This document shows, one piece after another, positions 1-64,000 of a stretch of DNA of 64,000 nt (positions are counted from its first letter, which is position 1; each line of letters opens with the position of its first letter). Source of the DNA: Ehretia macrophylla (Eukaryota; Streptophyta; Magnoliopsida; Boraginales; Ehretiaceae). The position numbers and the translations under genes were made by a program. The notes under the pieces are model-generated. The model did no database searches. It was given only the letters and a program-made list of their open reading frames with translations, and was not told the origin of the DNA. The stretch lies in the NCBI GenBank assembly GCA_037974665.1, contig CM075768.1:4800501-4864500 (forward strand), written 5' to 3'.

Positions 1-1249
1 GTATGTTTACTGAGTTTAAAGTTTGTTATACACACTACCTCTCTTGCCCCTCTCTCTTTCTATCTCTCAAGACACATATATCCACAGGTCGAGAGAGGAG
101 AGGGGATGAAGGAAGAGGACTGGACTTTTTTTTGCCTTTTCTTCTACTTTCAGTGGGGGAATAATCACCTTAGGTACACTAAGATGTAAATTGCAAATGT
201 CCATGTCTGAGTTGTGTTGCATATATGAATGATATTTTCAAACGATGACTAATAGTTTCATTGATGTGGCACCAAAGTGGCTGTAGAACGTTATGAGAAA
301 ATTGCTGCCATTAGACCAAATAGATGTAGGCATACATCTAGTGCAGACACATCTAACATTATCTATGCTAGTAGGCCTTATCTCTGATACATTAACATTG
401 ATCTATTGACTGATAGGTAAGACATATAACATCTATTTAAACTGAACATGGGCGCCCAAGACCTAGTTGTACTTGATCTTAGTCAATGCTTGGTTCTGGC
501 AACTTCTCATGCATCTATCTCATATCATGCACAACAAAAGTAACTCTATAGTTTATACAAGTAAATGAGTAGTACAATCTCTATGAGCCCATCTGAAGCA
601 ACAACTTCATAACTCACCGTCACGGAACCCACTTTAACCCACTCATTGCCTATCTATTTGTCCCCATCTATAAGTGTTCTCATATATTCATGCATCCACA
701 CAAATGAGTGATATATGGACAATTATCTACATAGACTTGGAAGCACTCACATACATTCTCTGAAATTATACTGACAACTTCCTTCTATTTTATACAGACA
801 TCCATTGGGTTGGGCATAAGTAGCCGCATACTACAATATAATGCAAAAATTTTGAAATCTTCCTTCAGCTGCTATGCTAATTTCCAACATCATCAAACAA
901 TCTGAAGTTTATCTCTGTCCAAAAACCATTAAATATGCACAGAGAAACCCTACCCGTAATCGCTTGTCCATTCCTCCTTTCATGCAGTCTCAACGTCAAC
1001 AGAAAATATCTTACCATAGGCCTGACCATAAAAGACTATTGCTGAAAACTATGGTAATGTGTTGTTACAGACCTCTGTTACGTTAGCCGGAAATACTCAT
1101 ATTACTCATGGCTTCTCATTTTCTTCATTTCAAAATGCATAAAGTTGTTACTTCTTCAAGCAAACCACTTTGTGAACTATGCCTGCATTTAATGTTACCA
1201 TTGCCTATTCTTTAGCTTTTCTGTTCACTTGGTATTAGCATTTAATATT
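1..1249. other. Non-coding AT-rich DNA, no gene seen
   Basis: I see no reading frame with recognisable protein similarity and no RNA gene on either strand. Short frames in this stretch have no domain-like composition. It lies beyond the 3' end of the SAWADEE-type gene. Confidence 0.5.
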
Positions 1250-1370
1250 TGTTAGAATATATACTTGTTCCACACCAAAAAATCATAAATTCCTAGACCA
1301 CCTTATAAGATTATGGACTACTCCACCTAACACCAATTGATTTTAAGATGGAAGCTCATGATTCTTAACA
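1250..1370 (+). mobile_element. Solo LTR of a TRIM-type retrotransposon
   Basis: This 121-bp unit begins TGTTAGAATATA and ends TTCTTAACA. It is flanked on both sides by the 5-bp target duplication ATATT (1245-1249 and 1371-1375). It is the reverse complement of the outer LTRs of the array at 2221-3142, so this copy sits in the opposite orientation. With no internal region or second LTR, it is best read as a solo LTR left by LTR-LTR recombination. The short LTR and lack of coding capacity fit TRIM elements. Confidence 0.8.
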
Positions 1371-1639
1371 ATATTCAACACCAAACCAGCCTTTATCCTA
1401 AAGGTGAGGTTGGTTGTATAAATCTTATGATGCCACATATTCCTGTTGACAGTCATCTCCTCTCTTATTCCATGCATACGATATCTTGTTTGAGTACCCC
1501 TATCATACTTTTCTTAGGTCTTCCTCAACCCCTCTTGCGATTTACAACCTCCAAAACTTGACACCTTCTAACAAGCACCTCTACCAGTTGCACCCTAACA
1601 TGGTCATATCATCTCAGACTATTCTCCCTCATCTTATCC

Positions 1640-1960
1640 TAATCAGGATCATCCCCACTTTTGCTCAAACCATTTCGCTTCTAATCATATTCTTCCTATT
1701 ATTGCCACACATCTTTTTTGACATTCTCATTTCAGTCACTAACATCACTTGAATATGTTGGTACTCTACTGCACAGCACTTTGAACCATAAAGCAAAGCT
1801 GCTCTTATAGCTATCTTATAATACTTCCCTTTTAACTTGGGGTTTCTTCCCATCACACAATACTCCTTAAAAGCTTCTCCATTTCTTCCATCCAGCTTTA
1901 ATCTTATGATCGACATTGGTATTAATATCCTCATCCAGCTTTAATATTCAACAGCAAAAA
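1640..1960 (-). mobile_element. LINE (L1-type) reverse transcriptase C-terminal remnant
   Basis: The minus-strand translation around 1665-1934 has the pattern seen at the end of plant L1 reverse transcriptases: a KGKYYK...LLYGSKC core followed by an EMRM motif. A sister fragment with the same motifs lies at 12841-13870. The piece is truncated at both ends and has no active-site region. Its edges are uncertain. Confidence 0.55.
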
Positions 1961-2220
1961 ACATTCCATAAAGAAATTCTTTTGAAAATATTAATCTAGA
2001 TAGCAGCAATCAATATGCACAAACTGACATTTTTCAAATAAGAAAGGAAACTACAAACTGACATTTTACAAGGACAACATCATGACAGAACACTCTTACA
2101 ATGAGATAGGTATTATACCAATAAATAAAGGGGAGGTCCTTGTGGTTTTGGTTGATTACAAGGGAGGTTAGTGAAATTGACCATAATTTTTACTTAGAAT
2201 GAATATGGTTATCAAGATTC

Positions 2221-3142
2221 TGTCAAGACAACTGAGTTTTCATCTTAAAACCAATTGGTGTCAAGTGGAGTACCCCAGGATCTTATAAGGTAATCTAAGA
2301 GTTTATGATTTTTCTATGTGAGACAAGTGTATATTCTCCCACTCCCCTTTCCGTATGACCTGATTTGAGAGAGGTCACACGTGAAAAATTGAATACATGT
2401 AGACCTGATTTTGAGATGGGTCACACATGAAAGATTGAATACACATGTGGTGGATAACACATGTGAAAAATTAAAAATGCGTGGAATATGACACACGCAG
2501 AAGAAGGTTGAATGCACGTGTGACATAATTTGAGAAGGGTCACACGTGGAAGAAGATTCGTGGGACACACGCGAAAGATAAATAAGGCTAGACCAAGGGC
2601 CCAGCTCTGATACTATGTTAAGAATCATGAGTTTCCATTTTAAAACCAATTGGTATCAAGTGAAGTTGGCCCATGACCTTATTAAGTGATGTTTTTGGTT
2701 ATGATGAGCCGATGTGGGAGATACCACATTTAACATGTTAAGAATCATAGATTTCCATCTTAAAACCAATTGGTGTCAAGTGAAGTTGGTTCATGACCTT
2801 ATTAAGTAGTCTTTTTGGTTATGATGAGCCGATATGGGAGATACCACATTTAACACCCCCTCTCACGTGTAACCCAGTGAGAACAAGCTGACATGAGGGA
2901 AATGAGTCAGCGAAACGAGAGCGAGAACAAGCTGACATGAGGAAAGCGAGTCAGTGAGAACGAAACGAGATGGGTCATACGTGGTTGAATACAACTGAAC
3001 CAAGGCCCAGCACCGATACCATGTTAAGATAACTGAATTTCCATCTTAAAATCAATTGGTGCCAAGTGGAGTAGCCCAGGATCTTATAAGGTGGTCTAAG
3101 AATTTATGATTTTTCTATATAGGACAAGTGTATATTCTAACA
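2221..3142 (-). mobile_element. TRIM array with four LTRs inside one target-site duplication
   Basis: The unit is flanked by the direct repeat GATTC (2216-2220 and 3143-3147). In plus-strand order it contains outer LTR A1 (2221 to about 2339), a spacer, inner LTR B1 (2616-2735), inner LTR B2 (2736-2855) abutting B1 with no gap, a second spacer, and outer LTR A2 (3022-3142). Minus-strand primer-binding sites like the tRNA-iMet complement lie beside B1 (2597-2615) and A2 (3003-3021). A purine tract borders B2 (about 2856-2865). There is no coding capacity. The A pair resemble each other and the B pair resemble each other, so this is not a simple LTR-internal-LTR element. Confidence 0.75.
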
Positions 3143-3147
3143 GATTC

Positions 3148-3805
3148 AAAATAACAATCAATACAGCCAATTCCACATTGATCTGCTCTGTCCTCAACAT
3201 GAAAGTCTTATCTCCTTTGAAGGACAACTAACTTTGATTGCTATCGTGTTGGTGTATTTTGAGTGGCAAGACACTATTCATATATGCAATCAGTATCAAA
3301 TGGTCCTATAACTGAAGTTTGTAGAGAAATAGGAAAAGGAAAGAGAGCATTTTGCAAGAGACAGCTCTGTACATTTTTTGGGACACTATGCAGAGTGAGA
3401 AACGACAGTCTTTCAAAATTAAAGTAGAGAACACAATAGTTGAAGATTTGTAGTACTCTACTATTAAGGAATAGTTGGTCCTACATGAATGAATGTAATT
3501 CATTTGTGCATTTCACAACTATGGCAGTACTACCTTTTGCACCACCTTGGCGGTGCTTAACAACACAATAAATAAATTTCTTCTATCTTAACTTTCTGAA
3601 GAGTGCGAGTATTATGGGTGTGTATCAGTGCATCTGTCTATCTGTGTACCTATATAATCTTTTAGAGATTAAACAAGTAACCCTGAACAACAAAAAATTA
3701 GTCATTTCATGGTTCAGCCTCCTTTTGCATGATGCTTAGCAAATATGCAAAAAAATAATAATAATTAGGAACTGGACTAATGAAACAGAAACAGTAACAT
3801 AACGA
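3148..3805. other. Gene 3' flank, no gene seen
   Basis: This is the stretch between the TRIM array and the stop codon of the SAWADEE-type gene. It is AT-rich and should contain the 3' untranslated region and poly(A) site of that minus-strand gene. No single poly(A) signal stands out. Confidence 0.4.
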
Positions 3806-3894
3806 CTAAATTTTATCATCAGAAAATTGGAAGAATTCCATCTCAAGCTTCTCATGAAAGAGCTTGAAATCAGCGGACAAAGGAAGAACTATAG
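3806..3894 (-). CDS. SAWADEE-type gene, exon 6 with stop
   Basis: A strong pyrimidine tract ending in TTTACAG precedes the exon. It encodes a hydrophobic-acidic tail ([19 protein letters not shown]) and ends at TAG, 3808-3806. The reading frame is the only one open through the exon and fits exon 5. Confidence 0.55.
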
Positions 3895-6800
3895 CTGTAA
3901 AGAAAATAAGAGAAAATAAGAGGGTCATTTCAGCTGAGTGTACTTTACTAACTTTCAGTTCCAGTTCATTAAATATGAATCCTAATTTGCTGATGAATTC
4001 GACACACTATAGGTTACTTTATCTTTTGAATAAATCAATATTTCTACCACTTTATGATATAAAATGCACAACTATAATATTTTGCAATTTATATTTGCTT
4101 CAGGTGCTGTCCCTAGCACAGATGGACCTGTGGTGTTATGAATTAATTCGTCCTTGTAATGGTGCCTTCTACAGGAAATCTCAACCACATGACAAACTCG
4201 TCAAATTTCATTTTACAGCAGTTCTATCCCGGAAACTAGTTGCTGTTATTAGTCACACATGACCACTGAATCTGTGAGAACTCATGCAAGTATGAAGATG
4301 AATAGAAGTCTTTACCACTAGGAAATTAGATCCAGCTACAAGATTCAAGAACCATCGTTACAACATGCAAAGAGACCACAACAATGCAAAAGAAAAAACA
4401 GAATCCAACAAATAAAGACTTTTTGATTAGCTAAAACAGCCATGCACTTGGGAGTTAAACTAGTATCACCATCTATGCTTGCTGGCTGAAACATGAGTGC
4501 TTATAACAGCATCATTGACCAGGCTAGGTGATTCTAAGTGACTTACACATGGTACTTTTTCTTTGATCATTATGTACAGTTACAAGATGCATTAGATAAC
4601 GATAATAGAAATTAATGAACTTTTCAGATCACCCAATGGCTGGAGAGGGAGGGGGCACAGAGGAAATAGCAATCAGCTCCAGTGTGTGAACCGAAGACAT
4701 AACCAGGCAGGAATCAGAAACTTAAGCTGGCATTTACTACAAGCACTGAGCCATCCCAAGGGGAGAAACTGACTAATGACTGCAAGTGTACGATGAATGC
4801 AACCTTAGTCATATAGATGGAAATATCGGATAATGAACCATGAAGCAAAACAAAATATCTATTTGTGCATCCATCAAGTAGCAACTAACGAAGCCAATGA
4901 AGACACTGAACCATAGCAAAAGATATTGCAGTTATGTCCATTCTAATTAATTAACGAATTCACATGCATAAAGATTTCCTCTGAATTACCTTCCCCGTGT
5001 AGACACAATTAACTGATCAGGATCTTTTAAGAACTCGTATATCTTTTCAAGCTTCCTCATGCAGTCCACCACAATGGCTCCTCTTGCAAATGGCTCCACA
5101 TATAGACTAGGAAAAACATATGCTTCTGCCAGAACAGTTGTCTTTTGATGTATGAATTGTTTGATTGATGATTGGGACAAGTCTCTCTCCAAGTTGTCAA
5201 TTAATATAACGTAACGACTACCAGCTCCTATAGATCCAAAACTGTCGGAAGATTCCCCTCCAATATCTCTGTCTTCATCCCTCTGTTGATTATGTTTACT
5301 AATTCTTCCTGCATTTCAAGGTGAACAATACGAAATCAACAGAAGCATTACTCATATATTAGGATAATATAAAATGCTCTAGGATCCTTAATATTATTAA
5401 ACAAGTTTCAACATATATGCAGTACTGCTCACAAAGAACCTCCAATTAAACTAGAGTAACATCATACATATGATTGAGTTCAACTTAGGTTACTTTAATC
5501 ATATCAATCTTCATATACATTCAACAACCTCATATAAGACTCATTTAAATAAGACATTTATGAACTAAAAATAAACTTCAAATTGTCGTGACATGATAAA
5601 AGACTGTTAAGGTGCCAAAAATTGTAAAGATACCAAGGGAGAAAAGATAAAATGAGCAGAAAGTAAAGATGGTTTCCACATTTTTCCCCTTGTCTTTTCT
5701 TCGGGGCGACTAAAGAGGAACTCTCCCTTTTGTCGTAAAGAACTTGAAATATAATGTTTACATATAACCGTATTGCAATAACAAGAGAAGCAAACATATT
5801 AGTATAACATTATTTACTGACTCATAACATTAGCTTACAAAGCACTAAATAGTAGAATTCAAAACCAGACCTCCACTGGTTGATTTCAAGCCACTGAACT
5901 TCCTGCCACTTTCCATGTCCTACAAGACAAAGATTTGGAATATGTTTGGAGTTATCTTGAGAAAGGAGATGAATGTTGGCAAGTCAAATTAGTCCTATAT
6001 GGCAACTTGTGAGAAGTCAACTTTGTGAGCTGTAAATACTAAATAGTTACAGTATATAGTTTGATTTTGTTTTAGTACTGATTGTAATCACTTAATTCAT
6101 GGGATAGTGTTGATTGTAATCACCCAATTCATGGGATACTTAGATGGAATGACAAATATAAAAGGACAGTACTGTCACTATGAAGATTCACTCATTCATG
6201 GCCATACATTCTCTTTGTATCTTGTTTTTTAGTATAACTTTGTCATGGCATCAAAGCCACAACTAATGCGTTTAGTTTAAGCTCTTCTAGGGTTGTATAT
6301 AAGAGATATTATATCTCTTCATAGTTATCTGTTTTTGCTCAGTCTTAGTTGTCATAGTTATTTGTGATATTTGAGTTTGGGTCTTTTTGATCTTTTTTTT
6401 TTCTTAAAAAAAGTGGTTGCAGAGTTTTATTTTGTTAGAATGGCAGAGAAGAATGAAATATTGGGAATCAAATTCAATGGAAAAAATTACTACACTTGGG
6501 AATTTCAGTTTCAAATGTTTGTCAAAGGAAAGGATCTTTGGGGTCACATTAATGACAAGAACTTTGAACAACAAATTGTTCTGAACCTTTGACCCTATAA
6601 AACCCCCAAAGGGATGTAGGACTACTTGAAGAAGATTTACAATCAAGGGAATTCAACTAGAAGAAACCACTTGGAACATGAGATTGCAAGTTACCATCAA
6701 GGCTCCAAGTCCATTCAGGAGTTTTATTCGGGTTTTATCAATCTTTGGACAGAATATTCAGAGATTGTTTCTCTGAATGTTCCCGACAACGCTTTACATG

Positions 6801-9800
6801 TTGTACAAAAAGTCCATGAAGACAGCCAAAGGGATCAATTTTTTATGAAACTCGGTAAGGAATATCAGTAGGTTCGATCAAATTTGATGAGTCGAGATCC
6901 AGTCCCATCTCTTGACATCTGCCTCAATGAACTTCTTCATGAAGAACAACGCTGCATCACTCAAGCTTCTCTAGAACAAAATGATGGGTCATTACAGAAT
7001 TTGGGTTTGGCTTATGCTACTCAAACCAGACCTCGTGACAAAAGCAAGATACAATGCTATAGTTGTAAAGAGTATGGCCACATTGCTACTGAATGCAAGA
7101 AGCCATTTTGCACCTATTGCAAGACACATGGGCACATCATTTCAGTTTGTAGAAGATGCCCAAACAACAAGACTAAGGCAGCTTATCATGCTTGCACTTC
7201 TTCCACTCCTTTTAACTCCTGAATTAGTTTAACAAATGATTCAGTCTGCACTTTCTGCTATGGGATTTACTGGTAAGAATCAATGCTCATCTACTTGGAT
7301 TTAGATTCAGGTGCATCAAATCACATGACCTCATCTGATTCTACCCTTACCAATGTAAGAAAATACAGCGGTAATCTAGAAATTCAGACTGCAGCTGGTA
7401 AGTCCGTTCCTATCGCTTCCGCCGGAGATATTTCTCATTCTTACCCTTAAATGATATTTTTGTTTCCCCAAACTTATCCACTAATTTGATCTCTATTGGA
7501 CATTTAGTCAATAACAATTGTCAAGTCTCATTTTCTTGATCTAGCTCTATTGTACAGGACCAGGACTCGGGGAGAGTGATCATGACGGGGCCTAAATGCA
7601 GTAGATTATTTCCATTGCCAGTTCAACAAGTACCTCGCATTCCTCTTGTTTCTTTTGTTTGTACTACTTCCATGAATAATACCAGTTATGGCACAAGCGT
7701 CTTGGTCATCCTCATTTGGAAAAATTGTTATCTTTGTTAAACTTTGGTTCATTGATAAAAATAAAAATAAAAAAGCAAAGTTTTCACCAAGTGATGTTTC
7801 TTTTGATTGCTCTAGTTGCAAAATGGGCAAAAGTAAAGCATTACCGTTCCCCACTCATGTTGATAATTCTACTTCATGTTTTGATCTTATTCACACTGAT
7901 GTTTGGGGTATTGCTCCTATAATGTCATATTCTCAACACAAGTATCTTGTAACCTTTATAGATGATTATAGCCGTTTTACATGGATATATTTTTTACACA
8001 CCAAGGCTCAATTATTCGAAGCATTTAAAAAGTTTTGTGCCTTGACTTTTACTCAATTTGGTGTCACCATAAAAATTCTTTGATCTGATTCAAGGGGAAT
8101 ATGTGTCTCATGAATGCCAAAATTACCTTCAAGATGGAGGCATAATATCTCAGCGAAGTTATCCTTACACTCCGCAACAAAATAGAATTGTGGAAAGAAA
8201 TAATAGACACCTACTTGATGTTGCCAGCATCCTTCTTCTAGAATCTTTTGTTCCTTCCATATTCTGGGTTGAAGCCATTTCTACTGTTGTTCATCTTGTC
8301 AATTGGTTACCATCACCTAAACTCTTAAATCAATCTCCATTTTTCCACCTACACAAATCTCATCCTAAATACCATTCTCTTCATGTCTTTGGTTGTGTTT
8401 GTTTTGTACATCTACCTCCCAAAGAACGCAATAAGCTTACTGCTAGGCAGCTCGTTGTGTTTTCTTAGGCTATGCACATCATCAAAAATGGTTCTTGTGT
8501 TTCAATCATTCTATCAAACACCTTCGCATTTCTAGAAATGTGGTATTTTTTGAACAAACATACTTCTATCAACAATAGGTTGTTCTCATTCCACAAGAAT
8601 CTATCTCATATCTCCTTACCTTTGAAGACATGGATACTACATCTAGTTTCACACCTCTTCCCACCTTTGAGGACTTCAATGTCAATTCTCGTTTCAAACC
8701 TTAATATATGTACACTCACTACAATCGTCATCAAAATGGTACAACTAGGCTCCATGAACAGGAACTCTCCCCGGCACCAGATCCCCAAGTTGATCCTTTG
8801 CCCCTTCGTCGTCCTACTCGTCCTCCCCGTTCTCCCGATAAGTTTGGTTTTTCTCACACCTCTTTGACTGCCACCTTGTTTTCTATTTTTATTCCTAACT
8901 CTTACTTGCAGGCTGCTAAACATGATTGTTGGAAAAAGGCAAGATGAAATTGATCTCTTGCAGTCTAATCAGACTTGGGATTTTGTTCCATGTCCTCCTC
9001 ATGTTCATCCTATCGGTTGCAAATGGATATACTCTGTTAAACTAAATTCTGATGGCTCTTTAGATCGTTACAAAGCTCGATTGGTTGCACTGGGTAACAA
9101 CCAAGAATATGGCATCCACTATGAGGAAACATTTGCTTCAGTGGCCAAGATGACGACAGTTCGAATTTTTCTTGCTCTTGCTGTTTCACACCGCTGGCCC
9201 TTATACCAAATGGATGTAAAAAATGAGTTCTTACATGGAGATCTCAAAGAAGAAGTCTACATGAAAATTCCTCCCAGTATTACAGCAACTACCAAAAATG
9301 ATGTTTGTCGATTGCAACGATCTCTTTATGGCCTTAAAGAAGCACCTCGCGCTTGGTTCGATAAGTTTCGACTTACACTACATCATGCTCATTTTCAACA
9401 AAGCAACTCTGATCCCTCCATGTTTCTACACCACACACACATTGGCATAACAGTTCTTCTTGTCTATGTTGATAATATTATCATCACTGGTACAGATTCA
9501 GTAGGTATTCGTGAGCTTCAAGATCTATTACATTTGTCATTCGTCCTTCAAAATGAAAGACCTTGGGCATCTCACATATTTTTTGGGTCTTGAAATTCAC
9601 ACATCTTCTGCAGGCGTCTTTGTTAATCAACACAAATACACTAAGGATCTTGTTGTTTTGGCTCGCCTAGAGAAGTCTTCTCCTGTTGATACTCCCTTGG
9701 AAGTCAATGTCAAGTACAGTCGAGATGATGGTGACCCACTTTCTGATCCCACATATTATCGTACTCTTGTGGGAAGCCTATCTCACCATTACAGGACCAG

Positions 9801-12800
9801 ATATTGCTTATGCAGTGAATCTTGTCAGTCAATTCATGTCTGCCCCAAGGCATTTACACTTGGCTGCTATCAAACGAATCATTCGCTACCTTCTTAGGAC
9901 ATCTGAATGTGGGTTTTTTTTTCCTCATCAATCAGCTCTTCATTTTCAAGCCTTTAGTGATGCACATTCGGCAAGTTGTCCTGATACACGACGTTCTACA
10001 TCTGGTTGGTGCATATATCTTGGCAATGCACTTATCTCTTGGAAATGCAAAAAACAGGACCGTGTTTCTAAATCCTCAACGGAAGCAAAATATCGTACCA
10101 TGTCTACCACATGTTCAGAGATTGTTTGGATTCGTCGTCTTCTTTCTGAGCTAGGTTTTTCAATGGCAACCACTACTCCCCTTAATGTGGACAATAAGAG
10201 TGCAATTCAGGTAACCATTAATCCGGTATTTCATAAGCAAACTAAACACATTGAGGTTGATAACCATTATATTCGTAAAGCTTATGATAAGGGTATCATT
10301 ACTCTCCTACATGTGCCATCGGACCGTCAAATAGCAGATATCCTTACTAAAGCTCTATCGCGAAAAACACATCAAATTTTTGTTGACAAATTGATGTTGG
10401 TTAATTCCCCCACATCAATTTGAGGGGGATGTTGGCAAGTCAAATTAGTCCTATATGGCAACTTGTGAAAAGTCAACTTTGTGAGCTGTAAACACTAAAT
10501 AGTTATTGTAAATAGTTTGATTATGTTTCAATATTGATTGTAATCACTTAATTCATGGGATATTGTTGATTGTAATCACTTAATTTATGGGATAGTGTTG
10601 ATTGTAATCACCCAATTCATGGGATACTTAGACGGAATGACAAACATAAAAGGAAAGTGTTGTCACTATAGAGACTCACTCATTCATGGCCATACATTCT
10701 CTTTATATCTTGTTTTTTAGTATTACTTTGTCAATGAAGAAAGAAGTTTGATGAGAGTTTTTGGTATGTATCTGCTAGATCCTACACAACAATATTTATA
10801 TTCATAGAAGAAGAGGGGGAGCGAAAACACAAATATACCCTTCAGCAACAATAGTGAAGAAATAAGCTAACAATAACTAAACAAGTAATCCTAGAAACTA
10901 TAACAGACCCCCCTTAAGCTAGAGCATACAAATCAAACATTCCCAACTTGGTAGAAAACTGTTGAGAGAAGCATGAGGTAATGCCTTAGTGAAAACATCT
11001 CCAAGCTAACTACCAAAGCAAACAAAAGGATTGACAATCGGTTTCCAAAGCAAGTCACGGACAAAGTGGCAATCAACTTCAATATGTAACTGTCCGGTCA
11101 TGAAAACAAGAACGTTAGCAATGAAATATCAGCTTGATTATCACATGCATTTCCATATGTATAAGAACAACAATGTGAGTGCTAATATCATGAAGGAAAG
11201 TAAATCCATTACATTAAAGCTCAATATTTTGCCTTGCGCTAGATCTTGCAATGATACTCTGCTCTTTACTATGCCAAGTAACATGATTACCCCTACAAAA
11301 TTACAAGTATTTGGTGTGAAGCCGCATACCTAAGTATCATTTTTTATCATCAATCAATGCGTATTGAGTCACTGTCGAAGATAATGATATCATTCACATA
11401 TGGAGTGAAAACAATACTTTGGAATGAAAACCACTGTTTGATCACAAATGCACTAAATCAGTCAAACAAACTACTTTAGACCATAGAAAGCCTTATGTAA
11501 TGAGAAGTAGAATGGTTTTCACTAAGAACCACATACGTAGGTGGTTAGTCCATACGCACTTCCACTACACATCTAGAATAATTGTTCATATCCAAAAGAT
11601 GAAGAAAGCAAAAAAAATAGAGATTCAACAAAAATTTCAATAAATCACCAAATCAACAACCAATGGAGTTTCCCACATTAATTCAGCTCCAAAGAAGTAG
11701 AAATTCTAGGTATTAATTCAAGCTAAAAAACTCCACAAACAGCAAATCTAAAACCAACATGCGAAAGTTCTGAAAACAAAGAAAATTCATAACACACAAC
11801 AAATAGAATCCAAAAAACCAGATCAACTCAAATCAAACCAAACCTTTTCACACTAGGTGGAGTCAACTATAGGAATCTAAAGATAGCTGAATTAGAGAAA
11901 GATAGAACTATCAAATAGACAGTTAAAGTACAGCTGTAGTATAGCTGTCACAAATGTAACTAACCGACTTTCACCTCAGATAGGTTTGCACCTATCTCTG
12001 TATAAATAGCCAATGTACTACACTGAAATTAATTGAATAAGATTGAATACTTTTCTGAAAATATCCTTCTCCCATTCTCTCTCAAATTCTTTCATGCTAT
12101 CATAGAGCAAGGTTGACCCTTCTCTTTTTTTTCGAGAGCCTCCATTGGAGATCTCTCTCAAAGCTCACATTGAGCAATATGAGGAGCTCCATCACTATAG
12201 TTGAAGCCTCCTCACATCTTCTTCTCCAACTTTGCTGGTTTATTTTCTTCAATTCTTCAAACCCTACCTTTCATTTTTTGAGCTACTCATCAAATGGCTT
12301 CCACATCAATGGCGACCAATTCATCTATGGAGCTTCCAATAGAGTTGAAGCTCCTTCTACAAAATCTAAACAATCTCGTTCAGATCAAAGTAGACAACAC
12401 AAACTACGTGCTATGGAAAGCTTATGTTCAAGGAGTTCTTGATGCACACCAGATGTTTGATCATGTGATTGGAGTAGATCAATGCCCTAGCAAACAGCTT
12501 ATTATAGTTGAAGGATCCTTCACTCCCAATCCAGCTTATCAGACATGGCTTCTCAGAGATAAGCATCTCAAAAGCTACCTTTTTCCTTCTATTACTCCCT
12601 CTGTTCTTCCTCAAGTCTTGAATCTTCCTACTGTTGCTTTTACCTAGAAAACCCTAGCCACTAGGTTCAATTCACTCAGCAGGCCTCATATCCAACAACT
12701 GAATTAGAGATAGCTAGAAATATCAAATAGACAGCTAGAGTACAGTTGTCACAAATGTAACTAACTAGCTAATTAAGCATGATTGAATAAGATTGAATAC

Positions 12801-15800
12801 TTTTCTGAAAATATCTCTCATTCACTCTCAAATTCTTTCAATCATGCTATTCATTCTTGTCAAGAACTGTCTCCTCTGTTAGCTCCATATAAGCGAAATC
12901 TCATCTAAGTATCTCCTTCCACCTCATCTTAGGTCTTTTTCTCTACCCCTTCTACGAGGTACTATCTACATATCTTCCCACCTTCTAACCGATGCCTCCA
13001 CGAGTCATCCCTTAACATTTCTATACCCTCTCAAACGATTCTCCAGTATTTTATCCTTAATCACGACCATCCCCGCTTTTTCTTGTATCATCTCGTTCCT
13101 AATCTTGTCCTTCATGGTTTTGTCAGACATCCATTTCAACATTCTCATCTCCACCACTGACAACTTGTGAACATGATGGTACTTTACTAGCCAACACTCC
13201 GAACCATATAACAATGTTGGCCTAATCACAACCTTATAATACTTTCCTTTTAGCTTAAGTGGAATTTTTCAATTACACAAGATTCTGGATGCGCTTCTCC
13301 ACTTTGTCCATACTACCTTAATTCTGTGATCGACACCCATATTAATCTATCCATCTTGTTGGACCATGGTACCAAGGTATCTAAAATTTTCCTTTTCATG
13401 TAATCTTTCTAATGCCAATCTTACTTCTAACTTACTGCTCGATCTACTCTTGCTGAACTTACATTCCATACACTCTATCTTTGATTTACTTAACCTAAAG
13501 CCCTTTGCTTCCAGAGTCTCTCTTTATAATTATAACTTAGTATTCACGCCTTTCTAGACACATCCACTAAAACAATATCATCCGAAAATAGCATGCGCCA
13601 TGGCACTTCATCCTACATGTGTTCATCCATAACTAGAGCAAAAAGATATGGGCTCATGACAAGTTCTTGATGTAAACCAATTGTGAAAGGGAAACCACTA
13701 ATCTCTCATCCATTCGTTCTCACACTAGTTATTATTATGTCATACATGTCTCTTATCGCTTCAATAAAGGCTACACATACCCCTTCTTCTCCAACACTCT
13801 GCAGGACATCCTAAAAGACTCGATTATATGCTTTGTCTAAGTCAATAAATATCCCTGTGTCGTAGGTACGGATGATGATGTCAGTATGACCTCATCACCT
13901 GGAAGATGATGTCAACCCTGTTGGCGGACCAAATTCTATGGCTGACAATATATAGGATGTGTTATGGGCCTTCTAGGCTTGCATTTGTTATTCTGATACC
14001 AAGTTAGAACTTGAATACTTTTAATATGTATAGAACGAGACATTAAAGAGAGAAATAGGCTTATTATTAACTTAAAAGAAAGACCCTTTCTTATATAGCG
14101 CCTAGGACGTGAGACAAATATTGTTATCTTCCGATGTGGGATAGATGACACACAAGGGAACACTCATAGTGATATTAATAACTACTTTCAACACTCTCCC
14201 TCAAGCTGGAACATATATATCATATGTGCCCAGCTTGTTACATATATATTCGACTCGGGGACCCCTCAAAGCCTTGGTGAAGAGATCAGCTAATTGATCA
14301 TTTGAATTCACATGCAAGGTCACAATATCCTTAGCTAATACTTTGCTTCGCACAAATGACAATCAATTTCAATGTGTTTAGTACGCTCATGGAAGACTGG
14401 ATTTGATGCAATGTGCATTGCTGCCTGATTATTACAAATTAGCATCATAGGCTGAGAACAATCTATTCCAATCTCTCTGAGCAAATGCTTCACCCAGAGG
14501 AGCTCAGACGTGGTTAACCCCATGGCCTGATATTTGGATTATGCACTAGACCGAGCTACAACATTTTGTTTTTTACTTTTCCATGATATGAGGTTTTCAC
14601 CAACAACGACACAATACCCAGATGTAGACCGTCTATCAGTTGGACAACCTGCCCAATCTACATCGGAGTAGCCAACCACTTCTGTGTGCCCCCTATTTGT
14701 GTATAGTATTCATTTTCCCGAGGCATTCTTGATATATCTAAAGATATAGATAACGACATCCCAATGACTTTATCACGGTAAATGGAGAAACTGGCTAACT
14801 ACACTTACAGCAAACAAGATATCTGGACGAGTCACTGTGAGGTAGTTAAGTTTGCCAACTAATCTTCTATACCTTCAAGGATCCGACATTGCCTCCCCTT
14901 CATTCGGTACAAGTTTGACATTCGAGTCCATTAGTGAATCACATGGTTTCGACCCAAGCATCCTAGCTTCTTCAAGCATATCAAGAACATATTTGCGTTG
15001 AGAAATAAAGATGCCTTGATCTGATTGTACAACCTCAATACCAAGAAAATAGTGTAACTCTCCCAAATCCTTGGTCTGAAATTGCTGATGCACGAATACT
15101 TTAAGATCCTCTATACCTATTGTGTCATCTCCTATTATAATAATAACAACATAAACAATCAATAAAAGACATTTTCCAGAAGAAGAATGTCGGTAAAAAA
15201 CTAAGTGATCAACTCCACATCGGGTCAACCCAAACTCAATGACAACCTCACTAAACTGTCCAGACCATGCCGGGGGTGATTGCTTCAAACCATATAAAGA
15301 TTTCTTCAGTCGGCATACCTTACTTGACACCCCGTGAGCAATAAACCCAGGTGGTTGCTCCATATAGACCTTTTCCTCAAGATCGCCATTGAGAAAAGCA
15401 TTCTTAATATCAAGCTGATGAAGGGACCAACGAAACATGGCTGCAAGGGCAAGAAAGATGCGAACGGAGGACATCTTAGCAACTGGAGAAAATGTATCAT
15501 CATAATCAATGCCATAAACCTAGGTATACCCTTTAGCTACCAATCAAGCTTTCAACTGATCCACCGTACCATCTGGGGAACAATTCACTGCATAAACCCA
15601 ATGACAGCCAACAACAGACTAACGCAAAGGCAAGTCAACCAAGTCCCACATCCCACTGCTCTGCAAAGCTGACATTTCTTCCAGCATTGCCGCATGCCAA
15701 CTAGGATGAGCAAGAGCTTCAGAGACAGTGTTAGGCACAGTGACAGAGGAAAGAGAGGCAACAAAAGACATGAATGACGAGGATAAAGAGTGATAAGAGA

Positions 15801-18800
15801 CAAAATGAGCAATAGGATGTTTAGTAGAGCAACTACGAGTACTTTTCCGAAGGGCAATAGGAACATCCAAGTCAGAAGGCGAAGATGTGGATACTGGATC
15901 CAAGAAAGGCGAAACTGGTGGCACAGGAGCAACAGTAGGCAATGGTGGGCGATGGCACTGTTGATAGGTCTGTAGATCCGGGCGATCCAAGCGAGAAGTA
16001 TCAGGAGCTGTGGGAGCAGGCGGTAGGGACACAATGGGGGGTGGAAGAAGAGGAGGGGGGGTGAAAAGCAGAACAGGGAGAGGTAAATCATCAACCATTG
16101 TGTTAGGCGGATCGGAAGACGAGCCACAATAGGGTTGGGATTCAAAAAATGTAACATCAACACATATAAACAATCTATCAACCTCTGGGGAATAACAACA
16201 ATAGCCCTTTTGATGTCGGGCATACCCAAGAAAGTTACACTTAAGAGAACGAGGACCTAACTTATCAAACCCATGAGAGAAATTATGCACAAAACAGACA
16301 CAGCCAAAAACGTGAGGGGGCAAAAGATAGATAGGCTCATAGGGAAACAGTGTGGAAAAAAGGAAGGTTATCATGGAGAATAGAGGAGGGCATGCGATTA
16401 ATAACACGCCGTAAGAGCAGCATCATCCCAAAAACAAACCGGGACATTCATATGAAGAAGAAGTGTCCGAGCCGTCTCAATAAGATAGCGATTCTTACGA
16501 TCAGCAACTCCATTTTATTGCAGAGTATAAGCACAAGATGATTGATGGATGATTCCCTTGGAAGATAAAAATGAAAAAAAAGAGGATGAAAAGTACTATT
16601 TGGCATTGTCACTCTGCAAAATGTGAAGAGGGGAACCAAATTGATTAGAAATTTTATTATAAAACAATTGAAATATGGAAAAAACTTCAGAACGTTCTTT
16701 CATTAAAAACAACCAAGTAACACAAGAAAAGTCATCAATAAAAGTAACAAAATATCGATAACCAAACTTTGAAACATGACGACTAGGTCACCAAATATCT
16801 GAATGGACTAACTCAAACGGGGCACAAGCCCGATTATTCATACGACTATCAAATGAACTACAACAACGCTTGCCTAATTGACATGACTCACAAATGATAT
16901 CACAAATACTATGAAAACTAAGAACCATCTTGTGGAGACTGGAGAGGGATGGGCGACCAAGGCAGCTGTGGACGAGTTCAAGAGATGAACCGGCAACACC
17001 TGCGACCGGCGAATCATCATTAAGGTAGTAAAGACCATTAGCCTCATGCCCTATGCCAATCTGCGCGCCAGTTCTGAGATCCTGCACAACCACAGACTTA
17101 GAAGTGAAAGTGACAAAACAGGTGAGCAATTTAGTCAATTTGCTTATAGACAGTAAATTGCTAGGAAACTGGGGAAGATATAAAACAAAGGAAAGAATGA
17201 GAGATGAGGTAGGCACTGCGGAGCTACTACCTAAGATAGGAGTAGAGGAACCACCAGCAAGAGTAACAGGGGAAAGGGAATCAGAAGGATGTAGATTAGA
17301 GAGTAAGGAAAAATACCGCTCATGTGGTTGGAGGCACCAGACTCGAGAATCCACTTACCAGAACGAGAAGATTGTTGAGACAAGAATGCAATAGGTGTGG
17401 TGGCATGGGCAAGCGAAGCAGTAGGAGACTGAGTGGCTTGTTGAATGACTTGAAGTTGGAGATAACGCAGGTACTCAGATTCCGATAAAGTGAACGATGG
17501 GGAGGCATTATACTGAGAGGCATTCTGTTGAGGATCGGTTGAGGTATCTGTTGTCTCCATGTGAACAGCATGAACAGAACCAGAGGGGCGACCATGCAAA
17601 CTCCAACAAGTATCGCGAGTATGACCCATTTTGTTGCAATAAGTACACTGAGGTCGAGGAGTATTACCACCACGATCACCTCCTCGACCTCGTCCTCGAC
17701 CACAACCCCCTTGAGCAGCATTGTCAACTCGTCCAACTGGTTGAGTAAGAAGAGCAGACTGATTATCAGGGCCAGGAGAGGTGTTAGGCAAAGAAGCACG
17801 ATTAAGGGCTGCAAACACATCAGTCATAAAGGGCAGTATAGCACCTGAGAGAATTTGAGATCTAATTGACTCATATTGAGAAGGAAGCCCGCGAAGCTAT
17901 GGACCACAAAGAATTGTTCTTGGTGCTTCCGATAAGTATCAGTATCAAGAGGAAAATTTTTATTGTACTCAGCCATAGCACTTTGAAAACGCCCAAAATA
18001 AACAACAAGACCTCTTTCATCGAGCTAGATATGCAATAAATCAAAGGTCACACCATATATACGACTAATATTACTGGTATACATCTGCATTGCACGGTCC
18101 CAAAGTATTTTGCATGACTGACAGCCTTGGAAGAGATGATGAAGGTCAAACTCAATGGACTAAAACAACAAACTAGTGAGTTGAGCATCAGCCTAATCCC
18201 AAAGGCGAAGATTGGCCTTGGACAACTTGGGAATATCCTCGGTTAAATAGTGAACTAAGCCTTGTCCTTTGAACCAAAGCTTGACAGCGAAGGACCATTG
18301 AGAGTAGTTTCGACCATTGAGATTGGTCGCAGTAACCGTTGGAGTACCGGTGAATGAGGGAACAACAACAAAAGTTTCTGAATCATGGTCACTAAATGTA
18401 TCAGGTTTGGAGGTGGCCATGTTCTTGACAAAGAATAGAAAAGACAACAGAGGGCAAAGGAAAAAAAACAAGGCAATGCTTCAACTACAAGAAGTGCGAG
18501 TACATAAAGCAAGACTTGGGTCTAAGTGGCTGCCGCCATAAGCATTCTTTCTTTCTTTTTTCTTTTTTTGTTTTGTTGTTTTTTTTTTTATTTAAAGATG
18601 CAAGAAACTCTCTGTTGAAGCCAAAAAAGCCATGTTAGAGGCAAAATCGGAGCAAGGCAGCGTGCTAGATGAAGAGAAGAGGTTCTGAGGACAAAGCTGG
18701 TGGCGGCCGTGAGGCATAACAACGGTGCGTGAACTGCATGCGCGTAAGGTGGCGGCGCATGAGGCTGAAGGAAGCGGCAGACGGCGACGGCAAGCTCACT

Positions 18801-19049
18801 GTAGGGTCGGAAAGCTTCGCCAATGATGATAGTGGTGGTCGTTTGCTGATTGGAGGGCCGAAGAAGGGTAGATCTGAGATTTCAGTCAAGGTTTCAAGGT
18901 CTTAGGGTTTTCGGCGGCGCGTGAGGCGGCAGCGAGGGTCGGGGATATGGGGTGAGGTCGCGGTGGTGGGTTGAGGTGATTGGTGGTAGCAGTGTGGTGG
19001 TTCTGGTGGTGGCTAGTAGGTATATAGGTTGTGTGTATATATATAATTG

Positions 19050-19129
<80 letters not shown>

Positions 19130-22100
19130 CCGAATTTGCAGTGGGTGTAGGGTTTTAGGGTTGATGTCTCTCCCTAGCTCTAGATACCATTTTAATATGT
19201 ATGGAAAGAGACATTAAAGAGAGAAATAGGCTTCTTATTAACGTAAAGGAGAGACCCTTTCTTATATAGGGTCTAGTACATACGGCAAATATTGTTATCT
19301 TCCGATGTGGGATAGATGACACACAAGGGAACACTAATAGTGATACTAATAACTACTTTCAACAAATACATTATGAATTAGGGGTTCGAGAAAAGAAAAG
19401 AAGAAATGAGAGAAGAGAGAAGTGTGAGGGTTTTCAGTGTGCATTTATGACAGTACTTACAAATTATATTAAGGGGAGAGTTATATAGATAAACTCTTAA
19501 AGCAACAAAAGTTTTACAAAAAAAAAAAAAAAAATTATGTAACACAGCTAAACAAGAAATCCTAATAACTCTAACAGTCTTGAAGCATTATTGGTTTGAA
19601 ATTTCATTCACTGTGAGTTAATCTACCTGCAATGTACTTCCAAATGAGTTTGACTTCTTTTGAACATAGAAGATGTTATTTTCTTTGTGAAATGATGGTC
19701 CATTAGATGCTGAGATGCCATGTGCTGAATCAGAAATAGACTTGAGAGAAGCAATTCTGATTTTCTCCTTTGCCAATTTTGAGAAAGAGGCAATTCTTGG
19801 ATCACCTTGAGCATCATTTTCTATGATGCATATATCTTCAATGCTTGCAAATGTTAAATTACCGCAATTTGGACCATGTAGCCAAAAAAGCACAAAAGTG
19901 CACAAACACTCTTCTTCTCCATTTGCAAAGGAATGTTCCTCATGGTGCACCTATCAAATATAGAATTGAAACAATGTTAAAGAATACAAATACACTGGAA
20001 ATGTGAAAGAACAAAAATATTAACCAGTGCCTTTTAATTCAATAGGACTTTTAGATGTCCATATTATGTTGGAGTTGAGAATTCAACTCAACTGATCAAA
20101 CTACAATAACTCAACTCCTTTTATGCTTTTCTCCAAACTCTTGTTTTCATGCAACATGAGCTGCCCATTTCTAAACTAAGTGAGACATGCCATGGCAGGA
20201 CTGGTACCTCAAACAACAAACTAAAACCGAATAGAACAATATCATGCCAAGTGAGGTCAATTATATGGCTTTTGGATGCCATTCAATCATGTTGAGAGAC
20301 ATCACTTCAATGTGATCCACAAAAAGTAACCATTTAGAATTGATTTCAGATTTGACATAAATGAAGTGAATAACTGTTTGACTCGTCCACTTCTTACATT
20401 GTAGTTGAAAATGGGTATATCCTAGTTTAAAGCTTCCAAACGTTGTATATTAGCCTCAACAAGTACCACCTAAAGCACTAGCACAAGAAACAGTTTTTTT
20501 TTTTTTCTGATTTGGATAATACAGCAAGATTGGATTTTGCCAGTAAAGATGCAGATAATTAAGAAAAAGCAAGTAATCGAATTCTCTAGACTCTGTTTTG
20601 ACACTAAAATCAGAAAAAAAAAAAAGGGAATAAAATCAAGTATCAATGCACATTCAATTATTTTTCTTGGGCCTTCATAATCTGCATATATAGCTCATCA
20701 ATAAACCAAACAAGTTACCAATTTTCAAGTGAGGTAAGTTGTAGACATTCATGTGACCACATAGCAAAACAGCATGCCACCTCTAACATCATAAATGAAA
20801 CTGAAAGTTAATACGCTTTAGAGCCTGTGCTAGAATATTAAATCCTAACTTGTTAAAATAACGGAAACACTATGAAAAGATGAATTCAGAGAAATGGAGA
20901 AATAGAACATGTTGGTTTTAAGTGAAGAATGAGAACAATAATTGATAGGTAATCTACTATAACTAGTTACATACACCTCTCTCTACTGCAATTGAATTCT
21001 ATTCGGGTTTCATTTTTTGTACAAAATCTAAACTAACGTCAAGAAAGCATAACCTATTTGAACAAGCATTGTCAAGAAAAAAACACAAAAAAAAAAAAAT
21101 TTATGAATTCTTTGCAGTACCTTAAAAAGCTTGTTTGCTTAGGAAACTAAAAAAAAATAAGGGTGGGTCTTCAAAATATCCGGGCCCACCTATATCTTTC
21201 ACTTTCGCTCATTTCGAGTTTATCACACATCTCACTTTTTTCTCACCTCCTGGCCCACTTATATTTTTCACTTTTTCTCATCTCAGACCTACCACAATAT
21301 CACTTTTCTCTCACCTCGATGCACCCATCCCAACACGTGTGCATCACTACACGATAATCAATCATTTTATAACATTGTATATTGAGGTATGTAGGGTAAG
21401 TGCCAAAATTGCATATTACTCTTTTGGTACCATAATTTCGATTCAAAAAAATATTAACGGAAAGGGTATGAAATATTTTTCATACCCTTTCCGAAAAGAT
21501 CAAACACTAAAACTGTATTACATTACAAGAAAGATTAATATGCACTTTCAACATATACGAGTAGCTGTACGGTGCTATTTACCCTAATGTTTCACACCCT
21601 AACAACTTTTCAAAGATTCGAAAAAAGAAAATCTCGAGTTGCATTTAATTTTTGGTTGACTTTCACCATAAAAACAAATTTTCCTATTGAACCTATTGCT
21701 TCTAAATCTTCCTCTTGTCATCAGTGTGTAATAATAATTTTTTTTTTGAAAAAACAAAAAAAAAATGAAGAAATCAGAAAACAGAAAGAAGAACACTCAC
21801 GGCCTCCACAACGGCGTCGTAGAACCGTACGTCATCATGGGCCATCTTATGCGCAGCGCAAACGGTGACACCTTCGACAACCTCAATAGAGCATTGGCTG
21901 TCCTGAAGCTGCTTCGAGACGGGACGGAAACGGCTGACGAACTCATCCAGGTCAGCCGCCGTCTGAAACTGACCGGCGGTGAACCTCGACTCGTAAATCG
22001 CCGGGAACGTTAAGTACTTAACAGTGATCGTCTCTGTCTCCGAGTCGAGCACGACGCTCGCGCTGTACCAAGCGTCGTCTTCCTTCGACTTGAACTCCAT

Positions 22101-22133
22101 GTCGTACGAAGCAGTACCGTCGGGATGTGACAT
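3806..22133 (-). CDS. SAWADEE-domain protein, six-exon gene with a 13.7-kb intron
   Basis: The exons run 22133-21801, 19950-19627, 5919-5871, 5308-4990, 4168-4128 and 3894-3806. They total 1155 nt, 384 codons plus TAG. Every inferred intron begins GT and ends AG, and the phases agree at all five junctions. Residues about 10-150 carry a SAWADEE-like pattern: DDAWY near the start, an FRPVS segment, a cysteine/histidine-rich stretch (CSIEVVEG...CAAH), an FYDAVVEAV strand and a CLCTF strand. In known plant SAWADEE proteins (SHH1) this module is a tandem-Tudor-like fold that reads histone H3 tails in RNA-directed DNA methylation. No homeodomain is present, so this is not an SHH1/SHH2 orthologue. 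Exon 4 encodes a compact region that could fold like an RRM. A chromatin role is inference. The last two exons are short and rest on phase and splice-site fit only. Confidence 0.72.
4128..4168 (-). CDS. SAWADEE-type gene, exon 5 (41-nt mini-exon)
   Basis: The exon is bounded by a CCTGTAG acceptor and a GTCCAT donor. It supplies the one base needed to finish the split codon from exon 4, thirteen open codons, and one base that completes the first codon of exon 6. The double phase match is the main support. There is no recognisable motif. Confidence 0.5.
4990..5308 (-). CDS. SAWADEE-type gene, exon 4 (possible RRM-like region)
   Basis: The acceptor is ATGCAG and the donor GTAATT. The 319-nt exon encodes a linker and then an alternating hydrophobic pattern ([40 protein letters not shown]). 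The pattern resembles the strands and helices of an RRM fold, though no canonical RNP motif is present. It ends in phase 2. Confidence 0.72.
5871..5919 (-). CDS. SAWADEE-type gene, exon 3 (49-nt mini-exon)
   Basis: The exon lies between a TTGTAG acceptor and a GTCTGG donor and encodes a basic linker, [16 protein letters not shown]. It starts in phase 0, matching exon 2, and leaves one base that completes the first codon of exon 4. The 13.7-kb intron separates it from exon 2. Confidence 0.65.
5974..6244 (+). repeat. Copia-1 5' LTR
   Basis: It begins TGTTGGCAAG and ends TTTGTCA. It contains two copies of a motif built on GATTGTAATCAC followed by AATTCATGGGATA. The 3' LTR has three. Confidence 0.9.
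6440..7222 (+). pseudogene. Copia-1 gag, broken by stops
   Basis: The frame opens with [20 protein letters not shown], a typical copia capsid start, at 6440. It continues in the same frame to 7222 and is interrupted by in-frame stops near 6590 and 6869. Two CX2CX4HX4C zinc knuckles ([14 protein letters not shown] and [14 protein letters not shown]) lie at about 7055-7150. Two knuckles are more than most copia Gags carry. Confidence 0.8.
7290..10423 (+). pseudogene. Copia-1 pol (protease, integrase, RT, RNase H), frameshifted
   Basis: The protease motif DSGASNHM is at about 7306. Integrase follows (HTDVWG and [13 protein letters not shown], about 7690-8460). RT spans about 8922-9600 ([21 protein letters not shown]), and RNase H about 9686-10423 ([17 protein letters not shown]). 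The frame changes several times. The RT active site at 9465-9476 reads YVDN instead of YVDD, so a catalytic aspartate is lost. The element cannot make an active polyprotein. Confidence 0.85.
10430..10733 (+). repeat. Copia-1 3' LTR
   Basis: It matches the 5' LTR apart from scattered differences and one extra roughly 33-bp GATTGTAATCAC repeat unit. Confidence 0.9.
10735..11600 (-). mobile_element. 3' end of an older Ty1/copia (LTR plus RNase H/RT remnant)
   Basis: A 171-bp LTR (10735-10905, minus strand TGTTATAG...TTCTTCA) is preceded on the minus strand by an AAGGGGGG purine tract. Decayed RNase H and RT sequence continues to about 11600. The [16 protein letters not shown] region of copia RNase H is recognisable although full of stops. 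Copia-1 inserted at the very edge of this LTR: the ATGAA duplication contains its terminal TGAA. Confidence 0.7.
11888..12840 (+). mobile_element. Small non-autonomous copia with partial gag (TR-GAG-like)
   Basis: Direct repeats at 11888-12094 (207 bp) and 12700-12840 (141 bp) begin TGAATTAGAG and end AATTCTTTCA. A primer-binding site like the tRNA-iMet complement (TGCTATCATAGAGC) starts at 12095. Between the LTRs is only the N-terminal part of a copia gag. No protease, integrase or RT is present. The 3' LTR lacks about 65 bp that include the TATA-like TATAAATAG of the 5' LTR. I found no matching target duplication. Confidence 0.7.
12294..12647 (+). pseudogene. Truncated copia gag
   Basis: The 117-codon frame begins with an [19 protein letters not shown] segment typical of copia Gag (UBN2-type) N-termini. 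It stops at TAG. The same frame continues with a [16 protein letters not shown] segment before the 3' LTR cuts it off, so the C-terminus and zinc knuckle are missing. Confidence 0.7.
12841..13870 (-). mobile_element. LINE (L1-type) RT fragment
   Basis: The minus-strand translation shows, in order, [10 protein letters not shown], a SVRTNG region, an [12 protein letters not shown] segment, an FSDDIVLV active-site motif and the C-terminal LYGSECW...EMRMLKWM block. This is the order of a plant L1 reverse transcriptase. Stops and frameshifts break it and both ends are truncated. No poly(A) tail is visible. Confidence 0.75.
13991..14018 (-). mobile_element. Primer-binding site and LTR edge of an older copia split by copia-2
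   Basis: The minus strand reads TTGGTATCAGAA just below 14002, a tRNA-iMet primer-binding site. The preceding LTR sequence resumes beyond copia-2 at 19365-19576, where the minus-strand LTR starts TGTTAGAG. Copia-2 therefore inserted into this LTR. Confidence 0.6.
14335..17354 (-). pseudogene. Copia-2 pol: integrase, RT, RNase H
   Basis: The integrase zinc-binding region ([13 protein letters not shown]) lies at 16788-17354. A degraded integrase tail spans 15619-16407. RT is at 14875-15474 ([23 protein letters not shown]). RNase H ends at 14335-14523 ([19 protein letters not shown]). The RT active site near 15142-15153 reads YVVI in place of YVDD. Stops and frameshifts separate the pieces. Confidence 0.85.
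17231..18420 (-). pseudogene. Copia-2 gag and protease region
   Basis: Gag starts at ATG 18420 ([17 protein letters not shown]) with a [15 protein letters not shown] capsid segment. A zinc knuckle [14 protein letters not shown] lies near 17620. Glycine/arginine-rich sequence precedes the knuckle. The protease motif near 17340 reads ESGASNHM where functional copia proteases have DSGAS, so the catalytic aspartate is replaced by glutamate. Frames change within the region. Confidence 0.8.
19039..19130. repeat. (TA)n tract followed by about 32 T
   Basis: Low-complexity tract inside the 5' leader of copia-2. Its exact length may be an assembly or polymerase artefact. Confidence 0.8.
19370..19576 (-). 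mobile_element. 5' part of an older copia LTR
   Basis: The minus strand starts TGTTAGAGTTATTAGG at 19576. Its first 30 bases resemble the LTR at 10735-10905, so the two belong to related families. It is interrupted by copia-2 and continues at 14018-14003. Confidence 0.55.
19627..19950 (-). CDS. SAWADEE-type gene, exon 2
   Basis: The acceptor is GATAG at 19951 and the donor GTAGAT lies below 19627. The exon is 324 nt, phase 0 at both ends. It continues the domain directly: VVEA from exon 1 joins to [13 protein letters not shown], followed by the [12 protein letters not shown] segment. The rest is a low-complexity, serine-rich linker. Confidence 0.8.
21391..21586. mobile_element. MITE-like foldback with a perfect central hairpin
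   Basis: The ends carry imperfect inverted AGGGTAA repeats. At the centre a 16-bp perfect palindrome (21458-21473 and 21478-21493) surrounds a 4-base loop. There is no coding capacity. The element lies in intron 1 close to exon 1. Confidence 0.45.
21801..22133 (-). CDS. SAWADEE-type gene, exon 1 (start codon)
   Basis: The exon holds 111 codons from ATG at 22133 and ends in phase 0 at a GTGAGT donor (21800 downward). It encodes the N-terminal half of the SAWADEE-like domain. It is markedly more GC-rich than its surroundings, as is common for plant first exons. The next upstream sequence is low-complexity and gives no better start. Confidence 0.8.
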
Positions 22134-24020
22134 TGCCGATGTATGCGTCTCCGTTATGTCAATTGTAATGCGTGTGTATACATATAGAGTGTGTGTTTGT
22201 GTACGTTGCTGCCGTGAACGTCAGACGTGGCAGGTGGAATGTTGGAGATGGAAACAACGTGGGGCCCGCCAGGTATGGTAACTTAGATAACTTGTTTAAG
22301 AAAATTTATTAAATCAGTGATGAATCATACTCTTAGATTTGTATCCTTTAATAATAACTGCTTTGTATGATAATATTATTAAAAAAAAGTCTTAACTTAT
22401 TTATTAAGAGGATATTTAAATCTTTAATTAAATATCAAATAAAATAAATTCATAATCTTTCCTAATGCTTTCCTAATTTATTTCCTGTTTCGGCCAATGT
22501 ATTTTTTTTTTTTTTTTTTTACCGTTTCCCTCTATCTGCTCACAAACATTAATTTTGTAATCATCATATGTATTAGATGGTTGCAACATGCTGTAAGATA
22601 ATGTCTGTCAACATTTGCATTATTTTACCAAAAAAATCATATGCATTATTTGATATAGTATTATCAAATAACACCAATATTATATCATTAGGTTTGATGA
22701 TATCCCAATTTTACAAGATAAATAACGCATATGATAATTTCAAAATTATGTTCAAACTCAATCTATCACACAAGACAACTTGATTTCAAATAAATAAATA
22801 ATAATAATTACACGATTATGTCTGGGCACTAGGATCATTTGGCAACATGATTGAAAATCAACATGAACCCACTCTAAATTTGACAAATTTGAAGACAAGA
22901 ATAGTATTTTTTTTATAATAATCTAGTGACTATTCAACTCCTTTTATATAAGCTAGTTCAGAAGCTTAGTACTCACTTAAAATGATTTACTACCATCCAC
23001 CATTTTCTTCTACAACATTAGTTTTTTTTTTTTTTCTATTCAGGATATGTAGAAGTTCTTGAGAAATGAGAGTATGTGTTTGTTTGAATTTGTGTCAATC
23101 TAAAGATCTGCAGCTTAAAAAAATGATATTATAATATAGTTAATTATGTAGTTAATTCATATTCTTAATCACGAGAAACTTGAGAAAGTAATGTAGTTGA
23201 TTCATATTCTTAATCGTGATCAAAAATATGAGAAATGAGTGGAGATAGGGGGAAATGGTATAAATAAATAAATTGGCGGAAGGAGGAAATAAATTGAGAA
23301 ATATTTAGGAAAGATTGTGGATTAATTCTGTTTGATATTCATTAAGGGTCAAGATGGTTTCTTAGTAAATAAAGAGTTAAGATTATTCCCTAATAATATT
23401 ATTACACAAACAGTGTTATTAGGGGATCCAAATTCTAGACTCTTACGTTGTTAATTGGACCTAATCGTATGTGTTATTTTAATATGTAAAAAATTAATAT
23501 TAATTTGGACTGATTAAATTTTATTATTATTTAAATATTTTGTTTTACTCAACAAAAAAAATAATAATAATAATAAGACATACAAGTCTCTCGCTTTGTT
23601 ATTTTTAAAACAATTTAAGTCTTTCAGTTTCGTGTTTTCTCTTTTTAAATCTTTTAAACTTAACATTATTAGAAATTTTTAACGGCTATGAGTTGCCGTA
23701 AGCATTGTTGCATGAGCACGATAAATGATATTATAGTTATTTCACCATTAATAGAGAACAAAAACAAAAATAAAACAATGAACCAATGTCCCTTTTTCTA
23801 ATATGTTTCCTTTTGTTATAGATATAGTAAAAAGGGTTGAGAAAACCTATTTTGTCCACTTTCTCGACCTTTTTCTTATCTTAGTAAAGGCATTTTTGTC
23901 TCTATATTTGTAGAGGAGTGCTTGTGATGATCATGTTGGGATGGTTGTTTGTACAGAGTGCTTTTTGCTTACACTTCGCAAAATATTTGACAATAATTCG
24001 AGTTTCTTGTCTTTTCCAAA
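22134..24020. other. Upstream region of the SAWADEE-type gene, no other gene
   Basis: The promoter of the minus-strand gene should lie here. A TATA-like stretch occurs at about 22170-22187 on the minus strand, but I cannot place the transcription start. The rest is AT-rich. A direct repeat built on GTAGTTAATTCATATTCTTAATC occurs at about 23147-23215. Confidence 0.4.
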
Positions 24021-24463
24021 GGGTAAATGTTACATACGTATAGTCTTTATTATTTAAATCTTTTTAATTTTATTTTTATTATTTCAAAAATAACGTGTTT
24101 AGTCTCTAAATATTATAAATAGTGTTAATTTAGTACCCAATATTTATACTTTTTTTTCAATTTTATCTCTATTATTTCAAAAGTGACACACTTAGTCCTT
24201 AAGTTTACGGAAAGTTTTAATTTACTCCTTGCATTTTTTATTTGTGCATAAATTTTGGGACTAAATTAAGAAAAAAGTGAAAATATTTAGGATAAATTGA
24301 CACTTTTTGTAAATTTTAGAGAGTAAGCATGTCACTTTTGTAAGAATAAGGATTAGATTGGAAAAAAATGTAAACATTAAAGACCAAGTGTATCACTTTA
24401 TAAACAATAGAGATGAAAATAGAAAAAGCCTGCCAACATTAGGGATGATATGTAAAATTTGCC
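24021..24463. mobile_element. Foldback DNA element (MULE/MITE-like)
   Basis: The left end reads GGGTAAATGTTACATA and the right end, read on the minus strand, GGCAAATTTTACATA. Inside, the arms keep imperfect inverted similarity, for example the GTGACACACTTAGTCC-like block near 24180 and its inverse near 24380. The 443-bp unit has no reading frame. I found no clear target duplication. Confidence 0.5.
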
Positions 24464-27200
24464 ATTTTCTTTTTTCTTTTTTGATTTGATGGAAACCAAG
24501 GCTGGGTTCAAAGGTTTACGGATCTATGGGATACTCCGCCATTTTGTCATACTCAATTAAAGCGCAAAGCCTATTCGGCGGATAGTCCAACATCTAAACT
24601 TCTAGATCTTGGCGAAGACCGAAATTAATAAGTCAATTCGCACATTTGTTTACTTCTCCCAAATGCTTCAATTTGTATTGTCTGTTTTTCTGAAAATTTG
24701 CCATTTTCTAAACATAAACTTATTCTTCATACGAGGCACTGTCCACCTCAATCCCCCTAAAAAAAAGGAAAAATACAAGGCATTGTCCATCTTGACCCCC
24801 CCCCAAAAAAAAAGGCAATGTCCATCCAACATAAAGACACCTTATGCCTATGCAAGGAAATATTTTGCACAATCCTCCCCACCAAAGATAAATCTCCCAT
24901 AAAATCTAACAAATTTTTTGGCTAGTTACTATATGTGGAAACATGGTATTAATTAATAAATTTTTGGCACGTCATCACATTATAGATTTCACTTTTTATT
25001 GCTCAAAAGCAAAAGCTGAATAAGTCAACTATGGATAGGTATAATTAAAAAAAAAAAAACATTCTAATTAACTCACATAATTAATTTTGATCAATAGAAG
25101 AAAAAAAAAAGAGTTGCATGAAACTTTCCCTCTTCCCTCCCTACAAAGAACAATGCTTTTTCACCTTTTTTGGGTGATGAAGTAACTAAATAAAGTTGGG
25201 TGTTAAAGCTTGGAACAGCGGGATTGAACTATGATAATGAGTCTCATCAGAAGCTTTTTTTTTTTTTGGTTTTTTGTTTTGCAATGTTGTAAATTAATTT
25301 TTAATTTTATACTTCAATGAAGGTTTGAAAATTAAACTTATATGTCAATATTAGAAATTTTACAGCTTCAAGTTCTTCAACACGGGATGTATCTTAAAAT
25401 TGCAGGTCTTCAAAGGTAAGTTAGGATAACAAGTCTCAGACTCGTTTTTGGATCCAAGCTGTTTTCGTTTTTCTTTTTGGTTTTCGTTCGTTAATTTTTC
25501 AGTTCTATAACCCATCAAAAGCTCTAGAACTAAACTCATATTGCAATATAAGAAATTCGCAGTTGAGTATTTAATTAGAACTTAAAAGCTAGGTGTGCGG
25601 GTTATGTTAACGGCTCTCGAAATTGTCTCTAGACCCAACTTGTTATCATTATTTTGTGGCAATTATATTAATTAATTTCTCAAATTCACTTTAATTGGTT
25701 TTTCTCTTTTTTGGTTTGTAGATGAGAGAAGAAAATGGATTTTTTTTTTTTATTTATCCTGCGACGGGTTGATAGTTATGAACTTCTAAAGCATTTCAGA
25801 ATTTCTGAGAAGTGTCTAATTATAGTCTTATAAAAGAACCGAAGCAAAGAGGAAACTATTGCAGCCACAGGTGCGTCGCGACTTTGATGGTACCGGTGGA
25901 AGGGGTGGTCTGCTGCGTTTTTGGCCATTGTAATTGCAGTTTCATTAGACATCCATCATTCTTGTGTGGTGGAATTTTTTGATTTATATGAAAGAGTGGT
26001 GGAATATGGTTGCCAGCTAGAATGTTTTCTTTTAATTATATCTAACCATAATTAGCTTATTCAGCTTTTGGGTAATAAAAAGTAAAATCTCTTATATTAT
26101 GATAACGTAGCAAAAATTTATTAACTAAGACTATGTGAGTACATAATTTTAGATTAGTCAAGAATTTGTTATAAAATCTTTCCCACTAATGGAATGGTGG
26201 ACCTATTCACTCACTTTAAATTTCTTTTCAAAAATGTGTATAATTTGAAGTTTCTATTAAATTTTTTTTACATATATAATTGTTAAATTATGTAATTTTA
26301 ATTTCACACAAAATAAAATTTCTGAATCCGTACACTAATGCTCAATCTCCTATAAAATGGATTAAAGTCATTCTCCTGCATGAATTTATGTTTACAATTC
26401 AATGGGCCCCACCAAGTGTTAACGTTACCCACTTTGTCTCATGAGGTGTCAAGAGTTTTTGACAGTCAAAACATTTGACTTTTTATAATAATTAATTTAC
26501 AAATTGGGTCATATATTGTTACTATTTTGTCTATGCCCCTCATACGCAATTACTAGTATGCCCCTGCTCCTCATCTTCTCCACCATAACCCTTTCCTCAC
26601 TCCACAAGTACACTAACATCATCAATTTTGGGTAGCTATCATGATCAACATTGCATGTTCATCATCACCACCAAAACCGTATTAAAAGAAATGAAAAGAT
26701 AGTACGATTCAATGAAAATATTAAAGATCCAATTAAATTTATGGAAAAAGTTAGACCTGAAAAAACGAATTGTAGACATTAAGGTCAATGAGCTTTCTAT
26801 TCAAGTACTCTATATAGGTAGCAATAGGCCAGCTAAATCCTCTCCAAATCAGGGATGAAGCTAGAAATTTAATATTGGAGTCAAGATTTAAATAAGAAGA
26901 TTGATGACAAAAAAAAAAATAAGGGGAAGCCTAATTTTTTTTAACGATACTACATAATTATTTTTTTGAAAAAAAACCTACCCCTAGCTCTGCCCATATA
27001 AGCTTGTTTGCCAATGGGACATTAATGATGATCTCTATTTTGTTAGATCTTGGAAATTTTTGGCTTTCATTTTCTTGGGAGGAGAGGAGGGTTGCATACA
27101 TTCATCTGTCCAATTTTATTTTATCTCATTTAGAGTCCTCTTTTTTTGATATGTTCTAGATGTACCTCAGAATTTTAGACATTTCAAAAATAGAAGAAAA
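24464..27200. other. AT-rich intergenic DNA, no gene seen
   Basis: There is no protein-like frame, tRNA or rRNA on either strand. Homopolymer T and A tracts are frequent. Confidence 0.45.
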
Positions 27201-28060
27201 ATGTTGACACAAAAGTAAGCAAAGGAAGCTATTGTCTCCAACTTCAGTGGAGTAGAAAATGAAGTTGGCAATAAAGATGAAGAGAAATAAGAAGATCATT
27301 CCATGTTCAATCAACATCTAGAGCTTTCTAAGACATGTAGATCAACGATGTTCTTAGTAAAATCAAATAAGATAACAAGATTGTGAAATTTCGTATATCA
27401 CTTATTGGAAACTTGTTTCAATCCATATACTGATTTCTTTAAATTGTAAAATAAGTGACTATCTTGTGAGAGACCTTCATACTGAATTATGTATACCTCT
27501 TATTCAAGATACTTATTCAAGAAAGTTATTTCTACATCCATTTGATGTAGCTATAAGTCAAAATGAACTATTAAATCCATGATTATTGTAAATGAATCAT
27601 TCTTAAAAATTGGAGATCATATGTTTCATGATAATCAATGTCTTCCTTTTGAGTGAAACCTTTAGCTACAAGTCTATTCTTATATCTTTCATTATTACCA
27701 AATGTATCCCTTTTGGTCTTCTAAACCCATTTACAACCAACAATTGTTGCCCCTTTAGATAATTTAACAAGATTCTAGACTTAATTCTTGGGCGTGGATT
27801 CCATTTCTTGCATCATGGTATCATACCAAAATGTGAATTTTTCTCCACTCACTGCTTGTGAAAACAAGATATGATCTTCTATGAGTCCAACATCAAAGTC
27901 AGACTCTTGTAGGTATACTACAAAATTACTAAAAATTGTTGTTTTTCTTATTCTTGTGGGCCTTCTTAATTCTACTATTTCTTGTTAGTTTTGATATTTT
28001 GAATAGTAGGTTCAGTGACAATTTGTTCCTTTTATGGAGATTCTTGATTTGGTTGCTCTT
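27200..28060 (-). pseudogene. Decayed Ty1/copia RT
   Basis: The minus strand retains a CKWVF-like start, ERYKNRLVAKGFTQKE, a DYHET segment and traces of the following RT core, with many stops. These are the conserved opening blocks of copia RT. No LTR can be paired with it. Confidence 0.6.
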
Positions 28061-28169
28061 CAATATTTTCTAGAGGAGTATTCTAAAAAGCAATCAATCT
28101 TCCAATTCGAGGTTCAAAAGTTTTCTTATTTTCCTAAAAGTTAATCTTTCAAGGGCCTGTTCCTCCCTC

Positions 28170-28610
28170 ATAAACCCTTTTTGTGATGAGGTAGACATTG
28201 CCACCCAAGGTAGGAAGACAGTCAAGGCCTTAGTTCGTGATCTTATTTCAAGACGGTGCAACCAAGAGGTTTGTGATACCATCTATAAGGTATTCTCTTT
28301 TCTTCCATTTCTCTTTTCTTTTTTTTATTTTTGAGAGGCTTATTTGTTCTATTTCCTTTGCCAGGACTGGGCTTGGACGGACCATGCCACCAATCAACTA
28401 CACAAGGCTTTGGTGGTGCAGGACAATTTTTACTACCGTTCAATCAGATGGCAAAGCACGACTATGAGGATGAGGCCTGGGCTTAGAAATACAAGCAAGA
28501 ATAGTATAATAAGTTGCAAACCATGACCATGGTCCTGGAGGAGTGTAGTGCTACCATCAACGACCTCAAGGCCAAGCTGGACAAGAAAAGAGAAATAACG
28601 GCTGACTTCT
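28170..28610 (+). pseudogene. Fragment of a spliced coding sequence with a coiled-coil tail
   Basis: A frame (DEVDIATQGRKTVKALVRDL onward) ends at an AAG/GTATTC donor near 28290. It resumes after a TTTGCCAG acceptor near 28365 as DWAWTDHATNQLHKALVV. After one frameshift and two stops a heptad-like segment follows (LEECSATINDLKAKLDKK). It is cut at 28610 by the next LTR. I do not recognise the family; a plant transposon-associated protein is possible. Confidence 0.35.
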
Positions 28611-29931
28611 TGTTAGAGATATGCCTTAATGCTATATATTTGGATGACATATTTTGGGCTTTTTGACATTATCTTCTATATTATGGCATTGTTGTCTATA
28701 TGTTTATTTACATATTGACTTGTTAATGGCATTCATATTCTCCTTTTTTGTCATATGAATGAGTCCTTAGTGTTTATCATTAGAAGATATACATTCTAAA
28801 AGAGGTTTAGAATATGTTGGCATATCTCTTTATCATAATAAATACTTAAAGTTATTCATAGTCCTTAGATTATTTGATATGGGCTTCAATAATCTATTAT
28901 GGACTATCACATTTGTTGTTACCTTTGATTAACATAGGGATGTTGATGATAAAAGATGGTGAGCCACGTACCATAATAGCATGGGATGCGATTAACAAAC
29001 ATGTGAATGATTATTAGTGGAATAGATCACGGAATGTGATTTGTGAATAACACATCATATGGTTTTGGATTAATGATTTGTTATTCGTTGCTGTTGTGCA
29101 TGTAATCTTTGACTTGTGCCATTATGGTTGTCCTATGTATTAGGGTATAATACTAGCATTTGGACAATGTTTGTCTTCAACTACAAGATGAGATACGACC
29201 TCTTGCAGTTTATACTTGCAATATAGTGAGTGACAAATAGTTATCCATAGAGGATCCATTAATCTCCGTCGTAAGGAGATGTCCTATGCGATCCAATTAT
29301 GGTTGTTTAATATGGAAATCCTTGGTCAAGGTATGAATGATGTAAATGGGTTTTTCATGTATCATCTCTCATTACACTATTTAGTTCTATGCATAATATC
29401 AAGTCTATGAACTTAATCTATCCATTGTTCTTACTTGATCGGGACATATTAATGGAAGGATCGAATTGCACGATAATCGACGACTATAAATAGGTTCACT
29501 TGAATTTGACTTCATTGCCTTATAAATTGTCGTCATATGCTATTAGACGTCACTCAAGACCTTAAGGGTATTTTGAGAATGATAGGAGACATTCTCAAAA
29601 TAGATTAAAAGGGTTTAATGGTCTCTCATTGCTATATGATGGTAAATCTAGAAAGTCACACAATAAAGCACTTGTGCATGGTTTTTCTATTGAGCTTCTA
29701 TCTTGTGTCTCTTTAATTTTTAAAGTGTTAACAATTATATTTTGTTTCTCTTGTATTGCTAAGGAATTAACAAGAGTGTAATTGGCCATTAAAAGTTAAT
29801 GGGGCCAATGTATAATTTTGGTTAATTGTAGGGGCTAATGTGCAAATATAGAAAAGTTATTTTCATAATTTACAGTAATGTTGATTAGCTTAATTATGTA
29901 TTTGCATAATTGAAAGATTAACTAATTATGT

Positions 29932-29978
<47 letters not shown>

Positions 29979-30688
29979 TATATATGTAGATATATGTATA
30001 TATATATATATATATATATTTATTTATTTATTTATTTTAGTCTTCCAAATCAAAGATGTCATTTACTTGGAGGAGATTTAGCCACATTATCACTTTATGA
30101 CCAAGCATTATGCATATGGCTAGAATTGCACAAGACATATATTATGTATATTTTGAATTAGAAAATATATATGTATTGTATGTATGTATATGTGAAGTTA
30201 TGAAATATCTAAGTCAAGGGGTCTTTGACCAACCAAGACCACATATAATAAGACACAAAAGAAAACAAAAAAGCATATTTTTCCCTCTTCCAAAGAGGAC
30301 CTACGGGATTGAGAGAAAAAGGAAGAATAAAATGTTGTTTTGCTTCTATCTTCATCTTCAAGCTCAATTTCTTCAAGGGTTCAGCTACCACAAAGATCCT
30401 AGAAGAAAAGAAAGTCATTCTTTACTTGTGTGGACCAACTAGAGCTCTTGCCTTTTGTGAGAGAAGTTGTCTTCATCAAGTGCTTAAATCTTGGGCTTCA
30501 TGGCTTGTCTTGAAGAGGTATAGCTTTATACTAGCTCTTGATTACATATATTTGTTATATATATATGTGTTGATTATGTTAATTACATGAAATCAAGTTT
30601 AGGGTTTTTATGAACATAAGCTTATAATCTTTGAAATTTTTGAAATTCATACTTGGTTCCGCTTTGATTATTAGCTTGATGATGTTCA
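28611..30688 (+). repeat. Long Angela-like copia LTR
   Basis: It starts TGTTAGAGATATGCC, matching the TGTTGGAAATATGCCC opening I associate with Angela/BARE-type copia LTRs. A primer-binding site (TGGTATAAGAGC) follows at 30691. The 2.08-kb length fits this clade. A related LTR starts at 53042. The unit holds (TA)n tracts at about 29932-30020. No coding frame is convincing. Confidence 0.65.
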
Positions 30689-31080
30689 AGTGGTATAAGA
30701 GCTTAAGACTTGATATTCATATAGTTACATAATGTTTTGCTTATGTTTCTAGTCTTTAAAGTATATATGATTTATGGATACTACTAATATTTCATGGATG
30801 ATGAAACTTTTAGTTGTATGAAATGATTTTAAGTGGATGAATAGCTTAGATAAATTCATATATGGTATGATGTTATGTAAATTTATATGGAGATATAGAT
30901 TTTACATAAAAGGATCATATACTTTATCATGTAGATTTATGCAAAGGGTTGAAGTTTCTTCACAGGGGTTTGGTTGATTCTACCCTTGTTTAGTTGCACG
31001 TTAATCTAGGATCAAACCACAAGAACTAGAACGAAATATTGCATGAACTTTATTTGCATGTTCATAACTCATAATTGAAG
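30689..31080 (+). other. Primer-binding site and start of the internal region of the Angela-like element
   Basis: TGGTATAAGAGC at 30691-30702 differs by one base from the usual tRNA-iMet complement. Sequence beyond it is AT-rich, with no long frame, and soon meets another LTR. Confidence 0.5.
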
Positions 31081-32834
31081 AATAGAATTCAGCAAGTAGT
31101 AGTTTTGTTACCTTGATTCGTTAGTGTATGAATCTTAAAGAAAAGACAAAACTCGAAGCTTAACTTGCTCCTTGAAGATCTACGCGCCTAGAGCACTTGA
31201 AGAACTTTTGATCTTCTCCTCTATGACCTTCTTCATTTTCTTAGATGATGAAGAATGGTGGAATTCTTCTCCTTGTTTCTCCTAGTGAATCTCGCATGAA
31301 TAAGGGAGAGAGAAAGAGAGAGAGAGAGAGAAAGGAAATTTTCCTTCTTCTTTTTGTTCCTACTCGTATAGATGACGTGTGTGAAAGAGGTGAAGAAGAG
31401 CTCTATTTATAGATGTGGAATAGCCTTAGTAGTTAATCCAAGTTGAACTAGGATTTGGATTCTTGGCCCATAAGCTAATCTTATGCACATTTGGACTTGG
31501 CCAGTCCAATAACATATATAAACTACTAACTCTTCCACTTTCTCTTGGATCTCACATGTGGACCATGGCCTAGGTAAGCTAGGCGCCAACTTGGCCCAAG
31601 CTTGTTTAATCCATGTATTATTTTGCTAATTAATTATTACTAGTTTCTGAATTGAGCTCAACTTATCCAAATAGGAAATACTTTTAACTAGGATACTTAG
31701 TTGCAATTGGATACTTTAATTTAGCAACTCTAAATACAAAATAAGCAACTAGGAAACTTTAATATTCATCTAAAGAGAAATAGGCTAGAAGAGGGACCAA
31801 AATACATAAACATCTTGGCTACTAAAAAGACCAAAATGCCCCTGCTAACTCCATAGAACATTTAGGCTTTTCAACCTTGACTTATTCCACTAAAAAGTTA
31901 TGGCTGCACTCCAAAATGTTTACTACTGAATGCAGAAGCTCGTCATACCATGTACTACCTTTGTCTCCGGCCTACTAAGTAGAATAATTAAAATACCCCT
32001 TTATGTAATACTCACAAACAAGAAATAATTTCATTGTATTATCTCTTCCTTGATTGCATCTTATCCTTAAGACATCTAAATCCTTTAAGTAACCATCCTC
32101 TTGATATAGAATACTTGATCTAGGGAGCGACCCTTAAGCCAGATATCTTATATACTCCTAGAGTATACCACTAAACTTAGATTTAAATGATCCACTGAAT
32201 AATCATAAGGGAGCGATTAATCCGTCACATGACGATGCAGATTCTATATTGCATATGAACGTTCCAACTAGTCAAACCCATATGCCCAACACACAGAGCT
32301 GTTGACCCACAACTGAGGTCTCACCTATAATGCATCAAAGTACATGAACCTGATTTCGTCAGTTTATCCACATATGTTCAAAATTAAGAGTACTGATCAC
32401 TTAGCAACATAAGGTATATGTTGATCTCTATCTTTGATAGTACCTCTTGAAGATATCATACCTAAGAAGTCTGTTCAATGTGTGACATACACACTAGTGA
32501 GGCTTAGTCCGGATACCTACTAATGACTAAAGCAGTTCACCATTCACAGGAGACTAACTCACTATAACCTAAACCTTGATGAAGCGCTCAACTCTATCAA
32601 TCGGTTATGAATTGATTATGTAACCAAATGTCTATGACATGGACCTTCTGCGCTTGGACACCGTGCACCTAAGTCATACATTATGGACCAAAAGCCTTTA
32701 TACAAAGCAATTGCACATAAAGCAAGATAGAGAGAGTATGCAAGAATGTATTCATCAATTAACAATCACAATGTGTATTCATCATAACTGAAATATCACG
32801 TGCTAGAGGTCTTTAGGGAATACTAATCCCTACA
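31080..32834 (-). repeat. Long LTR of another copia-type element, probably solo
   Basis: On the minus strand it begins TGTAGGGATTAGTATTCC at 32834. It runs about 1.7 kb, with a (GA)n stretch near 31310-31332. No primer-binding site or polypurine tract borders it, so it appears to be solo. Its low-coordinate edge is not resolved. Confidence 0.5.
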
Positions 32835-32914
32835 GTATGGATGATATGAACTTTCATAAAATACATGTGTCTAGCTATTTAGTGGATGATGGCCAAAAAT
32901 GTCCAAGGGGCAGG

Positions 32915-33523
32915 TGTCACGCCCCGATCCCTCATGGGACCAAGACCCCTATTTATTCCATTAATAACAACCCGACCCTAACCCCGTGCACAAAAAACGA
33001 GAAGAAATGGACATAGTCTTCCCTATTTCTAGGCCAAACCACAACCTACACGCAGAAGAAATTCACCATAACAACCACAACATATATATATATATAAAGT
33101 TTCATTTAAGTTCATAAAATAGGTTTAACTTTCTTTTCCTTGGCAAAAATAGACTACTTAACTTTAATTATAAACTTTTATACACATTAAATACTTACAA
33201 GACGTCAAATAGGACACTTATGAAATACATACAGGGCCATTAAGAGCTTCAAATAGATTACATGTGCAAGACACCAAATACACTTTACATAATGCCACAA
33301 AAAGCAACCAACTTCCACTAGCAAATAAATCAAGGGGACACTTGTGCTTGTTCTTCTACTTCTTGAGAAACAATCTTTGTCTCGCCTGAAAGAAATTGTT
33401 AATGAAAAGGGTGAGCATACATTTATGCTCAGCGAGGGAGGGATTAAACGGGGAGCTTTTGAAAATCATTTTCGTGCAATGCAATAAGACATTCATTATT
33501 TAACATTTTTTATAAGGACTTGA
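32915..33523 (+). repeat. Start of a gypsy LTR (Tekay/Del-like), split by the CRM-like element
   Basis: It begins TGTCACGCCCCGATCC after a purine-rich GGGGCAGG. The LTRs ending at 48732 and 52095 start similarly on the minus strand (GGTAACACCC, GGTATCACGCCC), so the three share a family. The rest of this LTR probably resumes at 52527-53041. Confidence 0.5.
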
Positions 33524-34384
33524 TGATATGAACCATGTCAAAATGCGACGGGACCCAACACCAAATATGGTAAAAATGAATCCAAGATCTTTCCTCGATC
33601 TGGTGAAGATGCCACAAATGGGAATAGGGAATCTGTTTGATAAGTTGAGTTGAACGCCACAAGGAATTCCTTGATAAGTTCGGAAGGGTTTCTCCAAGAA
33701 CTCAAGAAGAATAATCTCACAATTTAATGAATCATAAAAACATGTATTGGATAATCTTGAAAGTTGGCCTTATATAGGCAAAATAACAAAGAAGTGTTCT
33801 ACTTGGAAAATAACTCCTAATCCTTCCCTAAGTAGAAGAGACGCTTAAAGTAACTAGGAAAAAGGAAGTAGACTTTGAGCCAAGAAAGACTCTTCCCTCT
33901 TACACGTTTGACTCAAGATTGGAATTAGAGTTGGACTCAAGATTCCAATCTCCAAAACTCATCCATATTGGACTTTAAAAAAGATACTAGAATTCAAATT
34001 AAACTGAAACTTAAAACTAAGATAGAATTACAAAGAAATCAAATCTTAACCAAATCTTCCAAGCTTCTTGAAACTTCTTGAAGAATCTTGAATTTCTTGA
34101 ATCTTGAAAACGTAATCTTAACTTGATTCTTTGCTAGAAAATATGCCCAAATGGCTCAATGGACGTGTATGGCTGGTTCTTGGCTCTCTTTTGGATCTAC
34201 TTTGATGAGTAAAACTAGCCTTTGTTCACCCTTATTATTGAACACGTTTTCTTCTTGTTGTAAAACTCTTTGGACCAAGTTATTCAGCTATTCTTTGAAC
34301 CTTTTAGCACGAGCCCTCATTTCTGGACCAACTGGAACTTGAATTGGGTCATGAATATTTCTTGCAGCCTTGATGTCCTCATCA
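33524..34384 (-). repeat. CRM-like element 3' LTR
   Basis: The minus strand starts TGATGAGGAC at 34384, directly after the polypurine tract AGGGGGGAA (34385-34394). It ends TTCATATCA at 33524. Its terminal roughly 70 bp match 52454-52526, the remains of the 5' LTR. Confidence 0.8.
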
Positions 34385-35330
34385 TTCCCCCCTATTGATA
34401 AGGATTTGTCCTCAAATCATCACCTACATCGAAAGGACTTAAGTCAGTAACATTAAAAGTAGCACTAACATTGTACTCACCTAGTAAATCAAGTCTATAA
34501 GCATTGTCATTGATCCGTTCTAGGACTTGAAATAGACCATCTCCTCGGGGAAACAACTTAGAATGTCTTTGTGCTAGAAATCTTTAATTCCTCATGTGTA
34601 CCCACACCTAATCTCTGAGCTCAAAGACTAGCTTGTGACGTCCCTTCTTAGCTTGCTTGGTGTATTGTTAAGTTCTCCTTTCTATATTGAGCCATACCTG
34701 CTCATGGAATTGTTTCACAAATTCTGCCTTATTCTTACCATCTAAGTTCACATGCTTAGAAACAGGTAAAGGTGATAAATCCAAATGAGTTAAAGGATTG
34801 AAACCATAGATAATTTCAAACGGTGAGAACTTAGTAGCAGAATGAATAGTACGATTATAAGCAAACTCAACATGTGGTAAAAAAATCCTCCCAAGTTTTA
34901 ATGTTCTTACTTTTGATAGCCCTTAACAATGAAGATAAAGTCCTATTAACTACTTATGTTTGACCAGTGGTTTGAGGATGACAAGTTGTAGAAAACAAAA
35001 GTTTCGTTCCTAGTTTGCCCCATAATGTCTTCCAAAAGTAACTCAAGAACTTGGCATCACGATCTGAAACGATTGTCCTAGGCATACCATGTAACCTCAC
35101 AATTTTCCTAAAGAACAAATGTGCAACATGAGAAGCATCGCCAGTCTTATGACAAGGGATAAAATGAGCCATCTTAGAAAATCGATCTACAACAACAAAT
35201 ATTGAATCTTTTCTATGCCTACTCCTAGGTAAACCCAAAACAAAGTCCATTGAAATATCAATCCAAGGTGAACTAGGAATAGGTAGTGGCATGTAAAGTC
35301 CATGAGGCTAAACCCTTGATTTAGCTTGCC
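34385..35330 (-). pseudogene. CRM-like integrase
   Basis: The catalytic core includes [30 protein letters not shown] and [11 protein letters not shown], giving the D,D part of the DDE triad. The tail includes a FVWVHMR-like stretch and a degenerate GPF/Y motif (DGLFQVLERIND). Several stops interrupt it. The frame continues past 34384 into the LTR (DEDIKAARNIHDPIQVPVG). Confidence 0.8.
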
Positions 35331-35748
35331 TACAAGTGACACATCTACCTCAAGTTCTCTCAATATCCCTTTTCATGTGTGGCCAATAGAAGTGCTCCTG
35401 CAAAACAGCTAGGGTTTTAGTGACCCCAAAGTGTCCCATTAAACCCCCACTATGGGATTTCCGAACTAACAAGTCTCTCATAGAACAATTAGGCACACAC
35501 AACTTATTCTCCCTAAACAAGAAGCCTTCATGCCTATAGAACTTACCCTCTGCAGACTTTTCACTAGCTCTATAAACTTTACCAAAGTCATGGTCATCTT
35601 GATAAAGGTCTTTAATGTGCTCAAAACCAAGAAATTTAGCATCAAGAATAGCAATTAGGGCATACCTTCATGAAAGTGCATCCACAACCACATTTTCCTT
35701 ACCATGTTTATACCGAATGACATAGGGAAAAATCTCAATGAACTCAAC

Positions 35749-36779
35749 CTATCGAGCATGTCTCTTGTTCAACTTGTGTTGACCTTTCAAATGCTTCAAG
35801 GATTCATGATCCGTACGAATTACAATTTCCTTTGGCCACAGGTAGTGCTGCCATGTCTCAAAAGCTCGAACCAAAGCAAACAACTCTTTGTCATAAGTAG
35901 GGTAGTTAAGTGCAGCCCCGCTGAGCTTCATGCTAAAGTACGCAAGTGGTTTTCCCTCCTGCATAAGAATAACACCTACGTCTACACCTGAAGCATCACA
36001 TTCAATTTCAAACATTTTAGAAAAGTCAGGTAGAGCAAGTAAAGGAGCATGAGTAAGCTTGTGTTTAATAAGTTAAAACGTCTTCTCTTGGTTTTCACCC
36101 TATTTGAATGCAACGTTTTTCTTAATGACTTCGGTAAGCAGTGCTGTGATGGTGCTAAAATCTTTCACGAACCTCCTGTAAAAACCAGTAAGTCCTGAAA
36201 ACTTCTAACATCACCTACACTGGAGGGGGTCGGCCAGCCTTGGATGACTTTGATCTTCTCTTCATCAACCTCAATACCTTTAGCACTAACAACAAAACCT
36301 AGGAAAACAAGCTTATCGGTGCAAAACATACATTTTTTAAGGTTAGCATATAACTTCTCCTTTCTAAGCACATCCAAAACCGAATGCAAATGTGAGACAT
36401 GATCCTACAAACTCTTGCTATAAACCAGAATATCATCAAAATAAACGACAACGAATTTACCAATGAAAGCACGCAAAACATGATTCATTAAGTGCATAAA
36501 AATACTAGGTGCATTAGTTAATCCAAATGGCATGACTAACCACTCATACAATTCATATTTAGTTTTGAATGCTGTTTTCCATTCATCTCTTTCTTTCATT
36601 TGTATTTGATGATACCAACTCTTAAGATTAATCATAGAAAACACACAAGAACCATGCAACTCATCTAACATATTATCTAAGCGAGGGATAGGGTGTCTAT
36701 ACTTTGCCGTTATGTTGTTGATGGCTCTGCAATCAACACACATCCTCCAAGACCCATATTTCTTAGGCACTAAAATCAC
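35749..36779 (-). pseudogene. CRM-like RT and RNase H
   Basis: RT lies at about 36165-36779, with [19 protein letters not shown], a [12 protein letters not shown] segment and an intact YFDDILVYS active site. RNase H lies at 35749-36015, with [16 protein letters not shown] and a [11 protein letters not shown] block. Frameshifts separate the pieces. Confidence 0.85.
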
Positions 36780-37549
36780 CCTTTCTCCATCAATTCTTCA
36801 ACTTGCCTTTGAAGCTCCTTTATCTCCTCGGGGTTGCTCCTATATGCTGGTCGGTTTGGAATTAACGCTCCAGGTATGAAATAAATTTGAAGTTCAATCC
36901 CTCGGATAGATGGTAGACCATGTGGTATCTCATTGGAAAACACATCCTCGAACTCCTGCAAGAGATAAACAACAACACCGGGCAATGCAGAGACAAGTTG
37001 GTTAGTGTTTAAAAGATCCTCCTTGTATATAAGTACAATCATCGGTCGTTTTGAGATCAAAGCTTGCTTAAACTCTCTTGCTTTTGCATAGAAAATCCTT
37101 TGTTTTCTCTCTATTTTTACCTCATTGGCCGAACTCTTCTCTCCCCTTACTTCCACCCTAGATTCGGCCTTACTCATTTTTTTCACTCTCATTCTTTTGT
37201 TCTCTCAAGTTCTTTTGATCTCTTGGTTTCTTTTGTTCACTTAATTTTTGCAACCTCACTTGATCCTCATAGACTTGTTTTGGTGTCATCGAAACTAGAG
37301 TGATTGTCTGTTGACTAAAGTCAAATGAGTACTTGTTGGTGAAGCCATCATGCTGCACACGTTAGTCAAATTGCCACGGTTTTCCTAAGAGGAGATGTCC
37401 AGTATGCATGGGTACCATATCGTAGAATACTTCGTCTTCATATTTTCCAATTCAAAACGGTACAACAACCTGTTTTGTAACCCTTACTTCACCACAATTA
37501 TTCAACCATTGCAACTTGTATGGATAAGGGTGCCTAATTGTTGTGAGCC

Positions 37550-38345
37550 CTAGCTTTCAACCATGGAAGTACTAGCAACATTAGTGCAACTACCTCCATC
37601 AATAATAATATTACATACCTTGTCTTTCACATGGCAACGCGTGTGAAAGATGTTCTTACGCTGTACTACCTCTTCCTCTTCTTTAGCTTGCAAGTTTAAG
37701 GCTCGTCGAGCCACTAGTCCAAGCAACTCTCCATAATCTGCCCCAAACTCCTCTTCTCCCTCTGTTGTGTCCTCCAGTATGGGCATGTCATCAGAATGCG
37801 TTTCATCTTTGGATTCAATCTTACCACTTTCCTGGATTACCATTGCTCGCTTGTTTGGACATTGGCTTACTATGTGTCCCCGTCCCTGACATTTATAATA
37901 TTTAATCTCACTAGATCGAGTCGTAGTAGAATCTGTTTTACCTTGAGAGGTCATGGTAGTGGTAGATGGTTTAGGCTTGGGCTTGACCTTGGAAGTGGAT
38001 GAATTGTTTTCTTTCTTTGGGTCGCTCGTCCTCCAAGGTGTTGCACTCGAGTATTGTGGGGCTTGTCTTGGTCGTGTACCACCGCTCTTTAGTTGCTTCA
38101 CCACTTTGATTGCCATATGCACCAAATCCTTTAATTCTACAGAATGATACAACTCGATCGTGTTACCAATCTCTCAGTTTAACCCATTAAAAAACCTGGC
38201 CATTGTTGCCCCATAATCTTCCTCCACATTGTCTCTAATCATAGCCATCTCCATCTCTTTATAGTACTGATCAACACTTTTATTACCTTGGTGGAGACCT
38301 TGCTGCTTGAGGTATAGATCATGGTAGTAGTGACTTGGTACAAAT
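37550..38345 (-). pseudogene. CRM-like gag C-terminus and protease
   Basis: The gag segment FVPSHYYHDLYLKQQGLHQG begins at the insertion junction near 38343. It is followed by a stop, a zinc knuckle reading YYKCQGRGHIVSQC (first cysteine replaced by tyrosine) and an IIIDGGSCTNVAS protease motif. The upstream half of gag lies 10 kb away at 48738-49329. Confidence 0.82.
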
Positions 38346-39853
38346 TGTGATGACCCAGACCTAGCATGTAGCACATCATACCTAATTGCATAATAAAAAT
38401 TTGTGCCAATTTAACTATTATGTGTGTATATGTATTTATTTTAGCATTTGGATTTATATAGTAGGTTCATTTTTCTTCTACTTTTCTTATTTTCTTTAAA
38501 AGATCACTAACATTTATTAAATTCAAATAAAAATAATTTAACCTATTATTTTAGCATTTTGATTAGGGGGTTGGTTTCTTACATCTAGTAGATGAATTTT
38601 CATCATTTTAAAACGAGCCCTGAACTCGGGGTAAAAATTAAAGTATTTTATTTTATGAATTTCGTATTTTTTTCTTAGTATACACTTATTTTTGGGCATG
38701 CGTTCATAATTTTTATTTGCATAGCACGTTGGGAAGGCGGGTAGAAAAATTGAGTCGTGTCTCGCATGAATAGTAGAACTAGACTACACTTTTGGGCTTC
38801 CTTTAATTTAACTTAACTTTGGGCCATTTTAGTTGAACTTCTTGCAATTTATTTTAACTAAACGAAGGCCCAATCTATCCTAGACTATAATATATACATA
38901 CATATGCTTAACATACACATACACATAACAAAAACAAAAAAAAAGAAGCAAAAAAGAGCTCTTTGGCCGAGAGCTTCATAGAAGAAGAAAAGAGAAAAAA
39001 TTTCTTCAACTTTGCTCTTGTGTGATCTTCCAAGGGTTCTTGAGGTGTTTTCAAGCAATTGCAAGCCTAAACCTAGCATTTCCAAGCATAGTTTGATGAG
39101 GGATATGCATATTTTCATATATTTCAAAGTTATATCTTGTTTTGGATTTATTAGATTTGATGTAATATGCCTATATAATGCTTGATTCTTGTATAAAATA
39201 GTGTTTACATGTTATATAGACTTGTTTTGTGTTGTTGTTTAGCTTAGTTTGTGATTTATTGCAAAGGGTCAATTGGAGAAGATAATGCATAGTGAAATTT
39301 TAGGGCTTTTGTTAATTCTTGATTGTAGGCTTAATTAGATGTCGTCTAATGATTCCTTAGGTGTTAATGAACCTAGGATAAAGTCTAAAATGGATAGAAC
39401 ATGATTAATCTTGCTTAAATTGGATTAAATGCTAAAGGGGTTAATTGTAGTTTGGTTGCTCGGGTGTGTTTGAATGCTATGGTTGGTGTTTATTATGTAA
39501 GTTAGTGCCTAAAATGCTTTTATGGCATTGACTAGGGGAATGGTTTGGGTAGTTGTAGTATAAAGTGTATATGGGGCTTTTGGGGCTTTTGTGGTAATAG
39601 TAGTTAAAAGTGAGTTTTCTTAGCTTATTAAGGGGTCATAAAGTGTCCTTTGAAGATAGAATTGTAGGATTTTCGTTTGCATGGCTTTCGGTTAGTATGA
39701 GCTTGTGATTGGATTAAAGAGGTTGGTTTATAAGAAGTTGAAATAGCTGTTAGTTATTGATCTTTAATTGATTAGTTAAGTGTTTAAAGGTGCTTGTTTA
39801 GAATGTTTATTCATTTGGTGAAGTTTCATGAATTGGGTTGCATAGTTACTTGT

Positions 39854-41051
39854 TGTGTGAATTCTAGCGCAAGTGCCCGTATCACAACAAATAATAAAGT
39901 GATAAGTAAAGATCGTTCCCATGAGGACTGTGATTATTAACTACTGAAATTAATCTAGCTCTTAACTTTATTCGGATAATCACGAATTGAGAATTTGTAA
40001 CTAACAACTAAAGAAATTATAGAACTTATAAAAATAACACTAAAATAATTACGAAATTAACGCAAGATGGTAATTCAATAATTAAAAGACTATAGGGATT
40101 CCGATTTCACCAAGATTAATCCTACTTGAAACTATTGATTTAAATCAATTGACACCTATTCGCTACGTTGCTAGCAATTTCACTAATGTGGTTTTTAATC
40201 TTTCTTAAGCATCAATAACATATTCCGCTAAGCAAGCTACCTACATATCTGTGATAACTATGAACTTAGAGAACTCATTAAGCCCTAGAAATTCATGTGC
40301 TGCACTAGATCTCATAACTATCTCTAGCTTATGACGATTTAATGGTATTTCACACGTAGTCTAATTTAGTTACCACTTCTCAGTCTCAAACCAAATCATG
40401 AATCATGCAATTGTTGATCAGGCAATCACAAGCATTAAACTTAGCATGAAATACTCAACGCATACATGGAATAGTTCATCAATCAATTAAAATCAAAAGC
40501 ATTCAAATATTCATAATTTGGCTACATCGTAGCCCTAGAAAAATAACCTAAAGCATCATAAAGAAATTAAATAAAATTTCAATTGTAACGTAAATCATTA
40601 TAAGAGAGATAGAGAAAACTAGGATTTGGAGAATAATTGGGGCAGAAGTCCATCTCCGAACCGTTCTTCCGTCTTCAACTCGTGAATCCTCTCTTTTTTT
40701 CCCTCTAGAACGTTGCCTCTGCTCACAAAACTAGTCGCCTCCAAAAAGCCCCCTTTGCCAGAAACGTTTGTTGCCTTTTATTTCCTAGGGTTGTCTTCTT
40801 TTCGCTCCATTTTACAAAATTGCCCTTTAATTTCCAGTGACACAGCACAGCTGCGCTATGATTGCGCTACTTCTGATTTTTAGTCAAATGCTTCCGAAGT
40901 TGAATGCAAGCTAGTCCTTTGCCATTTTTCTTCAACTTTGCCTCGAAACTTAGACTTTCTCATAAAAATTGCCTACGTTACAAAACAAACACAAAACCTA
41001 TCAAATTGCTTATAAATTACTCAAGAACTAATAAAAATTAAATGTAAAGGT
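39854..41051 (-). repeat. Athila-type 3' LTR
   Basis: It is 1198 bp and closely matches 45992-47285. The minus-strand end is GAATTCACACA. Confidence 0.8.
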
Positions 41052-43160
41052 ACCCAAACTTAAGCTTTGCTTGTCCTCAAGCAAAAAACACAACTAAGTA
41101 AAGAAACAACTGAAAAACTAAAGACTTAACACAAGACAACTCACGAAAGCAATGCTTGGGGATAGTAAATTTCCACGGCCTCAGTAGCAGCCTTTCACAA
41201 CTGAACCTTAAAAGGTAATTTTCAATCATAAGCATGAGAAATCTCAACTTCACATAAATTTCTTTTTACTTCAAATCCCCCAAGTGAGTGTGTGTACAGC
41301 CTCTATCTCAATCAATTGTACTCGGATGAGTTTATGCAAGCTAAATGAATTGCCAATATGGATCTTTTATTTTCAATTACTTAGGATTTCATAGGCTCAC
41401 TTTTCATGCCACTCTCCCCTAATGTAGGTTAATCATAGCATTAAAGATCAGTAGGACTTCACATTTGGTTGTAATATGTGGCTAGGGTCAAGGTAGGATA
41501 ATGGATATAAAAAATGGTTAAACTACTCGTAAGCACACAATCATTCGAGAATGTTCAATGGAGTACATGCCAACTCTATTTCTTACCCCCAAAAAGTATT
41601 CAACATATCTCTTTTCTTTCTTCTTTCTTTTCATTTCCTCAACATTCATCCATAACATTTATAAAACACATAGAGAATTCACACTCTCCCAAACTTGCAT
41701 TTTGACATTAACTACAAGGAGTGTAGCTCTTCTCCTTTCTTTTCATTCTTTTTATTTTCTGATTTTTTTTTTCAAGCTGTTTTTTTTTTTTCAATATTTC
41801 ATTTTTCTCAAGAACAACACACCATATCACCTAATCATAACACCTCCCATCTTTCAATACAAAACATAGCTCCATATAATCATCTTAGAATAATCACATG
41901 TTACAAGTACGAAGGTCATTATTTGGGAAAATCAAACTTGACAAGTTAAGGAAGCTATTACAGGTTGCACAAGAAAGAAAAGGCTAATTTAGGCTCAAAT
42001 GGGTGGATTAGGGATATTCAATCATTAACGGGTTGGCTAGAAAGGCTCAAACTGTCCAAAGATGGCCTAAATCATTTCTCTAATGCTATGTAACCAAGAA
42101 TTTCGCCTTGAGTGACAATCAAGCAAGTTCTAAAGTCCTATTTCATTTTTCTGTTCACTTAAACTTACATAAACCTTCTCTAAGCAACAACATAACTAGG
42201 CGAGGCTAAGTGCACAGTAGGTGGGGATTTTCCGTAAAATGAAACTATGTTTCAGTCAATTATCCTCACTACTATCATGCCATTTTTATGCTACTCATCA
42301 TCGACCTAATTTCTTATCGTTTCAGCATCACTTTCACAATTTTTTTTTCTTCGATTTTTTTTCTTTTTCATGGACTGATGAAAATAACAAAACACAGAAA
42401 AAAGAAGAACATATAATACTAATACTAGACAGAGCAAGTAAGCAAAATAAAGAACACATAAAAATACCCCCAAACTTGAGGAGTGACATTGTCCTCAATG
42501 GCAATAATAAAAGAGTAGAAAGAGAAGACATCCCTGAAATTCTATGTCAGAAGGTCTCGTTGAATGTCGCGCTCAGAGTCTATAAAGAGACGCTAGGGAT
42601 TAAAGAAAGGTTTTTAGAGAATGAGGGTTGTTGCTACTTGATTATATATAGCGTGAGTTATATGTAGATGGGCTTTGTGGGCTGTTGGTATAAGAGAGAA
42701 GAACGCTGCCTGTTTAAGGTTATTTCTCAACACTGCCCTTTTTTGCTTCTTTTTTTTTCCGTAGATTGAGCAGCGCAAAGGCGCTACATGTAATGCATTG
42801 GTGCTATGTCACTTGACACCACTCAAGCGTAACTTTTCTCTACCTAGCGCAGTAGCGCTACGTAAAATAACTTCATCCACCCGCAATGATGCTGTATCTG
42901 GCACAGTAGCGCTACTTCATTCATGTGCTTAAGCTTCTTCCCCGCTGACTAGTCACGACATTCCCACCAACCTTGCTCTGAACCTTAGAAAATCACAAAA
43001 ACAACAATTAAAAACTAACACAATCTCCGTAAAGAACTACTAATAATTCCTTAAATAGAATAACAATAAACTAAACCAAATGAAGAAGAGAGGTTAAGAA
43101 AGCTCGGGTTGCCTCTCGACAAGCACTTGTTTTAACGTCGACAGCTCGACAGAGCAATTT
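41052..43160 (-). other. Athila-type 3' non-coding region with two polypurine-like tracts
   Basis: One tract (GCTTAAGTTTGGG on the minus strand) abuts the LTR at 41052-41090. A second, AGTTTGGGGG after GAGGACAATG, lies near 42465-42505. No env-like frame is recognisable. Short frames here look like chance. Confidence 0.6.
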
Positions 43161-43161
43161 T

Positions 43162-43743
43162 TCATGACGAGTTAAGGTGGACAACGGTCTTGTGCTTATC
43201 AAACTCATCATCCCAATAAGTCTTCAACTGTTGTCCGTTGACCTTGAACGACCCTTTCTCTGGATGGGTGACTTTGACAACACTATAGGGAAATACTTTA
43301 GTCACAACAAAGGGGCCAGACCATCTTGACTTGCGTTTTCCAAGAATTCGTGGGTTGTAAAGAAGTATTTGTTGCCCAGGAGAGAAATCTTTTCCCGAAA
43401 TGAGTTTATTATGCCAATAGTTTGTCATCTCCTTGTAACTTCTTGCATTCTCATACGCTCCATCACGGTATCCTTCTAGCTTATTCAATTGCAAGAATTC
43501 TTTCTCACCCACTGCTTGCATACCCATGTTTAGTTGTTTAGTCACCCAATATTCTTTATACTCCAATCTCACCGAAACAAAAAAATAATCTTTTAACAAG
43601 CTCTCCTCCAAGGGATCCAATTGACCCCCATGGTTACATACTATAGCTTTTACGGCATTAATGCGAAAACAACAATCACTTGCCTTTGAGTACTTGAAAG
43701 CTTTGAAAACATAAAAGGTTACTTCTTCATCTTGTACCCACAA
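43162..43743 (-). pseudogene. Protease-to-integrase-tail fusion frame (Athila-type)
   Basis: A single open frame of 193 codons. Residues 1 to about 52 (MWVQDEEVTFYVFKAF...) match the linker after Athila protease. From about residue 55 (LEYKEYWVTKQLN, LEGYRDGAYENARSYKE, LLYNPRILGKRKSRWSGPF) it is the integrase C-terminus. RT, RNase H and the integrase catalytic core, normally some 3 kb, are absent at the join near 43587. The frame stays open across it. Confidence 0.75.
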
Positions 43744-44590
43744 ATGTAGCTCACCTTTTTGAATATCTATAAGTGTTCCCCCAATTGCAAGGAAAGGTCT
43801 TCCAAGAATGATAGGAATTTTTTTTGTCTTCCTCTATATTTAGCACTATGAAATCTACAAGAAAGATGAATTTATCGACTTTGACTAGCATATCTTCAAT
43901 GACTCCCTAGGATGCTTTAACGAGCGATCAGCTAACTGTAGTGTTACAGTTATAGGCCTCGCCTCACCCAATCCAAGTTTCCTGAAAATAGATAAAGGCA
44001 TTAAATTAATACTAGCACCCAAATCACACAAAACTCGCTAAAAAATAACATTCCCAATTGTACATGGAATGGTGAAACTCCCTGGATCCTTGAGTTTAGG
44101 TGGCAACTTCTTTGTAGGATAGCACTGCATTCCTCAGTAAGTGCAATTGTCTCGTTATCTCCAAGCTTCCTTTTGTTTGAAATGATGTCCTTCATAAACT
44201 TCACATAACTTGGCATTTGTTCAAGAACATCCGTGAATGAAATATTAATGTGAAGCTTCTTGAAGACTTCAAGAAACTTAGAAAACTGCTTATCAAGCTT
44301 ATTCTTCTTCAATCGTTAAGGAAATGGCATTACCAAAGATGGCTCTTGCAAAGATTGTGGTTGCTTTTCTACTTTCACTTCATCTTTCTCCTCATTCTTC
44401 GCTTCATCTCTCTCATCCTTCTTGTTGGCTCTCACTGGTTCCTCTAACTCTTTACTACTTCTCAAGGTGATTGCTTTACAATGCTCCATGCTATCTTTTC
44501 TGTGATTGACCTCAGAAGTACTAGGTAAACTTCCTTGTTGCCTTTTAGAAAATAAATTCACCATTTGACTAAGTTGTACCTCCAAGTTCC
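43744..44590 (-). pseudogene. Athila-type gag end and protease
   Basis: The pieces include a lysine-rich gag-pol linker (44316-44585), a KFLEVFKKLHINISF segment (44001-44312) and protease-region motifs such as LGLGEARPITVTLQLADRS and IILGRPFLA near 43780-43980. Stops and a frameshift interrupt them. Confidence 0.7.
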
Positions 44591-44852
44591 TTATCTGTGC
44601 TGCCTGATTCTGGAAATTCGTCGTAGTTTTATTTATGAATTAAGTTTGCAAAGGCGCCAACTGAGCCAATGCATTTTCCAAATTTACTTTCTTCTTTGGT
44701 GAGAGGTTATTCTGCTCAGGTTGCAACACATTCTGAGTATTTTTATAGGACAAATTTGGGTGATAACGTAATCTTGGATGATATATGTTAGAATACTGAC
44801 TGTACTACTGCCTATTAAAGTTTCCTACATATTGTGCTTGTTCTGCTACACC

Positions 44853-45731
44853 TTACACAAATGGATTACCAACCTGACATTCTGCACTATAAGGTGGACC
44901 ACAGCAAAACTCACACACCACTGCCGCCTGAATAACATTAGTAGTTACTTGATTATTCTGCATTTGTTTAGCAAGGTTGTCAATTTTTGCTGCCAAAGCA
45001 GTTATGGCGTCAATCTTATGGATCCTAACTGTCTTCTTTGGTGTGACTCTCTCGCTCGACCACTGCAGGTTGTTTAAGACAATATCATCAAGTAACTCAT
45101 AAGCTTCATCCGCTGTCTTATTCATTAAGGCTCCTCCTTCTAACGCATCAATCAAAGTTCTTGTTGCACTTATCAACCCATTGTAAAAATTGTGAACCTG
45201 CATCCACTTGGGTACTCCATGATTAGGACACTTCCTCAATAGCGCCTTGTATATTTCCCATGCTTCACATAGAGTTTCTCCTTCTTGTTGCACGAAGTTA
45301 TTAATTTTAATGCGCAACTTCACTGTCTTGTCAGGTGGAAAGAATCTAGACAAAAATTTGTGCACCAAATCATCCCATGTGGTGATTAAATCCGAAGGCA
45401 ACGAGTTCAACCATTCCTTAGCTTGATCTCTTAAGGAGAAAGGAAACAAGCGAAGACGCAGAGGTTCATCAGTGACTCCATTGTACTTAACAATTCCACA
45501 GACTTCTAGAAAATTCACAATGTGCTGATTAGGATATTCAAAAGGCAGTCCATGGAACAAGATACTTTGAATCAACTGCAGCGTCATTGTCATCAACTCA
45601 AAATCATTTGCCTGAATTGCTGGCTTTCTAATCACATGTTGAATTCTAGTGGGTGGCAAAGCATAATCTCGCAGTGTTCTAGGTAGATTTTCCTGATTAT
45701 TTCCTTCCCGTCCTATCATGATTTCAGCCAT
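44853..45731 (-). CDS. Athila-type Gag, 292-codon open frame
   Basis: ATG at 45731. The sequence shows a classic Athila capsid: LRDYALPPTRIQH, FLEVCGIVKYNGV, LRLRLFPFSLRDQAKEWL, TTWDDLVHKFLSRFFPP and a zinc-finger-like CEFCCGPPYSAEC near the end. It is by far the best preserved frame of the element, which suggests recent or shared mobilisation. It may be truncated at its C-terminus by a stop. Confidence 0.75.
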   Translation of the reverse strand: MAEIMIGREGNNQENLPRTLRDYALPPTRIQHVIRKPAIQANDFELMTMTLQLIQSILFHGLPFEYPNQHIVNFLEVCGIVKYNGVTDEPLRLRLFPFSLRDQAKEWLNSLPSDLITTWDDLVHKFLSRFFPPDKTVKLRIKINNFVQQEGETLCEAWEIYKALLRKCPNHGVPKWMQVHNFYNGLISATRTLIDALEGGALMNKTADEAYELLDDIVLNNLQWSSERVTPKKTVRIHKIDAITALAAKIDNLAKQMQNNQVTTNVIQAAVVCEFCCGPPYSAECQVGNPFV

Positions 45732-45991
45732 ATTCCCTCACAAATTATGGATAGTAGCTCTTTTCTACTTTCTGTTCTTCCGACAAGTCTGTTCAATCTT
45801 AGGATCGAAAGGCAACAAGTTGTTACCTCCTAACTTTCGCATGCACCTACAAAGGATATATTCCCAAAACGCAAACAACACAAAATAAGAAAACAAAAGA
45901 AATAAAAAATAAAATCCAAAGTAAAATTAAAGCTATTTGGTACCGATATTAATAATTGGCACAATCCCCAACAACGGTGCCAAAAACTTCT

Positions 45992-47285
45992 TGTGTGAAT
46001 TCTAACATAAGTGCACGTATCGCAACAAGTAATAAAGTGATAAGTAAATATCGTTCCCACGAGGACTGTGATTATTAACTACCGAAATTAATCTAGCTCT
46101 TAACTTTATTCGGACAATCACGAATTGAGAATTTTCAACTAACGACTAAGGAAATTATAGAACTTATAAAAATAACACTAAAATAATTACGAAATTAACG
46201 CAAGATAGTAATTCAATAATTAAAAGACTTAGGGATTTCGATTTCACCAAGATTAATCCTACTTGAAACTATTGATTTAAATCAATTGATGCCTATTCCC
46301 TACGTTGCCAACAATTTCGCTAATGTGGTTATTAATTTTTCTCAAACATCAATAACATATTCCGCTAAGCAAGCTACCTACATCTCTGTGATAACTGTGA
46401 ACTTAGAGAATGCATTAAGCCCTAGAAATTTATGCGCTGCACTAGATCTCATAACTATCTCTTGCTTATGACGATTTAATGGTATTTCACACGTGGTCTA
46501 ATTTAGTTATCACTTCTCAGTCTCAAACCAAATCACGAATTATGCAATTGTTGATCAGGCAATCACAATTATTAAACTTAGCATAAAATACTCAATGCAT
46601 ACATGGAATAGTTCATCAATCAATTAAAATCATCTCTGTTCGTTCCGTTTGAAGAAAGGAAGGATCCCAAAGAATCGATCTTTCTTTTAGTTGTTGAATC
46701 TCTCTTTGATTGATCAATGTGTGATATTCAAAAAGCATTCAAATATTCATAATCTAGCTACATCGTAGCCCTAGAAAAATAACCTAGAACATCATAAAGA
46801 AATTAAATAAAATCCCAATTGTAACGTAAGTCATGATAAGAGAGATAGAGAAAACTAGGATTTGAAGAATAATTGGGGCAGAAGTCCGTCTCCGGATTGT
46901 TCCTCCATCTTCAACTCGTGAATCCTCTCTTTCATTCCCTTTAGAACGTTGCCTCTGCTCACAAAACCAGCCGCCTCCAAAAAGCCCTTTTTGCCAGAAA
47001 CGTTTGTTGCCTTTTATGTCCTAGGGTTATCTTCTTTTCGCACCATTTTACGAAATTTCCTTTAATTTCTAGCGACACAGTGCAGCTGCGCTATGATTGC
47101 GCTACTTCTGATTTCTAGTCAAATGCTTCCCAAGTTGAATGCAAGCTAATCCTTTGCCATTTTTCTTCAACTTTGCCTCGAAACTTAGACTTTCTCATAG
47201 AAATTGCCAACGTTGCAAAACAAACACAAAACCTTTCAAATTGCACATAAATTACTCAAGAACTAACAAAAATTAAGTGAAAAGG
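45992..47285 (-). repeat. Athila-type 5' LTR with a 99-bp insertion
   Basis: It matches the 3' LTR except for about 99 extra bases at 46633-46731. It adjoins the primer-binding site. Confidence 0.8.
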
Positions 47286-48737
47286 TGCTGAAATAATATA
47301 TCAATAATACACCCAACATTACTTTATTAGAATATGCTTGTACTTTTCTTATATTGTTATCTCGCCTATATTGGTTGTAAACTGTCTTGTATATGTTTAC
47401 CTTGTATGGCTATCGACTTGAATTTCCTTGGAACTATAGATATCATCGAGTGAAACTTATATCTATTGTCATTGTTATCGTGGTTGCGCAACCATTCAGC
47501 ACAGATGTGGTGGTTACCACTAGGCGGCAACGGGCTTGTCAGTGGTTGTTCATCCTTCGTAGCTATTCCCTCTCTCACTAGGGGGCCGTAGGAGAGTTGG
47601 GTCGTAAAATAACGAGGTGTTACATCCGGAGTATGCCCGTTGGTGTAAAAGGTTATGCCGGCTTATCGATATCGAAATTATTATATCTTGTTCGTGGATC
47701 GTGGCTCGTGGTTCGTGGATCATGATTCGTGGTCAACATTGTATCCTTTTATTAAGTAACTTTCGCTTGGGCCCTAAGTCCTTGAAGAGTTACCATTGCT
47801 TGTGTTCTTTTATATGTGTTATTTTATATTGTATATTTGAATTATGCATTGTATTGATAATGTTTTCTCAAGGTTACTTATTGTATTTGTTCTATCGTGG
47901 TTGTTTACCTTCTTTAATGAATAATAGTTAATTGCTTATTATATATTGTCTAGCATAGCTAAATTAGTTTATTGTTGGTTATTGCATTGCACGAAACCGT
48001 TTTCAAAACTCCCCGGATATCTGTTCCCCTCCCTCACTGAGCAACAATGTTTGTTCACTCCCTCTTTCTAAACATTTCAAGTTCAGTGCCTTTAGAGTCT
48101 GAGGAGAAGAAGGCTTGAGAGTCTCCTTGAGTGGATGACTTAGCTTTAGTTGATTGTTTCTATGTAAAATTATGTGTATGTTTTGTATTCTTTTGAGGCC
48201 TGCATGCCTTGTGTATATCTTGGATGTAAGGAATGTATTTAAGTGAAAGCTCACCTAGTGATAGTGGACTGTAATATTTTAGCTATTGTTTTAACTAGTC
48301 GTAGCCTAACTAGAATTTTATAATCTATTTTGCTAAGGAAGTATTGAGACTGCTAAACGAATTATAAATGAATGGGATTAGGTTAAAGATGGTGGAATGA
48401 CTTAATATCCAAGTTAGTTAAATAGAGAATGTTAGAGTGGTATGATAATATGAATTACGACTTTAGTATTTCATTAACTAATGAAAATGCATACATGAAT
48501 GTCTTATTTTGTTATAGTAGAAAGGCTTGGGTGGCCTTAGGGACTTGGTAAATAATGATTAATAGAGGTGGTGGTTGATTGTGAATGTTTGTGTAGTGTT
48601 GTTGTGGCTATTTCTTCTGCGTCCAGGTTTGTGAATAGGCCTAGAAACAAGGGAAACTCTGTTTTTCATCAATTTTTATGACCTTGGGTTTTGGATCGGG
48701 GCTTTGATCTCGTGAGGGATTAGGGTGTTACCCAAAT

Positions 48738-49329
48738 CGTCACCTCATCAATCTCCTCATCTCATCCCAAGTTGCAATAGGACGATCTCCATTCCACCTC
48801 CTATTGATGCACAACTGATCCCACCACACAATAGCATAATCAGTAAATTCGATTGCAGCAAGTTTACCTTTTTCAATTCGGAATAGTTGTGACAATCAAA
48901 AACCAACTCCATCTTCTTTTCCTACTCGAGATATGCTTCGGGATCACTCCTTCCTTGAAATGCAAGAATTTTCATCTTGATGCTTCCTAAATTGTTATCA
49001 ACACGGTCCTTAACTTCTCTATCCCGACCATGTCCCCCATGGCTGCCCACTGACATCCTATCAAACTCATTCTCTAAGCCTTCCTCTTCAAATTCATCTG
49101 CATCTTCAACTTTCCTTCGGTGCAACCTATTCCTCCTTGGTGCGTTTGGAGCAACTGGTGGCTACGCTTGTTATGTTCTCTCTTCTACCCTATCCAACCT
49201 CTCATGTATTTGTTCGAATTTCGCCCTCATCATCCGTCTCATGTCCCCCATTAATGATTGCAATTGTAAATTCGGAACAATGGGCTGTTAAACCTCGTCG
49301 CCTGTATTTTCCCCTTGATAATGAGACAT
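48738..49329 (-). pseudogene. CRM-like gag N-terminus
   Basis: ATG at 49329 opens MSHYQGENTGDE. A basic/acidic region follows, then IKMKILAFQGRSDPEAYLEW, the conserved start of chromovirus capsid. The frame decays before the CAAAT junction at 48733-48737, where the final RF of this piece joins VPSHYY of 38343 downward. Confidence 0.8.
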
Positions 49330-49629
49330 GATCGAAATCACATTCCCTCACGTGTTTCACTCAAATCAATTTGGCTATTACCCTCTAATACTTTTACACA
49401 CTCTGCATTTTTCCACTTGTGTTCATCTTTTAGTTCTTTCGAAACTAATCAAACAATATCAAGAAGGATCCAAGTAGCTAATCAAAACGAGAAACAAACC
49501 AAACGAATCAAATTTTGTCACATAATTTTTTTTTTTTTTGCAATCAAGCGTGGGGTTTTGGCAAAAGGGCCTCTAAGACATGGGGAACAAACTTAGAACA
49601 AAAAAATTTATAAGAAGGGTTTTCATACT

Positions 49630-52095
49630 GTTTTTTATTTGTTGTACTTTTATCTACTGTTGCATCCACTATTTGCACATTTTTACTATGCTTTACATGA
49701 TTACTATTCATCACATTTTTTAACTACTTAATTACTTCGAACTAGTATTTTTCTTAAATGACATTAATTATTTTAAGATTGAGAAAAATGTGCTTTTGAG
49801 CGATTTGTGTTAGAAGCCTTCGTTTGGAAAATATTTTTAGTGGTTCAATGAATAGTATTACGTAGTCTAAAATACTAATTGAGCTAGCTAACATTAAATT
49901 GCACCTTTAGGCTCGTTTTTAAGCTAATTAGACTCATTTTTATAGACTTAACACTCACCCAACTTAACACCACTCAAGTATATCTCACACACAACACAAC
50001 AACTCATAACATAACACAAAAAAATGCTGAAAAGTTACTGTGAAAACCCGACAACAGCTAAGAGAGGGAGAAAAAGATTTTTGCTCATCAAAACTCCATT
50101 TCAAGCCCTCCCAAGCCAGGTTCAAGCCCATCCACAAGTGTTCTAGCCTTCCCTTAGCTCCTACGCACGATTGGTGAGGGATTCTTGCATCTTTTGTGAA
50201 TTGAAAGTTTATGTCAAAATGTTGAATTTCTAGATTTGTTAATATTGGCTTTTGATATGCTCAAATCTTGCTATACATGATGCATACGTGTTGTAGAGAC
50301 CACTTTTATGCTACTGTTTCATAGTTTAAACGGTTGAATTCATTCGTTGATCGTATGGCCTGAATAGTGATGAAATTTCTAGGGTTTTGTGAAATCGAAC
50401 CTTATAGTTTAATTCAATAGTTCAAATAGATGCTCTAAGTGCTAATAAATGTAGTGTAAAGGCCTCGTAGGGTTTAATTGCTTGTAACTTAATAAAAGCA
50501 TGAAATAGGTGACATTTTGAAAGGGATTTCGGGATTATCGCAAATCCGGGTTAATTTGGCCTTCACATTTGGTATTCCTAGGCTATATAGGTTCTAAATA
50601 AGCTTTGCTAACTCTCGTTTGAGTCCCAGTTGAGGTACGTGTAGTACAAAGTCATAAGGGAGAAATTGGGGCTTTTGTGCTAAACGCGGGTAATTGGGTC
50701 ACTTCGAGGGTCCTAAGGGTGCCTAATGGGTTAATTAGAATCATGGGATAGGCCACTTACTAATCCAGGACAATAGCTTGAGTTTGGAAGGAAAATGGTT
50801 GTGTTATAAAGGGGCTAAAGGGGGAAATCGGTTGTCTCACACTTCCATGACCCTGTAACTGTCCCTTAGGTGCTTAAATGTGTTTTTAAGACTTTCTTGA
50901 GCTTTTTTTAAAGTTCTATGTGAATTATATTATTGTCCCTTTGTAATCCTTTAATTGTTTATTTGCTAATGCTTCTATTCTAATTGTTTTGAGGACAACC
51001 TACTTTGTTGTTCCTCCTATGTGTTATTGCTTTCATTATTGATATTTTATTGCCATTGATGAGTACATTGCATAGTGGTTGCGCAATCATAGTGTCAGGG
51101 GCGGATGTATTGAATATCAGCTAGGTGGCAACAGGCTTGCCAGTGGATATTCGATCTTCGTGCCCTAGTCCCCCACTCGTTTGGTCCGGAGATTGCTAGG
51201 GGGTGTTGGGTCATAGGTTTATCGGGGTATATCCAGAGTACACCCGCTGGAGTGATTGGGGATTTTGCCGGCACATTGATCGTGGTTCGTGGTTCGTGGT
51301 TCATGGTTCGTGATCGAAGATAAAGAGAATTCTGGAGTGTTGGGGTTAAGTGTATCGTATCCTTTGATATGTGTGGTTATTTGCCATTTTCATTTGTCCC
51401 TTACTGGCTTTACTGCTTATGTGCTTTAATTGTTGCATTGCAGGGTAGTCTTAATCCCTCACTGGGCAATTGTGGTTGCTCATACTTTGCTAACATGTTT
51501 CAGGAGACGCTGAGGTTGAACCCCAACTTGATTTGGTTGAGGGTAAAGAGCAGGAGGTCCAGACTGATCAGTTACCTTAGTTGCAGTGTCCTACTTGCTT
51601 GAGGTGGATTGTGGCGCTTGTTGTGCTGTTAAGATTTTGCTTGTTATTTATAATGTTATATTTTGGGAGCTTTTGAGCTCATGTGTATAATGCGTGGTTG
51701 TAAGTTAAATGTAATGTATGATAGGTAACCATGGCATGTAATAACTAATATTTTTACTTTTGGTCTGTTGCATGCTTGTGTGTGTGAAAGAAAGGAAGTA
51801 TGGTTTGCTATAACTTCTAAGTAGGTTAATTTGCTATCTTAGAATGGCATGATAAGTGGTTTTGCGAAGAAGTTTATATTGTGAATGCATGCTTGTATGT
51901 ATCTAACTGTTTGTATGGCTTAAGGCTTGGATGGCCTTAAAGCTAGGATTTGAGTTAGAAATGGAGTTCTTGTTGTTTTGTTACTTATTTGAAATCTTAC
52001 AGGTTTTCAGAATATCCACAGTACAAAGGAGACTCTATCCTTTTGTCGGGTCCAAACTTAACCTTTAGCGTGGGGTTGGGTCAGGGCGTGATACC
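49630..52095 (-). repeat. Second solo gypsy LTR in the CRM-like leader
   Basis: On the minus strand it begins GGTATCACGCCCTGACCC near 52095. It shares blocks with the 38346-48732 LTR, for example the GGTTGCGCAA...GGTGGCAACAGGCTTGCCAGTGG region near 51075-51150 and the GTGGTTCG repeats near 51285-51320. The low-coordinate edge is approximate and I found no target duplication. Confidence 0.5.
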
Positions 52096-52437
52096 CTCGC
52101 TATCTTTTTCCTTACTTTTCTTTCCTCTTCTTTCCTTTTCTTTTCTATTCGTTTCTTGATGTCGTAGAAACGATAACAAGAAGCAAGCAACAAAAGTTGG
52201 ATCTAGAAGCACTAGAAACCCTAATTCACGTTTCTAGAGTTTAGCTAGTTAGGGATTGGCCGAATTGAAAGCAAGACAAGAAACAAAATTAAGACACAAC
52301 AAAAAAATGAGGAAAACAAGAAAAGGAATTGAAAACAAGACTCAATCAAGAACGAAGAAAGGAATTTAAAACCTAAACCTAGATGCACAGATTTGACCAA
52401 GAAAACAAGAAAATGATAGGCAAACCTGATAACCCTA

Positions 52438-52526
52438 AGCTCTAATTACCAACTGATATGAACCACGTCAACATGCGATAAGACCCAACACCAAATATGG
52501 TAAAAACGAACCCAAGATCTTTCAAG
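52438..52526 (-). repeat. CRM-like primer-binding site and truncated 5' LTR
   Basis: The minus strand reads TTCATATCA, then GTTGGTAATTAGAGC, a diverged tRNA-iMet complement. The LTR remnant 52454-52526 matches the end of the 3' LTR at 33524 and stops abruptly. Confidence 0.65.
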
Positions 52527-53041
52527 AACGGTGGAAACCGCTGTGAAATCTCAGATTTCATCTATATGTGAAATTACGTGTTTTAACCTGTATATGTGTT
52601 ATCTGAGTTAAAATGCGCTAATTTTGTGATTTATACTCCTATTACATGCTATGTGAGCATTTATGAAAGTTTCATAAAAATTGGCATTGAAAATTTTATT
52701 GACGAGTTTTGTGAATAGTATTTTTGAAACACGTCCGCTAAAATTTTGAAACTGGTCTATTTAGTGTTTGAAAACCTAGTCCTCGGATATTAATAGACCC
52801 GTGTTTGATTAAAATGGATAGTTCACCTATTCTTGAACTACTAAATAAAGTATATATGATAGATATATATGTAAGTATGCAAAATAGTCTAAAATACAAT
52901 TAAAAGACTAGAAAATAGAATTAAAAGACTAAAATTGGCAACTTTGACTTGGCTTTAGTTATTTGACTTTGCATATATATACATAATACATACAATATAT
53001 TATATAACAAAGCTCAAAACACCTTAAACACACACATTGTC
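52527..53041. other. Probable remainder of the LTR begun at 32915
   Basis: AT-rich and without coding sequence. Its position beyond the truncated CRM-like LTR and its general composition fit the interrupted gypsy LTR, but no direct overlap proves this. Confidence 0.35.
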
Positions 53042-54295
53042 TGTTGGGGATATGCCCTAATGCTAAAGTTTGAGATGACCTTATTAGGGTTTAATGAGAA
53101 TATATTTACGTGTTTTATACACGATGATATCTGTAGGATATTCATATTCTCCGCTTCGATGTGAATATGTCGTTAATGTTTATCCGAGAAGAGAAATGTT
53201 CTAAAATGGTTTAGGATATTTTGCACTTTCTCTTCGATATGATAAACATTAAGAATCGATTCATAACCCTTCAGATTATTCAACCGGGGCTCGAATAAAT
53301 CGAGTACGGGTTATTATATGTTATTACATTTGATTAACATAGTGATGTTAATGATAAAGGATGGCGTGCGAAATGCCAAAACAACATGGTGATGTGGACT
53401 AATAAACATATGAGTGATCGTCTGTGTACAGATCATTGAATGTGACAATAAATAGGGAACTACATGATTTCAGGTTAATAGTTTACTATTTAGTTGAGAA
53501 TTGTGCAAATTAATCCTCAGACTTGAGAAATTACGGCTGCCGGTAATATCAGGGGCTAAATACTACGTCTGGACAATACCTATCTTCCATAAGGTGGGTT
53601 ACGGCCTTTCATGTTTTAGCTTTGTGGTATGAACCAATAGGTAATTGTCAAGATAGGATCTGTTAACCTCCGACGTGAGGCGATATCCTATGATATCTGA
53701 GATCGGTTGGTAAATGAGGAAGTCCTTGGCCAAGCCGAGTATGAAGTGATGGAAAGGAGTTTTTTCATGGTAGTCATCTTTCGTTTCACCGATTCAGATT
53801 TATACATAGTATCGGATGTGGGCTTAACCATTTCATGGTCCTTTCCCGATCGGGGCACTTGTAACAGAAGGATCGAACTGGACGCTAATTCTCAATGGTT
53901 AAATGGATTCATAAAAGACGTCGTCTTTATTATCATTTACATTCTCATGGTACGTTCGTTGTTAGTGCATCACTCATGAGCATGAGGGTATTTCAGTAAA
54001 TGACAGAGACATTTCCGAAATAAATAAGGAGGTTTATCAGGTCCCTCATCGGTACACAATTATGAATCTAGAAGGTCACACACTAATAAGTATCATGAAT
54101 AAGTTCACCGGGAGCTTGTATTATGTGGTTGGTGTCTTTAAGGTGTTAAGAGTCATCAATGTTGGTATTTGGACTAAAAGTGTAATTTTGAAAAGTTTTG
54201 AGGTCAAATTATAATTACCAAAACTTTTGAGGCTAAACTGTAATAATTGAAAAGTTGTTTCAATATATTTATTCTAATGGAGATTAGAATGGGCA

Positions 54296-54327
<32 letters not shown>

Positions 54328-54694
54328 GGTGTTTATATATGTATATGTGATGATGATATAATTTGTGAAATGCCACGTCATCATCTTAGTTGTCAAAAGG
54401 TGAATTGCAAATTAATGACTAGATAATTACATGTGGCATGTGCATGTAGAAATTAATAACTAGGATAGTCCATGTAGAGATCCTAGTCATTTGAATTTGA
54501 AATGAATGAATAGGATTCATTTTTGAATAAAGACAAAAGAATCTTGACCATTGTTTTTGTTGATAAAGCCTTTTTGACAAGTGTCAAGAGTGAGAATAAA
54601 GTTACCTTTGGATTGTAATAATTACAATCCTAGGATTTGCATAGCTTTAACTTTGTAAGAAAGCAATTGTGATTGGCTATCTAAATAAAGTAGG

Positions 54695-54742
<48 letters not shown>

Positions 54743-55286
54743 AGAAGACAACATTCTCTCTCCATCCGCTTGCATTTTCGGCCAAGGGAGGGAGGAGAGA
54801 AAAATTTGTCATCTTATCCTTCAATGCTAATGATTAAGATCAAAAGGCTTGCATGGCTTCTTGCAAAAAGGTAACAAAGATGATTGGTTGCCTATTTTGA
54901 TAGGTTGATACAATATACATTATTATTATTATTTCTCTCTCATGGACAAGGCCTCTCACCACACGACATACACACCAAATAATGAGCAAAAAACTTCATC
55001 TTGTTGCTTGTATGTTTCGGCCATAGCTAGAACATCAAGTGAGGAGTTTTTGTTTTGTTTGTTACACACATACACAGTTTTAATAGCTTGAAGATATTAC
55101 TAGCACATACCATCTTCAAGCATTGGTTGAGCTTTGGATACTTTGTGGACCAACTAGTGCCTTTAAATTAGAAGGATTCAAAATCTTGTCTACCATTTTC
55201 ATCTTCACCAAAGTGATCTACAACAAAGAAGTATACCTTATACCATCTATTCTTTATATATATTGTTGATATATATATATATATAT
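53042..55286 (+). repeat. Second Angela-like copia LTR, cut by the pararetrovirus
   Basis: It starts TGTTGGGGATATGCCC and aligns in blocks with 28611-30688, for example GATTAACATAG-GATGTTAATGATAAA near 53333 and TGTGGACCAACTAG near 55143. It carries several (TA)n tracts (about 54298-54321, 54695-54728, 55270-55285). The last one meets the viral sequence. Its natural end is not in the window. Confidence 0.65.
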
Positions 55287-57317
55287 TAGATAGAGGAAAT
55301 AGGGAATCAGTTTTATCCCGTTCCGCCTCTAGTATCTCTAGGATCAGTATTTCTGACCCTACTCTAGGTTTTGTTGACCTTCCTTCAACAAGTAGATTCC
55401 AGACTCAATCTGTTCCAATAGGAATTAAGATTGAAAAATAGACTACTCGTCCAGTCTATCCAGAATTTGAACCAATAGATACATCATCTGTTGACTTCAA
55501 CCCTTTAGCCTCAGACTTTGGTGTCAATGTATTATCTGAAGTCTTTGAAAGAGATGTTCAAGGTTTGAAAGAAGAATTTCTTTCAGATGAGAACAAACAT
55601 ATTAGAGAATGGTATTTTGAAAACCATAACAATGAACAGTTAGCAGATTTAAAAAGCCAGTGGCTTCAGTATTTGCAACTTGTTAGGTTAAACGTACCAT
55701 TTTTCATGTGGTTTAAGCACATAAATAAACCAATGAACATTAATGTTCTTACTGCAAGAACAAGAAAATGGAATTTACCTAATTCCACAATAGTTATTGA
55801 TGCGGAGCACCCTCCGTTTCAACATACACAGATTCCTACTAAAGAAGGAACTGTAGATCTCAAACCAGTCGTTCTTTCAGAACAACCAGAACTTAAAGAC
55901 ATAGCCCAACAAAATAATTGGACTAATCTTTCAGTTGTTACATTACAAAAACAGATTCAGAATATCGAAGATATTCTTGAAAAATAGAAAGATACAATCC
56001 CAGTTAAACCTGTTGAATCAAAACAGAAGTCAACTGAACAGACCACTGTTTCATTGACAAAACCATTTGATTCACTTAAGTTAACCAGTACAAAGGTTAA
56101 ACCAGAATCTAAGATCAAGGTTTTACATTTTATGATATCAAAATACATTCCAAATTTGGAATCTACAGAAGAGAAGAATACCAAACTTCTCCAGGAACTG
56201 ATTTCCAGATCTAAGAAATCAGAACCTTCATCCAGCCAATTGGCTCTTCAAACAATAAAACAGTCAAACAGTAATTCTGATTATGAGTCTTCATCTTCAC
56301 AGAATTCCGGGAGAGATAAAGCTATCCACATTAATAGAATTTATTTTCCAAACACAAGGAATTTCTATCCCAGACCTTTGCCTCCAGATCTTCACATTGA
56401 AGAAATTCATTCCCAGAGATCTTATTCTGGATCCCAAATCTATGAATGGAACATAGATGGAATGTCAGAATATCAGATTCTCAATGTTACCAAACAGATG
56501 ATCATTATCGGTAACATTTACAAACAATCTGTTTCTGAGAGAGCAGCAACCAGAAATATCATTCTTGGCTTCAATAGTTAGCTCAAAGGATGGTGGGATG
56601 ACCACCTCAATGATGCAACCAAAGAAGGCATTCTTAACATGGTGAAAACCAATGAGAATGGTGAACCTGTTCTTAATCAGCAAGGTCAGACAGAGTCATG
56701 TGCTCTATCAGCCTTAGTCTTCGATATCACCTACCATTTCATAGGTGATCCCACAGTTTATCAGGAACGAACATCTGAAATCCTTCAGAACCTCAGATGC
56801 TGTACACTCCAAGACTTTCGATGGTATAAGGATGTCTTTCTTAGTAAATTATACCAAAGATCTGACAACAACGCCAGTTATTGGAAAGAAATATTCTTTT
56901 GTGGTCTTCCAAAGTTGTTTGCTCAACAAGTGAGAGAATCCCTTTCACAAGATTATCCAGGTTTAGACTATGATCTTATGACATATGGTGACATCATTTC
57001 CCATATTAATAAGACTGCTTTGAAGATTTGCACTGATCTTCGTTTCAAAGCACAGTTAAAGAAACAGTCTAACAGAAAAGAATTAGGAAATTGGTGTGAA
57101 CAGTATGGTATGGAAAGAATTAAACCACCCCATACTCAGAAAACACATAAATCCAGAATTTCCTCCATAAAATACAAGAATCACTTCAAATCCATTGGAC
57201 AGAAGTACAAGCAGAAGTATGGCAACAAACCATACAACCATAAGAAGAAACATTACCAGAAGTTTCCACGAAGAAATTGGAAACCAAAACATAATAAAGA
57301 ATAGAAAGCCACAGGAT

Positions 57318-57358
57318 GCTTCAAATGTGGTAAAACAGGACACTTTGCAAGAGATTGC
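57318..57358 (+). other. Capsid zinc knuckle
   Basis: CFKCGKTGHFARDC, the CX2CX4HX4C motif of caulimovirid coat proteins, intact. It follows a lysine-rich stretch (57170-57300). Confidence 0.85.
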
Positions 57359-58069
57359 AAAATCAGATCACTAATTCAATCATTAGAATTAGATGAAGCT
57401 ACAAAGAGCAGAATTATCCAGTCCATTGATGATCTTGAATCATCATCCAGCTCTTCTTCAGAATACTCTGATGAAGAAAACATTAATCAGATTGGAACAG
57501 ACAACTACTATTCCAGTAGTTCCTCCAACTCCATTCAGGAATGTGCTTGTCCCAGCAAAGGAGCATGTTTCTACCAGAAAAGATTAAGTGTCCTTACAGA
57601 CTCTAATGGTCTTATGATCGATATGATCTGTAAGATTAATGATCCAGAAGAAAAACAAGCTTATCTTCTTAGGCTTAAAGACATTATGGATCAGAAAGAG
57701 GAAGAAAAATCTCAATCCATACCTATCCAGAATAACATCAAGAATACAAATTATTCTGATGTCCTCAGTTACTTCCAGAAGAGAAAAACCCAACCAGTGG
57801 GAATCTCTGATCTCCAGCATGAGATTAAACTGTTAAAAGCAGAAATTCAGCAACTCAGACAAGAGTATAGGGAAGAGATTTGTGATCTCAGATTAGATCA
57901 TGAACATCTCCAGCAAGATGTCCAACTCTTACAAATAGAATCCCTAGAACGTCAAGAACATCTTTCTCAGAATGATGAACTTGATAAACAGACTCAGATT
58001 GCTATTGGCAAACTGACAGAAGGAGCTAGTACCTCCAAACCCACAGAGGATTACCTCAATCTTCTGAAC

Positions 58070-58177
58070 AGAATCACATATCAGAAATGGTATGTCCAGT
58101 TAACCATCAAGGTTAATGATTTCAAATTTGAAACCATTGCCTTATTAGACTCAGGTGCAGATATGAACTGCATCTAG
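58070..58177 (+). other. Retropepsin active-site region
   Basis: ALLDSGADMNCI with the catalytic aspartate codon at 58148. A stop codon follows at 58175, within the domain. Confidence 0.8.
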
Positions 58178-58699
58178 GAAGGTCTCATTCCTTCTCGATA
58201 TTTCGAGAAAATCAGAGAGAAGCTTTCTATGGCTGACTCTACAAAACTTCATATTCAATACAAGTTACCTAATGCACATGTGTGTAACCAAGGTATTTGT
58301 TTTCCTACCAGCTTTGTGCTGATAAAACAGTTAAATTCCCAGGTCATTCTCGAGAATCCATTCATTCAACAGTTATTTCCTATGACTGTTACAGAACAAG
58401 GTATATCTACCAATGTGTTAGGTAAACCTATCCTTTTTGAGTTTTATTTCCCTTCACAACGAAGAGATATAAACTTAATCCAACAGAAATAAAACCAGAT
58501 CAGTTTTCTTAAACAAGATATTAAAAGCCTCAGAATTGATGAACAGATTGCTAAACAGCAAAAGTCCATCAATGAATTCCAGACCAAACTTGAAAAAGAA
58601 GTTTGTTCAGAACTTCCTACGGCCTTTTGGGTTCGTAAGAAACATTAAGTCTCTCTCCCGTATGAGAAGGACTTTTCAGAACAGAATATTCCTACCAGG

Positions 58700-59500
58700 G
58701 CTCGGCCCATACAGATGAACCAGGAATATCTCTCTCTTTGTAAAAAAGAGATCCAGAGTTTATTAGATAAAAAGTTGATCCGACCCAGCAAAAGCCCATG
58801 GTCGTGTGCAGCCTTTTATGTTAATAAACATGCAGAACAGGAACGAGGAATCCCTCGTCTTGTCATCAATTATAAGCCCTTAAACAAGGTCTTACAATGG
58901 ATCATATATCCATTACCCAACAAGAATGATCTCCTTAAGAGATTAAATCAGGCCCATGTCTTCAGTAAATTTGACATGAAATCAGGATTTTGACAAATCC
59001 AAGTCATTGAATCAGAAAGGTACAAGACTGCATTCACCATTCCATTTGGACAATATGAGTGGAATGTCATGCCTTTTGGGCTCAAGAATGCACCTTCAGA
59101 ATTCCAGAATATTATGAACCAGATTTTTAATCAGTTCACAGACTTTACAATTGTTTACATTGATGATGTTTTAGTCTTCAGTAATGACATTCATCAGCAT
59201 TGGAAACATTTGCATATTTTCTTCAAAGTCATCAAAGAAAACGGTCTTGTGGTTTCTGCACCCAAGATTAGACTTTTTCAGACAAAAATCAGATTTCTTG
59301 GAAACATGATTTCTTTCAGAAAAATCAAGCCTATACAAAGAACACTTGATTTTGCAGAAAAATTCCCAGACATTCTGCGTGAGGAAACACAGTTGCAAAG
59401 ATTCTTAGGATCTTTAAACTATGTTGCAGAGTTTTATCTTGGCATTCGCCATTTATGTAAACCTCTTTTTGAACATCTTAAAAAGAACCCTCCAGCATAG
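58700..59500 (+). other. Reverse transcriptase region
   Basis: It contains the FSKFDMKSGF block, MPFGLKNAPSEFQ and an intact YIDD active site (59156-59167). Stops at 58991 and 59498 break it. The spacing is that of caulimovirid and Ty3-like RTs. Confidence 0.85.
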
Positions 59501-59544
59501 ACTGATGTCCATACAAAAGCTATTCAGGAAATTAAGTGTCAGGT

Positions 59545-59989
59545 TAGAGTTTTACCAGTCTTGACTTTATGTCAACCAGACACCCCGAAGATAGTTCAGA
59601 CTGATGCTTCTGAATTAGGATTTGGCGGTATTCTGATCCAGATTTTAGAAGGAAAAGAACACATTGTTCGTTTCCATTCAAGAACATGGGATAAAACCCA
59701 ACAGAACTATTCAACAGTTAAGAAAGAAATTTTGTCCATTGTGAAATGCATGTCAAAATTTCAAGATGACTTGTTGAACCAGAAATTCTTAGTTCGTGTT
59801 GACTGCAAGTCAGCAAAAGATGTACTGACTAAGGATGTTAAAAATATTGCATCAAAACAGATATTTGTCAGATGGCAGGCTATCCTGTCAATTTTCGATT
59901 TTGATATTCAGTATATCAAGGGAGATGATAATTCCATCCCTGATTTTCTAACCAGAGAATTTTTAACAGGCCACGTGCCTATCACATAG
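59545..59989 (+). other. RNase H region
   Basis: It opens with a TDASELGFGGIL block (catalytic aspartate codon 59603-59605). A KEILSIVKCMSKF stretch follows, and the end is typical of the domain: IQYIKGDDNSIPDFLTREF. The frame is open from the stop at 59498 to 59989. Confidence 0.8.
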
Positions 59990-60226
59990 GATTCATCCGA
60001 GAATACCTTTTCATTTTGTTTTGTTTTACAGATTCACATAAGCGGACACCAAAAATCCAGTTAGTGGATTTAGATGGATTGTTTCAAGTCCACCGCAATT
60101 AAGTAGATTGAAACACAGATTCAGATCCAGAAGCAGAATTGATAATTGTTTCAATTCCGTAGTTCTTTCTTTATATATTGTTGCTAACCATTTGCAGGAA
60201 CCATTCAACTCCTGATTTTAGTAACA

Positions 60227-61535
60227 ATGGCACCCAAGAAAGATAAAGGCAAAGCGAAAGAATTTGAACTCAGTTCCTATGCTCAGAAAGCTAGTAAACT
60301 AGCAGCTACTCTAGCTCTGTCATCAACCCCAGTCAAGGTTGAAGACAAACAGATAACATATACACCATTATCTACCCAGTCACCCCTAGGTAGAAACCTC
60401 ACAGTTTTGGGGACATTGACCCCTCAAAAACAGTTAACCGGTGTTCATGCAGGTACTGCAGGTACATCGTCTTCACAGACAACAATCAGTAACAAGTTTC
60501 AGCCACTTGTTGCCAAATCAAAACCAGTAACCCCATACCTTAAACAGTTACTGTCACCTTCATACATTTACAAGAACGTCTTTGACCAGATTCTTGTAAC
60601 AGAACCATTCCATTTTAAACAGAATCCAAACATTAACCCCGATGAGTTTGCTAGGGCATTCCTTCACCCTCATTCAAACTACATCCCAGACAACACATAC
60701 AAAACACAGAGTTACGAGACAATTCTCATAGCAACAGAGTCCATAGAGTTTGTCCCAGATGACAAGGACAAACAACCAGGTCAGTATAGCCATGTCAAGG
60801 CTAAGCTACAGAATGTGCTCACCCTTGAACAATGGGCACAACCCCCACAGAAAACCAAACAGATCCCAGAAAATGTACCCCTCAGAGACTATAACTATTA
60901 TGATTATATTCAGGCATGGTTCAGAGTTTTCAACCGCCAGAATAATAAACATGATATGTCATGGTTTTTTCTTTTTAAGAAATCATTTCCCCTTGAGGTC
61001 CCGAATTGGTTCATCCAATGGTGGGCATCATTTGGCCCTATCACAGACATTTTACCAGAACCAGTCCTCAAAGGATTCCAGTACTTCACGGAACATTGGA
61101 AGACACCAGCCCAATTAGCCTACCTTCCTCCATTTTTCGTGTTTTTACAAGATCTTCTTTGTAACGTGGATTTTCAGATTAGAATTCGCGTTCAAACATG
61201 TTTCTTTCGGAAACCATCAAAACATTTTGGCTTTCGGAAGAGCTCATTCAGTCATGTGGTGGAAGAAGATGAACAACAGTTCTTGTTCAACTCCAAAAGT
61301 CCAAGCATGGCTAGTAACCAATCAAAAACATAAAAAAGAAATTCAACCAGAACAACAGGAGTTTCTCTCCTTCAAGAATTTCTTACAGACTCAGCTAGCA
61401 GCGGCCACCAGTTATTACGAAGTCAAGGCCATTATGCTTCATCTTGATGAACTTGACTCAGATCAAGTATCCATTTCCACAGACAGTGCCAACGACAATG
61501 AAGATGACTGTTACAGCATTTATACTCCTCTATGA
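60227..61535 (+). pseudogene. Caulimovirid ORF2 of unknown function
   Basis: ATG at 60227 starts a 368-codon frame beginning MAPKKDKGKAKEF. It includes the blocks YYDYIQAWFRVFNRQN, SWFFLFKKSFPLEVPNWFIQWW and FQYFTEHWKTPAQLAYL, which I associate with ORF2 of florendovirus-like elements. The frame stops at 61333. A different frame (61227-61535) carries what looks like the proper C-terminus (WWKKMN, LSFKNFLQTQLAAATSYYEVKAIM, acidic tail), so a frameshift probably lies a little before 61255. The function is unknown in the family. Confidence 0.65.
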
Positions 61536-61708
61536 GTATAAACTGGGTTACTCCTCTATGAGTATAAACTGGGCTACTCCTCTATGAGTATAAACTGGGT
61601 TACTCCTCTATGAGTATAAACTGGGTTACTCTTCTATGAGTATAAACTGGAAATAGACAAACAGAAAAACAGAATTTTGTAATACTCCTCTATGAGTATA
61701 AACTGGGC
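61523..61708 (+). repeat. 26-bp tandem repeat with hairpin potential
   Basis: Five head-to-tail copies of a 26-bp unit (starts 61523, 61549, 61575, 61601, 61627) and a sixth after a gap (61683-61708). Each contains the inverted pair TACTC/GAGTA around CTCTAT. The first copy overlaps the last codons and stop of ORF2. Confidence 0.9.
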
Positions 61709-62980
61709 ATTGAGTTTCCCAGTGTTCTCTCCAAAAAACACAGGACAGATGAGTTTCCTAATGTTCTCTAAAAACATTGGACAGATAGGGTTTTGTTCTT
61801 CTAAGTTCCCTTCAAAAACTAAGATGCCACGGTAAGACTTCCCCTCTCTGAAGTCATATGGTTACTGAAGAATTCCATGAAACTTCAGCTAGTCCAGGTC
61901 AAACGGCAACTGGTAAAGACACCTCAAGTCCGTTGATGGGTGTGGCTTTCCCAAAAAGCCAAAGAAGATTTAGAAACTTGGTTATCTTCTAGCCTGTATT
62001 TTATTTTGTATTTTGCTTAGTCAACTTACCTTTAGCCAACTTACCTCTAGTAAACCTATTTCAACAACCTTGTAAGGTCACGGGACTGAGGAGTCTGGGC
62101 GTAAGACTCCGTTGTTACCCATGTGGCGATTTGGTGAGAAATAGTTAGGCTTCGAAGATAGTAAGGCTTCGAAGATAGTAAGACTAAGTACGATGCAGAT
62201 TAGATTATAGGGAAAATAGACTAGTTTATTTATTTTCTTTGTATTTGCGAGAAATACATATCACTCATTGTACTTGTATGTATTTTACCATAAGTCAGTA
62301 TGATCCAGACATGAAGAAGTTTTACAACGTCTTCAGCACAGAACCAGATTCAGACTAAGAGATGAAGAAGAAGATGAATCCAGTCAAGATTCCATCATCA
62401 GACATCATCATCACAAAATGACGAAATTACTTTCGGTCATAGTGAAAGTAATCCCAGTCAAAAAACATTATCATCACATTGAGACAAGAGATCTTTCGGC
62501 CACAGTAAAAGCCAGACATGATTATCAAGTCACGACAAAACAGATTTCGGCCACAGTAAAAGTCGACCACTATTCATGAATAGTAAAAATCACTTTTTAC
62601 TGTTCACCTTTTGAAAAGTTACTTTTGACTTTTCAATTTTCATTTTCACTTTTCTTTTCAGATTCGTTTTCCTATATAAGACAGAGTCTGTCTCATTTAC
62701 AGGATCCGAATTTTTTCTTCATTTTAGGAGGATCCGAATATTTTTGTAGATCCGAATTTTTTTTCATTTCAGCAAGATCCGAATTTTTTCTTCATTTTAG
62801 GATACTCATGTACATACCAATAGTGTAGCACAGTCTTCTTCCATATCTAATAACAAGTAAGAGACTCAGTCTCCTTTTATCTTCATCTTATATGTATTCC
62901 ATTTATTTACTTATCTATTATCTGTGTTTATTCCGCTTTCTGTTATGGCTTTCATTATCTTATCTTCCCTGGGTTGTTTC
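61709..62980 (+). promoter_or_regulatory. Pararetroviral intergenic region with promoter
   Basis: Non-coding. It holds three copies of a TTTCGGCCACAGTAAAAG-like motif (near 62433, 62491, 62545) upstream of a TATA box (TATATAAG, 62673-62680). Downstream are four GATCCGAAT motifs (about 62704-62785). The layout is that of a caulimovirid pregenomic promoter and leader. Activity is inferred only from motifs. Confidence 0.65.
62673..62680 (+). promoter_or_regulatory. TATA box of the pararetroviral promoter
   Basis: CCTATATAAGACAGAGTC resembles the TATA region of known caulimovirid promoters. Transcription would begin about 25-35 bp downstream and cover the primer-binding site. Confidence 0.65.
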
Positions 62981-62994
62981 TGGTATCAGAGCCA
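62981..62994 (+). other. tRNA-iMet primer-binding site
   Basis: TGGTATCAGAGCCA is the canonical plant initiator-methionine tRNA complement used as minus-strand primer site by Caulimoviridae. It conventionally defines the start of the viral genome map. Confidence 0.9.
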
Positions 62995-63180
62995 GAGCAA
63001 CTAGGTTGTTAGTTTTGTCCAACTTACCTGTATCTACAACTTACCTTTAACTACGGAGACAGGGTAGGGAGCGAGTAAGACCCGCGGAAGGGCAATAGAC
63101 TCCAGGAGTCCCTTGAGGTAGTTTCAAAGATAGTAAGTAGGTTCGCAGATAGTAAGGGCAGAACTAGTAACATAGTTGTA

Positions 63181-64000
63181 ATGGCTTCTAGTAGCAGTAA
63201 TGCTTTAGTAAGATCAGATAATAATACTATAGCAAAAACAGAACAGACATGGACAGTAGTAGAGTTAAGTAATTGGAAACCTCCTAAGATGAACATAGAT
63301 GAGATTTATCAGAAAAGTCGTTTTGACTTTAAATCTCTTCTTACTATTAGATGTAAGGAAGAAGTAGTGCCACTGACCAGTGATCAACAGAGCATCAGAC
63401 TTTTCTCACAGAAATCCATAGACAAAGCCATTAGAAACGGCTATAGGTTTCTACATATTGGCCATGTGCAAGTCGCACTTAAGCCTTTAATCAGAGAAGG
63501 ACTAGATACCAGTGTATATCTAGCTCTTAGAGATTGTAGGTTACTCAGATACAATGATTCACTACTAGGATTAGTAGAAACGAGTCTTTGTAATAGACCT
63601 ATTTTCTTTAATTGTTTTCCAGATCATACTATATCGCTTACATGTCCTCATGTCATGAAAGCACTTCAGTTAGATATTAAGACGTATAATTATTATGTTG
63701 ATTGTGGTACACACGCATATGAAGTTATTTATCGTCTTAATTATAAATTAATGACTACAGGATTAAATCCTAGATCTATAACCAAAAAATGTCCTAAAGG
63801 TGAAACTATCCTTTGGAACATGGACAGAAATAGATCAATAGTTAACATACCCAGAACCATTAAGTGGAATGAAATTTCATTTCCAGAAAGGTGGGATATT
63901 GAGAATGCCACTAAACCCATTGTTCAGGATCAGAATGTCCAGAACTCCAAAATAGAACAGATCATCCAGTATGATGATGGTACTGTTTCCATTAAGATAG
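63181..64000 (+). CDS. Caulimovirid movement protein, N-terminal part of ORF1, runs off the window
   Basis: ATG at 63181 opens 273 codons without a stop up to the window end. The sequence matches the 30K-superfamily movement proteins of Caulimoviridae: an LFSQKSIDKAI segment, a HIGHVQVALKPL strand region, LDTSVYLALRDCR and a YYVDCGTHAYEVIYRLNYKL segment. In this family it moves virus between cells through plasmodesmata. In florendoviruses it is the N-terminal part of the ORF1 polyprotein, and here it should connect to the coat-protein part. Unlike 55287-59989 no stop interrupts it. Confidence 0.75.
   Translation, partial: MASSSSNALVRSDNNTIAKTEQTWTVVELSNWKPPKMNIDEIYQKSRFDFKSLLTIRCKEEVVPLTSDQQSIRLFSQKSIDKAIRNGYRFLHIGHVQVALKPLIREGLDTSVYLALRDCRLLRYNDSLLGLVETSLCNRPIFFNCFPDHTISLTCPHVMKALQLDIKTYNYYVDCGTHAYEVIYRLNYKLMTTGLNPRSITKKCPKGETILWNMDRNRSIVNIPRTIKWNEISFPERWDIENATKPIVQDQNVQNSKIEQIIQYDDGTVSIKI

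What the first reader, a model, noticed from the sequence alone, without database searches (positions are those of the whole stretch)
55287..64000. Florendovirus-like endogenous pararetrovirus, permuted or head-to-tail
The left part begins inside the movement/capsid linker and runs through RNase H and ORF2. The promoter, primer site and movement protein then follow on the right in the same orientation. Read as a circle the order is complete, so this is either one genome opened in the linker (at least 8.7 kb) or part of a tandem array. There is no integrase, as expected for caulimovirids.
Basis: partly seen in the sequence, partly recalled or inferred. Interest (0 to 1): 0.85.

Follow-up and report, generated by a model that had tools for sequence, protein, structure and literature searches.

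The report
Fossil plant virus, one permuted copy
A dead copy of a florendovirus-like plant DNA virus sits, opened at an unusual point, inside a TA-repeat of an older mobile element; it is an ordinary kind of viral fossil, but its family carries an apparently undescribed pair of matching RNA hairpins on either side of its promoter.

Summary
Window 55287-64000 is a decayed caulimovirid: coat, zinc knuckle, RT and RNase H in one frame, then orphan ORF2, promoter, Met-tRNA site and movement protein. The host contig beyond the window shows that viral sequence runs only 198 nt further, overlaps the left end by 201 nt (85% identity) and stops at a (TA)n tract. So this is one permuted copy of 1.02 units (unit 8,711 nt), not a tandem array. 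The flanks are halves of one LTR-like repeat; 21 sibling sites have them 24-84 nt apart. The two ends are different viral variants. Florendovirus fits best (two ORFs, primer site at the foot of the leader hairpin, (TA)n site), but no RT tree was possible and 8.71 kb slightly exceeds the published range. Least expected is a second hairpin upstream of the promoter that matches the leader hairpin: 10 of 10 leader-centred loci whose viral DNA reaches that far, this one included, have it. In this sample 7 of 11 other copies end at or near the primer site.

The parts
54629..55286 (+). Left half of a high-copy host LTR-like repeat (its left edge was not sought), ending in the (TA)9 tract 55269-55286 that abuts the virus
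   Evidence: Matches unoccupied sibling copies L084 and L085 at 90% and 89%; 1365 first-look candidates genome-wide, 40 scored; TA tract
55287..64000 (+). Endogenous caulimovirid, window part; it continues 198 nt past the window and ends at a (TA)n tract
55289..59989 (+). ORF1, from the MP-coat linker to the end of RNase H: one frame, 9 premature stops plus the terminal stop
55565..55747 (+). DUF7588 domain
   Evidence: Pfam PF24496, E 1.7e-14; also follows MP in the database relatives P0123 and P0130
56423..56575 (+). DUF7746 domain
   Evidence: Pfam PF24925, E 5.5e-15
56762..57070 (+). Caulimovirus coat protein domain
   Evidence: Pfam PF22909, E 4.4e-15
57314..57361 (+). CCHC zinc knuckle
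   Evidence: Pfam PF00098, E 2.3e-7
58826..59302 (+). Reverse transcriptase, in two pieces split by a stop
   Evidence: Pfam PF00078: first piece E 0.017, below the curated cut-off; second piece 2e-24; best solved relative CaMV RT 8r0s
59501..59890 (+). RNase H
   Evidence: Pfam PF17919 2e-25 and PF17917 2.7e-24
60227..61535 (+). ORF2: 368 codons open (60227-61333), then apparently a shift of frame into a 102-codon tail (61227-61535)
   Evidence: longest shuffled ORF 151 aa in 300 trials; differences to 10 other copies 0.096/0.045/0.192 at codon positions 1/2/3 over 60500-61230; no homolog among 1570 candidates
61523..61708 (+). 26-bp tandem repeat, about 5 units plus one detached; number varies between copies
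   Evidence: 0-6 units in 11 other loci with 1.5 kb or more upstream of hairpin 1
62000..62200 (+). Hairpin 1, upstream of the promoter (3' end of the pregenomic RNA)
   Evidence: Unbranched fold, z -3.12; matches hairpin 2
62402..62562 (+). Three 47-nt repeats upstream of the TATA box
62673..62680 (+). TATA box of the pregenomic RNA promoter
   Evidence: a start site about 30 nt downstream is inferred
62945..63004 (+). 19-codon upstream ORF ending at the foot of hairpin 2
   Evidence: a uORF of 19-20 codons with the same start and nearly the same end in 22 of 32 loci, this one included
62981..62994 (+). Met-tRNA primer binding site
   Evidence: same distance from hairpin 2 in 12 of 13 loci with both hairpins, 2 nt off in one
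62990..63180 (+). Hairpin 2, leader stem-loop ending just before the movement protein ATG
   Evidence: Unbranched fold, z -2.94
63181..64000 (+). Movement protein (start of ORF1), open and running on into the linker outside the window
   Evidence: Pfam PF01107, 1.4e-16; frame open to L009:951

Best explanation
This is a single dead copy of a florendovirus-like caulimovirid, captured by the plant as filler DNA when a break in a (TA)n tract was repaired. Shown: viral DNA slightly longer than one genome (1.02 units) lies between two (TA)n tracts, opened in the linker between movement and coat protein; the host repeat on either side is continuous in sibling copies. Shown: the first and last 200 nt are the same viral segment in two different variants. 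Inferred: the integrated DNA was a recombinant between two co-circulating variants or a mixed concatemer, or a mixed tandem array later shrank by homologous exchange. Inferred for the living virus: transcription from the TATA box at 62673 gave a terminally redundant RNA, Met-tRNA at 62981 primed reverse transcription, and ribosomes reached the movement-coat-polymerase polyprotein by shunting over the leader hairpin.
For: Sequence beyond the window. Empty sibling sites: (21 matches between 39 left-flank and 39 right-flank rows, gap 24-84 nt). Domains. CaMV over Ty3, with in-window gypsy control. Two variants at the ends: 30 of 199 sites differ; at 20 of them both states occur in two or more of 31 other sequences, 3 are (nearly) private to the left end and 7 to the right. 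High copy number: 40-41 scored matches per viral piece, this copy included, out of 346-557 first-look candidates. uORF, primer site and hairpin layout.
Against: Genus rests on layout and not on an RT tree. The unit (8,711 nt) exceeds the 7.2-8.5 kbp of assembled florendoviruses (PMC4241990, section 6). The open part of ORF2 (368 codons) is short for the published 45-58 kDa unless the shifted tail is counted. The 31 comparison sequences were fetched as best matches to the left end, which biases how left and right compare.
Confidence: 0.87

Rival explanations
1. It is part of a head-to-tail tandem array.
For: Within the window alone the gene order could not exclude it; other sites in this genome hold several viral pieces close together.
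Against: Viral sequence ends 198 nt after the window at (TA)n; the next 9.1 kb (L009:899-10000) gives no further blastn match to window 55001-64000.
Confidence: 0.03
2. It belongs to Petuvirus or another caulimovirid group near it and not to Florendovirus.
For: No RT tree was possible. AcV1, reported closest to PVCV, has the same 14-nt primer site and an MP and an RT-RNase H gene (PMC4411674, passages), and a citrus virus close to PVCV has a layout that superficially resembles florendoviruses (PMC4241990, section 6). Petuvirus, Florendovirus and gymnendoviruses share one clade (PMC5766536, section 8).
Against: PVCV is described with one large ORF, and petuviruses with the Met-tRNA site downstream of the leader hairpin; here there are two ORFs and the site is at the foot of the hairpin's rising arm, as in the florendovirus PpersV-sc1 (PMC5902531, passages).
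Confidence: 0.15
3. It is a Ty3/gypsy LTR retrotransposon with a captured movement protein.
For: A 201-nt direct repeat lies at the two ends, and LTR-like DNA flanks it.
Against: The terminal repeat is coding linker read in frame and 15% diverged; the flanks are two halves of one repeat, not two copies. No integrase found; coat domain present; CaMV beats Ty3.
Confidence: 0.01

Closest known systems
Florendovirus (Caulimoviridae), e.g. PpersV-sc1 and Lotus japonicus A virus (PMC4241990, sections 6, 9, 24 and passages; PMC5902531, passages)
   Same: MP-coat-protease-RT-RNase H polyprotein (protease here by motif only), an orphan ORF2, Met-tRNA site at the rising arm of the leader hairpin, uORF before it, (TA)n insertion, high copy number, greater-than-unit inserts
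   Different: Unit 8.71 kb against 7.2-8.5 kbp; long noncoding region with a 26-bp variable repeat and a second, leader-like hairpin upstream of the promoter, neither of which I found described
Petuvirus (PVCV) and the petuvirus-like AcV1 (PMC4411674, passages)
   Same: Movement protein and RT-RNase H; the same 14-nt Met-tRNA site in AcV1
   Different: Single ORF in PVCV; in petuviruses the Met-tRNA site is downstream of the hairpin (PMC5902531, passages)
Grass pararetroviruses with region-specific recombination of noncoding regulatory sequence (PMC5491270, passages)
   Same: Mosaic intergenic region: hairpin 2 of this copy has other nearest relatives than its neighbours
   Different: No defective partner virus was sought or shown here

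Membership tests
Caulimoviridae | 30K-type movement protein | tested here: met
   PF01107, E 1.4e-16; 27 relatives at E<=0.001 among 451 candidates
Caulimoviridae | Caulimovirus coat domain with CCHC knuckle | tested here: met
   PF22909 and PF00098
Caulimoviridae | RT-RNase H nearer to caulimovirids than to Ty3 | tested here: met
   CaMV 8r0s 107.4 vs Ty3 80.3 bits (RT), 71.3 vs 44.9 (RNase H); control; bit scores, not a tree
Caulimoviridae | Aspartic protease | tested here: inconclusive
   A DSGAD motif is visible near 58150, but no Pfam protease hit
Caulimoviridae | No integrase | tested here: met
   None in the 20 overlapping pieces
Caulimoviridae | Met-tRNA primer site | tested here: met
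   62981, 14 nt
Florendovirus | Monophyly in an AP-RT-RH1 tree | not testable with these tools
   No named florendovirus or petuvirus reference sequence could be fetched
Florendovirus | ORF1 encodes MP-CP-AP-RT-RH1 as one polyprotein | tested here: met
   MP frame runs into the linker without a stop (L009:67-951); linker to RNase H is one frame; AP by motif only
Florendovirus | ORF2 of 45-58 kDa in another frame, without known relatives | tested here: inconclusive
   ORF2 present, coding by codon-position pattern, no relatives; open part 368 codons, tail in a shifted frame
Florendovirus | Genome 7.2-8.5 kbp (observed range) | tested here: not met
   Unit 8,711 nt; a reported range, not a defining rule
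Florendovirus | Primer site on the rising arm of the leader hairpin | tested here: met
   criterion from PMC5902531, stated there for one florendovirus
Florendovirus | Insertion at (TA)n (frequent, not required) | tested here: met
   Both junctions
Petuvirus | One polyprotein ORF; primer site downstream of the hairpin | tested here: not met
   Two ORFs; site at the foot of the rising arm

The most novel reading that the evidence does not exclude
The living virus carried two copies of the leader stem-loop, one in the 5' leader and one near the 3' end of the pregenomic RNA, whose doubled arm motifs (AACTTACC and GATAGTAAG) can pair within or between hairpins. The pair would bring the two RNA ends together, for instance for the first strand transfer or for packaging. 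In this genome the match between the modules is confined to them and both show compensating base changes, so the second hairpin would be a selected part that has not been described for caulimovirids.
Probability: 0.2. Interest if true: 0.6.

Novelty: new member of a known kind. Interest (0 to 1): 0.4.

Why it matters
It settles a permuted-versus-tandem question from the assembly itself and fixes both junctions with empty sibling sites, which supports capture of viral DNA at (TA)n breaks. It also shows that the ends of one insert can come from different variants, so their divergence must not be read as an age. The paired hairpins, the variable 26-bp repeat and the right ends of 7 of 11 other copies at or near the primer site give testable leads on how these viruses replicated and how their DNA ends reached the chromosome.

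Tried and rejected
Tandem array: rejected by the sequence beyond the window. LTR element: rejected (see rivals). Relatives in viral contigs and genome contigs: none confirmed. Structure of ORF2 from one sequence: mean pLDDT 33.5, uninformative, no fold search made. ORF2 relatives: none at E<=0.001, none credible in the PDB (best E 0.072). I first read the hairpin match as a whole-length duplication; the inner parts alone do not match above chance (score 11, 239 of 500 shuffles as good), the flanks do not either, and of the two arms the 5' one is weaker (4 of 300 shuffles as good, against 0 of 300 for the 3' arm). So chiefly the doubled arm motifs are shared. RNAalifold on the two hairpins alone kept 16 pairs with 2 double changes, weak support; the larger set did better, although only 8 of 19 hairpin-1 and 23 of 35 hairpin-2 sequences fold as one unbranched hairpin. 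A simple two-part chimera with one breakpoint (note) was rejected: hairpin 2 is the outlier between neighbours that agree. A polypurine tract at the left junction: none seen. Splice sites for ORF2 (donor-like GTAAG at 63133, acceptor-like CAG at 60195) are only consensus matches. The bacterial promoter scan does not apply.
Full report
What is there. The frame that starts at 55289 has 10 stops up to 59989, the last being the end of the ORF, against 75 and 154 in the other frames; 200 dinucleotide shuffles never had a best frame below 72. Scanned as separate open pieces it carries DUF7588, DUF7746, the caulimovirus coat domain, a CCHC knuckle, reverse transcriptase and RNase H, in that order. 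A second gene, ORF2, follows at 60227 (368 codons; longest ORF in 300 shuffles 151), with a 102-codon tail in another frame. Then come a 1.6-kb noncoding region with a TATA box at 62673 and the Met-tRNA site at 62981, and the movement protein from 63181. No integrase was found in the 20 overlapping pieces scanned.

Virus, not retrotransposon. The RT piece scores 107.4 bits with the solved CaMV enzyme and 80.3 with Ty3, the RNase H piece 71.3 and 44.9. The RT of the gypsy element in the same window (36405-36776, minus strand) does the reverse, 110.1 with Ty3 and 71.5 with CaMV. Database relatives exist for RNase H (745 of 759 candidates at E<=0.001) and for the movement protein (27 of 451), some from named plants; two of them, P0123 and P0130, have the movement domain followed by DUF7588.

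One permuted copy. Before the genome was reachable, the linkers of P0123 and P0130 (95 and 85 residues between MP end and DUF7588; 93 codons counted here from 55289) suggested that 64000 and 55289 are almost the same point of the circle. The host contig confirmed it: the window is C5:4800501-4864500 of a 1.58-Gb genome, and L009 continues the frame into the linker for 198 nt, matching window 55287-55487 over 201 nt at 85%, and then enters a (TA)n tract. The unit is 8,711 nt and the insert about 8,912 nt. The rest of L009 gives no further match to window 55001-64000 by blastn at E<=1e-5.

The target. The left flank (54740-55240) is a high-copy repeat (1365 first-look candidates, 40 scored); among the 39 other rows 7 same-strand pairs lie 5-12 kb apart, as LTRs would. 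The right flank (L009:946-1140) is the other half of the same repeat: of 39 left-flank and 39 right-flank rows, 21 match as one site with a gap of 24-84 nt. Two such sites read directly show a short TA-rich tract without insert. So the virus lies in a (TA)n inside an LTR-like repeat. This agrees with the (TA)n bias and filler-DNA model for florendoviruses (PMC4241990; I saw the abstract, sections 6, 9 and 24, and passages).

Two variants at the ends. The left and right copies of the linker differ at 30 of 199 sites. Against 31 other sequences, 3 differences are private or nearly so to the left and 7 to the right; at the other 20 both states occur in two or more copies (the 31 were fetched as best matches to the left end). 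The ends were thus already different variants before integration, and their 15% divergence is not an age. A rough decay estimate from the 9 premature stops is about 0.042 substitutions per site; with recalled plant rates of 0.65-1.3e-8 per year that is some 3-7 million years, an inference. The noncoding region is mosaic too: in L023, L025 and L027 the segment 62861-62989 (88-95%) and the 5' part of MP (93-97%) are close to this copy but hairpin 2 is not (87%), while L013, L017-L021 and L035 (7 of the 12 paired loci compared) have a close hairpin 2 (92-96%) and a more distant 62861-62989 (84-87%). Region-specific recombination of noncoding sequence is known from grass pararetroviruses (PMC5491270, passages seen).

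ORF2 is a real gene. Between this copy and 10 others the differences over 60500-61230 fall 0.096, 0.045 and 0.192 at codon positions 1, 2 and 3, the pattern of a protein under selection; ORF1 and MP pieces show a like pattern (0.062, 0.052, 0.145 in 29 copies; 0.055, 0.038, 0.123 in 40). A short noncoding control (61750-62000, 11 copies) was uneven in another way (58, 31 and 17 differences), so the cells are not independent. No relative was found and the fold prediction was uninformative.

Two hairpins. The leader (62990-63180) and a stretch upstream of the promoter (62000-62200) both fold as one unbranched hairpin (59-64 pairs depending on the ends taken), z -2.9 and -3.1. Of 200 random 190-mers in the window 1 was unbranched; of 60 random stretches 2 had a z below -2.9. 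The two modules align with score 72, against at most 39 in 500 shuffles, at most 32 in 125 control windows and 35 for the reverse complement; the flanks do not align and the 5' arm alone is weaker, and the inner parts do not align. What is shared is chiefly a doubled AACTTACC in the rising arm and a doubled GATAGTAAG in the falling arm; the plus strand of the window holds 5 and 4 of these words, 4 and 4 of them here.

How far the pair is kept. In 12 other loci with both modules the match scores 63-90 and the spacing is 905-1131 nt; one of the doubled motifs of hairpin 1 is reduced to a single copy in 4 of them (L013, L017, L018, L021). Most copies in this genome are fragments: of 32 loci centred on hairpin 2 (this one included) 10 have hairpin 1 of 150 nt or more in the same orientation. 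One search tested whether the other 22 speak against the pair. In those 22 the viral match joined to hairpin 2 begins downstream of 62100, so they are cut short before a full hairpin 1 (two begin inside it); in L052 a hairpin 1 lies nearby in the opposite orientation. All 10 whose match reaches past 62000 have it (in L021 with a short duplication in between). Of 12 loci centred on hairpin 1 (this one included), 4 run through to hairpin 2 and 8 end before it. On 35 hairpin-2 and 19 hairpin-1 sequences 93% of pair cells are kept; double changes number 106 cells in 7 pairs and 17 cells in 5 pairs, against at most 45 in 5 and 5 in 3 for slid partners. The structure came from one of these sequences, which by itself favours it on cells kept.

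What the leader hairpin is. Hairpin 2 looks like the classical leader stem-loop: a 19-20-codon uORF ends at its foot in 22 of 32 loci, and the primer site lies at the foot of its rising arm, as reported for the florendovirus PpersV-sc1 and unlike petuviruses (PMC5902531, passages seen). Hairpin 1 I did not find described, by searches of one open-access library; subscription papers and supplements were not seen.

Ends at the primer site. Of 11 other loci centred on hairpin 1, 7 stop matching at window position 62950-62988, in or up to 31 nt before the primer site (62981-62994); 3 run through and 1 stops earlier. After the stop, 4 of the 7 pass into a (TA)n tract within 11 nt; the other 3 have viral sequence out of order 2 to 92 nt further on. 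This suggests that the minus-strand discontinuity often supplied the DNA end that was joined; the window's copy, opened in the linker, is then an exception.

Verdict. A new member of a known kind, most likely Florendovirus, with an unusual noncoding region.

Noticed in passing
L024, L026, L028-L030, L032, L033: Seven of 11 sampled viral copies end in or up to 31 nt before the Met-tRNA primer site, four of them against (TA)n.
   Followed up: partly
L015, L045, L046, L047, L052: In five of 32 leader-centred loci the match joined to hairpin 2 begins at window position 62803-62808, just after the leader repeats; either a preferred break or divergence of those repeats.
   Followed up: no
G000 C7:105772487 and 105778598; C4:50807178 and 50807765: Leader hairpins in opposite orientation close together: inverted viral copies, a possible source of double-stranded RNA.
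   Followed up: no
window 61523-61708: 26-bp tandem repeat varying from 0 to 6 units between copies; each unit holds a short inverted repeat TACTC/GAGTA.
   Followed up: partly
window 54776, 55015, 62494, 62545, 22488: TTTCGGCCA occurs 5 times (0.19 expected), twice in the host LTR-like repeat and twice in the viral promoter repeats; the two regions do not otherwise align above chance.
   Followed up: partly
window 7688-9593 (+), 14875-17354 (-), 36405-36779 (-), 44853-45731 (-): Copia-type, Ty3/gypsy and gag-bearing retrotransposon remains: a TE-rich neighbourhood.
   Followed up: no
window 21774-22133 (-): SAWADEE domain, the only clear host-gene piece among the 20 (of 30 listed) ORFs outside the virus that I scanned.
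   Followed up: no
P0041, P0071: RNase H proteins 71% and 68% identical to the viral piece are labelled as from a Chitinophagaceae MAG and Bradyrhizobium sp. TM233, probably plant DNA in bacterial records; the genome-contig scan confirmed no such contig.
   Followed up: partly
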